Shown in pieces: positions 1 through 64,000 of a DNA stretch of 64,000 bases. The position numbers and the translations under genes were made by a program. This DNA comes from Coptis chinensis (taxonomy: Eukaryota > Streptophyta > Magnoliopsida > Ranunculales > Ranunculaceae): the NCBI GenBank assembly GCA_015680905.1, contig CM027377.1, forward strand, positions 4,922,501 through 4,986,500. Reading direction: 5' to 3'. Numbering within the stretch: position 1 is the stretch's first letter; each line of letters begins with the position of its first letter. Under the pieces are notes generated by a model. The model was not told the DNA's origin. It saw only the letters and a list, made by a program, of their open reading frames with translations, and did no database searches.

Positions 1-357
1 GTCAAAGGCAAAGGAAGAGCTGGCTACTCGAGGTTGCATGGAGCAAAATAAATTGATATTGAGAAGGCTGCTCAAGATGCTGTGTTTCGTGAACATGTTG
101 TTTTTACCTTCTACGTGTTTTGGGCTCATTAGTTAGAAACTTTTTAATGAAATTTCTTTTTGAAGATTCCTACCATGATCATGAGTTTGAAATCCAGGCT
201 AGCCTACTAGACTTGGTGGATCATTCTGCCCTTTAGCTTCCATAAATTGAACATGCCTCAAGGGACAGCTGCTATAGTTGGGATTTTCGTTAAGTTTGTG
301 ATTACTTTGTTTTTTTTTTTCTTTTCGATGAAACTGATTATAAAGATTTTTGATAAA
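1..357. other. Unassigned flank left of Helitron candidate
   Basis: No gene, RNA or repeat was recognised here. The sequence is AT-rich, with a T run near 309-320. It is the presumed host flank of the Helitron candidate starting at 358, and its last base is A, as expected for an A/T insertion site. Confidence 0.3.
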
Positions 358-440
358 TCTCTATATATATATTATAGCTCTCCCCTCCTCAATTGAGGAA
401 GCATAGCTAGAGTGTCCACGTGTCCAGACTAATTACGATA
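358..440 (+). repeat. Candidate Helitron 5' terminus
   Basis: The sequence begins with TC followed by an AT-rich run (TCTCTATATATA), and the base before it is A. This fits the 5' terminus of plant Helitrons, which lack inverted repeats. It is weaker evidence than the 3' hairpin because 5' ends are short and AT-rich. Confidence 0.4.
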
Positions 441-1980
441 AATCCGGAGTAAAATTTGCCGATAGAAAAACTGCTCCAACTCAAACTTAAAATGGAAACC
501 CAACAAAACCCACGACTCTCATATGAACTGATCTCTCTCTCCCACTCTCTCTTCTCTCCCACCCAACCTAAATCGCCATCTATTAATTAATGTCAATCGT
601 ATATCAAAGTGAGAATAGTTATTTGATGCTCCTTTTACCGGGTTGTTCTCAAAAACCCCTTTTTTCTCCCATCAATGCAAGAAGATTTGTACAATTGCAG
701 ACTTTTGATTAAAGAGAATCGCTTATAATTCCAATCTCAAGTCCAAGATTATCCAAATTCTACTTGAAATTTTATAATTTGTTCCCGATGCAAGATCCAC
801 TCCTAATTTTGGGATAAAAAGAAATTGTCTTGGTCATTCTACTTATATATTCTTCAGGTATAATTCTACTCATACCAAGTTTTTTTTTTCAATAAGCGCC
901 TATGCTATTAGCTAGCGGTGACACTTAATTCAATTGATTGATGCTCGACTAAATGCATCACTTTGTTAGAACAGATTTGGCACCATGGTTGTCAATGAAA
1001 AACTTTTGAAGTAGTCGACCCGCACAAAGGAAGACTGATGTATCATGTGAAAATAGAAACACGTAAGCTGATGAGGTATTTCCGACTTAACCAAGATATG
1101 TGTCATATATACGGTTCAATTTTCTTTTTCCTGGATAGAAAAAATAAATAAACAAAACAATAAATAAACAAATGAAAGGGAGACAAGTCATTGCAAGATA
1201 AGTTTTGCTATTGACCAGCATGATTGTGTCTTCTTCGTCTCATTGAGATCCATCTCTGTTGCTGCAGGCTGATGTGCGTGGTTATCAGTTTAGGAAAAAG
1301 TACAAGGTAATTATATGGGTTGTTGGTGTTCTAGATAAGGTTGTATTGTGATGGCGCCGTAGAGTAGTGGGTTTACGAGGATACCGTCCAGAGTCAGAAT
1401 GCATTGAAGAAAACGAAGATGAGGACATCACCGGGATTTCCAGGAAACAAAAAGTAGACACTAAGCTCTATCTTGCATTAACTCTTCCGCTGTGTTACAT
1501 TCGGTGCAATTTAAATTATATCCTTTACAAATATATACATGCATATATGCGTGAATATCATATATGCACATATATAGTTGGATGTTTGGAATACAGTTTG
1601 TACCTGTAAATCCCTTCACTACTTCTTTTCTCGACCTACTTCTTCATTTTCTAACGAAAATCTTTCACTTTTACTTGTTATAAGTAGAAAAAAAAGAACA
1701 ACTTAATATCTTGCAGTGAGAGGGCCTGCCACCTAAGAATTAGAACAAAATGTATATATCTATAAAACTTTGAACTGATTGAGCTATTAATCAAGAAGAT
1801 GATTGATTTTGCTTTGAACTTCCTTTGCCAATTACAAGATAGGAGTACTCTATGTTGATTCTCTTTTTTCTTTTATCCGATATTTGCTTTCCAAATTATG
1901 TTATGTTTTGCTAATCAACTCCGATTGCAAGCAATAGATGCTAACAGTTCATGGCATGATTTTAGCTTCAAATACATGGA

Positions 1981-2131
1981 TATCTCCAAGTTTGGGTGGT
2001 GAGGGACCGGATGCACGGAAGCACATATAGCGCACTTATTGGGAAACACCTATTTATATTTGGTGGCTCGAAAAAATCTCCGGATAATTCAAATGAAGTT
2101 TATTACAATGATCTTTACATATTAGATACAG
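1981..2131 (+). pseudogene. Kelch-repeat protein exon fragment
   Basis: One reading frame encodes HLFIFGGSKKSPDNSNEVYY followed by NDLYILDT. This matches a kelch blade: a hydrophobic run, a GG pair, and a Y-x-x-DLY-x-LDT end. The exon stops at an apparent GT donor at 2132 (GTAAGT). The upstream part, which should read like EGPDAR-x-H-x-YSA, is in a different frame, so the fragment is broken. No other kelch blades were found nearby. Known kelch proteins use several blades to bind partners; a single broken blade is unlikely to work. An RNFT-like fragment follows on the same strand, which is not a known domain pairing. Confidence 0.6.
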
Positions 2132-2360
2132 GTAAGTTTATTTTTTTTTTGAAGTTACTCTATAGATCAAGAAAAAGAATTGAAAGAGGAAGTAAATTCC
2201 CCCTCCCTATCCAAGATTCTTTTGGATAGGCACAACTGTTGTTTATTAGGAAGAATATGCTAATATGAGTTGTATATATCATTGTTCATTTTTCAGATGC
2301 AGTGTAAGTGTTGTTTCTTTTGTATACTAATTTATGAAATTTTCTTTTTTAAAAGTCAAT

Positions 2361-2426
2361 ATGGTTGAGTCTCTTGATGCTCGCCAACAATACAGACGCA
2401 TACTTGAAGGCTATCGCCAGCCTAAG
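2361..2426 (+). pseudogene. Possible small exon of unknown origin
   Basis: A 22-codon open stretch reads MVESLDARQQYRRILEGYRQ-PK and ends at a plausible donor (AAG then GTAAAC). It lies between the kelch and RNFT-like fragments. I do not recognise the family. It may be a non-coding coincidence. Confidence 0.2.
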
Positions 2427-2642
2427 GTAAACTACGCCATTTACAGCTGTACGTAGACCAAGTTAAAATTTAAACAAATGAAAGGGAGACAAGTCATTGC
2501 AAGATAAGTTTTGGTATTCACCAGCATGATTGTCGAGTGTTTCTCGATTTACCCACTAGAAATATTTTTGTAATGCTTGGTGAAATTAAAATGACATGTA
2601 AAGTTTCATGGATCTCACGGTTCTTCCTTTCGAATTTTGCAG

Positions 2643-2974
2643 GGTCAAATGCTAACATTAGTTGAATATAAGGTGCTTCTGTATCGTGCATTTTTTCCAA
2701 CTCCTGTCTGGTATCGGTTCTTCTTAAACAAAGAATACATAAGCCTTTTTTCATCACTAACCACAGGGTTGTACCTCACTTTCAAACTTACGTCAGTTGT
2801 TCAAAAGGTACAATTATTTATTTTGTTTTGAAGACCCATGTAGGACTTTATGGTAAAGCCAAATACTAATTTAGTAGGTTTGATTTGTCATGGCAGGTCC
2901 AATCCTTTTTCACTGCGTTGAAAGCATTGTCACACAAAGAGGTTCATTATGGGTCTTATGCCACTTTTGATCAG
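2643..2974 (+). pseudogene. RNFT-like (RING finger/transmembrane) protein fragment, RING missing
   Basis: Two exons are clear. Exon 2643-2807 (55 codons) contains [20 protein letters not shown] and FFLNKEY, then [20 protein letters not shown]. Exon 2897-2974 (26 codons) contains [20 protein letters not shown]. Both have AG acceptors and GT donors in matching phase. The sequence matches the membrane-proximal region of the plant homologues of RNFT1, which are membrane E3 ubiquitin ligases. The C-terminal RING exons that should follow were not found, nor were the N-terminal transmembrane exons, so this is a retained internal piece. Splice sites are intact, so it was copied as DNA and not through RNA. 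Confidence 0.7.
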
Positions 2975-5230
2975 GTCAGCTTCCTAGCTTGTATAGATTG
3001 TGGCTCCTAATGAAAACAATTTTCCCTTTCAAATGTCGTTAGTTAGAATTTCAAATTGTGAGGTTATAAGATTTTTCTTCTAATTCTTTCCCTGTGGCAT
3101 TGTCTTATATTTGCCTTGAAGTAACTAATTAGAACATTCTTTTTTTGTAAAATGGTTGTAGTTTTACTTTTCATATATATATGTAGTAGATTGAGTTGAC
3201 ATATTCTCTAATTTTCTTTTTGTTGCTTCTGCAGTTATTAGTGGGCACTCAACTATTCTCTTTCTATCGGACTCCCGTATCCTCCTATGAGCACGAAAGC
3301 AGTTCTAACTCAAACACACCTTATTTATATTGTCCTGGAAAGTTTTAAGGTAAACCTGATTGGTTTTGACTAGAATAACCAAATAAGCTATTTCAAAGTG
3401 CAGTGGTCGGTCCGGTGTCCGGTACTTCCTCAAGGTGAACTCTCTGGCCTCAATACACTGGGATGCACCACCACCAAAGAAATAGTTGAAGCTGGGATGT
3501 AATATCCAAATACGATAATTGCTATCTCAGGCTATCGATTCTTGAGAGGAAGAATCATAATGTCTTCCATTGTCAAAAGCCCAAGATCTCTCTGCAATAG
3601 AAGTGCAAATTGCACAGTTAGAAAGCAAAATAAAAGTATAAAAAAAATATGGAGGAACAATTAAAAGCGAGTAATGCATATTGGATATAAATTTTTCACA
3701 ATGTATCTATGCAAGTATCCTACTTCCTTTTTTCCTTGAACCAGTGAGTGCAACTTAGAGCTAACCTGTCCATATTTTGGTATTGAAAGAATGTATGTAC
3801 TACTGACCCGGTGAGAATTTCTTGAAGATCTACATTGTGATTGCTCCGAGCTATTACAAATGCCTTTAACCATATCTTTGGGCATCACTACCGTATAGGT
3901 AACAACATCAAAATTTGGAACCTACCAAAAGAATAGATTTCCCTTAACTTAGAGTGTTTTCATGTAAAAGTGGTAACAGAAATCATATCGAATACATAAT
4001 TAATCATCGAATACATAATTACCACTTCACACTGAACTTTCTGTAAAGGTTCTTACATTTAATTCTTTAGATCTGGCTTTCTTTGAGAGGTAACGAATAC
4101 ACAAACAAACTCTTCAGCAGTATCGTTTCTCAACAACATTTGACGGGGAGAAGAGATCGATACCAGTCAATCCCAAGACTTGGCAGATCTAGAGACGAGG
4201 AAAGGAGAAAAAGTTAGAAAAGACTTCAATTAATCACTGGAAGATTTTTAACATATATAAAAATGAGGTTAAATGGACCGTTTTGGCAATTTAGATTTCT
4301 CATTCTTCATTCCTTATAAGGTTGGTTAAGGTAATGAGATATTCAAGTAAACTAGAACAATACAAAGTTAGAGTAAGAAAATCATTTCTTTTCCTCAATT
4401 TAGTCTTATATAAAACATTGAAACCTATCGAACTCAAAGTACTGAAGTTTGTAACAAGTCAAAGAGTAGACTATACAAGCCATAGACAGAATAGCAAGGA
4501 GGATATTGTTATTCGACACCATATTTATGGTCGTCTAAGATGAGTCAATAAATAATGGGAGGCTGATCATTGACACCGTTGGGATTGAGGAATACATGTT
4601 GTCTCTATACAGTATCAATAGCAACAATCTCATGAACCGCAATTTTGAGGCTGCTGATCGAACAGGGGATGATGTGCATCTGCAGAAGTCCCAAATGGTT
4701 TTTGTACCATAAGTAATACAAATGATTAGGCTCCCAACCCTCTGCCTCCTTTACTTTTAGCCTTCATCCCAGTTTTAAGGGATTATGGAAATATAGAATC
4801 AATTTTGTAATTATATAATTTATATAAATGTACTAAGTTTGTAGCCCCTCCTCTTTTTGGCAGTTGCTTACAAGTCCTTTGTTAAAAGAAACTATATCTT
4901 TTAATTCAGTTATCATACATCATCAAATAAGGACTAATTTATTGCCATGGAAAAGAATACAAGGCTTATTCAGGATGTGTATTTTGTGCATTGCATACAG
5001 ATGATCATAATGCTAAATTTATAGACTTCCAACATTTTTGTTTGTTGCAAATATAACTGCATACCCAGTCCAGGTGTTACATGCCAGTAGATTTGTTCTC
5101 AGTAGCCCAATATCATTCTCTCATAACTAGATTGAAGCAATACTACGTGAGAGCTATTTCAACTTAAGGTTACTTCAGCATCTCTTTCTCCTAGCTTATA
5201 TACTGTCAATTCAATTGTTTTACAACGCTT
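2975..5230. other. No recognisable gene; inside Helitron candidate
   Basis: AT-rich, with short open frames only. A stretch near 4550-4730 has some coding-like composition but matched nothing I know on either strand. Nothing else is supportable. Confidence 0.3.
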
Positions 5231-5780
5231 GATTGGATATTGATAAGGGAATACTAGCCTATTAAACAGAAGACATTAATGTGTACACTAATTAGAAACC
5301 TAAAAACTAACCCTAACAGACCAGCAAATTTGAAAGTTGAAGCCAGAATTCGACATCAAGCACAAATATTAGTTTAAGGTGAAAATATTAACAATTGAAA
5401 GAAAAACAGGTTTGTCACTAATTGGTGTACACTCACGGTTACAACTTCAAATCTGAAGAAAAAACATCCGAATTTATAGCGGATGCATTCAATGAAGGTC
5501 AACCATACCATCGCTAAATAAACATGCAGAAAGATGATATCAACCAAAACTATAAATCATATATATAGAAGCAACCATTCATATAATTTCGGACAACCGA
5601 GGTAGCCAAGATTATATCTACACAACTGTAATATTTTAATGAAATAACTTCAGTTACTACAATTCACTTTATGCTTTCGGTGCAAGTGATATATATAGTT
5701 AAACAGGGGAAAAACATATGACTAGGCTATCACATTCCATCTCTCTATTTAGCACTATTTTCCATGAACACAGGGTCAGG

Positions 5781-5935
5781 TCAGCATTTGAACACCTTGC
5801 AGACCATCAACCACAGTATAACAATGACGATAAGGACAACCCCTCCCACCATCAGTTTCATTTGAAGGTTCTCCAACCACATCTTTTACGAAGTTGCACT
5901 GCCCCTCACGCCTCTCCTCGAAGCTATTAGCCTAG
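5781..5935 (-). pseudogene. VAMP/R-SNARE C-terminal fragment (membrane anchor)
   Basis: On the minus strand the frame from 5882 to 5781 reads MWLENLQMKLMVGGVVLIV, continues as a hydrophobic anchor (IVILWLMVC), and ends KVFKC-stop. This matches the C-terminal transmembrane anchor of plant longin-type VAMPs (VAMP71/72 groups), where an RRK-MW junction precedes the anchor. Upstream the conserved part is shifted out of frame and contains a TAA stop. The SNARE helix and longin domain were not found. It is a dead fragment inside the Helitron candidate, in opposite orientation to the kelch and RNFT-like pieces. Confidence 0.6.
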
Positions 5936-6245
5936 AGACCAAGATAGAGAACCCAAAATAATTAAACACATCATATCACCCATGTAAAACTCTCCAATCC
6001 TAAGAAATTCTAGGTATGGACAACCAAAAACACAATAGGGTATGACTCACAATTTTAGGAAATAGTTTATTCGGTTAAAAGTATGTCAACTGCTTCAACA
6101 ATAGAAATAGCAGTGCACTTGGTTGATGGTGAAAACAACAACGGGCATGTAGTGCAAAAGGCTCGGCCACATTTGGGAGCCGAGCTTGAGTACATGAACA
6201 AGGCTGAGACAAAGAACTTCGGTTATACTTAGTGAACAATGCAAC

Positions 6246-6539
6246 GTGGAGTCGGTCAATATACTATCTGATCCAGTCCCTCCCACTCATGCAAAGCACA
6301 TCCTGCCTTTTGACGATGATATTGTTGAAGCCATTGAGATAGTATTGGAGAATTCAAATGAACCTAAATACCTCCCCTTCAAGCAGTTAACAAACTCAAT
6401 TACCCACTTTATGCAAAGAAGTCCTTGCATGAATTGTGTCCCTTTTGGCAAACTTCGGGTATCCTTGGAATTATATCTCCTATCTACATCAGTTTTTGGT
6501 AGTTCCTACAAATGGAGGGAATATATCCATATATCCTAA
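6246..6539 (+). other. Open frame of unknown origin
   Basis: A 97-codon open stretch includes HILPFDDDIVEAIEIVLENS and YLPFKQL. Its composition is protein-like over the first 70 codons, then becomes simple. There is no in-frame ATG near its start. I do not recognise it; it may be another captured exon. Confidence 0.25.
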
Positions 6540-7509
6540 TGCAGCCTCTCCTTTACTGTCGGGTTCAACAACGACACACCGACAAATTGGTAAACCACCG
6601 TCCTTATAATCATCGTCACGTTGTCTTTTGATAAGCTGCTACACTTTCGATCTTGATGGTTGAGGGCAAACCATCATTAGTAGTAAGTCCATCATCCAGT
6701 AGTCTCAGAGCTCAAATTCCTTAAGGCTCATATCATCGATTAGATGTGAGCTGATATAAAATCTCCCAACTTGATTTTCTATAACACCGCTAACATATTT
6801 AGTGCTTTCTATGACACAAAACAATGTCCCCTCAAGCATCGAAATCAGCAAACTTTTAATTAGAGCAATAAAAAATGCTTAAAAGTTCAAAACCAAATGC
6901 ATATGATTGAACTTGAAACAAAATAAGATTAAACCTCAAATACTCTATTTTCAAGTCAACCAAATCATCGGTTCTGGCAAAGAATAAAAGATATCACCTT
7001 TTACGACATGTAATCTCTAAATTTAGCATAATCAAGAGTATATGAACAATTAAATGAAAGAATAAGAAGTAAATGGAAATAACTTACCTTTGAGTTGGTT
7101 GGAGAAAATGTTTGAGATAGGTTTCGGTGATCAATGTACTACTCTCTCAATTTACGTCTAAATAATAGGTCTGAAATTGTACACACACAATATGGACTAG
7201 AAACTTGGATCAACAAAATAGTGTTACAAAGTCCTTAAATTAACAGATAAAATAAGATCTTGCAACAGCTGTTAATTAAATCATTATTTCCTTCTACACA
7301 AGGGCATGAAGGAGAGTTAAGGTCTTCTACTACTCTATACTGACTATTGACCATAACCTCCGGTAGAGTGGAAAAGTGGCAGTGTTGCACTATGATTGGA
7401 TATCAATAAGGGAATACTACCCTATTAAACATAAGACATTAATGTGTACACTAATTAGAAACCTAAAAACCCAAACTAACATAATGAGCAAATTTTAAAG
7501 TTGAAGCCG

Positions 7510-8956
7510 AAAAATGATTAATGCAACAACTTTTTAGTTATTACCTACCATATCTAGGAAAGCTAAGACCTAAACTAAAGATACTTCTAAGGTAGCTTTA
7601 CCAATAAAGGAGACTTAGTCGCCACAGGTTGGTGGCCTAAAATAGGAACTTTTGCCCACGCTCAACGGCTACGGAGGTGTCTTAGATATTGAGGCGTGTT
7701 GCACTATGATTACTCTAGGAATCCCTTTAAACTAACATAGTCCGGTCCAAGATTTTAGATTATTCCGTAAGACAACACAACATATGAAGTATGTAACTTG
7801 GTCCCGGCATCTCTAGAAATTATGAATAGGTAGACTAGGCATCTCTTTTTTGAACTATCTATATTGGTTCCAGAATAAGCCTAAACATACACAACATATG
7901 TTGTAATGTTGATAAGGTTAGCTTAACTAAGAAGCAAGGATGAAAATTTCATAAATGAATGTCAGATGCAATTGGATGAATATTGTCAGAACATTGGGTA
8001 CACTGGAGGATACACCTAAAGCTTGCCCACGTTCGACGGCTTCACTATTTGCAGTGATGTAAAAATACTAGAGTTAGTGGACACAACTTCAATAAAGGAT
8101 GTTTTGGCACATATATTGTGGCTTAAGCCACGAGGGCTTCATGGGCACATGGGGTGGTGTCACTATAGCATACTTCAGTACATGCATGAGGCAACATGTC
8201 GATAACGATGGGTTGCTTTGGCACATAGAGTTCATGTCAGAATGAAGTGAAAGAGCAACATAAAAAATAAAAACATGATCATATATTAATTAAACTGTAA
8301 ACAAAGCAAAAAATATATGTGATAAAACAAAATTACCTATCAACAACATCTTCTTCATCTTTTTTTTTTAGTCTTCACATTCCGACTACAAACTTCCTTC
8401 ATCATAAAGTTCTTCAATGTTTTTTGTTTTAAAATGATGAAGTTCTTCCTTCCTAATAACTTCAACCAAAAAATTCACACACTACAGAAAACTGATTCAT
8501 TCAAAATTCTTATCATAATAATTTTGTATGTTCTCCACTCGAACTTTTTTGGAAAACAACATTATAGCAGGAAAGCTAACACAATCACTTTAAGAAAAAA
8601 AAAAATAGTAATGTTATAACTAAAATTATTCAAATTATAAAATTAGATTTTAAAAAAAATAAATACTCATTCAATTGGCTTCTCATACTTAGAACCAACT
8701 TTTGAGTTTCACTATTTATATATCGATTACTGTCACCACGTTTTAATCAGATATTCAAAATAATCAAACACATAAATCATTTCTCTGTTATCAAAAGCAT
8801 ACTTATTTGCCAGCCATATATCTTTTGGACAATTAAAAAAACATCATAAATTTACAAGCACAATCCCTACAAAACAAAAAAATTAAGACAAATACATTAC
8901 TAAAAAAATAAAAATTTACTTCAGTATAAACTTTGATAAAAATAAACAGATAAAAC

Positions 8957-8987
<31 letters not shown>

Positions 8988-9460
8988 ACTTACTCTTACA
9001 TTGAGAAAAATATTCCAAGAATACCTATAAAACAATAAAAAAAAATACATAAAATCAATTTACTCTTCATTCTATACATATGCATTTATATTAATCAAGC
9101 ATAACTAGAGAGATAAACTTATTGCCATAACCAAATATACTACTCTATCAGAAATGGAATGATAATTACGTGTATGACTTTCTGTAGTACAATATATGTT
9201 GTAAAAGTTTAGACTGATTATGAATACTATATTTTAAACAATTATAGTTCAATGCATGCGTAATCCAGATTAACCCATGGCCAAAAGGACATACATTTGG
9301 AATCATGAAACCAACTATACGTCTATATGTCTGCTGCTAGAATTAGAAATGAATTTCAGCTAACATGCATGCTTAATAAAGAAGAATATCATCAAGAAAG
9401 CCCATGTGAGACTAAATGCTTGATATATACACCATAACAATAAGTTAATTAAATTTGCAT
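7510..9460. other. No recognisable gene; AT-rich spacer
   Basis: Only short, low-complexity frames. There is a 28-base A run at 8957-8984 and several shorter A runs. No promoter or RNA gene could be supported. Confidence 0.3.
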
Positions 9461-9464
9461 TTTT

Positions 9465-9605
9465 AGCTATTTTGGCGTGGTTTATCCAAAACAGCGTAAT
9501 TTGGTGTCGAATTTTTTATGTCTGGGCTGAAGTTGTTTGGTGTTTAATTGTTTGGTAAAAAAAATTGGTGTTTTTCAAATCTTACCATTAAAGATGCTCT
9601 CAGGC
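9465..9605. mobile_element. Possible MITE-like segment
   Basis: The segment is rich in TTTGGTG motifs and ends with ACCATTAAAGATGCTCTCAG, a style of terminus common in plant miniature elements. No clear opposite terminus or target duplication was found. Similar TTTGGTG wording appears in the element at 37449-37954. Confidence 0.25.
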
Positions 9606-9840
9606 AGGTGTTAAGAATACCATTATGAGATGGAAGAGTTTAAAACTTTAAATAATTGAATCTGAGGTTGAGGGTCCTAAACATAAACAAAAGTACTTCA
9701 TGGGTTAGTATGATGTTAGAAAAGATTGTTTCCATTGCAACGACCATAATTTTGTAGTAATTCCCACACAGTCTCAGGGGAATTGATATTCTTAACAACA
9801 AATAAAGAATATACATATTTTGGAGCTTAATAGGTTACAA

Positions 9841-10800
<960 letters not shown>

Positions 10801-10879
10801 AAGTTTACCATTAATTGGTATTATTTCATTGATTGATTGTTCAAGCCATGGGTTTTTAATTCTAACATGTTTTAATTGA

Positions 10880-13800
10880 GTGTTTGTATATTTTTTATTA
10901 AAAAGGAAGAAAAATATCATATATATATATCAATTTTAATGAAATTGAATATATATATATATATTATATATATAGCGAGCACCCTTTTTATATATAGCGT
11001 GCTTCAATTGATTGAATGGGAATAATGATTTTTTGTTTGTTGATTTATTCTTTAACTATTTTCATTTATTTTTTTGAATTATTTGTGAGAATCCCTCTTA
11101 AAGTTATGTGGAAAACTTTTGGAATTAGTAGGTGTTAACTTGACGGATCTTTATTTATTTTTTGTTATGGATATTGACAAATCCGATCGATTTATCATTT
11201 GTTTAGGAGGATGTGTGGTGGTTTCTAGAGTCGACGTGGAAGAAGAAACCCATCGAAAAATCTGCAGATGAGTTAAACTAGGAACTGGATAACTATCCCG
11301 CTGAAGCCGTTAACACTTCCTATTGTGTTGGTATACGTACGGAGAATGAGTTGATCAAAAGTGGCAGTTGGAGCAGTAATGCTGCTATCCAGATTGTAAG
11401 TGGGTTTTGGGATTGAATTAAGAAGCAGGAACTCAAGTGATTTCCAGATTATTTTTTTTCAAGATTTTTTGTCTTTGAAATATATTGTGAAATATTTTTC
11501 ATGTTTTCTATCTGATTTGTATTTTATTTCTTGCATGGAATGATTCATACTTCACAGGGTGACTTCCTGTATAGCACATGTAATCTTTGATCGAGGTACA
11601 TCAAATTTAGAGATGAACGCCAACGTGAGGAAGAAGCCTATAACTCCCTGATTTGGCTGAAAGGTTAGTTTCTTCAATAGCGGTGTGAAACTGATTGGAT
11701 TGTTATGTTGTAATGTTCTAGATATTTTACAATTCCAAAGTTTTTGATTGATTAAAATTGTGCTAAAGGTTTGCTGCCCGATCAACTATATTCATTGCAA
11801 ACCCGGTTGAGACTTGATAGTAATCACATTGGCTCAAGCAGCACAATTTACAGGTTTGGTATTTTTTTAAACAAGCTGAAGCAAGAAAACCGGTAGGAAG
11901 ATATTGAAGTTCAATCAAATGTGAGTTTCCGGCCATGGGTTTCATGGTTTACTTTTATATATCTTCGATTCTCCGATATGGGTATATTTGATTTCTTTAT
12001 TGGCAATGTTTTCCTATAATCATCTACAAACTATGCTATGGGTGCTTCACTTTTTTTCTTCTTTGTTTATCTTTCTGATTTATATTTTGGTGGTGTTTGA
12101 GTTGTTCTTTAACAAATGATTGATTTGGACAGATGGCTGGAATTTCATGGCACTTCATTGCAAGCATAGCCATATAAAATGAAAAAAATATATCATTTCA
12201 TGCTAAATATAAGATGTCTTTATGAGTTTTCATATTTGAAATGCTGTTATTTTTTTCAGTGATGATATATGACATTAGTCGGTAGCTCAAGCATAAACCT
12301 TTTATCCATTAATTTTATCTTATCGTGAGTATGCATCTCTTTTCTTTTCACTTCAATTTTTCTAATTATTCAATTTGGTTGTTGTTGTTGTTGTTATTGT
12401 TGTTGGATAAGCTACTTTAGGAGAAAACTTGAGTATCACATTTCTCTTCTTTTATTTGCCTTCAGTCGGGTCATCAAGTGTTCAGATATATATAAACAAA
12501 CATTACATTTGCTGGGTTGCTAGCTTTTTGATCTTTTTAATTGTAAATGAGCTTGATGGGGGGAATTAGTTTAGTCGTGTGACATTGGAGTTGTTTGATT
12601 TTATCATTTCAAGATTTATAGTCGGTTCTAACAAGAAATATATTTTCCCAAATATGCAAGTGGTGGTGTTCATTTTTTCACAATTACCTAGGTTTTCTTT
12701 TTTCATTTCTTTTTTTTGTATGAAGCCCGATGGGGAAGCATTTATATATTTTGGCTACAATTTGTCGTTACTTAGGTTGGTATGATGACATTGTTATTGT
12801 TAGTAATGGTACGGATAATGGCGCGGACTAATTTATGCTAAAGTATTCACGAGGGAGTCAACTGTAGGGAGATAGTGGTGTATCGGTTTAGGGCATACAT
12901 AATGTAGCCGGCAAGAGAAATAGCACTAGAAAGTCTTGGGATTGCCCGGCCAGACTACCCAATAGGAACGACGAGAACCAGCCCAAGCATCGTCCTTCTC
13001 CTCCCAAACATGGACCGTACCTTCATATTCTCTAACACATCTCAACATGTTATTGCTTTAGAATCTATGAGTCTTTTCTTTGTTATGTTATTGGTTGTCA
13101 GCCAAATAATTTTCAACTATCTTCTAGCTGCTGCGGTGAATTTTATACTTCTCCGTGAGTCAAAAGTCGCATATATCATTGACACCTATTCTTTGGTTTG
13201 TGTTTGTGTTTCTTCTTTACTACTCGATCTTGTTTTAGCATATGACTTCCATGTACTTTTAGTTTAGGTCTAGCATCTGATTTGTTTAGGAACAACTTGA
13301 TATGTGTTACCGGTTTAGATCGTTATGAACCGGCGATTTGGATGAACTGAAAGCTATGTTTATGACAGGTACAATTCATAAATTCCTATTCCTATACTTG
13401 CACTCTAAGCCACAAAATAACATAATCTCCTTTATAAAAGGCGATGAACATTTAGTAATCCTTAAGGTTTACGTGCTCACTTATCTGGATCAGTTTTTGT
13501 ACTTAAGGTTATCTATATGTTTGTACTTAAGGTATTAGTATAGTAAAACCCGTTAAATAGGACCCTATCCACACCGAGCTCTAACTGGAAAGTATAGACA
13601 CTTATACTTCTGTCATATATTTAATTCTTAGAGAATATCTTTAATCATGAAGTAGTTAGAATAGGTTACTGGAGAAGCTCCAAGATAACCGTGTCGTTTT
13701 TAATGAAATTACAAATGTTTGTCGATATTATAGATGTTCTGAAGTTTAAAATTTTAATCTGCTTTGTTGCAAAACTCTACGGGAAGTTAATTTAAAATTT

Positions 13801-15250
13801 TACATTGTTATATGTATATCTAACATAACTATTTTGGAGCATACTCCATGCGTTATACGTATTCTCTCACCCTCCTTTCATCCTCGGATGCAAACGTTCT
13901 TGCTATAAATAAAATCCAGGATGGTAAGATAGGTTAAAACTCTTAGTTTAATACTTTAACCCTCCCTTATCTCGATTGAGCTCATAACGCATTGGGTAGT
14001 CGAGAAATGAACCTCACTCTTAAGTCCCAAACAAATGAATGGATGAGTACAATACCACAAGTAGAATATGGATTTGTATTATTTAGACATAGACTTAACC
14101 ATAGAAATCGTAGAGTACGTGCGTAGGCCTTCTGACCTCAAGGAGATTATGCTTATTGGGTTTTGAGGTATTTCTCATGACATCGAGTTAACAAACTATT
14201 TGCTCCGCAATAGCCTAGCACTTTTGTGAAAATGACCATCATCTATGAGCATAAACACTACGATTATGATCATGGCTTTTATGATCCAAATGGAAGAATG
14301 GGTAGCAGAAGATGCTACCAAAAGAAGAAAATGGTAAAGCAAGTCCATTCACAACTTAGGAACGTACTAAGCCCTGGTTTGCAATTACAGTTTGTGTAGT
14401 TCGGATTTACCTGTTTATGTGTTTTTTTTTTAAAGCTTACAAATATTTGTTAGTTTTGGATATGCTGAACTTATTTGTTTATGTAGCCTGTGAGAGTCTC
14501 TTCACTTGCTGTGAAACAAATATTTATTTGGTTTTGATTACGAACCATACCATATTTCATACTGTTGTATTGAGTTACTTTGTTAAGAGGCAGGATGTAT
14601 ATCGGGTCATAATTATTTAGTTCGTTTCGTATCATGATTCGTGAGGCAATTTTCATTTGTCAGTTTTGTATCCTGTTTTGCCTATTTATTTGAAAACAAT
14701 TTATCCTGTTTTGCCTATTTATTTGTCGAAATATTCAATTGTAAAGTAATCTTTAGTTTACACAAAATGCCAAAACATTCTTTCCATTATCTTCCTAACT
14801 AGCACTCTCTTCCCACATCTATACTGCGAGTCTGCGACACTTTAACTGGATGTTTCTTCCAATCCTCTTTACTTTGTTCACTAAATGAAATGGAATTTCT
14901 AAGTCCGATCCCTAAACTAATCACAAACTGGATTGAAATCAGATAAAATCCCTGATGATAGTTACTGCCGTTTCTTAGGCTACTTACGAAATAGCAGTGT
15001 TGATACCGATACCGATGGATTATTTTATCAGCTCCTTGGCTTGGCTTGGCTGTTTGGAGTGACAAAATAAATAATTTTCGAACAAGGAAAAATACTTCAT
15101 TCTCATTGAAGTTGGTTCCTATTATATGTACTAGATTGATCCACGTTACATAAAAGGATAATATCGTCAATCTCTACTAAAAAAACAAGGGTAAAATAGT
15201 CAAAACAAAACGAATATATTTTATAATTTATATTTTAAAATAATATTATT
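10880..15250. other. No recognisable gene; right part of Helitron candidate
   Basis: AT-rich sequence with only short frames. A (GTT)n-like stretch lies near 12379-12405. Exon-like pieces near 11330-11400 and 11590-11660 could not be assigned to a family. The last 100 bases (from about 15185) are AT-rich and lead into the Helitron 3' hairpin. Confidence 0.3.
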
Positions 15251-15257
15251 AAATGGT

Positions 15258-15288
15258 ACCCGTTCGTAGGACGGGTTCGAAAACTAGT
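15258..15288 (+). repeat. Helitron 3' terminus (hairpin + CTAG)
   Basis: ACCCGT and ACGGGT form a 6-bp stem around a 7-base loop. Seven bases later comes CTAG, followed by T. This is the standard 3' end of plant Helitrons, where the hairpin acts as terminator of rolling-circle transposition. The element body lies to the left. Confidence 0.65.
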
Positions 15289-15289
15289 C

Positions 15290-15720
15290 TGTTTAGGAGA
15301 CCAACCTAACCTTTATAAATAGGATTGTGAGTCCATAGAGGCATAGACTTGATCAGAAACTCAACTCAGAGAAACAGAAAACTCAAACCAGTCTTTTTCT
15401 TCTTCTTTCTTCCCGCCGCCCGAGAGAGAGTTATATTCATCGTTCTAGTGCAAAGTCAGTCATTTGTTAACCATTGAATCCTGTGAGGAAGACGCCATCG
15501 CTGCCTTTCTGCACCATTGAAAGGCTTAAATCTTTCCTTAAGGGCGACTTAATCCGCGCCTTGGTTATTCCCAATTCTTCTTTGTCCTTTTTTTCATTCT
15601 TCTTTTTTCTTACGTTTCTACTTTTAGTTCTTTGTGTTCATACAACTATTCTAACAAGAATTAATAAAAATAATACCTGTCACAAACTGTCACAAACTGC
15701 AGACAATTGAGAATAATATA
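15290..15720 (+). mobile_element. Possible solo LTR fragment
   Basis: TATAAATAGG at 15317 is followed by an A/C-rich leader and a pyrimidine-rich stretch, as in Copia-type LTR promoter and R regions. No TG...CA ends, primer-binding site or gag-pol was found. It could equally be an orphan promoter of a lost host gene. Confidence 0.25.
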
Positions 15721-15937
15721 GCAAAATATTTAAATGAGAAAGTAACAAAACTATTTGAATGAAAAAACATGATCTATCACACTTTACTGAGGCTATGATT
15801 ATAATAAATCATATATCAGCTTAACTGGGCAACGAGGTTTCAATGTTCTTCCACACTGCAGTAACAAGAATTGGTTATCACAAAGACGAGTTGATTTATC
15901 ACATTTTAATAATGAGGCTATGATTACAGAATTACTT

Positions 15938-16025
15938 CACAGAAGTAGGCCACACGCACATATGCCCTTCTATTTAACCGTCACAGAAGTAGGCCACACG
16001 CACATATGCCCTTCTATTTAACCGT
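15938..16025. repeat. Perfect 44-bp tandem duplication
   Basis: CACAGAAGTAGGCCACACGC and the following 24 bases are repeated exactly (15938-15981, 15982-16025). The lack of any mismatch suggests a recent event or an assembly artefact. Confidence 0.95.
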
Positions 16026-16029
16026 CAAC

Positions 16030-17073
16030 TCTTAAAATCTCCCCCTTCCCATGTGAAGGCGTGAATGATCCCAAGACATCCAGGCAATCAGGCCCAACCC
16101 CGAAGGCTTGACCAGTGAGCAACTGAATACCATCAAATCATGGGTTTTATTTGTTCTGGACAATATTTCTCAGAAGCGAACGAGTAAAAAAGCACGTGTA
16201 GAAATAAATACTTTTTATCAAAAATATGCTGGCTTAGAAGATTCATTAATGATGATCTACAAACATACTATTACCTTACTTCTCCTTTATACAGTTAAAG
16301 GCGCGAAGCAGAAAAAATCACCAAAGAAACAAAAAAACATTCAAAGGTATCCCGGCAACACGGGCTTGGGCTTTAACTGCGCCTTATGATTTGATGGTTT
16401 GCTGCGTGGCCTTTGAACCTTGTTTTATAGACAATACGGGCTTAGGCTCTGCGTTTGTCGTAAGCTATTTGGACTATGCGTTTTTCTTAAGCTATTACAG
16501 GCTGTTAACAGCTATGTACTTTTAACCCAATAAACCTTCGACAATATCCATGTGCGGACCCGATTCATTAATAAATTAATATATATGTAGTTGGGCCTCA
16601 GCGGAGAGGGAAAAGGAGGAGTGAGAGGGAGAGAGAGAGATTGCGGTCGAGAGATTGAGAGGGTGTGGAGAAAAAATGGACAGAGAAGAGACGGAGAATG
16701 AGGACATAGACAGAAACCAACCAAATGAATTTTTGTCCATATACTCCCACTCGGCCCAGAACATTCTCTCTGTTCACTTGAAAAAGTCCAAACCCCAACT
16801 CTAAGGCCTAGACTAATATCTTTTACCTATAAAGAAAACTCCCCAAGCAACAGTGTTATTTCCATCAACCGGATTTTTTGCTTTTCAATTTTGCCCTTGC
16901 TCATAATTTCTATTTACAATGCTATCATCTGATTTTTATTTGTAATTTATTATATTTGATAAGGTTAAATGTGTAAATATAATATTCAACTCTCTCACTA
17001 GCTTGGTCAACAATTGCGGTTGGGCTTTTGCCGAAATTTGATGGGCTTTTACTACTTGGGGGTCCGATTGCAA
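16030..17073. other. No recognisable gene
   Basis: An open frame at 16108-16389 has no recognisable similarity and low-complexity Lys-rich codons. A GA-rich stretch lies at 16605-16700. Nothing functional can be supported. Confidence 0.3.
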
Positions 17074-17579
17074 TTTGGTTGGGCTTAATTTGAGTAGGTT
17101 TCGGTTGCAATTTTTTTTTTCCACAATCTTGCCACATGGATTGGGCTTTTGTTGGGCTCGCTTTCTGGCTTTTAAATTGGACAACTCTCAATTTCACCTC
17201 TTTTTAAAATTCAGAAATTATTTCATTTTTTTTTATCCCGCCAAAATTTAACATATTTAGTCTAAATTAGTAGGTTAGTCGGACCTCTTTTACATCTAGA
17301 AAAGAACAAATCGGGTTGGGAATTAAAAATTTATGATCGATTCAAATTTGAATTTTGGAATCGGGGTTTTTTATTAACCCGATTGATTTTGGTTTCGGAT
17401 AGGTAGTATAAAAAAAGTCTTCGAAAAAACAAGCATTGGTTTAATAAATTAATTTGGTTAGGCTTATTTTGACTAGGATTCAGTTGTAATTTTTTTTAAA
17501 TCAACATTGCCACATGGACTGGGCTTTTAGTGGGCTTGCTTTTATGGTTTGGTTCATTGGACAGTTCTCAATTTCACGC
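17074..17579. repeat. Diverged direct repeat pair (17074-17199 and 17454-17579)
   Basis: Both 126-bp copies run from TTGGTT(G/A)GGCTTA through a poly-T, then TTGCCACATGGA, TGGGCTTT and a shared TCTCAATTTCAC end. Divergence is about one base in six, so this is an old duplication of a repeat rich in TGGGCTT. Confidence 0.75.
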
Positions 17580-18114
17580 TCATAGAGCGTGCCCAAAATG
17601 CTATCCATATAATAATTTTTGCGAGAGCTGAATGGTGAAATCACTGGGAAATCTATTTAGAGAAGGAATTAGTGAAATAGTCAAAGAACATGAGAATGTG
17701 TTTCGTTGACACCGAGATGAACCTTTTATGTTTAATAATCAACTTTTAACGTCAGTATGATTATTATTCAGCTACTTGGGCCTCTATATAGCTCAACAAT
17801 CATCCCTCAGCAACGCTGAGTTTTTACGAGCCTCGAATGTTGGTGAAAGATACTTTTAATCTTCTATACTCTAATATCTACTTTTTTATTTTTTATTTTA
17901 TTCTAGCTCATATGGCAGTCAAACATGCAGCATATCTAGGGGGCTGTCAATGGGTGAATTCAGATTCATTAGATGATTTATTCTTCGTAGAAATCTAAAA
18001 TTGAGTTGCGAGCTCAGAATAATGACTATGGACTGCTTCCAGACTTCCAGCACCAGGGGTTGATCATATGGGAAAGCTAAAAATCGTCGTGTTGCCTTAA
18101 AAAATAAAAGACAA

Positions 18115-18300
18115 AAAAAGAGTAACTAAGTTATGGCTCTGTGTTACGAGTTGTGTATTAGACTATTGACTAAAGTTGACTGTCTGACACTCGAATAGTT
18201 TGTTAAGAGTTTGTTATTTTGTGTTTTGTAAGCTGGCTATAAATAATAGTCTCTTGTAATCATTTTACAATCAATGAGAATCATAAACTTCACAGCGTGA
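18115..18300 (+). mobile_element. Possible solo LTR or TRIM fragment
   Basis: A TATAAATAATAG box is followed 15-45 bases later by a TTACAATCAATGAGAATCAT stretch, which resembles the promoter/polyadenylation layout of small Copia-type LTRs. No terminal TG/CA pair with a target duplication could be fixed. Confidence 0.3.
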
Positions 18301-18306
18301 TGTAGG

Positions 18307-18862
18307 CTGTGTTTGGTTGGCGGAAACAAGTTTCCTCTAGAAAGTGATGGGTAGTTTTGTAACAGAGAAGACGGAAAAGAAAGAAACAGAAATGGTAATT
18401 GTGGCCTTGTATATTGTAAGAATAGTGCTATACGGACTTACTTTTTAGACTTACGATTGTGACTCAGTATTTGAATTGGTTAATACACACATATAGGCAT
18501 TTCTATGTAAATCAATGATTATGATTTTTGACACATCAATATAGATATTTTTAGTTTGCATTTCAATACACACAGATACGTATCTCTAGGTAAATCAATA
18601 ATTATAACTTTTGATATATCAATAGGTCCAAATAATAGGTTAAATAAAATAAGTGGGTCGGTCTTTTTAGTAGGTCCAAATTCTTACTTTTTTTCTTTCA
18701 AAGGATATGTCTATTTGGGAGAACACCTAAAAAAAAAAAAGTAAAAAAAATAGTGTTTACTTTTCTTAAATTGGTAAAGCAGATGGGATAACTTTTCCTT
18801 ATTCCGTCTCCTTCCCGCACCCTCTATTTTTCAGGAATTTCGATTCCTCCAACCAAACACAG
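18307..18862. mobile_element. TIR element (MITE-like) of about 556 bp
   Basis: CTGTGTTTGGTTGG at 18307-18320 is matched by its exact reverse complement CCAACCAAACACAG at 18849-18862. The interior holds AT-rich sequence without a transposase frame. This terminus style (TGTTTGG) occurs in PIF/Harbinger-like miniature elements. No target duplication was clear, so the superfamily is uncertain. Confidence 0.6.
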
Positions 18863-20040
18863 TTGCAATGTAAATAAAATGTGATTAGCTTACTAAGAAG
18901 GATTAGGTATCAGTTACTAGCATCAAAGTTTTGGTTTTAAGGACTAAAACAGATGTATTATCTTGATTGGATTTCCATTTGACTTTGATGACGACATTTT
19001 CCGATTTTATTAGGTAGGCGCATGTACCACAGTCGCACACTGTCGCAGTTTGGTGAATTGTGATACACTTTGTAATTTTAAAGCTTTAATACACAATTCA
19101 TGTTAAGAAGCAATCAAAAGAAACGTGGACTACATGATTTTGATCATTAATCTGAACAGAAATGGATTGAAGATCACATGATCGGAAAATAATATCTTCC
19201 ACGTTTGGAAAACGACTTATATATATAGTTCAATGGACATTGACTCCAAAATTAAGCTTGTTCATATCATAAACCGATTTTTCACTTTGTTTTATTTTTT
19301 GATTTTCATTATACACACTGAAATATTATTACCTCTGAAGAGATCAACAGAATCCAGATCTGAACATCCTCTAATCAAACTCCCAGCGTATCCTATAACA
19401 CATTTTTATCTAAAAGGATCGATTAATGCCCAAAAAATATGGCCAATAATATTCATGACTATGCCACGATGGCCAAGACGCCATCCAAGGAAGAAAAGAG
19501 TAAAGTGTTTTGGCGTATGTTCACTTACTTCAACTCATCTCATCACATTAGTTTAAGTCAGCGCAGCATAAGAAATATTTGGATCTGCTACTGATGAATA
19601 ATTGCTACATCATCTTCTATTTTTAATGAAGAACGGTGCGCACACAGTGATTAATTGATTCTCATCGTCTAATCGTTATTTATTTATGCTAGAGCCTAAA
19701 AATGATCATTTGATCATTTTAGCGAGGTTATGTTAGAGCCTATAGTATTATGCAAAAATCAACATATCTATACACAAGCAAAAACTATAATTGCGTCAAT
19801 GCTTAATTGCTAGTATATATTTTTAATTTAACTAATATGAATATCGGCAAAAGAAAAAGGTACTGAGAAGTGAGAATTTTTAGTTAAAAATACGAACAAA
19901 TTCATAGCAAATAGAATTGAGGACGGTACCCAACCTTTTCATCCGTTGACATTAGCAAGTTTCGATAGTCGTTGGCGTGCCCCTCACTTTTCATTTCATT
20001 CTTCCCTAAACAAATACCTAAAACTTTTCTCCTTTCCCAT
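18863..20040. other. Intergenic, no recognisable gene
   Basis: A 107-codon open frame at 19233-19556 has no recognisable similarity, and its early part is simple hydrophobic sequence. This is probably the upstream region of the IDA-like gene. Confidence 0.35.
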
Positions 20041-20045
20041 GCACA

Positions 20046-20052
20046 TATAAAA
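20046..20052 (+). promoter_or_regulatory. TATA box of the IDA-like gene
   Basis: TATAAAA lies 65 bases upstream of the ATG at 20117, in a short pyrimidine-rich leader. Spacing fits a plant core promoter. Inferred from position only. Confidence 0.5.
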
Positions 20053-20116
20053 AACCAACTCTCCCTTCTCTTCCAGTAATAATTGTAATCAATATTCTCC
20101 CAAAACCAACTCTCTC

Positions 20117-20386
20117 ATGTCTTCTCCTCCTCCTCAATCTCTGCATGTGTCACGTTGTTTAATCTTCCTTGTTCTTTTCATCCTTCCTTGTTGCTGCACA
20201 AGTACAAGGTCAGGGGGCACGGTGATTATTGCAGATGGGTTGTCGCCACAACGACAACATAAGCTCGAAGTGGGGATCCGATATCAAGCTTGGGTTTTCA
20301 ATTACTTCCCTAAAGGAACTCCAATTCCTCCTTCTGGTCCATCCAGGGGACACAACTCGGTAGTGGACTCTGTACCTCATAATTGA
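20117..20386 (+). CDS. IDA-like (IDL) secreted peptide precursor
   Basis: This single-exon gene encodes an 89-residue precursor. Residues 1-29 form a signal peptide (hydrophobic core CLIFLVLFILPCCC). A variable middle follows, then VFNYFPKGTPIPPSGPSRGH with the PIP core at residues 69-80 (PIPPSGPSRGHN) and a nine-residue tail (SVVDSVPHN). Precursors of this kind release a short, probably hydroxyprolinated peptide that is perceived by HAESA/HSL receptor kinases and controls organ abscission, root emergence or stress responses. The FNYFPKG lead and SGPS core are closer to the IDL6/7 group than to IDA itself. The usual KRHN is RGHN here. The start is the only ATG before the signal peptide, with a TATA box upstream. 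PIP-family (SGPS-type) peptides are the alternative assignment. Confidence 0.85.
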   Translation: MSSPPPQSLHVSRCLIFLVLFILPCCCTSTRSGGTVIIADGLSPQRQHKLEVGIRYQAWVFNYFPKGTPIPPSGPSRGHNSVVDSVPHN

Positions 20387-21300
20387 ATTACCAAATATGT
20401 TGGTGTACAATTTCTCATTTTTTGGCATGCGAAATTCTGATTATCGTTAATGTGCAAATGCGAATAAGGAGCCACTCAATCAGATACGGAAGCTAAAATT
20501 CAGATCACAAGAAGAAGAGTTACTTATTTGGCTTTGTGATTTCTCTTATGTGTTGAACTGGTACATGGGCATTCATTTTTCAAATGCCATATATCTGTAT
20601 TTATATATGCAAACCCGTATAATTACTGTATACTGGGAAAATGGTATACTTGGAAGCTCTTCTTTCAGAAGATCATATTGAAATATTGAATGTATTTCTG
20701 GATGCATGATTTAGTTCAGTATTTTTCTTAGTCAACTATCCACGTATCCACCAGCCTTAAAGAGACGCAAATGAATTTCCATTCATTGACTTTGATGTCT
20801 TTTGAGAACTCTGGTCACTCTATATTTTTTCTAGTTAACAAACTTATTGATTGAGACATACATTGTGCGTTTCATGAAGGCAAGACTTTTCTTTGGCCTG
20901 GACTGGTCTATGAATTGATCTTCTTGTCATTCTGCAAGCTAGATCAGCCATAGTATATATATATATATATTGTGAATTTTTCAGAAGAATAGAACATTGA
21001 ATAGGTAATACTAGTGAATCTTTGAACGTTTTAGACATGACAACTTTTCATAGACTGGGACTCGTGGTGGCCAGTGTCTATCGAACATGTAATAAAGTAA
21101 CTAATTATCAACTCTTGGACGACAATACTCTGAATTATCAACCTATGTTTCTGAAAAGTTAAGCTGGGGTTAAGGCAATCCCCCCCCCCCCCAAGAGTGG
21201 TGGAAGGATACGAAAAAAAACACACGAATACATAGTCTGCAGGCACAATTCCTACAAGCTAGTGACAACTTAGTAGATAGTAAGAACAACTAAAATATGA
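20387..21300. other. 3' flank of IDA-like gene; no other gene
   Basis: Contains a short (TA)n run near 20956-20970 and a run of about 14 C at 21179-21192. No coding frame of interest. Confidence 0.35.
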
Positions 21301-21319
21301 ATGTCGAGGTGTATTCATA

Positions 21320-21830
21320 CTACTTTTCTTTCATGAGTTGTTTCACTAACTCGTAATGGTCATTCCTTAGGTGCTTCCACACCATCTCTTGCTCATGGAA
21401 CAAACAACCATACATACGCGCAACATCCATAAGTCTGAATTGAACTAAAGTGTCATCCCAAACCTCTTTTATATACCCATCAAGGTGTCTTATTATCTTC
21501 TTGCTCTTGGTTATGCTAGACACGTACCTTTTCCATCATAGCAAGGGTTGGTTCAATTTCTCCAGGAGAATGCTCTGGAATATGTTTGATCTTTTTGCTA
21601 CTCCTTGTCTTCTCGACTGTGGCACCTACTTCATCACATGAAATGGAAATCTCCTTCCCTAATCTGGGCCTAGTGTTCGGTGGTGATACATTCTGCACTT
21701 GATTGATTATCAACGTCAGCATGCTTTACTGCTTTAGGCAAGATATGTTGTGTTTGTCTCAATAAATTTTGTCCTTCCATTCTGTTTTCCCTAAACCATA
21801 AATACCCCTTCATAGTTCATCCTGAATTGG
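21320..21830 (-). pseudogene. Broken coding fragment of unknown family
   Basis: Two minus-strand frames join end to end. The upstream one (about 21722-21530) includes PRLGKEISISCDEVGATVEK and KKIKHIPEHSPGEIEPTLAM. The downstream one (21523-21320) includes KIIRHLDGYIKEVWDDTLVQ and RMYGCLFHEQEMVWKHLRND. Neither has its own ATG, and the join near 21525 needs a frame change or a tiny intron. Composition is clearly protein-like. I do not recognise the family; a transposon or a decayed host gene are both possible. Confidence 0.35.
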
Positions 21831-21839
21831 CTTTAGGAT

Positions 21840-22389
21840 TTCAAGTGCCAAGTGCTTTAATTTGCTCTAAATTAATTTGTATGTGATAATTGTTATGGCA
21901 CATCCACTTCATTTTTGTTGATCGTGCTCCAGGGTAAAGAGGATGCAAGCTAAAATCAAGCATGTAGAAAACATTGAAATTTGTTGTAAATTTAATATTA
22001 TACAATAAGTACTTGCTAAATGGAGATTTAGAGTTATTAACTTTCAGAAACTTAATAGATCAACTTAATAATCTTCTTGCCAATAATAATCAATTTTTAC
22101 AATCTTTCGTGTTCCTGAAACCTCAAAACTCAAGCAATAACCCAGTCTTCAAATATCCCAAGGATCGACAGAACACTCCACAAACATGCGACATAAAATA
22201 AGTACATGCATGTACACTACCTCCCAAGAAGGGGATTCTTCATCTGTTACAGTATACTCCATTCACCTTTCTCCCCTACGAATTTCAGAACACTCCCTTA
22301 GTTAGAAAAGTCGACGGGTGGTATGAATTTGCAAAGTAGACCAAATGTGTACTCAAAAGTGTAAGTAATATTGGAATTTTGAATGGTCA
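21840..22389. other. 3' flank of COBL gene; no other gene
   Basis: A 75-codon frame at 21974 is Asn/Leu-rich and not recognisable. The 3' untranslated region of the COBL gene should lie in the last 200 bases. Confidence 0.35.
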
Positions 22390-24701
22390 TCAATGGAAGT
22401 GATCCATCATTAGGACGAATGTTACAATAGTAAGAACCGCTATGGGGAGGATGTTTATATGAGATCTTTGGGCAGCTGCGATGGGGATTGCTGTAGGAAG
22501 TGAACACTCTTCACCATTGAAAAATAATTTTGAAGGAAACCCGTCGCCTTTTGCTATGTTTATACCCGGTGTTTGTTTCTTTGTAAACGAAACGACTGAT
22601 TGTTGCTTACCGGGTACACGCGGATCACGTAGAGGGTTCGTTCCATTTGTCTCCCCCATCAAGAAAGTCAAACCTTGTAAACCTTGGAAAAAGATGGTAT
22701 TGTTGATTTGTGGAAGCAGTGTTCCATTGAATGAGTAGACATTTTCGTATCCAAGAAAAGCCTTTTTCATCTGTACTGCTGCGAACCAATCCTCAAAATA
22801 GGAATCTTGCCAGTTGAAGAGCGTTACACGAGCGCTCCATCCTTTCCGATAGTCAGAGTTTATATGCCAATTAATACTAACTCCACAGTTGTCTGCACAT
22901 GGTAGTGGTGTCTTGGGAGTACCCTTGCCTTTCAGCTTTGCCCAAGCTAGAGCTTTTTCTTGTCTGTTGGCGAAAGGAACAAGAAGAGCTTGAGAAGGAA
23001 GAAGCAACGGTTGGGCGTTGGGGTTGCAGCGGTCAGCGTCTGGGCAACCACAGGCACACGTGTTACACGGAATGACAGAATCGTTATAGAAGGCAGAGAA
23101 AGAAACACAACATCGAGAACTCTTGATCGTCGGCTTGGTAATGTTGCAGACTACTTGCCAACTTGCAATAGCTAAGCTTCTTGCCTGAAGCCCACTTGGG
23201 TCAGGAAATTCTGTAGGGGCAACTCTGATAGGAGCTCCACATTTGTATTGTGGATTAAGAACTCCATCAATTTTCCACTTCTGCGGAGGATTAAGAGCTG
23301 TTCGATTCATATCAGGAGGAACCTTATATACTTGCAATTGAAAGATTGACCTTGCTTTGCTCTCATCCATTATTGCTGGTAGGATAGTACCATTTCGACA
23401 ACAGAAAGGTATATTTCCGACCTTTTCATCCTTGGCTTTCTCCGAAGGAAGGTCAGATATGATCGGTTTCCTCTGACAATTCATGGCAGTAGAGAAATCT
23501 AAGTCCTTGTAGTAGGTACCAGGAGGACCATAAATGCATTCTGAAGCATCTTTCCAGTGAGTATAGGCTCCTCTCATCGTGTTTATAAACTCCCCCCTCA
23601 TCCACTCCCAAGTCAGGTTCCAGTGATCAAGACGTCCAAGCGGGCTATTGTTATCAATAGTGACCTGAGCAAGATAGTTTCCTTCGTACGCTTGGAGAAC
23701 ATCGTAAATGAGGGAAAGATCACCATTCTGGCGAGGCAAGAACTTTGTTTTGGTGACATTGGCTTTGAATTTTGGATTCTTTACACAACACGTAAACATT
23801 GTACTCCCTGTGGACGAAACAAACTGGATCAGAAACCACTTAAAGCATGAATATATATGTAAGGTAAAAACAGAACCATACAAAGCAAACCAAACTCGAT
23901 GCTGGCCTATACTCCCTTTGGACTTAGCACATACAAAAAATGCAAAGGGAGGCTCTATAATTTAGATTCAGTGTTGAGGATCGACCAAATACATAAACAA
24001 ATAAATCAGCCAAAGCCTATCAGCACGCGATTGATAGCATTCTCTACAGCCATATATAAATGCATAATCAATATTATGAGGCCCATACATTTAAAAAAAG
24101 AATACTTACCCTTACCCTTACGGATTGGCACTGGACACTTATAACCATTATTTTCAAGTCTTATTGTTTTAGGCATAGGAATTCCGGGAGGCTTCACCCC
24201 AAACTGTGTTCCCATAAGCTCAATCTCCACCTGAATTTGGGTCAAATCTCCTGCAGTCTCAATGGAAGTTTTCAAATCTGATTGCGGATAACCGGATAAA
24301 AATGTTCCATTACCAACTTTGGCAGGAAAATCATCTCCATTCATATTAACAGCTCCAGACGCCGAAACCAAAATCTCTTCATGCTGAAACCCAATGAACA
24401 TCTTCCATGCCTTAAGATCCTCTATCCCTGCATTCAATATCGTCGCGATAGATTTAAATGCCCATGACTGCGCGGTTGCGTTCTTCACATGGGGGTATTC
24501 TTTTTCTCTTGTGAGAAATGTATACGTTAAAAAAATTCCATTGCAGCTATTTTGCTCTTTTGGTACTGTCGGGGCTTTGTCTGGTTTTTCGAACTCATAA
24601 TCTTGTGCTTCTATTACCAATACATTAGAACAAGAAAAAACCAAGAAAAACACAAAGAAAAGCGCTTTTAACAACGCGATTTTCATGTTTTCCTTTTTCA
24701 T
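22390..24701 (-). CDS. COBRA-like protein, COBL7-11 group, GPI-anchored
   Basis: Two exons: 24701-24110 and 23807-22390, with GT donor at 24109 and AG acceptor ending at 23808. The join (phase 1) gives IRKGKGSTMFTCCVKNPKF and a protein of 669 residues, the length expected for the long COBL7-11 group. It has an N-terminal signal peptide (LLKALFFVFFLVFSCSNVLV), an N-terminal extension typical of this group, the COBRA domain, the CCVS motif near residue 430 followed by a Cys-rich CNTCACGC, and a hydrophobic tail (ILPIAVLTIVTFVLMM) for GPI anchoring. COBRA-like proteins sit at the outer plasma membrane and guide cellulose deposition; this group includes members acting in pollen tubes. No stop or frameshift is seen. 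The start is the first of two close ATGs (MKKENMK). Confidence 0.95.
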
Positions 24702-25365
24702 TAAAAATCATTCAAGATGGCATTAAATTTTGAGGCATAGGTCTTTTGAAAGACAGATTGGACTACAAGGGGTGTTGTAAAATATAATGGTGAAACTCAG
24801 TGATGACAAAAGAGAGAGAATACTGGGGGTGGCCGCGTACACCGAAGCGGGAGAATTGATGGAAGTGTTAGGATTAAGAGAATCCTAGTTGAGTTTAGTT
24901 ATGAATTAGTTAAAATTAGACAAAGAATAAGTCAGCTTAAATCTCCTCCTCCAAATTTTTAACTGAATAATAAAGAGGAACACGTAACGATTTTTTTTAA
25001 TTGCTTTTTGATCATGGTTGATCTTGTACTCTTCTAGTCTTCTAGTATCGTGGTAATTCAACCCCAATTGTCATCTTTTGCCGAATATTAAACACTTGAA
25101 TATTAAGTTTCTTTATGAACGATTACAATTCTTAAAAATACTTGAATGTAAGACACTACTCCCGCAAACTATTGATATGCGTTGAGGCTTTCGCTACAAG
25201 TATGTGAGTTCACTAGACAAGCATAATATTTACCAAACAATAGTGATGACTGATGAGAGTCGATTGATTTTCTAATTGCGACATGTGGCAGTCTTCAGTC
25301 TTCACCTGCTCCTCCAACGCCCACACAATGATCAGTGTAAGTGGCATGGGGACATGAGGTGGCAC
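24702..25365. promoter_or_regulatory. Upstream region of the COBL gene
   Basis: Presumed promoter/leader of the minus-strand COBL gene. No definite TATA box could be chosen. Short frames here are not convincing. Confidence 0.3.
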
Positions 25366-25500
25366 TGTTAGCAATTTGCCGATTCGAATTTTTAGAAGGC
25401 AAAATGTATAATACTTCCTAATATTTGAAAGATTCGCAATAATTTGCGATTTTTTACCTTGAAACGAATAATACGGATTTTGCCTTACGCTATTGGTTTT
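25366..25500. mobile_element. Terminal fragment of the TIR element at 32725-33398
   Basis: The segment starts with GTTAGCAATTTGCCGATTCG and continues with AGGCAAAATGTATAATA and AAACGAATAATACGGATTTT. It aligns with the left 150 bases of the complete element at 32725 (GTTAGCAATTCG, AGGGCAATACGTATAATA, AAACGAATAATTCGGTTTTT). The other end is missing; the LINE lies immediately to the right. Confidence 0.6.
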
Positions 25501-25689
25501 TTTTATTTCCGTCTTGTGTTTGCTCGCTGTTGGTTTTTCTATTTCCATCTTGTTTTGTGGTTAATGCTATATTGGTTCATGGCTAATGCATGTTTCTATT
25601 TTATTGTTGGCTGGGTGTCATCTTTGTTTGTTGTTAATGGTGGCCTCTAAGGGGAGATTTTAAACCTTGGGGGTATTTCAGTCTTTTTA

Positions 25690-27450
25690 CCAAAATTTAG
25701 GAAAAAATATGAAAAACACACGAGAGTTGGGAGTTTTAGGATTAGGAAACCCTAGCACACCAGCTAGGGACGTTTATGAGGGTGATGGATCTGAGAACAA
25801 AACACCTTCGAGTGAGGAAGAGGACATGGATCCGATCACCTACAGCGGTTCTTTATGGAGAGGGATCACCGGAGAAGTACCGTAAAAGATTAGCAAGTGC
25901 AAAAGCCACGCCCTGAAAATATCACAGATCGACGATCTAGCTTTAGATATAGCTCGGGAATCCGTGAAGCGAAAAGCAATGATAGGAAGTTAGCGACGAA
26001 CTAGAGTGGGGGAGCTGTGGTTTACGATACCGATAGAGAAAAAATAGGATCCGATGAAAATCTTCGCAGATCGAAAGTAGGACTAATGTGTGCTACACAA
26101 GGGCAAAAATGTCAAGGAGATAAATCGAGGTGGAAGAAGTAGTGAATCCGATGATATCGTAGAGGCCAAGAAAGGAGCTCCTAGTGATGATGTATTAGGG
26201 ACAAAGGTAGCAAAGCAGCAATTTAAAAGAAGTGAATAAAGGGACAAAGAAGACCAAAAAATGGGGAGAGAAAGAGCTCATGGGTAGACATACCGACGGC
26301 ATCCATTGGCCAAGAGACACTGGAGTATATACCATCGACGATAGTCAATGGGAAGCCAAGATCCATGTCAAGTCCGCGCATTACATGAATCAAAACAAGA
26401 AATATGAGCAGTTGATTGTGGGGAGTTTTGTGGGTAGACGGTTGGGTTTTTCTTATGTGAAGGAGATAGTACAACACACATGGAAGGTTAAGAAATTTAC
26501 CATGAGAACGTATGGGGAGAGTATGTATACGCTTTGAATTTGAAAGAGAGGAAGATAGACGAAAGCAGTTCCGACATAGGATCGTTTCATATTGCCACCA
26601 ACCGCTTGTTGTAAGGCCTTGAAGTCGCTTTGTTGAAGCGTTTAACCCACTACAATACCAATATGGGTTATTATGAAGAAATTCCCATTGAATTATGGAA
26701 CAAGGAGGATTCAAAGTGGCAAGTGTCATTGGTAATCCAATGTTTGTTGATCAAATAATCGAGTCCATGACACGGACCTCGTATGCGAGGGTCCGGTTAG
26801 ATACTGGATTAGACCTATCCGAGGGGCTACCAATCGTTGTGGACCGTAAGCGCACATTTACAATACCGCTTTGAATATAACCGAAGCCTCGAGAGGTGGT
26901 GAGCTGCAAGGTTTTGGGCATACCGAAGTTAAGGTGCCCAAAGCAAGCTAAACAAGGAAATGAACAAAAGCAAGAGGTCCGGTTCGGAGAGATGGAGCTA
27001 GGAAGAAGGCGCATATAGGAAAAGATGAGATAGAGGACATGAGTTTTGGTGAAAGATAACTCGGGGGATGAGAATACAAGCGTAAATGTTATCGTCAAAA
27101 TCAATGCAAGAGAAAGTGAGAGAGAGCAATGAAACTCAAGAAGGCCAAAGTGAGGAAAGAGAGCAAGAGTGGGAAGTGCCAAACAAAAGACACACTATAA
27201 AGGCAAGAACAGAGAAAGAAAAAAATGATAACTATGCCAAGAGTGAGGAACACGAGCTGAAAGCAGAGTGGTGAAGGGCACAAAGATCGCAAAAAGGGTA
27301 CTTATGAAGGGAATGGAAGGGCAGAAATAAAGGGTTCCATGATGGGGACATGAAGAAGATCGAAGGCATATTACTTTAACAAGTAGGGAATAAGGTCAAG
27401 AGCACAAAAGAAAGGAATGTTATTTCCTTGAGTACAATAAAATCCCATAC
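25690..27450 (+). pseudogene. LINE ORF1 remnant (DUF4283/zinc knuckle)
   Basis: Readable blocks in shifting frames are LIVGSFVGRRLGFSYVKEIV (near 26415), IELWNKE (near 26690), ASVIGNPMFVDQIIESMTRT (near 26720), SYARVRLDTGLDLSEGLPIV, and CKVFGHTEVK (near 26910), which looks like a damaged CCHC knuckle (C-x-x-FGH). The order matches the nucleic-acid-binding ORF1 protein of plant L1 elements. An acidic/basic linker follows to 27270. Confidence 0.8.
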
Positions 27451-27459
27451 CTTTAAATG

Positions 27460-30400
27460 ATAAATCTTGCATTTATGAGAGGTTTTAATAAACCTTTTAA
27501 ACAAAGGGAAGTGAGGGATTTAATAAAGAAGTATGATGTTGGATTAATGGGGATTGTTGAGACGAAAGTTAAGGAAAAAACTTACACAAGTTCTTGTATA
27601 AGATAACCCGCCAGAATGGATGGGAGATCAAGCATAATTACGCATGTAGTGATTTGGGTAAAATATGGGTATGTTGGGATGTAAGGAGATGTTCTCTTGA
27701 TTATGGAGAAGACCTTTGCAATGCATAACAAGAGATGTAAATACAGATTCACGGAAGGAATTTTGTAGTGACTATCATTTTGCTAGCACTAATATAATCA
27801 CGAAGAAGAGAACGTGGAACACTCTAATGCAACAGTCGTGACAATGAATAAGCCATGGATCATATTGGGAGACTTTAATACTGTTGAGCATGCAAGAGAG
27901 AGTAGGAGGAGCGGAATTGAGGCCACATCATTTTGCGATCTTCTTAGTCGCGTATTCACGGGTGTGTAGTAGATATCTTCAAGGGGCAATCTATTAACAT
28001 GGAATAATAGGCAAGAAAAAGAGATTATGGTGCAAATTTGACAGAGTAATGGTTAATGCGGAATGGATTAGGTTATTTGGGGACTATGAGGCAGAGTTCC
28101 CGAATCCGTGAGTGGTGTCCGACCATAACGCAATGGTTGTATGCTTAAAGCAAGTGAATTTTTCGATTCTTTAACTTCGGGTCAAAGAGGAAGGGTTCAT
28201 GAGTATTGTGGAGAAAGCATGGGCATGTCCAGCCGTGGGTAACCCCATGTATATATTCATGAAGAGGCTAAAAATGGTGAAAACTGAACCGATTGCATGG
28301 AACATAAAAGCAGAATAGGCAATGTCGTTAATAGATCCAAAATGAAACGAAGGAATTGATGTTTGAGTATTCAAAGCTGAGCCGCAAGATGAGCCATTGA
28401 ACATTGGTCTCATCGGGGAGGAGAGAGAAGTGATCAAAGAATATGTGAAAGTGGTCGTGGCGGAGGAGGGATTCCATAGACGTAAGTCGAGGGATCAAGT
28501 CATCACAATGGGGGACAACAATACAAATTATTTTTTCAAGACTGTTTCAAGCAAGGAGAAATACTTAACAAAATCACTTGCCTTACAAATGATGAAGGTA
28601 CAATCTCGAGGACATCAATGAGATTGGTGAGCAAAGTGTGGGAGTTCTATAAGGAGCTATACAACCGGAGAGTATGGAGGAGGTTAATTTCTCAATGTTT
28701 GAAGATATGACACCAAAGCAATGCATTGAGGCAAATATTTATGAAGACTTGCAAAGGAATGTATCCGAGATGAGATTACCGAGGCACTAGCTAGTATTGG
28801 TAGTGATAAAGCCCGGAAGTGATGGGTTCTCTTCTATGTTCTTTAAAGCTACATGGAGAGTTATATCCGCAGATTTCATTTTAGCCGTCCAAAATTACTT
28901 CGGATCGTATGATGTTAAAAGAAGTAAACTCTACATGCATAACCCCGATTCCTAAAGTACATAGCCCTTCGTCCCTTAACTGATTATAGACCTATCTCAT
29001 GCCGTGGAGTGATGTACAAATGTATTAGTAAGATCCTCGACTAACGTAATGAAGAGTTTCATTCATCCGGTGGTGGAACCAAATCAGTCGGCATTTATTA
29101 CAAAAGCGAGCTATACAAGATAACATCCTCTTATCCCATGAGCTGCTACACAATTACCACCAGGGGATAAGGCACCGCCAAGATGTGCAAAATAAGATAG
29201 ACCTTAAGAAAGCTTATGATTCACCGGTGGGAGGTAGTGGAGTTTGCAATGCAGAGAATAGGCATCCCAAGAAAGTTTATACATGGGTTAAAGAGTGTGT
29301 GGGAGACACCTTCATACTCCATTATGTTTGAATGGTACACCTTATGGGTATTTCAAAGGAAGAAGAGGGATAAGGCAGGGTGATCCCATGTCACCATATC
29401 TTTTGTGCTAGTTATGGATTTGTTCTCTCGAGATTATGATCATAGTGTAAGGGAAGGAAGATACAAGCTCCATCAAAAATGTCAAGAACCTATCATAACT
29501 CATCCGGCTTTTATGGATGATCCGATTGCTTTCATCTATGGAGATATTGATGCAAAGAAAGTGTCCGAAAGAGAATATTGATACTCTTACAAAATGTTCG
29601 GATTGGAAGTCAATGTGAACAAGAGTCAAGTATTTTTTTTACGGGGGTGGACCAAAGCGGTTGTGAGGCAATCCAGTGATTCTCTCTTTCTCTTTCCCCC
29701 CCCGTTATATCCGGGCATGCCGCTTATCACAACAAGGTTAACTTCAAATGATTGCCTGCCTTTGATTACAAAAAAAGCTACTAACGTAATTCAGAGTTGG
29801 AAAGGGAAGTTCTTATCTTATGCAGAAGAGTTCAACTAATAAAATCAGTTTTGAATAGCTTGAGTGTATAATTTCTCGTGTTTTATTGTACCACGAGAAT
29901 TATTGATGAGATTAATAAGCTATGCCGAACTTCTTATGGAATGGTCCGTGATTGCCTTCATCGGTTGGGAGAGTATCCGCTATCCGTATGATGAAGAAGG
30001 AGGGGAGTGAGGATCTTTCAAGAATGAATCATGCAGCAATAACATGAGACACTTATGGAACATCATAAATAAGAATGAAACGCCGGGGTTCAATGGGTAT
30101 ATAAGAATCTCGATAAAGGGGAAGAATTTCGAGCATGAATATAGCAAATGACTGCTCATGGAGTTGGCAAAACATCATGAAGGAGAGGGATGAAGCAAAA
30201 CATATTGCTCGCGATCAAATTGGAGATGGAGAGAATACATCATTTTGGTTAGACCCATGGCATCCCTGATGGGATTCTCAAGAGAGGTTCCCACAAGTAC
30301 TTTCGGATATGACTCGACCAATCTAGGAAGCAAGGTAGGCTGTGTTCATCGAGAATGGCAGTGGCGATACCTAATCACATTAGGGGTACAAGCAACCGAT

Positions 30401-31551
30401 ACCTTCGATAGAATGGAGGAGGAGGTAAGCATTATCAGCGGGAAGACAAGATTGTGTGGACTGCCTCAAATAGAGGTGGGTTTACATTAAAAGACACGCA
30501 CTATAGTACAAGGAATACAAAACAGTCGTAGAATGGCACTCTCTTGTTTGGTTTACAAACAAAATTCCCGTGCATTCATTCATAACTTGATGGTGCTTCG
30601 ACGAGCCCTTTGAAGGAGAGGAAAGTCGTGGATGATGATACATGCATTTTTGTTGGCGGAAAGTCGAGACAGAGGAACACTTGTTCTTTAACCGCTCTTT
30701 TCGCACAAGAGGTGTGGAGCAAACCGCTTGACAGCTTGTGGGTACTCAAGAAATAGATCGACAAATTGGCGGTGAAGAAGTGAAATGGGTAACGACCACA
30801 GCAAATTGGAAGTGGTTGTAAACAAGATGCTTTCTTCGATTAGTGTTTAATGGGTTTTGCTATTGGATTTGGAGGGAGCCAAATCGAGGATTTTTAACAG
30901 AGAAACAAAGTGGGTGATGGCATCGTATTCAATGTGGTCGCTGATGTAAAAACGGGTTAAACTCTATGAATGTGAAGATGGTGGATGGGCCGGAGAGGGA
31001 GAGGTTTGCAGAGTTGTGGAACTTGGAAGTAGACAGAGTAAAGAAGAACAAGAGGTTCTAGATGGGAAAGGGCGCTGAAGGAGTACAAAATTTGAACTCG
31101 CATTGCGCGTGCAGGGGAATCAAGGAGCGGGGCAGCTTGTAATTAGAGATGACAGGGGAGAGTTACGGCAGCAGCTAAAGGTAAATCGACATATAACAAC
31201 ATCGCCTTGGTCGAAGTTACGAGCGTGGAGCGTGGAATGAAGCTAGCAATTGCGCGGAATGTTACAAAGCTGCGAGCACAAACAGATTCCCAAAATGCGC
31301 TATCATTCATACAAAAAGCTGTCTTTCCATGGGAGGCTAACAAGATGATGAGGAGCATTAAAAGAATGGAGGCAGAATTAGAGGAATTCACTATTGTTCA
31401 TATTTTCAGAGAAGCAAATAAGTTAGCTGATTCTTTAGCGAGTACTATACTTGATGAGGCATATGTAGACATTAATATAAATTCCTTATCACATGATGTA
31501 ATCAAGATCATAGATAATGATGTTATAGGAAGAGAGTATGAGAGATTGTAA
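27460..31551 (+). pseudogene. LINE ORF2 remnant (endonuclease-RT-RNase H)
   Basis: Endonuclease pieces: RGFNKPFKQREVRDLIKKYD (27480), PWIILGDFNTVEHARES (27850) and a VSDHNAMVVCL block (28120). Reverse transcriptase pieces: IRDEITEALASIG (28760), TDYRPISCRGVMYKCISKIL (28980), NQSAFI (29080), KIDLKKAYDS (29200) and RRGIRQGDPMSPYLF (29360). The catalytic YxDD box was not seen intact. A FWLDPWH block (30240) marks the zinc-binding region. The RNase H piece at 31207-31551 reads TDSQNALSFIQKAVFPWEAN and FREANKLADSLAS, as in plant RVT_3 domains. All blocks lie in different frames; no intact product is possible. Confidence 0.85.
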
Positions 31552-31660
31552 CATGTACATAAGCTTCTATTATCAATAAAGGGGTAGGGGACCCCGTTAA
31601 CAACCCCGCTTGCTGATAAAAAAAAATAAAATAAAAAAATAATAATAATAATAATAAAAA

Positions 31661-32018
31661 TCTTTATTTGTTGTTTTATGTTAGTTTTTTTTTTGACTAG
31701 TGTGATTTCTAGATTTCCTGCCCTCCAGACTTTAAGTGACTCCCTGCCCAAGACTGTTTCTCCCTATGGTAAGAAATTTTGGTGGAAAAAAGTAATACGT
31801 TCGTGTCGTTTTTTTTTTTTTTTTTTTTCATAAAATTAGTACGATTTTTCCATTTACTTGTGAGTGATAACTAATAACAAATTTTTTAAAAAAAAATATT
31901 TTTTTTGTCGATTTTCACATCCAATTTTGCCTTTATTATGTGCAATGGTAGTTTTATTTTGGCCTTCTAAGTTTTAGAAATGTGAAAAAGATTTGTAAGT
32001 GTTTTTCAAAAGGGAATT
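31661..32018. other. No recognisable gene; poly-T/A spacer
   Basis: Follows the LINE tail. Contains a long T run at 31810-31829 and an A/T run near 31880-31910. Nothing coding. Confidence 0.4.
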
Positions 32019-32019
32019 T

Positions 32020-32718
32020 GGGGGTGAAGGCTGTGAATATATGATTTCTTTCTTGAATTTACAGTCATGGCTGTGAAGGCTAATGTTTCTGAGTTCCAAA
32101 AACGAATGTAAGATTTATCTCTTTATTTAGAATTATTTGGTGTTTGAGTATTTTCAACTTTTATTGTCTTATTGTTAGATTAAAGAGTTATGTAGCTAAA
32201 GTTGTTACCAAATATAATATGGATGGTGTTATTCTCTCACAAACCGAACAATCTCCATTCGAGCCTAAACTAGTTGGTATGTGGGCTTCTATTTTATTAT
32301 TTTATGGGTTATCTCTTTGCTTCTTGTTTTATACCTTTTTTTGTTTTTTGTTTTGTTTTAACTATGATTTATAGAGTTCCTTCTGGAGACTTTAGACTCA
32401 TCCTTAGCTGAGATTGTAGATCATCCTGATGATCTGACAACTGATGATCCTCATCCCTCAACTAGTGATCCTCTTCCAGGTGGGGGTGAAGGCTATGAAT
32501 ATATGATTTCTTTCTTGATTTACAATCATGGCTGTGAAGGTTAATGTTTCTGAGTTCCAAAAACGGATGTAAGATTTCTCTCTTCATTTAGAATTATTTG
32601 GTTTTTGAGTATTTTCAACTTTTATTGTCTTTTTTTCAGATTAAAGAGTTATGTAGGTAAAGTTGTTACCAAATATAATCTTGATAGTGTTATTCTCTCG
32701 CAAGCCCAACAATCTCCA
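32020..32718 (+). repeat. Tandem duplication of an exon-bearing unit (32020-32257, 32481-32718)
   Basis: Two copies of about 238 bp, roughly 90% identical, lie 223 bases apart. Each encodes MAVKANVSEFQKRM, then an intron-like stretch (GTAAGATTT to TTAG or CAG), then a second exon-like frame LKSYVAKVVTKYN (copy 1) or LKSYVGKVVTKYN (copy 2). Copy 1 continues into a frame with LETLDSSLAEIVDHPDD and a Pro/Asp-rich tail. I do not recognise the protein. The conserved splice-like layout in both copies suggests it was a real small gene. Confidence 0.7.
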
Positions 32719-32724
32719 ATGTCC

Positions 32725-33398
32725 TTGTTAGCAATTCGCGAATTATTCGCGAATCGAATTTTTGAAGGGCAATACGTATAATATTTTTGAATATTTCAAA
32801 TATTCAGAGTAATTTATGATTTTTTTGCTTTAAACGAATAATTCGGTTTTTGGCGAATTTTTCAAAATTTCGGCTCCAAAATAAATAATAAATAATAAAA
32901 TTCAGTTGCGCTTTTGTTATTTTTTATATATTTTATATCCTCACTCTTACTTTAAGTATCCTCACTCTTACATTTTTAATGATAAATTAATCCAAAAACT
33001 TTGATTTTATATTTTTTGGGCAATATTTAAATTGTCATGTCATGATGTATGTATTTTGAAGTTTGAACGGTAATTTCAATCTAAAAACAAATAAATAAAG
33101 GTACCTATGTGGACCATTCAATTGATTTCAATGTTTTTGTAGCTAAATTATTTAGATATGTTTGTTATGCTGTAAAGAATGACAACTATTATTAATATTT
33201 ACTAACAATAATATCACGAATTTTTGACTTCCGAATTTTTGCAACCAAACGTTTAAAACGCGTATTAATTAAACACCGCATAATTGCCGTATTGCGAATT
33301 TTTGACCGAATATTTGACCGTACCATTTTTTTGAATCACTGAATAATTCTTGAATTATTTCCGTACCGAATTTTTGCCGTATCCCGAATTGCTAACAA
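32725..33398. mobile_element. 674-bp TIR transposon (non-autonomous)
   Basis: TTGTTAGCAATTCG at 32725-32738 is matched by its exact reverse complement CGAATTGCTAACAA at 33385-33398. The subterminal regions are rich in GAATTTTT and CGAAT motifs in both orientations. The interior has no transposase. It sits directly after the second exon-duplication copy. No target duplication was clear, so hAT or Mutator-like remain possible. A second, truncated copy lies at 25366. Confidence 0.75.
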
Positions 33399-33658
33399 GA
33401 GGCAGTGTTGGTCTCCTTCATTCCCACACAACATTCAATTATTGGGCTTGAATTTGGGCTTTTTTTAATTTAGTCATTTATGATTTGCTAATTTATAGTA
33501 ACTCAGATTGGACTTGAGGATTAACCTGTTTTTTTATCTAACGGGTGTATTGAAATTCAACAGGTTTACAAGTTTATAGAGCACAAATTATTAAATTTTC
33601 CGAGTAAGACCAAGTCAAGCCTACCTCCTTAGCAAATGGTAACCTCTCACATTCATTA
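33399..33658. other. No recognisable feature
   Basis: Plain AT-rich spacer between the TIR element and the stray promoter copy. Confidence 0.4.
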
Positions 33659-33790
33659 TATCTAAAATCCCTTCAAATCCTCCCAACATTTAGGTAACAA
33701 ACTCCACATAAACACCGCACTACTTCAGAACTAGACATCATAAAGTCCAATAAGTATCCACATTTCTTCCATAAAAATTCTTCTCTTGTA
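33659..33790 (+). repeat. Extra copy of the ENODL promoter/leader
   Basis: This 132-bp segment matches 35306-35438 (about 93% identical by eye), the region just upstream of the early nodulin-like gene. Shared blocks include TCTAAAATCCCTTCAAATCC, GGTAACAAACTCCACATAAA, and AGTATCCACATTTCTTCCAT. No coding sequence follows this copy. Confidence 0.9.
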
Positions 33791-35305
33791 GTAAATATTT
33801 TTTTGAGCTTGAGAAAACTTGTTCTTAAGAGGTCTAATCAAAAGTAAAATGAGCCATGGGACTTAGAGAAATATAGTAGTGGAACCCAATGAGTAAAAAG
33901 TGACACAACCCAATTTTAAACATAATGAGTAAAACTCAAGTAAAACTAACACAATCCAATATTAATAAAAAGTATTATTCTTACCTATTACGATACGAAT
34001 TAAAATCAACCACATATTACTATGGGAATGCCCAGCTCCCCGATTGTAAACAATTTGGCGCCATTATAGTTTTTTTTGGATTTGATATACGTATTAACAT
34101 ACTGATGACCCATCTCGTAATTTTAGCAAAAAAAAAATAGAAAATTCGACTTAAATGGTCTTCCTATTTATATGCAATAAAGATCACATAGTGAAAAGAT
34201 TAAAGAGTTTGTTTATTCATCTTCGTGATGCAATTAAAAAAATGAACATATAAAAAATGCAGTTGAAATTGTTTTTGAGCTTGAGAAAATTCGACTTGAA
34301 GGATAAGTTGAACAAATTAAAGAGCAATTCAATGGCAAAACAATAACATTGTTTTTTTTTTTTTTTAATTACATTTTATTTATTTTCATAAGAATAACTC
34401 ATAAAATTTTGTTATGGCAAAACAACGGTGATGTGATTGAGGAAATTTTGATGCTTCCATTGACTTCAAATAGGTAAGGTTTTTAGACTTTGAAGTGTGA
34501 AGATATTTTGTGTATGAGTATTTGTTTTGTGTAGCGTTTAGGTATTTTTTTTTCCCAATAACGACATACTTTATTCAATATCCAATATAGATCATACAAA
34601 GGCAGTAGCCCCCTCTTTCGGCTTGTGTATGTTTGCCATTCAAATTAAGTTGTGGTATAGAGACTTACTTATTAAGTGATGAGGCTGCAACCAAATAAAT
34701 AAGGGTATTACTTTAGCTATTGAGATGCATAAATTATGTACATTTTTAGTAATATAGTCGGATATTGTACCGGGCTAATGGTCCTTGGTGCACCATTTTC
34801 AATCTGGACAGGGGCACATGGCCTATATGAGCAAGAAAAGAAAAAGAATATGACTTGTATAAAATTTGTCACGAAACTATTTCACCAACTAGTCAGACAA
34901 GTATGCAAACCGTGCTACGCATTGGTTTTTTTAAGTCTTGAAACCTGTCCCTCGAGATCGATAGTTAGCATGGTTTCTTTTGGATTCCTAATTGTAAATG
35001 GTAATTGTAATTATATAGGAGAGACTCATCTATTTATTTTTTAAAAACAAAATGGGAGATAATTATGTTATTTAAGTGATATTAGGGAGGTTTTTTTAAA
35101 TTATCAATAATAAAATAGGACTTGTTTTAATTTCAATGTGGGAAATGGAGGTAATTATTTAATTTAAGTGACATTAGAGAGGTATTTCTAAATTATTAAT
35201 AAAAATGGGACTTATTCTAAATTTAGTGAGGGATGTATTTCTAAATTAAGTAAATAAAGAGATCATAAAATAAGTAAATATGAAGACCCGGTCTACTGTA
35301 GATAT
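33791..35305. other. Spacer between promoter copies; no recognisable gene
   Basis: AT-rich, with an A run near 34128 and a T run near 34350. An open frame at 34736-35044 has no recognisable similarity. Confidence 0.35.
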
Positions 35306-35473
35306 ATCTAAAATCCCTTCAAATCCTCCCAACATGTTTAGGTAACAAACTCCACATAAACCCTGCAGTACTTCAGAACTAGACTTCATAAATTCCAATA
35401 AGTATCCACATTTCTTCCATAAAAATTCTTCTTTTGTAGAAAAGCACAAGTCACAGTTCAACACAAGCTAAGC
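35306..35473 (+). promoter_or_regulatory. Core promoter/5' leader of the ENODL gene
   Basis: The segment immediately upstream of the ATG at 35474. Its first 133 bases are duplicated at 33659. The leader nearest the ATG (AAAAGCACAAGTCACAGTTC) is A/C-rich as in many plant 5' UTRs and is not in the upstream copy. Confidence 0.5.
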
Positions 35474-36185
35474 ATGGCATTTTCTTCCAAAACATGCACC
35501 AAATTTCTCCTCCTCATCACAATCATCAGCACGTCCGTTCTCTTGGTGCATTCTGCAGGGTTAGAAGTAGGCGACAAAGAAGGCTGGGCCGTTCCCACAT
35601 CAAAGAATGACCAATTTTATAATCAGTGGGCATCAAGAAACAGATTCAAAGTTGGCGATAGCATCAGTAAGTGTACATATAGAAAAAGAAAAATATATGG
35701 TTCATAGTCAAGCAATGAACCACGGATATAAGCCATGCCTTTTGCATTGACATATATATATGCCATTATCGTGACTTTATTTCATAGAAACTGATATCCT
35801 TTAATATATGTTTCTGCAATTTTTTTTTATTGATGTAGGTTTCAAATACAAACATGACTCAGTTTTGGTCGTGACCGAGTCTGAGTATGAAAAATGCCAT
35901 TCTCCTAAGCCGATCTTCTTCTCCAACAATGGGAGCACTGTTTTTGAGTTTGATCATTCAGGCCTATTTTATTTCATAAGTGGCATTGCTGGACATTGTG
36001 ATAGAAGCCAGAAGATGATAATCAAAGTGCTGGAGGAGAAGGCGCCTCCTCCTGACGATCAGAATGAAATAGCCCCAAGTTCAAATAATCTTCCTCATCA
36101 CAATGCTGCAGTTCCAACATCTCTAGCTTCATCTCTTACTATTATGCTGGCGGTCATGGCGTTTCTTATGATTCTTTTGGTTTAG
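35474..36185 (+). CDS. Early nodulin-like protein (phytocyanin family, GPI-anchored)
   Basis: Two exons (35474-35666, 35839-36185; GT donor 35667, AG acceptor ending 35838, phase 1) give 179 residues. There is a signal peptide (about 1-27), a plastocyanin-like domain starting LEVGDKEGWAVP and continuing FKYKHDSVLVVTE, SPKPIFFSNNGSTVFEFDHS and FISGIAGHCDRSQKMIIKVL, a Pro-rich linker, and a hydrophobic tail (LTIMLAVMAFLMILLV) for a GPI anchor. Two of the copper-ligand positions are changed: Asp where the first His belongs and Ser where the Cys belongs. This is usual for early nodulin-like proteins, which do not bind copper and are thought to act at the cell surface in signalling or wall organisation. 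The gene appears intact, and the single-intron position is typical of phytocyanins. Confidence 0.95.
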
Positions 36186-37448
36186 TCCTGTGACTACTTT
36201 AGACTCGTAGTTCTAGTTTCAATTTGTAGTCTCATCTAGATCAAATTAGATATCTTCTTATTATTTTTTGAATAATTATTTTCTTCCCACCAGATGTGAC
36301 AATTTAATTTGCAATAGCATTTTCTTTGACAATTTATCTTAACTTTTGTCCATAGATTGAGCTTCAAAAGTTCTCTTAAGATTGAAAATTCCAAATTGTT
36401 GATATCTTTTGGATTTCAACCTGCTAGATCTAATCACGTCGTCTATTATATTATACAATCCTCATATATAATTATATATATTATCTTTTTTTATCAAATT
36501 TTGTATTTATATATGATCACCTTCATACAGCTTTCTGCAATGTCATCATTTCTAAAACGCATGACCATGGGTTCTAGCAAAAAAAAAGACCATGCATGGG
36601 TTCTAAGCAACCAGTACGTGTTGCTCCTTTAAGGCATTGACATGATTGGCTTGACGAAAAATTGTCGTTCAAGTTCTAAAATTGAAGAAATAAAGAACAG
36701 TGCACTAGCAGTTCAGTCCCAATCTATAATTACACACAAATAATATACAATACAATGCATTATGAGGCATAGCTAGTAAGCTAGGGATGATTATGCATGA
36801 TACTGGTCGCCTTTCTAGTTTTCTTAAGCTTTTTCCTTTCCTTTATAATTAAAAATTAAGGAGTGACTGAAAAAAGTCATTGCTAAGCATTCAAGAATAC
36901 AATTAACTGGACTAAATTGATTCTCTACAGAAAATAATTTAGCTTTGGACCCAAGAGTTTATGTGCAAATCTGCAAATCAAGTACTTCGCAATATATAGA
37001 AGAACACCAAAGCTCACAATTATCAACTCTAATTTGAGATTTAAAGAAGATTCATGTGTACTACTTCCTTAATTACGTACATTTACTTCTAACTTCCCGT
37101 GCAAAATCTCGATATATACGTACTGATTTTTCTTTTCGCTGAACGTACGGCGTACTGATCAGTTTAAGTTATTTTGAGTTTTTGACCAATCCATATTCAT
37201 CAAGCTAAATCTTTGTAGGTTTGACTCTGTGATTGCTCCAATATTATGCAGAACGATTGTGAACCCTATGTCCCCGTGTACCTAACACGTGCATTTTAAA
37301 GTGCAAATTACATAATTATTTACTCTGGAGTCAGGATGATTCGTTCAGAGTAAAAACAAGGAAATAGGAAGATAGTTGCAAAACTATCAAGTTCACGATT
37401 ATTTAAGATATACTAACTTTGGAATGAGTTAGTTGGTCTAGTAAGAAA
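36186..37448. other. 3' flank and spacer, no recognisable gene
   Basis: Includes the likely ENODL 3' UTR, then AT-rich sequence. No RNA gene or coding frame could be supported. Confidence 0.35.
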
Positions 37449-37954
37449 TGGGCTATAGTTCGAGTATTTTTAGGAGAGACACTATTCTAATATGAAACAC
37501 CAAATTTTTAATAATTTGGTGTTTTTTCATTTTCAAGAGAGACACTTTTTGATAAAAACACCAAAACAAATACTAAATCGGCCAAAATTTAGTATTTATT
37601 TTGGTGATGTATCAAATCTCTCACATTTTTCAACCACGTGGTGTTTCGAACACCATATGGGCGTGGGCTTCAATGACACGTTTTTTGCAAAACCGCGAAG
37701 GAGAGAGGGAACATGAAAAATGAATAATGAAGAAAGTCATCGCAGGTCCCACGGTTTTTGGAAAACCGTGTGGGCTTAGGCTTATGTAGTGGGCATCTAT
37801 GACACGGTTTTGCGAAAGGAGCATGGACTATACGGCGGAAGTTTATTCAAAACCGCGGCATTTGATGTCAACTTTTTTATATCACTCGTGAAATTGGTTG
37901 GTATAAATTTGGTTTGATTAAAAATTTTGGTGTTTAAGATACTCTAAAGGGCTA
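37449..37954. mobile_element. MITE-like element with imperfect terminal inverted repeats
   Basis: The left end (GGGCTATAGTTCGAGTATTT, then AAACACCAAATTTTTAAT) resembles the reverse complement of the right end (GCCCTTTAGAGTATCTT, then AAACACCAAAATTTTTAAT). The interior contains two related GTGGGCTT...GACACG...TTTTGC blocks about 130 bases apart. No transposase. Boundaries are approximate. Confidence 0.4.
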
Positions 37955-38604
37955 CTAGATGCAAAATGTAAGTTTTATGTAGCAGCCTAAAATTTTTTTT
38001 TTATTTTTTATTTTTTTTTTTTTTTGAAACACAAGTCCTCAATCTACCATAAGTTTTTTTACCCGTGGTTCACCGGTACCCACTATCAAAAAAAAAAAAA
38101 AACATAAGTTTTTTGCGAGTCTACCATATTTCAATCAAATTCATAGCAAGTTTTATGTATTCCTTGGGTGAAAAATGGCGATGACACTTTCATCATGTGA
38201 GAGTATGTGATCATGAGATTAAAGAATAAAAAGCAAAATATTTTGAAATAGGAGCATAATTTGGGTCCCCACATTAAAAAAAAAAAAAAAGATCGACCGT
38301 TCTGTTCAAGAATCAAGATATAAGACCGTTATAAACAAAATTTCAAAAAATCCTTTACTTCCCACGCTTTACTATCTACCGTTCATCTTTAACCCAATCA
38401 ACGGTTCAGATTCTCCTAAAATCACTCCCTTCAGATCACACTCTCATTTCTCCATTTCTAGCTTATTCACAACCCCTTTCTTTTAACATCACTTCCAGTC
38501 CATTTTCAAGCAAGAATCTTGGGTTTCTTTGTTAAGTGTTTGTGAAGTTGGGTTTTTGGGGAAAGTTATAGTTAATGCTTAGATAAGGAAGTTGGTTTAT
38601 TGAA
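37955..38604. promoter_or_regulatory. Upstream region and leader of the KIN-8A gene
   Basis: Contains poly-A/T runs (37990-38025, 38087-38101, 38275-38290), then a pyrimidine-rich leader before the ATG at 38605. No single TATA box stood out. Confidence 0.3.
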
Positions 38605-41600
38605 ATGCCAGTTTCAACAAGGTCGCAAATCATCAATGAAGGGCAAGATGACCCAAGCACTATTACTACTACTACTCAGCATCGACGGCATCGATTTGAT
38701 CATCAAGAAAACCCAAAAATAGGTCCATCTCCAATGAGAAATCCACACCATGGGCTGAAAGAAAAGATGAAAGCTTTGACCCTTTTGTATGAACAGCAAA
38801 AACAAGCTTCAATGGTTTTGAAAAACACAAATTCAAGAACTGAAGAAAGAAAGGTTTCGACAACGACGACTCATCATCCAAGTGTTGAGCTACTAAATTC
38901 TGCGAAAAGCAAAGAAAATGAATTAAGGGCTGGTAATGTAATGAGGGAAAATAGTATGCCGAATAGAACGATTACTAGGACTATTGTATTGCCTCAAAAT
39001 GTTTCAAGTTTACAAGATGATGCTAAAGAGAATGTAATTGGACTAGATCGGATTGTGGGGTTTTCTTGTCCGAATAAAGCGACTAGTACTGGTAATACAA
39101 CTACTGTGGCAAGGAAGCTTTCGATGGGGGGTTTAGCGCCCCAATCGGAACCAAGAGGAATTGGTGGAGGGATTAAAACTGGAAAAGAAATGGAGACAAT
39201 TGAGGAGAAGTCAAGTGTAGGGAGTAGGATTCTTGTATTTGTTAGACTTAGGCCTATGGCAAAGAAAGAAAAAGAAGCTGGATCTAGGTGTTGTGTTAGG
39301 ATTGTTAATAGAAGAGATGTTTTTCTTACTGAGTTCGCATCGGAGAATGACTATCTTCGGTTGAAGAGACTGAGGGGACGACATTTTACCTTTGATGCTT
39401 CGTTTCCTGATTCAACTAGCCAGCAGGAAGTTTATTCTACGACGTGAGTTCTTAATCTTCTGATTATTTTAGCACCTAATATTTATGCTTTCTTACATGT
39501 TTTTTCAATTGTACAAGGACCATTGCTTGTTAGTTTAAGTCGCGATTAATATCACTGCACTTAATCAACTTTGAACTGATACATAGAAATTTCACTAAAG
39601 AACTAGTTAAATGTACCCTTACCTTTTTTATTGTAAATTGTTTATGGCTAGATTTCATGACAGATATTAGTACTTAATTGGATTTGCAGAACAGCAGACC
39701 TTGTCGAAGGGGTTTTGCAAGGGAAAAATGGTTCAGTGTTCTGCTATGGGGCAACGGGAGCTGGAAAGACATACACTATGCTCGGGACAATGGAGAATCC
39801 TGGTGTTATGGTATTGGCAATGAAGGACCTATTTGCAAAGATTCGTCATAGGAGTTGCGATGGAAACCATGTCGTTCATCTCTCATACCTTGAGGTTTAT
39901 AACGAAACTGTTAGAGATTTACTCTCCCCTGGAAGACCATTGGTTCTCAGAGAAGATAAGCAGGTTTAGTCTCATATATTTTCTTACTTGCATTAGGAAC
40001 AAAATTTAGCTCACATGTTAAGAGGACAATCTTGTGCAAAAGTAAATTACACAAAAGGAATCATACTAGTATCTTTAATCTACTTCGAAGTTTCTTTAGA
40101 AATAGACTGAGAACAAGAAACGATGCGCAAAAGTAAATTACACAAAAGGAATCATACTAGTATCCTTAATCTATTTCGAAGTTTCTTTAGAAATAGACTG
40201 AGAACAAGAAATGATATCATCTTTCAGGGGATCGTTGCTTCAGGTCTCACTCAATACAGAGCTTATTCTACTGATGAAGTAAGATATGCTCTTTGTTTAG
40301 AACAGTGTTTGAAGGATATGATCTTTAGAGGATGTAAGAACTCAATTTTTTGCTTTATTTTGTACAGGTAATGGCACTTCTTCAACGAGGAAATCAAAAC
40401 CGAACAACTGAGCCTACTCGTGTCAATGAAACCTCTTCCCGTTCTCATGCTATTTTGCAGGTACTCTAACAGACTATTAATGTAATGAAATGTATTTACT
40501 GTATCTCTAAGGAAAGAAAACCATGGCAATTACCACTTACCTAGTTGGTTAACATAGTATATTCGATATATAATGCTTAATTCAATGTTTTTCTCAATAC
40601 TTATAAGTTGGCGTAAGATTCCCTAGTTTGTTTACGAAATGCTATATTCATTTCATGTCTGTCATGTATGTTTGTTTACCTTTATACTGCAGATGTTAGA
40701 TTGCGTAGATATGAACATGTTGAGAGCTCTTAAGTAATCATCATCATGAAAATCTCTAATCTGAATAGTAGTTCAAGTGCTTTTCAAGTTGATTTGGGAT
40801 TGGCAATAAAAGCTTCACTTTGAATACTGAACAGTTTAGTATGTTCTATTTATAACATGTAACTAGAGCTTGCTGTTTAAAACCAAATTTCCATTTATAT
40901 CAGGCTGTTTAGGAACTGAAACTCTGAGCAAATCCTTGAAACTTTCCTCTCCCTTAATTGTGAATTCGAACATCAGTAGAGATAAAAATTGAAAGTTTAG
41001 GTGACTGAAAACAAGTAACACCATCAGGTGAAGCGATTTTGGAAGAAGTTTATTAGGAAGAATAATTAAGAGAAACAACTAATGGTTTTTGAGTTCAGTG
41101 AATTGAAATCAGCTCAGCGATAGTTACAGTAGGAAATGTAATTACTTAATTAACTCAGAGTAAGAATTGTTATCTTATTCCAATGCATGTGTATTTCTTT
41201 AGGTTGTAGCAGAATACCGAGTCAGAGACGATACAATGAACGTTGTCAATCGAGTAGGCAAACTATCGCTGATTGATCTAGCAGGATCTGAGAGAGCTCT
41301 TGCCACAGATCAGAGAACACTTAGGTCCATTGAAGGTGCCAACATTAATCGCTCCTTACTTGCACTAAGTAGTTGCATCAACGCCCTGGTTGAAGGCAAG
41401 AAACACATCCCTTATCGTAACTCCAAACTCACTCAACTTCTCAAGGACTCCCTAGGTGGAGCCTGCAACACTGTCATGATTGCCAACATCAGTCCAAGCA
41501 ATCTCTCCTTTGGTGAGACTCAGAACACTCTCCATTGGGCTGATCGTGCTAAAGAAATTCGTACAAAGGTTCAGCCTCTAACGTTCGCACTTTTGCAAAC

Positions 41601-43469
41601 CAGCTCTTCATTCCTTTTCTACATAAAACTATCTAACTCAAGCTTTCGGTATATACTATTGCAGGCGTGTGAGGCAAATGAGGAAATATTGCAAGTTCCC
41701 ACAACTGACACCAATCAGGCAAAATTGCTCCTCGAATTGCAAAAGGAAAACCGTGATCTGCGAGTCCAACTTGCTCGCCAACAGCAGAAGTTACTTAGTG
41801 TCCAAGCACAATCATTGGCAGCAAATTCTACTCCAACCCCCTCATCGGCCACCTCTATCATGACTCCACCTTCAGCAAAAGCAAATGTGAAAAGAAGAAC
41901 CAGGTCTTCCATCTTAACAGGAAATTGCTTCAACACTCCCGAGTCAAAGAGAAGGGGTGCTGGGGAGACAGACCGAGGGCTTCAGCAAACAGTGAAGGCA
42001 TTAGAAGCCGAAATAGATAGGATGAAGAAGGAGCATGCATTGCAGCTAAAGCAGAAAGACAATTTCATACTTGATCTTACACGAAAGTTATCCAAATCAT
42101 CAGTAGTAGGAGGTGGAGGAGGAATAAAGAGAGTAGTTACACGGGCGAGCTTGCGGCCCAAGGAGCCAGCAGCGGAAGGTGAATTGAAGAGCCCAAAACA
42201 TCGGTTTCATTCACCAGCACCCACAGCTAAAAAGCGGAGCTTCTGGGATATAACCACTGCAAACAGCCCATCACTGACATCATTAAGTGGTAGAAAAACC
42301 AGAAGCCATGTAGCAGAACCAGCACGAGCTCCTTCAATGCTTCTTCAGGTATAGTATATTTCTCTCTGGATACTTTTGGTTGCGAAATTTGATGAATGGC
42401 CTAATTTGTTTATGAATAATCGTTTATAAATAATTGGTAATCTATGCACACATCTGTCTACATATACTAGTAATGGTTATCTTGGACATCTGCTCTTGAC
42501 ATAAAATTTTGTTGATGTATCCTTCCTATGCTTTTTATTTCTTAGAAGATTTTGACGCCATATCCGAATGACAAACCTTCATTGTACTCGAACATTATCC
42601 TTTTTTCTCTTACCCTACTAAAACACTGAATAAGATCCCACTCACGATACTTTTACATCACATATCAGCCAATTTAGCTGCTGATGAATAATTTATCTCC
42701 AAACATGCAAGACGGCTTGTCCTTTTTTTTTCCAAATAATGACTACGGTAGTTGCACACTTGCACATATAAAACAATTGTTCATGCAAAAAGAGAACAAT
42801 GTGACCATTTTTTAAATATGATGAATTGTCAACATATCGTGGTTCTGATATAACTTATTGATGCAATAAATGAAACTTTATGTGCAGTTTAAACTCAGCA
42901 TTGAGTCCTTTTTAACTTTCAGTATATTGCAGCTTTCGAAGGATTATATCAAGTATTTTTCTGCTGGTAGTATATGTGACCTAGACATCTTTGATGTAAT
43001 TTATCGTAAAAGCATAAATACATCTTGTTAGGACTAAAGTAAAACGTAGAAATCATCGTCAGAGATCTGTGAATGCTAAGCAGACACTTTTATAAAGTCA
43101 GAGCCAATATTTCTGTTTGTTTCCCTCACAGTTAAAATAAAAAGTTATAAACTGCATGTGTTGTCACATTGCCTTGAATCCGCTGGACGTACAGTTTGAG
43201 ATGGCCAATATGCATATACTTTCATCAGGTTAGATAGTGATAATTTTCTTTTTTCACACTCAATGATAGAGGAAAGACAAACAACCCCCCTGCCCCCCTG
43301 TGAAACTACTGCCTCTCTCTGTCTCTCTTTATAATAGTTGTATGTGAGTTTCTTTCTTCGCCTACTGATGCAGCTTGCATATCCATGTTTCTGGTTTGTG
43401 TTCATGTTTGGACCCCACGTTGTAAATTACATCTTTCAGCCAGGATTTGCTCGCGAGCGGCCAGCCTGA
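38605..43469 (+). CDS. KIN8A: Kinesin-like protein KIN-8A
   Basis: Seven exons join in phase: 38605-39443, 39690-39963, 40228-40278, 40368-40460, 41203-41568, 41665-42348, 43440-43469, giving 778 residues. A basic, Thr/Ser-rich N-terminal tail includes [20 protein letters not shown]. The motor starts near residue 207 ([11 protein letters not shown]). It has the P-loop GATGAGKT (300-307), switch I NETSSRSH (408-415), switch II DLAGSE (444-449) and [10 protein letters not shown]. The neck and coiled-coil ([20 protein letters not shown]) follow, then a basic C-terminus with RSFWDIT and the final PGFARERPA. Kinesin-8 motors walk to microtubule plus ends and shorten them, setting spindle and microtubule length. 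The layout matches Arabidopsis At1g18550 (KIN-8A) from memory, including the N-terminal MPVSTRS and the C-terminal PGFAR. Reading through exon 6 would instead end at 42354 after LLQV. All key motor motifs are intact. Confidence 0.95.
40036..40217. repeat. 91-bp tandem duplication in KIN-8A intron 2
   Basis: Two copies (40036-40126, 40127-40217) share GCAAAAGTAAATTACACAAA and AATAGACTGAGAACAAGAAA with a few substitutions. The second copy ends about 10 bases before the exon 3 acceptor (AG at 40226-40227), close to the branch-point zone. Confidence 0.9.
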
Positions 43470-44195
43470 CACTTGAAAGGGAGGAAAACGGAAGCTAATG
43501 TAGAATGATCCACAGTTGAAGACTGGTATTTATTTCTGAGGAGGTAGAAGAGATTGTTGTTTGTTTGAGGAATAATTACTTCCTTTATTATCTTTGTGTA
43601 AAGAATTGAACTAGTCCTTATTTTTTGGCAGACATTACAATCTCTAACAAGGGCCCTCTTTTTCTTTGGTCCCATAATATCAATGTAGAGCACTGCTAAA
43701 TATGCTACAGAACTCGGTTTGGATTCAGTATATGATTTCTTAGTCACTCAAAAAGTCAAAACTACATATGGTAACTTACTATGCTTCAGAAATCATTCCA
43801 TCAAGAAGTTGCATATTCAAATTTTATCTTACTGCTAAATAAGAAGAAAAAACAAAATGGAAAATATTTGTCAGAGTGCAAAATGCCACCATTTCTCCTT
43901 ATTAAAAGAGGTAAAGATATTTATCAACTTAGATGGTTGCTTCGGAAGTTCGAAGTCATGATGATCTCTGGATTTGGTACAATTGGCATAATATTCCGTT
44001 GGGCTTTCTTAACTGAAATCATCTTCATGTGAATTCTTGGAATTCTGATTGAAAGCAAGGTCCAATATTTCCATGTCGACCGATATATTATGCATAGTGC
44101 CACTACCCATTACAAGGCCTAAAATGGTGGCCCTTAATTAGGATGGCCCAAGCCCAATTCATATGATGAAGAAACTCTAAATTTCGTTTTTCACC
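43470..44195. other. 3' flank of KIN-8A; no other gene
   Basis: Likely 3' UTR of the kinesin gene, followed by spacer. A short segment near 44051-44090 (GCAAGGTCCAATATTTCCAT) is nearly repeated at 45680. No coding gene recognised. Confidence 0.35.
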
Positions 44196-44203
44196 ATAAA
44201 TAC

Positions 44204-44475
44204 TAAATTTCGTTCTCGTGTGGCAATAGGTCGTGTTGGGTCGGATTCGTATCGTGTCATATTCGGGTCATGTGTTAGGAGAGCAAACCCAAACCCGACC
44301 CAATTACTAATCGTGTCGAGTTTGTCAAACCCAAACCCAACCCGCCTATATAACGGGTTACCCAATATGTGACTTGCTAAGTCAGCAGGTCAATTTCAGA
44401 TCGGATTCACAGACAATTTGTATGCAAAATATTTAGTATTTCATGATTTTATTTATCAAAAAAATAAATTAAAAA

Positions 44476-44543
<68 letters not shown>

Positions 44544-45145
44544 CATTAATTCTCAAAAACCATCCATAATTTAATTACATATTAATGAAATTTGAATAAT
44601 GAAACATATTTTTCTCGAAAGAATCAATACGACAGCTAATTATTCTCCTTTTACTCGTTTATTTTAGGTAGTTGGGATGATATATGAGATTTTAGATCAG
44701 TTTTGGATCGGATTCACAGACAACATGTATGCAAAATATTTAGTATTTCACGAAACATATTTATATATATATATATTTCAAAAACCATCCATAATTCAAT
44801 TACATATCAATGAAAATTGAATAACAAAACATATATTTATCAAATGAATCAATATGATGGCTAATCCTTCTCAATTTAGTCGTTTATTTTAGGTTGTTGG
44901 GATAATGAAATTTATCTTAAAACAGGTTATACAGGTCACGGGTTGATGACCCAACCCATTAGACCCAAGAACTAATCGGGTCTACTAACAGGTTACTCGG
45001 GTTAATATATGTGATCCCAACCCAACCCATTTATTTGACGGGTTCGGTGGGTAAACCCTTAAATGACCCAAAAACTTTTTTTTCCAACCCAAATCCGCTT
45101 ATTTCGTGTCGGGTTAGCAAGTCGTGTACAAAACTGCCACCCCTA
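44204..45145. mobile_element. Non-autonomous hAT-like element rich in GGGTTGGGTC motifs
   Basis: The right end reads AAACTGCCACCCCTA and the left region has GTGTGGCAATAGGTCGTGTT, matching the GGGGTGGCA-type termini of a common plant hAT-like family with GGGTC/GACCC-rich ends. ATAAATAC flanks it at 44196-44203 and 45146-45153. The left terminus is imperfect (about 13 extra bases before GTGTGGCA), so the left boundary is uncertain. An internal duplication of about 210-300 bp (from 44398 and 44703) shares TCGGATTCACAGACAA and CAAAAACCATCCATAATT. Confidence 0.6.
44484..44538. repeat. (AT)n microsatellite
   Basis: About 27 AT units inside the hAT-like element, after an A run. Confidence 0.95.
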
Positions 45146-45153
45146 ATAAATAC

Positions 45154-45643
45154 CACTGTTCTAAAAATCGGTCTAGGCGGTCTCTAGGCGCTAGGCGGTG
45201 CCCAACCGACTCGCCTAGGCCCTAGTCGTTTAAAAAATCGGTGAACCGATTAGGCGGGTCTAGGCGGTCCAGTCAAGTTTTTTTTTTTTTAAATGATTAA
45301 ATGTCGAAAAATAAAGGCCCGTGTAGGCTTAAGATTTAAATGAGTTTAAAATACTTAAGTCTAATGTAAATTATGTCACTGTAACAAAGAGTATGTTTTT
45401 ATATGAAGTCAATATTCTTCAACTATTACACATTTTTGTAATAAATATTTTTGTTTGTGTTTATTTTTTGAATTATGGTAAATGATTTTCTTTATTTCTT
45501 GTAGTATATGTGTATATTACTATATATATTAGGAAAAAAAAACCGCCTAGCACCTAGCCCGTCTAGGCACTGCCTTGCGAAAGGCTTATGCACTAGGCGC
45601 TCTCCCACCGCCCGACTACTGCCTAGCGTTTTTTAGAACAATG
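45154..45643. mobile_element. 490-bp hAT-type MITE with exact 8-bp target duplication
   Basis: The left end reads CACTGTTCTAAAAATCGG and the right end TTTTTTAGAACAATG, near-perfect inverted repeats (CA-C/T-TGTTCTAAAAA). The host octamer ATAAATAC occurs immediately on both sides (45146-45153, 45644-45651). Subterminal regions are rich in CTAGGCGG motifs. No transposase. An 8-bp duplication with C-A-type ends is the hallmark of hAT elements. Confidence 0.9.
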
Positions 45644-45689
45644 ATAAATACCATAAACATATTTTTAGGCCTCTTTTTAAAAGCAAGGC

Positions 45690-46050
45690 CCAATATTTCC
45701 ATATCGACTGATATATCGGACCCCCTAAAACCAATATATATTGGAAATATTAGAGATAAATATATGTTTTACAAACCATATCATTTTATATCAGAATTAT
45801 CACTTATATATATCGGAAATATTGATCAAACAATAAAAAGAATTGGTCAAATAATAATAATAAAAAAACGATATATACTGAATATGTCGAATATATTGCC
45901 GCCAATATATATTTTATATATCTTGGAAAATATGATATATATCGGCAAAAAAAGTTTCAATATTCAGTGGAAATATATCAAATATTAACATATCATATAC
46001 TCAAAAACCGATATATATAAAGAAATATCGGTGATATTTTCAGCATTGTT
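45690..46050. repeat. GATATATCG-rich element, copy 1
   Basis: Contains many copies of GATATATCG/CGATATATC in both orientations, starting CAATATTTCCATATCGACTG and ending near GATATTTTCAGCATTG. Short open frames here are low-complexity and not real genes. Probably a decayed DNA element. Confidence 0.5.
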
Positions 46051-46359
46051 TAAAAGCAATCAAATTTACACTCTTGTTGCATCGTGAAGGATCAACAACA
46101 AAAAGTGGCATGTTAACCCTCATATCACTACTAGCTCGATACAACGATACTGCAGGGGCTCCTTGTCTTGTTATGTCAAAAACACCGTCAAACTTGATAT
46201 TATTTTACAGTTTTTACTAGCCCTGGCCGACAGTCCACCCCATACAGAAAAGCATTTGTTCAACTTGTGACATGGGCCTCAATCCAGCCCATTGATAGGC
46301 AAGCTATTCACTACTTTGTTGCTGATTTAACATAGTCACATGCATGCAAAATTACAAAG

Positions 46360-46610
46360 AACAAAATATCGGGATAGGCCAATATATCGATTTCTAATTT
46401 ATAAATATCTATTGTAGATATATTCTCCTATGTGGGGATATTTTACATTGGGATATCGTGATATATCAATAAATATCAATAAATTCTATGTGAGTATTTT
46501 TTACTACAAATATCATAGATATATCATGATATATCGACAAATATCATCAATATTTTTCATTAAATGTGATGGTAGTTTTGATATTAACAACTCTAGTGTT
46601 AAAAGAAATG
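46360..46610. repeat. GATATATCG-rich element, copy 2
   Basis: Same motif family as at 45690: AATATCGGGATAGG, CCAATATATCG, ATATCGTGATATATC and similar. Edges are not sharp. Confidence 0.45.
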
Positions 46611-46929
46611 TTAACTAATTTATTTGCACATATTTTGGATTGTTATATGTCTGATGAAATCATGTTTTGAGTTTCAAATACAAAATCAAATATAAGTTCA
46701 ACATCAATAAGCTTGGGATTCATGGTGCTCTTAGAATTGGGAGAAAAAAAAAATTAATGCCATTGTTTTTGCAAAAATTTGAGTTTGGAGTGTTGGTGTT
46801 TCTCTATGTAATGTAATCAGACCCAACCAAACCTCAACCGAACAAAGAAATAGGATTACTAGGTTAAACTACACAAATTAATAGGTATACAATAATAGAT
46901 TGGCCCATGAATATAGAATATTAATATTG

Positions 46930-47010
46930 TTCATTCTCTAGTGATTAATGGGCCTACCATTTTCGAAGAAACCTAGGTTCAATCCCTCCCACAAAACTTA
47001 ATTATTATTA
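46930..47010 (+). mobile_element. Possible tRNA-derived SINE fragment
   Basis: A box-A-like TAGTGATTAATGGG is followed about 30 bases later by a box-B-like GGTTCAATCCC and then an A/T-rich tail with (ATT)n. The spacing fits the pol III promoter of tRNA-derived SINEs. There is no cloverleaf that would make it a working tRNA. Confidence 0.35.
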
Positions 47011-47084
47011 AAAACTCTATTATGTTAATTTTAATTTTCACACATTTTATGAATAATTTAAGAGCCAACATTTAACAAGCTGGT

Positions 47085-47165
47085 GACACTAGTGGTAGGC
47101 ATGTTAGTGCTCAACTTGAAGGAGCAAAGTTTGAACCACATGAGCATAAATATTTTACATTTAGA
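47085..47165 (+). mobile_element. Possible tRNA-derived SINE fragment (second)
   Basis: TGACACTAGTGGTAGG resembles box A, and AGTTTGAACCAC 40 bases downstream resembles box B. An AT-rich stretch follows. As with the neighbour at 46930, this suggests a SINE-head remnant, not a tRNA gene. Confidence 0.35.
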
Positions 47166-47184
47166 AAAGTGTGGAGTAGGTTCG

Positions 47185-47324
47185 GTTGATATTTTGTTGA
47201 TATATCACCAATATAATGCGATAAACTCAACTATTTGGTGATATATTGGCATATTATCGATATATCACGATATATTTATAAATATCTTCAATATTTACAG
47301 TTGAATATGTCAATGACTATATCG

Positions 47325-47358
<34 letters not shown>

Positions 47359-47410
47359 TTACTTATTTTTGGATATTTATCGCGAAATATCTTGATATTT
47401 TGTACAATGG
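47185..47410. repeat. GATATATCG-rich element, copy 3, with (TA)n
   Basis: Third member of the same family (GATATATCACCAATATAATG, ATCGATATATCACGATATAT), interrupted by a (TA)n run at about 47328-47356. Confidence 0.5.
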
Positions 47411-47479
47411 TCACATGTATACTAAAAAGTAGTTAGATGGTCGATGTCACAACAGAATCCAAAGGTTAGAAATGACTTA

Positions 47480-47889
47480 GGCTGAGTCCAATGGTCTGTC
47501 ACTCTCTATCTCTATCCCTCAAAATAACAGTGTTATACGGATATAGAGTAGGTTTGGGTAAACCAATAGTTTGAACAAACCTACGCCACTTGAACTGATG
47601 TGGTTTGAAACCCATTTTTTTTCACGCCATTTCCAGCAAAAAAAAAAAAAAAAAAAACCCATTCTACGCCATTTCAAATGGCGTGGTATGAAATTGTATT
47701 TTGCATTCCACACCACTTCAAGTGGCGCCATTTGGATTTTTATAAACCACGTCATTTCAACTCGCATGGAATGCACTATCTATTCTTCAATAATACTCTA
47801 TATATATGGAGAGTTATATAGAGATAAGAGAAAAACACCACAGCCACCCCCTCCTCTTTTGAGGGAATGAAGAGCCATTGCACCCAACC
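47480..47889. mobile_element. Tourist/PIF-Harbinger-like MITE, copy 1
   Basis: Terminal inverted repeats are GGCTGAGTCCAATGG and CCATTGCACCCAACC (12 of 15 bases pair). TTA flanks both sides (47477-47479, 47890-47892), the 3-bp target duplication of PIF/Harbinger elements. The interior carries several ACGCCATTT / AAATGGCG inverted motifs. Confidence 0.8.
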
Positions 47890-47892
47890 TTA

Positions 47893-49390
47893 GAAAGGGC
47901 CCTATTTTACTAATTTGTTATGATGTATCCAAAGAAAAAACAGGATATTTGGAAAAGGGATTATCGAGGAGGATGGTCAAGCAGTCAAGCAAGGGACCAT
48001 AGGAGGCAATAATACTTGGATAATGATGAATAAATTTTAGCAGTAGCGCTTTATCAAACGGCAAAAACTTTGAGTACGAAAATGATGAGGTTCCATCACA
48101 ACACCACATCGATCGACGTTTAAAGCGATCGGCCGCTCCATAGTCCTAGTTGTGTAGGTCCAGCAGAGGATATTGTTGTCCCACCTGTACCCAACAATCT
48201 CTTATCATGTACTACACAATCTGCTCCAGGTTCAACAATAATATCGGCCTATTGGGTTAAAGCCACAAAACCCGCATGGTAAGAAACAGGAAACGGCGTT
48301 TACACTGTACCAGTGTCCACTCCAATTCTGTCTAACCATCTAAGTTTAATCAGGACTAATAAATATGAAGAAACAACAAATGATGATTTCGCTTCTGTTT
48401 CTTAAGAATGAACAACCTCGAGTAAAATCGAAAATCAACAATTTTTCAGATCATGACACGACACATATGAACAGAACACGATTTTTATCTAAGTCCAATG
48501 CGTAAGTTGTGTATTCCATATTTCCATGATACTTTTAAGGCAAAAGCATTTGGCCCAAACATTGATGCATTATAAATTATTGAAAAAAATACATTGATGC
48601 ATTATATTTTTCTCACTTTGATGATTGCAACCTGCTGCTCAACATCGCATAATGCGCAACTCATTGACCATTTCGAACCAATTTCAGATTAAGAATACAT
48701 CAAATTATGAAATGGAATCGCTTTATGGTCCACTAACAATGATTTGGATGATACCTTTCGTAGAAGCCATGTCACCATGTGCTTTGGAGTTGAATAAAAT
48801 TAGGATTCATTTAAGAGTTGCCTTCATTTAATAGTCTAACTTATAGGACATGAATTCGGCCGGTATTAATCATTGACATATTATTGAGCACTACCTAAAA
48901 CTGGCCATTGAAAAAGAAGATGCAGTGCTTTCATTCCAGATATCCAGTGCACTCTTAGCCATTACCAACTAAAATAGTGAAGGTAAGTGCAGATGAACCA
49001 AACTAGAAAGATAATAAAGTCTTGCATTACTCCACTCTTCCCTTTCTTCCCCTTGGGGAAAAGGAAATGATAACTCTATACAGTACACACCTACGGTTCT
49101 ACCCACCCCCTCTTATAAATCATCGTCATGCACAAATGCACAATGCACTTAAGTACTTAACCAACACTACAATTAATCTAAGAACTACAAAAGCACAATA
49201 ATATCAGTATACCATAATCCCATTTCCCCAAAAAAAAAGCCAAAAGAACCCCTAACTAAGGAAAGTTCAATCAAGTTCCTCTTCCATGGATCAAGAAGAG
49301 CTGCTACCTTCAATTATTACACTGCTCTTGAAAACACTTGAAAGCAGCAGTAACTTGAGTACACTCTAGAGTTCAGACTGCTTTCAAGTA
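47893..49390. other. No recognisable gene; 3' side of MIZ1-like gene
   Basis: Only short frames without known similarity. The last few hundred bases likely contain the 3' UTR of the minus-strand MIZ1-like gene. Confidence 0.35.
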
Positions 49391-50188
49391 CTAGACTCTA
49401 AGCAAATAAATGCTTAGTTCAGGACCTCCAGAACCATCGGGATTCATCATGTAAAATGCTTCAGAATCTCTTGAACCCACAACTCTTTCAAATTTAGCTC
49501 TCATGTACATAAGTTCACCTTCTGACCCAGCTCCTTTTCCTGGCAATACACCTGCACCCATTGAAACTGGCTCTAATGCTTTCAATACTTTAAACTCTTC
49601 AGGCCCACATTCACGCCTCATTGCGAATCCACATTTCTTCCCATTACAATATGTTCTCCAAAGTGACTCTTCTAGCAATTTGACCCCTTTTTTCTCCACT
49701 TTCTTGTCACATTCCAATGCAATTCTAACCAAACCAGACGCCATTTCGCGAACTAATCCACTCGTTGGTGTAGCTAACTCAATCATAAAAGCTGGATTTG
49801 CCTTGGAATCCTCTTGAAATGCAAAATGTACATGCCCACGACGATACCCGAAAAGGGTACCTACTACTCTGCTACCAAGGCCTGATGAGTTATGTGATCT
49901 GCGCTTATTGAACGCAATAAGCACAGAGCGAAACCTCGCAGCAGCCATTGTTTGCAGCTTCTTTTTTGAAGTCTTCGGCACCGGTGAAGACGTTGTTCCA
50001 GGACTTCTAGGTACCGAATTCTTCAGCTCTCTTTTATCTTGTTGGCATTTTTGCGAAGAAGATGAATGGGAAGTAAGACCTTCTTGGTCTTCATCTTCAT
50101 AGTCATCAACCTTCTTTTTCCAGTGAAAGTGTCTTCTAGAGAAAGAAAATGAAGAGTCATGAGGGGTTTTAGCCATGATTGTTCTCAT
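49391..50188 (-). CDS. MIZU-KUSSEI1-like protein (DUF617)
   Basis: A single coding exon of 265 residues. A low-complexity, Ser/Lys-rich N-terminus (PHDSSFSFSRRHFHWKKK) precedes the MIZ domain from about residue 85: FRSVLIAFNKRR, VVGTLFGYRRGHVHFAFQED, FMIELATPTSGLVREMASGL, VRIALECDKK, LLEESLWRTYCNGKKCGFAM, VSMGAGVLPG, and the C-terminal FYMMNPDGSGGPELSIYLLR. MIZ1 is needed for root hydrotropism in Arabidopsis; paralogues of this plant-only family are mostly uncharacterised. The length and domain are full. Two ATGs are possible: MRTIMAK at 50188 or MAKTPHD at 50176. The second is the usual family start. Directly before 50188 on the coding strand stands a 19-base T run plus CAG, which looks like the acceptor of a 5' UTR intron. 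Confidence 0.93.
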   Translation of the reverse strand: MRTIMAKTPHDSSFSFSRRHFHWKKKVDDYEDEDQEGLTSHSSSSQKCQQDKRELKNSVPRSPGTTSSPVPKTSKKKLQTMAAARFRSVLIAFNKRRSHNSSGLGSRVVGTLFGYRRGHVHFAFQEDSKANPAFMIELATPTSGLVREMASGLVRIALECDKKVEKKGVKLLEESLWRTYCNGKKCGFAMRRECGPEEFKVLKALEPVSMGAGVLPGKGAGSEGELMYMRAKFERVVGSRDSEAFYMMNPDGSGGPELSIYLLRV

Positions 50189-50580
50189 CTGAAAAAAAAA
50201 AAAAAAAAAAGGCAGAACAAATAGAGGAAAACTCGTTAAAGATTGGCGTGGAGAGAAAAAGAGATTTGGGATCTCTTTACTTTACTTCTCTTTTGTAGGG
50301 GATGTGGGGGCTCTATTATATTCTTTACTTGAAACTTTATTTTGACAGGACTAGTACTCTGCAAGAGAATCCTGACAAAAGGAAGTTGTGCAGAAACCAA
50401 CAAAACTATCTTCAAAAAAGACAAAAGAAATGAGAGTTTAGTACAAGAATACAAGATTATAGTAGGAAATGGAGGGACAACAAACTGAGAGGGATGAGAG
50501 AACTGCTTAGAGACAGAATTGAAATGGAGAAAAGAGGAATCTAGGAGACAATGTATGTGTCATGTTATTTCTTTTTCATG
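50189..50580 (-). promoter_or_regulatory. Leader and probable 5' UTR intron of MIZ1-like gene
   Basis: Upstream of the ATG the coding strand shows T19-CAG, an excellent 3' splice site. A transcribed leader further upstream is likely, in a pyrimidine-rich region at 50230-50460. No donor could be fixed with confidence. Confidence 0.45.
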
Positions 50581-50814
50581 TTCAAAATATGTGGGGTAAT
50601 ACTGAAGAGAGAGGCTTGACTGCTCTTTTTTTTGACTTGCATTGGAAACCGTTATGAGTAGGTTAAGGTTTTAAGTCCCCACCACAACATTTGCTTTAGA
50701 CTTTAGTCCTTTCAGTACTTTCTCCGTTCACATATTGCTTGGCATTTTGGCTTTGTTACGCACATCTATCGCTGTTAATTCTGCATTATTGTTGCTCTGC
50801 TACGAGAGTTCTAC

Positions 50815-51163
50815 CTAATTTGCACTTGGGCTCCCATTCCCTCAAAAGCGGAGGGAGTGGTGGTGGTTTTTTCTTCCTATATCTATATAACTCTCCACAT
50901 ATAGAAAGTATTATTAATGAATAGAGAGTGCATTCCACGCGAATTGAAATATTGTGGTTTGTAAAAACCCAAATGGCGCCACTTAAAATGCAAAATACAA
51001 TTTCATACCGCCATTTAAAATGACGTAAAATGGATTTTTTTTTTGTTTTCATTCTGTGCTGGTTGAAATGGCGTGAAAAAAAAATGGGGTTCAAACTCTC
51101 TATCCGTATAATACTGTTATTTTGAGAGATAGAGATAAAAAGTGGTTGACCATCAGCATTACG
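50815..51163. mobile_element. Tourist-like MITE, copy 2 (inverted relative to copy 1)
   Basis: Read on the minus strand it follows copy 1 at 47480: TATCTCTATCTCTCAAAATA, then ATGGCG motifs, GTGCATTCCACGCG as its complement, and TTTTGAGGGAATGGGAGCCC. It is about 350 bp and diverged, and its target duplication is not clear. Confidence 0.7.
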
Positions 51164-52630
51164 CACCAAAGGGAAAAGTAGACACGGGGACTAATCTAGT
51201 TTCTTTAAACTAGAAGTGGAAACTTTGTTGGGATTTGAAGTTTGTGGATTGTGGGTTTTTCTCTATACAAGTTAAGTTATATATATTTGATTATTGAGGG
51301 CACATCCTGTGTATTGACCTTTTTCAAGCGTGTATTATAAATTTATAACTGGTCAAATAAGACTTCGAACACTAGTTTTTAACATTAAATTAGCTCACAT
51401 TATCATGAGGAGAGTGGGTGATGTTAAATCGAATTGATCGGATTTTCGAATTTCAAATTTCAAATTTCGTTAAATCTTACTCAAATCTTAAAACTACATC
51501 TGGTCCATATTAACTTTATCCAATTTAACTATTCCATTATCCAAACGAGTGCATAAACATTAGGATATATGATCACTAATGAAACTTGTATTTGCCATTG
51601 ATGGAACTTGTGAACCTCTCTATATATTCGTATATTACACCTACAACATATGCTTAATTGTATAAGTACATACTTAGCAGAGAGAAAAGAAATGGAAAAA
51701 AAAAAGATTACATCTACCTGTAATCTTTACGGAAAAGCAGTCTACTACTTTGAGGAGTCCCAATGCCAATTGCCAAGTTCAACATAAGATTTGATCAATC
51801 AAGAAGAGCACATATTTTATCCTGTTGCTCCATTTTCTTGATTTTGATGCGTTTAACTGTTAATGTGTAGCCCGATACTGATTTTATTCGGGAAATAAAA
51901 CTTTTTAGGACCGTGTTTTCTGGTCCAAAAATGAAATGATAAGCTCTCACCATCTCCGCAGTGCATTTGACGCCCATTTATCCAGTATCCTTAATGTCTT
52001 TTGAACGGTTCCACCACCTCTGTTCATGCAGGTTCCCTAATAATTTTAAACTGAAATTCTACCCTAAGTAACAGTTTCCATTGCTGAGTTGCTAAATAGA
52101 TAAATAATAATAAATAAATAAATAAAATCCCCATTGCTGGTTGCAAGGTCTAAGCAGATGACTCACCCTCCATTGGCGCAAAATTTCATCGTCACATGGT
52201 ATACCATTTTATATAAAGGCCATTTCCTGGCAATCTGGCATGAGTGAGAGGATCCTTCTTTTTTTCAATAAACAAATGAGCGGATCCTTCAGCTATGTAT
52301 GTGTATGTATGTGAATGTTTTGTAAAACAATTTTATTTTTCTTCTGTGTTTATTATTATTATTATTTTATTTTTGGTGGTCTATGAATAAGCACAAAGAG
52401 ATTACTAGTTTAATTTGCATAGGTAAACCATCTATTCCACTTTTACTACTAGATCAAGTACCAAAGGGTTTAAGTGACATACAAATCACGGTTATAAGAT
52501 GCCATGATGAAACTCAATATATATTAAGTGCAATCAAAATCAAACCTCCCATCTCCAAGCAATTGTTATCTGCACATCAACTTTTGTACGACTCCAGTCC
52601 TATACGTATGAAGCTTTGAGCTCTACGCCA
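51164..52630. other. Spacer, no recognisable gene
   Basis: Contains short (AAAT)n and (ATT)n runs near 52100-52130 and 52350-52365. No coding frame, RNA gene or element was supportable. The 3' end of the RPC31-like gene lies at its right edge. Confidence 0.4.
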
Positions 52631-55600
52631 CTAAAAGGTTGCCTCATCTGCAACATGGGGAAACTATGAACACTTGGCAGACAACTGATTCGAAAACTTC
52701 ATACATTAACAGAGATGGACATCTTATAGCAAGTAATGTACCTTCATTGGCATCACCCATGTTAAAATCGTCCTCATCATCATCAAAATCTACATTCTGC
52801 AAAATTGCGAGAAGGGCGTAAGTGTCTTGACTGGAAGACAATACTGAATCTCTCTTCCCCACCCACCCCACATGTGAGAGAGAGAGAGAGAGTCTAGGAC
52901 GTGTAAAAACGATTCATCCCCGTACATTTTGACCAATATAGGGTATTTTCTTTTATATCTAGCTGACTATTTCAGATCTGAGTTGCTCAGGAATTTTCTG
53001 TTTTTTTGAAGAGGGGGTGTTGCTGCCGAAGTGCAAGTTGGTATACCCACAAGGCTTTTATAGCCAAACTACATTGCTAATACAAAAGTCACATAACTAT
53101 CACAATTGTGTAACAGACTGGGTTCAAATCCATATGAGTCTCAAGACGCCATAACTCATGGTACTAACCTGGTTATAATCCCCATCATCACTAAATTCTG
53201 CATCCTCCAGTTCTGGTTCTTCTTCATTATCCTCATCTTCACCTTCTTTCTTTTTCTTTTCTCAGCTTTTCTCAGCTTTGCCCTAAACATGTTAACAATC
53301 AAAGGCTTCACTAAAACATTGCAGTAATGACTGAACATACAAAAGATCATGCATAGAAACACAAATTATGGAAATCGTGACGCCAGAATGTTTCACAGAG
53401 AAATACTCGTGAACAACATTTTCTCAGAAACTAAACCGAAATCTACTTTACGTAGGGAAGAAAAAATATATAAAGAGTCAAAGGTTTGTTATTTCCATGG
53501 AACACAAAGAGTAGAAACATGGGAAAGTTTAAAACAGATTCACAGAGCCAGTATCAAGAACAAGAGGATATTCAATTTCATCTAAAACCAAGAAGAAGAA
53601 ATAAATAAACCATTTTAAAAGAAGGGAAAAAGAACAGAACGTCTTAAGAGGAATTTTCATGACAAATTCAAGTCTATTCACAATAAATTAAGACGAAGAC
53701 TAGTGAATATCCTAGACATTACCTCAATCTTCTCGTCAAGCTTCTCTAAGAAATCTAGCTTTTGTAGACCTGCCACAACAACGTTGGATCTGTTAGATAC
53801 TTGGATGTAGTAATGTCCCCGTACGTACACATCAAACAGCAGCATACTTTTGAAAGAAACAAAGTAATAAAAAAACAAAATTAAAAGGAAGAGAGTATTG
53901 CCACAATACTTACCACCTGATTCTGGATTCCAGCGTACTTTCCTTGGGTCATGCGCACGCCTTGAACCTGACATCTTTTACTATGTGAGGAAACCGTTTG
54001 GAATGCTTAAAGTAGAAAAACAATGTAGACATTAGTAATTCCTTTATTTGCAACCATTCTCACATTGATCGGCTGCATACCTTGAACTAGTTCTAGAGGA
54101 AAATTAGCAGGAGTAAGCCTGAGATGAGATGCAAGGGAGTCACGCTTTGATCGACTATTTGGCTTGCCCCTATCAGAATACCGCTCAATCTCGGTGTCCT
54201 TGAATTCTGAAATAACAATGCACAGGGATATGAGAAAATAAACTTGAGATGGTATAGTTGTAAGAAACGGAGCAGTAATTAATAGAACTTCCAAAATAGA
54301 ATATCTTTATGTTGAAATTTTAATATTTTTCAAGTTTAAAAATGTGTTAGCCTGATGCATACATTGTTTTTGAATTTCTTATCAGGCTGCTGGATGCATA
54401 ACGAATATTTGGTATCTATTGAAGTTTTCTGTCGAATGTTGTTTCGCCTAGACTACATCAGATTGTTTTTGGTTTTCATTTTATAATTTTACTATGTTGG
54501 AGTTCAAAGTGCCACAAAGGATGCTCCTAAACATGTCAAACAAGCGTAGTAGAATAAAGAACTTCAAGAGCTCTACCAAGTAATCCTAGAACTCCGGCTA
54601 ATTATACTGTTTTGAGTTTTTGACTCGGTCGTTTAGAACTGTATACGCTACTACAGTGCTTGATGAATAAATCATCAATTACTGCATTATTCTCCACTTC
54701 TGCTATTTGAAATTTTTGCCGCAGTTCATAAAGGATCTGCAAGATGAGACTGATTCTTAAGCCTGGTAAAATCTTGCAGATAAATTAGAGATGGCCAGAT
54801 ATGGAGGAATTAGGCCATGAGCGCACGAGTCTTTTACAATCTGCAGGGACTATATTCTTTTGATTTACAACCATCAATGACCATACCCGAAAAAACAACA
54901 GAGTTACAACCATCAATGGTGTATTATCCGTCAACATAAACTCTTGTATTTCAGGTGAGACTCCAAAACAGAAACCGTTTCTGTCAAATACATTCGTTAG
55001 TATTATCTTCTGAAACATGTTTCATTCTAGGCATATATCCAGCCTCCATCATTTCCATTGTAAGCATGTCCAGTTCAGCATAAATATATAGCAATTGCGG
55101 GTGTGATGTATCACTCACTGAGAACACATGGACTTTCTTTTCGACCTCAATCCAACTCGATCCAGCAGTTTTTCTGATTCCCTTTTCTCTCATAGTTCTT
55201 ACCTGCCATACTTCATTCCACATACCAGCTTCTGCATAAATATTTGCCAGGGTCACATACGGAGCAGCACTACAAGGATCCATCTTAAATAGCTGGTTCG
55301 CAGCTTCCCTTCCAAGTTGTACTTCACCATAAACCCTACACAAACCCAAAAAGGAAGACAGCATCACAACATTTGGTTCAAAGGGCATCTCATCCATCGT
55401 CTTCTTTGCCTTGGTGAGTTGGCCAGTTCTGCCATAAAGGTCAACCATGCATGCGTATTGGTCTAGTTCAGGAATCAGGTCATACTCGATTCCCATTTTG
55501 TCAAAGTATTCTGTTGCTCTATCCACGAGGCCAGCATGGTTACAAGCGGTTAATACAGCAGTTAAGCATATGTTATCGGGTCTCATGCCTTGTTCCTTGA

Positions 55601-58047
55601 CTAATTGCTCAAATAGCTCCAACCCATCTTCTCCTCTTCCACCCTGAGCATACACTGTAATCATTGACGTCCATAAAATGTTATTCCTGTAATCCAGTTA
55701 ATCAAAGATGCGGCGAGCCTCATCAATGCTGCCGCACTTGGAGTACATATCTATGAGAGAGCTGGCCACAAATACACTTGTCTTTTTGTTACCAAAGAAT
55801 GGATTTGGGTTCCCTGTGGACGCAGTGCCAGAGCGGCACAAGCATTCAAAATGGTAGAGAAGGTAATCAAGGTATAATTCGTTGGACATATATTCTGTTT
55901 TTGTGTCCCCGACACGGACACGTGGATACGATCAGACACGGATTATTTTTGAAATATGGCGTGTCCATGTAACATAGCATTGTTGGGGCTCTGGAACAAC
56001 CTCCAAGCACTTCATTTCATAAACGACGAGCATTCTTCCCTGTGAACATAGTTCTGCTATAAAAGTATGAAACTTTACTTTTAGGCATTTAGTGATGGAA
56101 GTGATATGGAAATGTGTTGGTCACATGGTAGGATACTTCATCTATCCAGCCTAAATCTAATGGCCAATATATCTGTGAATCTGTGACACAGTGATATATT
56201 CATGCTTGTTATACTTCTTGCCTTGACCAAGCATTTCAATCCTTGGTTTTGAGCTTCGAGTTTTGCATTGACCCCTTTCCTAATCCCATAAGCTAGATAT
56301 CTAGTTATATACCAGAGGAAAAGTGTATTAACAAGCAATCACTTATTTTGTCACCAAAACGCAGCATATGCATAGAGTGAGCCCTTTTTATACAAACTGA
56401 TACTAACGGAGAAACCTTTACTATCCTCCCTATTCGTTCTCACTTGTCTTGGCTCCATCATACATTCATACATGTCTATGGTTTGAGAGAAAGAGAGAGG
56501 AGAAGAAGAAAATTAGATACTTGGACGTGAGTCTCGTAGTCTGAGGGATTGTCAGCTAATGCTTTCTCCACATTTTGAACATCTTCTCCAGAGTCAGAGT
56601 CCGAAGAAGAGCTGCTCGAGTCTTCTTCTTTATCTTCCATGTCTTCATCGTGGTTATTATTATTATTATTACTGCTCATTTCTTTCTTCATGTCTTCTAC
56701 TACTAGGGTTTCATCTTCCTCTCTTTCCACCATTGCAAAGGCCCAGTTTCTGTAACATTTTTTTTATTATGACAATAAAGCCCTTTACTAACTAACAAGC
56801 CCAACCCCAACAAAACTTTCAAGGCAGCAAACAATCTTCCTTTCCTTTCTTTGCTACTTTGATGCTAATTAGCCTTTCTTGTCATCTTAACCCCCGCCAT
56901 TTGTTCACTCAATCAACACCACTTCGACTTCTTCTTCATACAACAAGTTACTCCCATTCTGCTGCTCTTGTTTTGCCCAACCACATACAAGCTTCTCACT
57001 CTGCTGCTATTATCGTCACTCAACATGCCCATTTCCTCCAAGCATTCAACTCCTTTCTTCTCCCAAATGCCCGTGGTATAAAGCCCACTAAGTTCACTCT
57101 CTGCGCCCTTCTCAATTCTTGCACCCAAATTCTTCACCTCCGCTTCGGTTTGCAAATTCACACTCAGATTCTTCAAACTGGCTGGTATCAACACAACATC
57201 TTCATCAACACCGCCCTTGTTAATATGTATGCCAAATCTAACCTCATCCTCGATGCCAAATCTGTTTTCAACACCATGGAGCAACACGATCACGTCTCCT
57301 GGACCTCCATCATAGCTGCCTTCGCTCAAAATGGCCATGCTATACAAGCTTTTTCTTTGTTTAAACACATGTTGTTGGCCACTCATATTAGACCCAACTC
57401 CCAATTGGCTGCATCCCTCCATGCACATGTCAAACTCGGCTGTCACTAACAATTATGTCGTCACTTCTCTCATTGATTCTTACTCCAATTGCAGTAAGAT
57501 CAACCTTGCTATATCCTTATATCACGACACTCTTCACAGGGATGTTATTCTTCTCAATTCCATGATTGCTGCATATTGCCAAAACCAGTGCAGTGAGCAG
57601 GCCTTGACATATTGTATGTGATATGCCTCAATTTTTTATATTTCACCGTGTCAGACACTTCTTATCCGTGTCGGATACGGACACACACATTTGTGTCAAT
57701 GTAAGTTAGCAACAATGGAATCAAATGGGCGGATTGAAAGCAGGTGTTAAGCATTGGAAAGTCGCAAATATTTGGACCCTGGCTTTTCCATTGAATAGGA
57801 CAGGATACATGTACTCACATGCTAGGGAAAATCAATGGAACTTACGAAGGTCGGCTTCCTAAAAGTACTTTGTATATTAGGAAGGACATATTTTATCCCC
57901 TATCTTGATATTTGCAATAAACTTCACAATTCCAGTTATTAAAATAAATGAATAATCAAGGGATTATGACACTTGAAGCCTTGCTCAAGGATGTACCAGT
58001 ATCCTGAGCCCTCAAAAATATGTACCAGTGTTCTGCCCCCCACCCAT

Positions 58048-58102
<55 letters not shown>

Positions 58103-58681
58103 ATGATAATAATAATAATAATAATAACTAAAAGATACTAAAATAAACAATGAGTAAAATAGAACTTTGTAACTCAAAAACTCTCACTTGTTTGGGATGC
58201 CTCTTCAAGATAATATGGAGAAGATTTCCAATAGTTCTGGAGTCTGAAACTCCTATAGATTAAGGTCATCTCTCGCATCACTTTACTCTTATCAGGCAAC
58301 TCAACATCCTGCATGGCAAAGACCATTGCGGGTGGGAAAAACTAGTACATATATACCATGACCGGTTACTCTTCAAGTAAAAAGCATAATAAAAGCGATT
58401 AAATCTAACAGAGTGTACAAAATTATTGCATGCTGTAACACATAAAAAAGTATACATTACCACCCTCATCATTAAATCTTATCCAACATAACCGTGAGCT
58501 AAATGAGCTCATACATTGAGAAACCAAAATGGGAGCATCAAACTCTTAAATTTAGGAACTAATAAGTTAATTAAAAAGAAAAAAGAAAGACACTCACTGG
58601 GAAAAGGATATAAGGCTCTTGTGCAGCGTAACCACCAAAGTCTCCACGCCCACGTCCACGGCCTCGCCCTCTGTAGGCCAT
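52631..58681 (-). CDS. RNA polymerase III subunit RPC31/C31-like protein
   Basis: Eight exons on the minus strand: 58681-58598, 58308-58188, 54206-54081, 53967-53914, 53769-53723, about 53255-53169, 52796-52742, 52647-52631. They sum to 591 bases, 196 residues. The order matches plant Rpc31/RPC7-type subunits: a Gly/Arg start (MAYRGRGRGRGRGDFGGYAA), EPYILFP-DVELPDKSK, LQNYWKSSPYYLEE, IERYSDR, LRLTPANFPLELVQG, DPRKVRWNPESG, LQKLDFLEKLDEKIE, and an acidic tail (ELEDAEFSDDGDYNQ, NVDFDDDEDDFNMGDANE) ending DEATF. The C31 subunit belongs to the Pol III initiation subcomplex that transcribes tRNA and 5S rRNA genes. Intron 2 is about 4 kb and holds foreign gene debris. The exon 6 acceptor is poor: upstream in its frame lies a TGA, so either a weak AAAAG site is used or the gene is damaged there. 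The other junctions have GT-AG ends in phase. Confidence 0.85.
54984..55939 (-). pseudogene. PPR protein pseudogene, C-terminal half
   Basis: Minus-strand blocks follow a PLS-class pentatricopeptide protein: ICPTNYTLITFSTILNACAA, a frameshifted stretch with SVFVASSLIDMYSKCGSIDE, ARRIFD followed by a TAA stop, NNILWTSMITVYAQGGRGED, then an open frame to 54984 with MRPDNICLTAVLTACNHAGL, YACMVDLYGRTGQLTKAKKT, ANIYAEAGMWNEVWQVRTMR and the E/E+ end TAGSSWIEVEKKVHVFSVSD. PLS PPR proteins bind organelle RNA for editing or processing. At least two lesions break it. The N-terminal half lies at 56862-57621 on the other strand. The whole unit sits in intron 2 of the RPC31-like gene. Confidence 0.85.
55895..55990. 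mobile_element. Transposon-end-like segment at PPR break, left
   Basis: GTGTCCCCGACACGGACACG with ATCAGACACGG nearby: a run of GTGTC/GACAC motifs typical of a plant DNA-element terminus. It stands exactly where the C-terminal PPR half stops. A matching segment stands at the end of the N-terminal half (57640-57700). Confidence 0.5.
55991..56475. other. Spacer between gene fragments in RPC31 intron 2
   Basis: No coding frame recognised. It should hold the continuation of the SART3-like gene, but no second exon of that gene was found. Confidence 0.4.
56521..56733 (-). pseudogene. SART3/Prp24-like first-exon fragment
   Basis: One exon of 71 codons starts at ATG 56733 (MVEREEDETLVVEDMKKEMS) and runs through an acidic Asn/Asp/Ser-rich stretch to EDVQNVEKALADNPSDYETH-VQ, where a GT donor follows (GTATCT at 56520). 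The last 25 residues match the start of the HAT-repeat region of plant SART3 homologues, in which YIKLLRKMGE normally comes next. SART3 recycles U4/U6 snRNPs. No later exon was found between here and 55940, so only exon 1 survives. Its ATG is 128 bp from the ATG of the oppositely oriented PPR half, suggesting they once shared a bidirectional promoter. Confidence 0.55.
56734..56861. promoter_or_regulatory. Short divergent intergenic region (possible former bidirectional promoter)
   Basis: 128 bases separate two outward-facing ATGs (SART3-like on minus, PPR on plus). The compactness suggests an original head-to-head gene pair. No core element was identified. Confidence 0.35.
56862..57621 (+). 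pseudogene. PPR protein pseudogene, N-terminal half
   Basis: The frame from ATG 56862 gives an organelle-targeting-like leader (MLISLSCHLNPRHLFTQSTP) and then PPR motifs: KPTKFTLCALLNSCTQILHL, GLQIHTQILQTGWYQHNIFI, NTALVNMYAKSNLILDAKSV and VSWTSIIAAFAQNGHAIQAF. It is frameshifted near 57440 (after HAHVKLGC) and continues in another frame with TNNYVVTSLIDSYSNCSKIN, LHRDVILLNSMIAAYCQNQC and SEQALTY. It then ends in the transposon-like segment at 57640. The next expected motif is found at the start of the minus-strand half near 55895. Confidence 0.85.
57640..57700. mobile_element. Transposon-end-like segment at PPR break, right
   Basis: CCGTGTCAGACACTTCTTAT is followed by CCGTGTCGGATACGGACACA. 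In PPR sense orientation this resembles the segment before the C-terminal half (CCGTGTCTGATCGTATCCAC, CGTGTCCGTGTCGGGGACAC). Both break ends therefore carry the same kind of repeat. Confidence 0.5.
57701..58048. other. RPC31 intron 2, no further feature
   Basis: No gene or element recognised between the PPR break and the microsatellite. Confidence 0.4.
58049..58126. repeat. (CA)n microsatellite followed by (AAT)n
   Basis: About 26 CA units (58049-58100) run straight into an AAT/ATAAT array (58101-58126). It lies in intron 2 of the RPC31-like gene, about 60 bases from exon 2. Confidence 0.95.
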
Positions 58682-58773
58682 CTCTTCTTCTTCTAAGGAA
58701 TTGACAGTTAAATCTTTATTTTATTACAAAATAAACATACAACACGCCTTAGAATTGCAATGTTGGGGAGAAT

Positions 58774-58930
58774 CAATGTTCTAAAAATTACCTAAGCCAG
58801 TAAGCCGAGAGCAGTAGCAGGCAGCAGCACTAAGCAGTTAAAATCGGTTTTCAGTAGTAATCGGTCTAGGAGCGATATGCGATTAATCGGCGATTTAATC
58901 GGTTGAATCGGTATATATTATTATATACAA
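58774..58930. mobile_element. Terminal fragment related to the 45154 hAT MITE
   Basis: CAATGTTCTAAAAATTACCTA matches the terminus CACTGTTCTAAAAATCGG of the complete element. Subterminal sequence contains AAGC/AATCGG repeats of similar design. The other end was not found. It lies about 90 bases upstream of the RPC31-like start codon. Confidence 0.45.
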
Positions 58931-60775
58931 AATTTCAATTATACCTTTGAAATATAGAATATAAACAACAATATTAGGTCCAATAAGTAAGAAATATTTT
59001 AATAAAACACAAGTTATTAATGTTAATATCTTATATACATTCAAAAATCAAAAGTAAAGGTAGCAATTTACAAGTACAAAATAACAAAAACCATATAGTG
59101 TGGCTGGTTTGAGCAAGATATTTTTATGTACAAAGCCACAAGACCCAAAACATTCTAACACTTCAGAGAATTGAGAACTTTACATTCTTTCTGTCTCCCA
59201 TCTGAGCAAAATAAAAGTCGCTCATATATACCATAATAAGTCCCGACAGAAACGTAACAAGAAGAGCTAAAATCGGACTTTAAGATAGGATCCAGGAGAC
59301 AAATTTGTGTCCGTCCGGACTTCAAACTGGAAAAGCTACTCTTCCTCATAAACGGAAGACAGAAACATTGGTCTTGAAACTAGAAAAGCTACTATTCCTA
59401 ATCAAAATGGAGCAGGGAATCCCTCACAAATGTAAGACAGAAGCATTCATATAATTGAGAATCAATAGTAGAAATACTTTCCAAAAATATATATAAATAG
59501 AACTGAAAATTAGTAGCTATACATTCAGTAGTTCTCAAAACTAACCCAGTAAAACAAAATTTAAGAATAGAATCATCCCTAAAACAAATACTCATCGAAA
59601 TTAAAGTACCATTTCATGAGAACAAAAGGCACAAGTGAAGCACAACACGCATTGAAGCGTGCAAACCTATTGAGAAAGCTGTCCCAAAGACCTTCCCAAA
59701 CAATCCTACAGTGCCCCCCCACCCCAACCCAAAAACAAAGGTGGTGGACAATATAGACTTACAAACTTGCTGTCGATATATCAATACACTAGAAAGCTAG
59801 AAAGATCCAATACTCAAAACTTGTTGCAACCATGAAACCTAGAAATTCCCCTACCCAATTCCTTTCATAACTCAAAATTGAACAAATAAAACCAAAATCA
59901 TAAAATCTTTATCACCAAAATTTATTTAAGAAAAAAAACAACTGCAAAGCTCATTCCTCTACCCTAAAAAAGACAAACACAAAGTTGTTCCTACCCAATC
60001 CTTCCTAACTCAAAATTTAGATAAAAAAGAAAAAACAATGAATTGGGCCAAACTAAAGAGATGGTTGATAATATAGAAATCAAAAAATCTTTCCATAACT
60101 CAAAATAATCAAATTCAACATAAACATACAACAAATATCAAAACTTTATAAGTAATTAAGGAGAAACAAACAAAGATATTCCTAATTACCCAATCCTTCA
60201 ACAACTCTAGCTCAATTCCAACAGAGTCATACAAAGAATAACAAATTAATTGAAAAACTCAACAATTCAAAACCTTGTTCTGCTTCCCACATAAACAAAT
60301 CTGATACTAATCACTTCATAGTTGAAGACAAGCTCTGGAATTGGAAGTGTTCAGTACTTCACTACTTCGGGAGTTTCTAATTCTAGTTGTCGCGCTGTTT
60401 TATTCTCAGTTGGCCCGATAAATCATATCGCTAACTGAGTACTAAATGATAAATCCGATTTAAAACCTTTTATTTAACAGTGTTTTAGACATACAGATGA
60501 GTAAAATGGGTCCAATGCTTCACCCACCCTAAGCCACATCATCTGACAGGGCAGAATGTAAATGAAAAAAATAAAAAAATCATATTACGCCACGATTAAT
60601 TGATTCTACAAACATGTCTTGTTCTGTGACTTTATTTTTGCTAACATTTTGGGCTTATAACCTCAAACTTAATACCATTCAAGTATTCACCCAGTCCTGC
60701 GTGTTTAGAGTTTGAGTTTGATTTTCTTCATTAGAAATTTAGAATTATGTTTCTAAACTCCACCTTATATATATA
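58931..60775. other. AT-rich spacer, no recognisable gene
   Basis: Short frames only. A run of nine Cs lies near 59715. The promoter of the RPC31-like gene should overlap its left edge. The AT-rich tail leads into the Helitron end at 60776. Confidence 0.4.
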
Positions 60776-60804
60776 CTAGCCATTTTGCCCCGCCCATGGC
60801 GGGG
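60776..60804 (-). repeat. Helitron 3' terminus (minus strand)
   Basis: On the minus strand: CCCCGCC-ATG-GGCGGGG, a perfect 7-bp stem with a 3-base loop, then CAAAATGG, then CTAG and T. This is a textbook Helitron 3' end. The element body extends to higher coordinates, where two gene fragments lie. Its 5' TC end was not found and may be outside the window. Confidence 0.7.
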
Positions 60805-61106
60805 ATTATTTATTTAATATTGAAAAAACCTGTTTATTATTTGTTTGTTTTATTGGAAGATATTTGGTTACTGAGATTCCAATAACTCATTCTTGTGATA
60901 ATCGTTACAAACTGTTGAAAATATGAAATAATCCATGTTACAAAAACATAAGAGCTGGAGATCAAAGAATAAGGTCATTCAGCCATTGATGCCTCTATGA
61001 CTTTTATCATCTCGCCTCATCACTTGTTACTCAAACTAATAGCAGCAGCAAGTTTATCTTTTATATCTGCAGCAAGCAAGCTCACTTCTCCCTTTGCTGG
61101 TTGTGC

Positions 61107-61390
61107 AATTAGTTATCCATTTGGAAGAGGGGTGTTTCTCACCAGGATTTGAAATTTCTTGCAATCAAAGCATTCCCTTCTCGAAACAATTGAATCTGCA
61201 ACTCGTAGAGATCCTGCAAGGAGAAGTACACATCAACTCTACTCCATTCATATTGTGTTCCAACTCAATTGGTGAAGATCGCTCTCATAGACGACAAAAA
61301 ATAACTTTGTTTCCAAAGAGCCCTTACATGTTTTCGAGGAGCTCAAACAAATTTGTAGTTGCTGGTTGTAATGCCCTTGGAAGTATTACG
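61107..61390 (+). pseudogene. Wall-associated kinase ectodomain fragment (GUB_WAK_bind)
   Basis: The open frame 61094-61495 contains CFSPGFEISCNQSIPFSKQL, NLQLVEILQGEVHINSTPF, ITLFPKSPYMFSRSSNKFVV and AGCNALGSITD. This is the galacturonan-binding region of wall-associated kinases, with the paired Cys of that domain and the usual order FEISC, EI, F-S-x-x-NKF-x-x-x-GC. Such receptors sense pectin at the wall. There is no signal peptide, EGF repeat, transmembrane helix or kinase, and the tail becomes meaningless after SITD. It lies beside a Helitron 3' end, so it may be a captured fragment. Confidence 0.7.
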
Positions 61391-61559
61391 GACACTCACA
61401 CTACGAATGGCTATCATTGCAGACACGGGAAGAGACCCTCAAGATCCTACAAAACAAATGAAACTAAATCAATATGCGAAGTACAAAATATATAAATTAA
61501 GAGCTATATGATTGAAAACTGGTGATACTGTATTGAGTGAATCATATTTTGTTCTCTGA

Positions 61560-63144
61560 AGTACATGCTTGTCAATTCCTCCTGTCAAGAAAGTTTCCAC
61601 ATAGATCTATGCTTCTTAGGTGTTCTATTCTATTTATGTTTTGCCTATTAGGTTCTCCTTTAGGAATAAGAGTGCATTTGAAAAATGGGGAGTAGTCGCG
61701 ACTCCCACAATGCCATACTATAAGAAAAAATAAATTGATATAACTTGGCCATGTGCAACTTAAACCAATAATTGCCCCATTTAGAAATGTACAGAATGAT
61801 AATGTATGCAATGACCTCTTGACAGCATAGACAATGTTGAACAATTAACCCATTGCACCCACTTATTAACACCAGTCCGCATTCTATAGTTAAACTACTC
61901 TGAAAGTAGTGGAAGAGGAACTCAACACAGCCCCTCATTCTCCTACAGCCAAGTTGTTTCTTACTCGGGGTCCAATGTGAATCGAAAATCATCTCCAAAT
62001 GACTTAATAATCCCTCTTAACTCGTTTATTCATTACAATCGTTTCTTCAGTTTCTTACAAAGTATTTCACTAATGTTATCAACAGACAACAAATTAAATC
62101 TCCTAAATCATCCATCTTTGATATGGAGCACTCTTGATATTGTGGTGCAGGGTGTAAGACAAAGTGTGTATCCAAATGAGACCCCCCAAAAAAAGTCTGC
62201 AGGTAGGTTTTCAATAAGTTGTGTACTCGGAATTGGAAAATTTATATCTAACAGTTTTCTTAAATCAGCCACCGCTAACTTAGTTTTTCTTGTACATAAA
62301 CATTTCCCAGATACAATCCGTGATAGTGATTGGACCTGTCCCAATTGTGGAAACGTTAATTTCTTTTTCAGAACTGTTTGCAACATCGCTATTGGGTGGT
62401 ACACTGTCATCTATCTCAGGAGCATAAGTTGCTGATGAAGCATTTTTATCAATATGCAAACTCTTCTCAGTGTATGTTCCCGAAGTACTTCCGCCTTGAT
62501 GTGAATTTTCCCCAAAAAGGAGACATAAGGAGTCACCGTTAAGGAGAAGTCTACCTTCAATTTGATCCATGGTTATAGGAATGGGAATTTTACGAATTGC
62601 ACTGTTGTTCTTATACAATTCTTGTAGCTCCTTAAAAAATTCATGGACAGTGTCAAGTTCAGATGCTCCCAGCATGCAGATGCAGAAGTGTGTTTTGTCC
62701 AAGCTGACTTGGCGAAATTTGTCCCTTAGACCAGGATGAAGACCTTCTATATTTTTCATAGTGTATTCAATCACCATGTCCATATGTTCTGCTGCCAAAT
62801 TTGTACCTTGCAGAAGCTTTTGAATGAGTTCAAGGGAGTCCTTTCGCTCATGATCATCAGATACTGGCCACTTCTCTGTGGTTGCCCATTCCCAGGGATT
62901 ACCTTTTCTCAATTCAGAGTTCCACTGGGCTTCAACGTACTATAGGCAATGCAGCAGAAATATTTATCGGTGTCCAAGTTCTACCCTTAATCGCCGCTTT
63001 CCAATATCTATCAAGTGCTAAACACTGGACAGAACCCTGTTCTGTTGACAATACCTCAATGTGATTTTTCTCCATAAGATGCTCAATATGCAATCTATCA
63101 TTAGCAAATAGCTTACTACAGCTCACTATTCTATCAATTTCCAC
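61560..63144 (-). pseudogene. DUF629-type ubiquitin-hydrolase-like pseudogene
   Basis: Minus-strand blocks: LHIEHLMEKNHIEVLSTEQG and YWKAAIKGRTWTPINISAAL (63100-62950), a frameshift near 62940, then WATTEKWPVSDDHERKDSLE, IQKLLQGTNLAAEHMDMVIE, DKTHFCICMLGASELDTVHE (62890-62640) and a Ser/Thr-rich stretch to a stop at 62280. Further down, near 61860-61790, a damaged GAMG-x-LFNIVYAVKRSL resembles the Cys-box region of ubiquitin C-terminal hydrolases. The order fits the plant DUF627/DUF629 family (inactive ubiquitin carboxyl-terminal hydrolases 53/54). Stops and frameshifts show it is dead. It lies in the possible body of the minus-strand Helitron. Confidence 0.6.
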
Positions 63145-64000
63145 AGTTAAAACTTGAAAGGTATCATAATGTTACCATGCCATTAACAAACAGATACCCA
63201 AATCTCTAAAAGCCCATCAAATAAAATAGAAATATTTTTAGCAAAATTCTGTAGAGTGTAGGATAGATTCATGATTCATTCATCTAAAGTGTAGAAACCT
63301 GATTAAGTTTGCCTTGGTTGTTGAACTTTGAAACCATGCAGATGCGGATTTTGTAAGGCCTCTTCCAGCAAAATGGCTCAATCATCCTCCTTGATTGTCT
63401 CATTTCCCAATTCAACCAAATTGACATTTGAATGACTGTACCTTTTCATCCTCTTCACTGGAGAATTTCGTTCTTATTTAGCAATAGAGCTCCTTCTCCA
63501 CCTTACATTCAATCATGAGCCACCAAGGCTACGCCGCCTCTGGTTTACATCAACTATATTCTCTTTTTGAATAGCAAAAGACATTGCATTGATGAACACT
63601 ATCGTGAATCAATGAATTGAATAACCAAATTATGTTGGCTAAAATACCTATTTATTTCTTTCCAATATTATATATGCAACAATGTATCATTCGAACCGGT
63701 TATCTATAAGGTAAAATTAACTTAAAAATCCCTTTGTATACTCCTCTATTTCCAAAACAAATTCACTTGTAAGGTCCATTCAATGTAAAAGGATCTTTAA
63801 CTATGTCAACAGTTACGTTAATTTCTTTCCCTAACCCATTTCAACTCCCTAACTAATTTATAGGCCCTCTCAAGTGCTAGAATCAGGCATAACATCAGTA
63901 CAGTATAATGATATGATATAGTCATTTAAAAACCTCATAAAAGGGACAAAAAGTCAATCAATCAGATTTCTTTCTAATTGGTACATATAATAATATATTG
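63145..64000. other. Right edge, no recognisable gene
   Basis: AT-rich, with short frames only. It may be further Helitron body or spacer; nothing can be assigned. Confidence 0.35.

Follow-up and report, generated by a model that had tools for sequence, protein, structure and literature searches.

Introduction

Large Helitrons with several termini are well described from maize. According to the passages of Dong et al. 2011 (PMC3288121) used here, maize helA Helitrons range from 128 to 20,874 bp, 17.6% of them have more than one 5' terminus, and composites are explained by nested Helitrons and sequential (stepwise) capture; a part of PMC4683698 likewise credits Dong et al. for stepwise capture. 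Excerpts of two further articles cite exons of as many as 12 genes in maize Helitrons (PMC4778049) and about 2,791 transcriptionally active maize Helitrons carrying sequences of 376 genes (PMC13317346, a 2026 review). For the bat elements Helraiser and Helibat, passages of PMC4778049 describe read-through transposition: when a terminator is missing or ignored, downstream DNA is included as far as another 3' end.

The locus described here lies in Coptis chinensis, in a window of 64,000 nucleotides (the whole stretch of DNA that was analyzed, C1:4922501-4986500; contig C1 is CM027377.1). Positions refer to the window, and negative numbers lie to its left. We assign a probability of about 0.93 to the reading that the locus is a composite non-autonomous Helitron of 16,273 bp, which extends from -985 to 15287 (C1:4921515-4937787). 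Its parts stem from several older Helitrons as well as from at least six ordinary genes. As in the maize helA elements, insofar as the passages of PMC3288121 describe them, there are several gene fragments, multiple 5' termini and a composite structure, and since size, termini and stepwise capture all have counterparts there, the element is of a kind already known. The differences are that it comes from another plant and that, for a single composite, the origin of the modules, an internal as well as the true 5' end, and the empty sites of two copies have been traced. With Helraiser and Helibat, as the passages of PMC4778049 present them, it would share that a terminus is passed over and downstream DNA carried along to another 3' end, but those elements bypass a 3' end, whereas the Coptis element would pass over an inner 5' end and borrow its 3' end from another Helitron.

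Results

The termini of the element

The assembly that contains the window comprises 936 Mb (116 contigs). An earlier note on this DNA, made from the sequence alone, had proposed a Helitron from 358 to 15287. Its right end was borne out: ACCCGTTCGTAGGACGGGTTCGAAAACTAG is found at 15258-15287, the similarity between copies ends there, and the base after CTAG was T in all seven copies printed. The hairpin-CTAG pattern occurred once on both strands of the window, versus 0.01 times per shuffled window (100 first-order Markov shuffles). When the last 138 bases were used as query, the best 40 of 988 candidates included four near-complete matches, i.e., the window and three others; the other 36 covered mostly the last 63-68 bases and the rest the first 71-72 or 102. 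A short MITE-like Helitron confined to the right end was considered, as query positions 1-72 and 72-138 matched 1.7 kb apart elsewhere; three copies, however, have more than 1.6 kb to the left of the right end in common, and the idea was rejected for this reason.

The proposed left end is indeed a Helitron 5' end, yet this element does not begin there. With its first base at 358, TCTCTATATATATA is preceded by an A at 357 and occurred once in the window versus 0.0 times per shuffle (again 100 first-order Markov shuffles). In the genome search, 29 of the 45 match rows began within window positions 348-372, and because several copies start at or near 358, this position does serve as a Helitron 5' end elsewhere in the genome. 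The true 5' terminus of the element is a second TCTCTATATATATA at -985 (C1:4921515), outside the window. A second copy and an empty site both place the boundary there. The locus is a warning that a Helitron 5' end, however convincing it looks, may lie inside an element.

The second copy, C1:86337405-86350132 (12,728 bp), was the sole other copy found with both ends, and the searches, which scored the best 40 candidates, revealed only these two composite copies. It extends leftward past 357, shares -985 to 357 with the window element, and the similarity stops at -985. The alignment contains gaps of 66, 235 and 3,224 bp. Over 12,637 aligned bases 199 transitions and 121 transversions were counted (K2P 0.026). 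Plant substitution rates are 0.65-1.5e-8 per site per year, and with these rates the divergence corresponds to roughly 1-2 million years. The flanks of the two copies are unrelated, as a comparison of 500 bp on each side gave a single 16-bp match in inverted orientation.

Empty counterparts were found for both insertion sites. At C4:23.72M, the host DNA that borders -985 on the left runs directly on into that to the right of 15287 (TTTCTTA followed by TCTGTTTAGG). The earlier note had suggested looking for a site that joins 1-357 to 15288; the empty site joins -986 to 15288 instead, and 358-15287 as the transposed unit is not supported. This host sequence looks like an LTR: its ends suggest it, as do pairs spaced about 5 kb. 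The site was unbroken in all 40 rows (the best 40 of 1926 candidates, one of them the query locus), each of which spans at least positions 13-622 of the 629-base query. For the second copy, CTAATTTG joined to TTATATAGAT was seen in all five fetched repeats. A search with its joined flanks gave 40 rows, of which two were the copy's own flanks; the other left-side matches end at 169-182 of 320, and none of the 40 holds both flanks in full. The right-side evidence at this site comprises about 10 bases, because the five repeats diverge after the first bases of the right flank.

Neither empty site showed a target-site duplication, and the copies are dispersed with sharp ends, as is typical of Helitrons. 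The 5' TC... and the 3' hairpin with CTRR are both present, as TCTCTATATATATA at -985 and ACCCGT...ACGGGT...CTAG at 15258-15287, and no terminal inverted repeats were seen by eye between the first 20 and the last 20 bases. The textbook Helitron insertion site lies between A and T. These bases flank the element at the window locus; the C1:86.3M copy lies between G and T, and three type-A copies (see below) likewise have G on the left.

A mosaic of Helitron modules

In structure the element is a mosaic: a 1.34-kb 5' module (L0) is followed by the part 358-9842 of a second Helitron (A) and by the 3' part of a Helitron with a protease fragment (B, 9843-15287). All features are listed in Table 1. 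Each of the three modules also occurs apart from the others elsewhere in the genome.

Table 1. Features of the composite element inside the window
Position	Strand	Feature	Coding or exon stretch	Evidence
1..357	+	L0, visible part of the 1.34-kb 5' module		common to second copy (-985 to 357), empty site, L0 stretches elsewhere, e.g., C38
358..371	+	internal 5' terminus TCTCTATATATATA; type-A copies elsewhere begin with it		genome matches
358..9842	+	type-A module		ends here at (AT)n tract
1120..1460	+	IQ/CAMTA-like, first part (exon and intron)	1247-1460 (+)	95% to C2:16549.7-16550.2k (L047)
1456..2363	+	kelch fragment nested in IQ fragment	1938-2148 (+)	93% to kelch gene C1:9331-9332.5k (L046)
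2360..2472	+	IQ/CAMTA-like, second part	2360-2450 (+)	96% to L047
2471..2533	+	63-bp copy of 1165-1227		97% direct repeat
2535..3165	+	RNFT-like RING E3 fragment, two exons with introns, without RING exon	2643-2974 (+)	92% to C7:96963484-96964156 (L041)
3421..4537		1.1-kb segment, matches alone at C1:6089021, C1:6289892, C8:86893390		genome search
5456..6062	-	VAMP/synaptobrevin anchor fragment	5787-5885 (-), 33 residues	88% to C4:33769345 (L048); synaptobrevin E=3.7e-11 there
6367..7117	-	RINGv (MARCH-like) E3 fragment, stops and frame changes	6366-6737 (-)	88% and 75% to C6:3531035-3531959 (L044)
9843..15287	+	type-B module with (AT)n tract, protease fragment and 3' end		from about 10037 on, 95% to copies at C3:101.6M and C1:23.0M
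10142..10782	+	fragment of a papain-type (C1A) cysteine protease with its first exon and the beginning of exon 2	10144-10781 (+)	93% to C8:26727474 (L042)
15258..15287	+	Helitron 3' terminus: hairpin, then CTAG, host T at 15288		copy comparison, shuffles

The junction between L0 and A was crossed by two of 45 rows, which are the two composite copies; 14 rows matched on the L0 side only and 29 on the A side only (40 of 665 candidates scored). Type-A copies at C9:55.9M and C1:58.4M continue for 343 bp to their own CTAG end. With this tail the C9:55.9M copy has a length of 10.3 kb; the C1:58.4M copy has an internal deletion (6.1 kb), and a copy of about 2.0 kb at C4:23.7M, with an approximate left end, retains only 372-2044 and a tail. 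Module B is joined, from about 10037 onward, to another 5' part at C3:101.6M and C1:23.0M. The earlier note had reckoned that ends found with different partners would speak against its proposal. Both ends do have such partners, the 358 end other 3' parts (C9:55.9M, C1:58.4M) and the 15287 end other 5' parts (C3:101.6M, C1:23.0M), which makes the locus a mosaic of several Helitrons; its identification as a Helitron stands.

At C38, L0 is matched from -913 on and is followed by about 4 kb of other sequence and then by 6203-9842 with the A tail, which ends with CTAG followed by T. An intact 5' terminus of the expected form was looked for at C38 and not found, so we infer, rather than observe, that L0 is the 5' part of a separate Helitron there. 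The idea that A simply inserted at 357 into a Helitron like that at C38 found no support at the level of single bases: C38 continues from GATTTTTGAT into GTGT and the window from GATTTTTGATAAA into TCTC, and at 354/358 the C38 sequence does not pick up again as such nesting would predict.

Several of these loci have peculiarities of their own. The C38 locus (L056, C38:472600-482599) is a further mosaic Helitron, with L0 and 6203-9842 in common and a different 4-kb middle. At C1:23.0M (L003 and L011) Helitrons lie head to tail: the left end of the B copy follows immediately upon a CTAG end, and the B copy's own CTAG end directly precedes another Helitron 5' end. The B copy at C3:101.6M (L009) contains a stretch matching window 10646-13553 twice in tandem. 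The A-type copy at C9:5406218-5417169 (L049, L050) has a 5' part before 937 that is different again, and two left-end-like stretches about 190 bp apart.

Captured gene pieces

The four gene pieces that had been named from the sequence (kelch, RNFT-like, VAMP anchor, cysteine protease) were all confirmed by similarity to related genes, and two further pieces, IQ/CAMTA-like and RINGv, were found. As had also been claimed, the pieces lie on both strands, with VAMP and RINGv on the minus strand and the other four on the plus strand. The related loci elsewhere are 75-96% identical to the pieces and sit apart on C1, C2, C4, C6, C7 and C8. This scattered distribution does not suggest one collinear ancestral locus. 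Gene capture by a Helitron from several unrelated donors is supported. The proposal of a large multi-gene element was also upheld, with pieces resembling at least six genes between -985 and 15287.

The name RNFT, used by us as well as in the earlier note, is presumptive and rests on the RING that is encoded at C7:96.96M (L041) 1.4 kb downstream of the matched stretch. CAMTA is likewise our presumed name for the IQ piece. At the locus related to the latter the Pfam IQ motif scored just below the cut-off (20.2 versus 20.3 bits), and this locus (L047) is a putative rather than an established whole gene. The VAMP and RINGv relatives (75-88%) may be paralogues of the true donors. At C8:26.73M three ORF pieces jointly cover the Peptidase_C1 profile.

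Pfam analysis of the window's own ORFs detected I29/Peptidase_C1 in the protease piece (E 9.6e-8, 1.2e-5) and kelch below the curated cut-offs (20.8 of 50 and 19.9 of 25.3 bits); there was no match for the VAMP or RNFT-like pieces. The two RNFT-like exons and the 33 VAMP anchor residues are free of stops in the window. Stops are present in the IQ, RINGv and protease pieces, the protease piece also has frame changes, and in the kelch piece the frame changes between 2021 and 2029. The gene pieces appear to be passengers without a function. Weak Pfam matches were set aside (YhzD 0.017, Tmemb_170 0.029, Sde2 0.032, SNAD4 0.14, LRR19-TM 0.16). At a further related locus (L043, 85.7% to 7927-9361) no gene was recognized by eye.

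Junctions

The IQ piece is interrupted by the kelch piece and lacks 34 bases of L047 at that point; at the two joins the kelch and IQ alignments have 5 and 4 bases in common. Directly behind the IQ piece, 2471-2533 reads as templated filler. At the junction between L0 and A three bases (AAA) belong to neither module. The A/B junction sits at an (AT)n tract, and the start of the protease is duplicated there (9908-10021 and 10142-10256). Short overlaps and filler are marks expected of repair-type joining, and they may have this origin here. The junctions, i.e., the kelch piece in the IQ piece, the 63-bp filler and the (AT)n join, bear on how Helitrons capture genes.

Discussion

Alternative explanations

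The version in which a 14.9 kb Helitron spans 358-15287 and 1-357 is host DNA draws on two terminal sequences that are both genuine Helitron termini, and on other copies that start at 358. It is nevertheless very improbable, since the second copy agrees with the empty site on a left boundary at -985, and 1-357 is part of a module with further occurrences in the genome; at C38 this module lies in a Helitron that terminates in CTAG. Two consecutive 5' ends would also fit a nested pair left in place, in which the Helitron 358-15287 lies inside an older one and C1:86.3M arose by segmental duplication. We regard this as highly unlikely: the similarity between the two loci begins and ends at the termini at -985 and 15287, and both insertion sites have empty counterparts.

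That the pieces are ordinary degenerate genes or a chance gene cluster, and not transposon cargo, might be argued from the introns and splice sites kept in the fragments. However, the pieces recur as blocks in many Helitron copies, they are truncated, on both strands and several contain stops, and fuller related genes are present elsewhere, so that this possibility can practically be dismissed. The composite Helitron from -985 to 15287 is a single case in which both boundaries have been placed and empty sites, sources of the modules and related genes traced, and it illustrates how plant Helitrons fuse and accumulate pieces of host genes.

Proposed mechanism

Rep/Hel coding capacity, which characterizes an autonomous Helitron, was not seen in the ORFs scanned: Helitron_like_N had no match in 55 of the 56 listed ORFs of at least 55 aa in window 1-15300, i.e., in all of them except that at 9983-10162 on the minus strand, the scan starting to the right of -985 to 0. 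In the genome the same profile had at least 157 matches, many in open frames (150 scored of 2000 candidates), versus none in 14 control genomes. Because no Rep was found in the element and the genome contains many Rep matches, the composite element most likely moved in trans. RepHel from autonomous Helitrons would nick the outer 5' end and skip the inner one, and replication would run to the first complete 3' hairpin with CTAG. This would be that of module B, because module A appears to have lost its own hairpin and CTAG. A start at the outer 5' end and a stop at the hairpin of B would explain the limits of the element. Assembly of the modules may have taken several rounds, in which end joining or template switching linked them.

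A more general idea is tentative, and we consider it rather doubtful: the ends could be interchangeable cassettes in this lineage, so that either stacked 5' terminus could start the same cargo, and with repair-type joining and templated filler the Helitron would be a recombiner of gene fragments and not a simple read-through capturer.

Surroundings of the element

The rest of the window is gene-bearing. Scanning of 10 of the 43 listed ORFs outside the element revealed COBRA-like, kinesin, DUF617, PPR and DUF629 coding stretches, which are located at 22393-23961, 38587-42351, 49394-50281, 54987-57446 and 62283-62939. Just right of the element, at 15937-16024, there is a 44-bp perfect tandem duplication.
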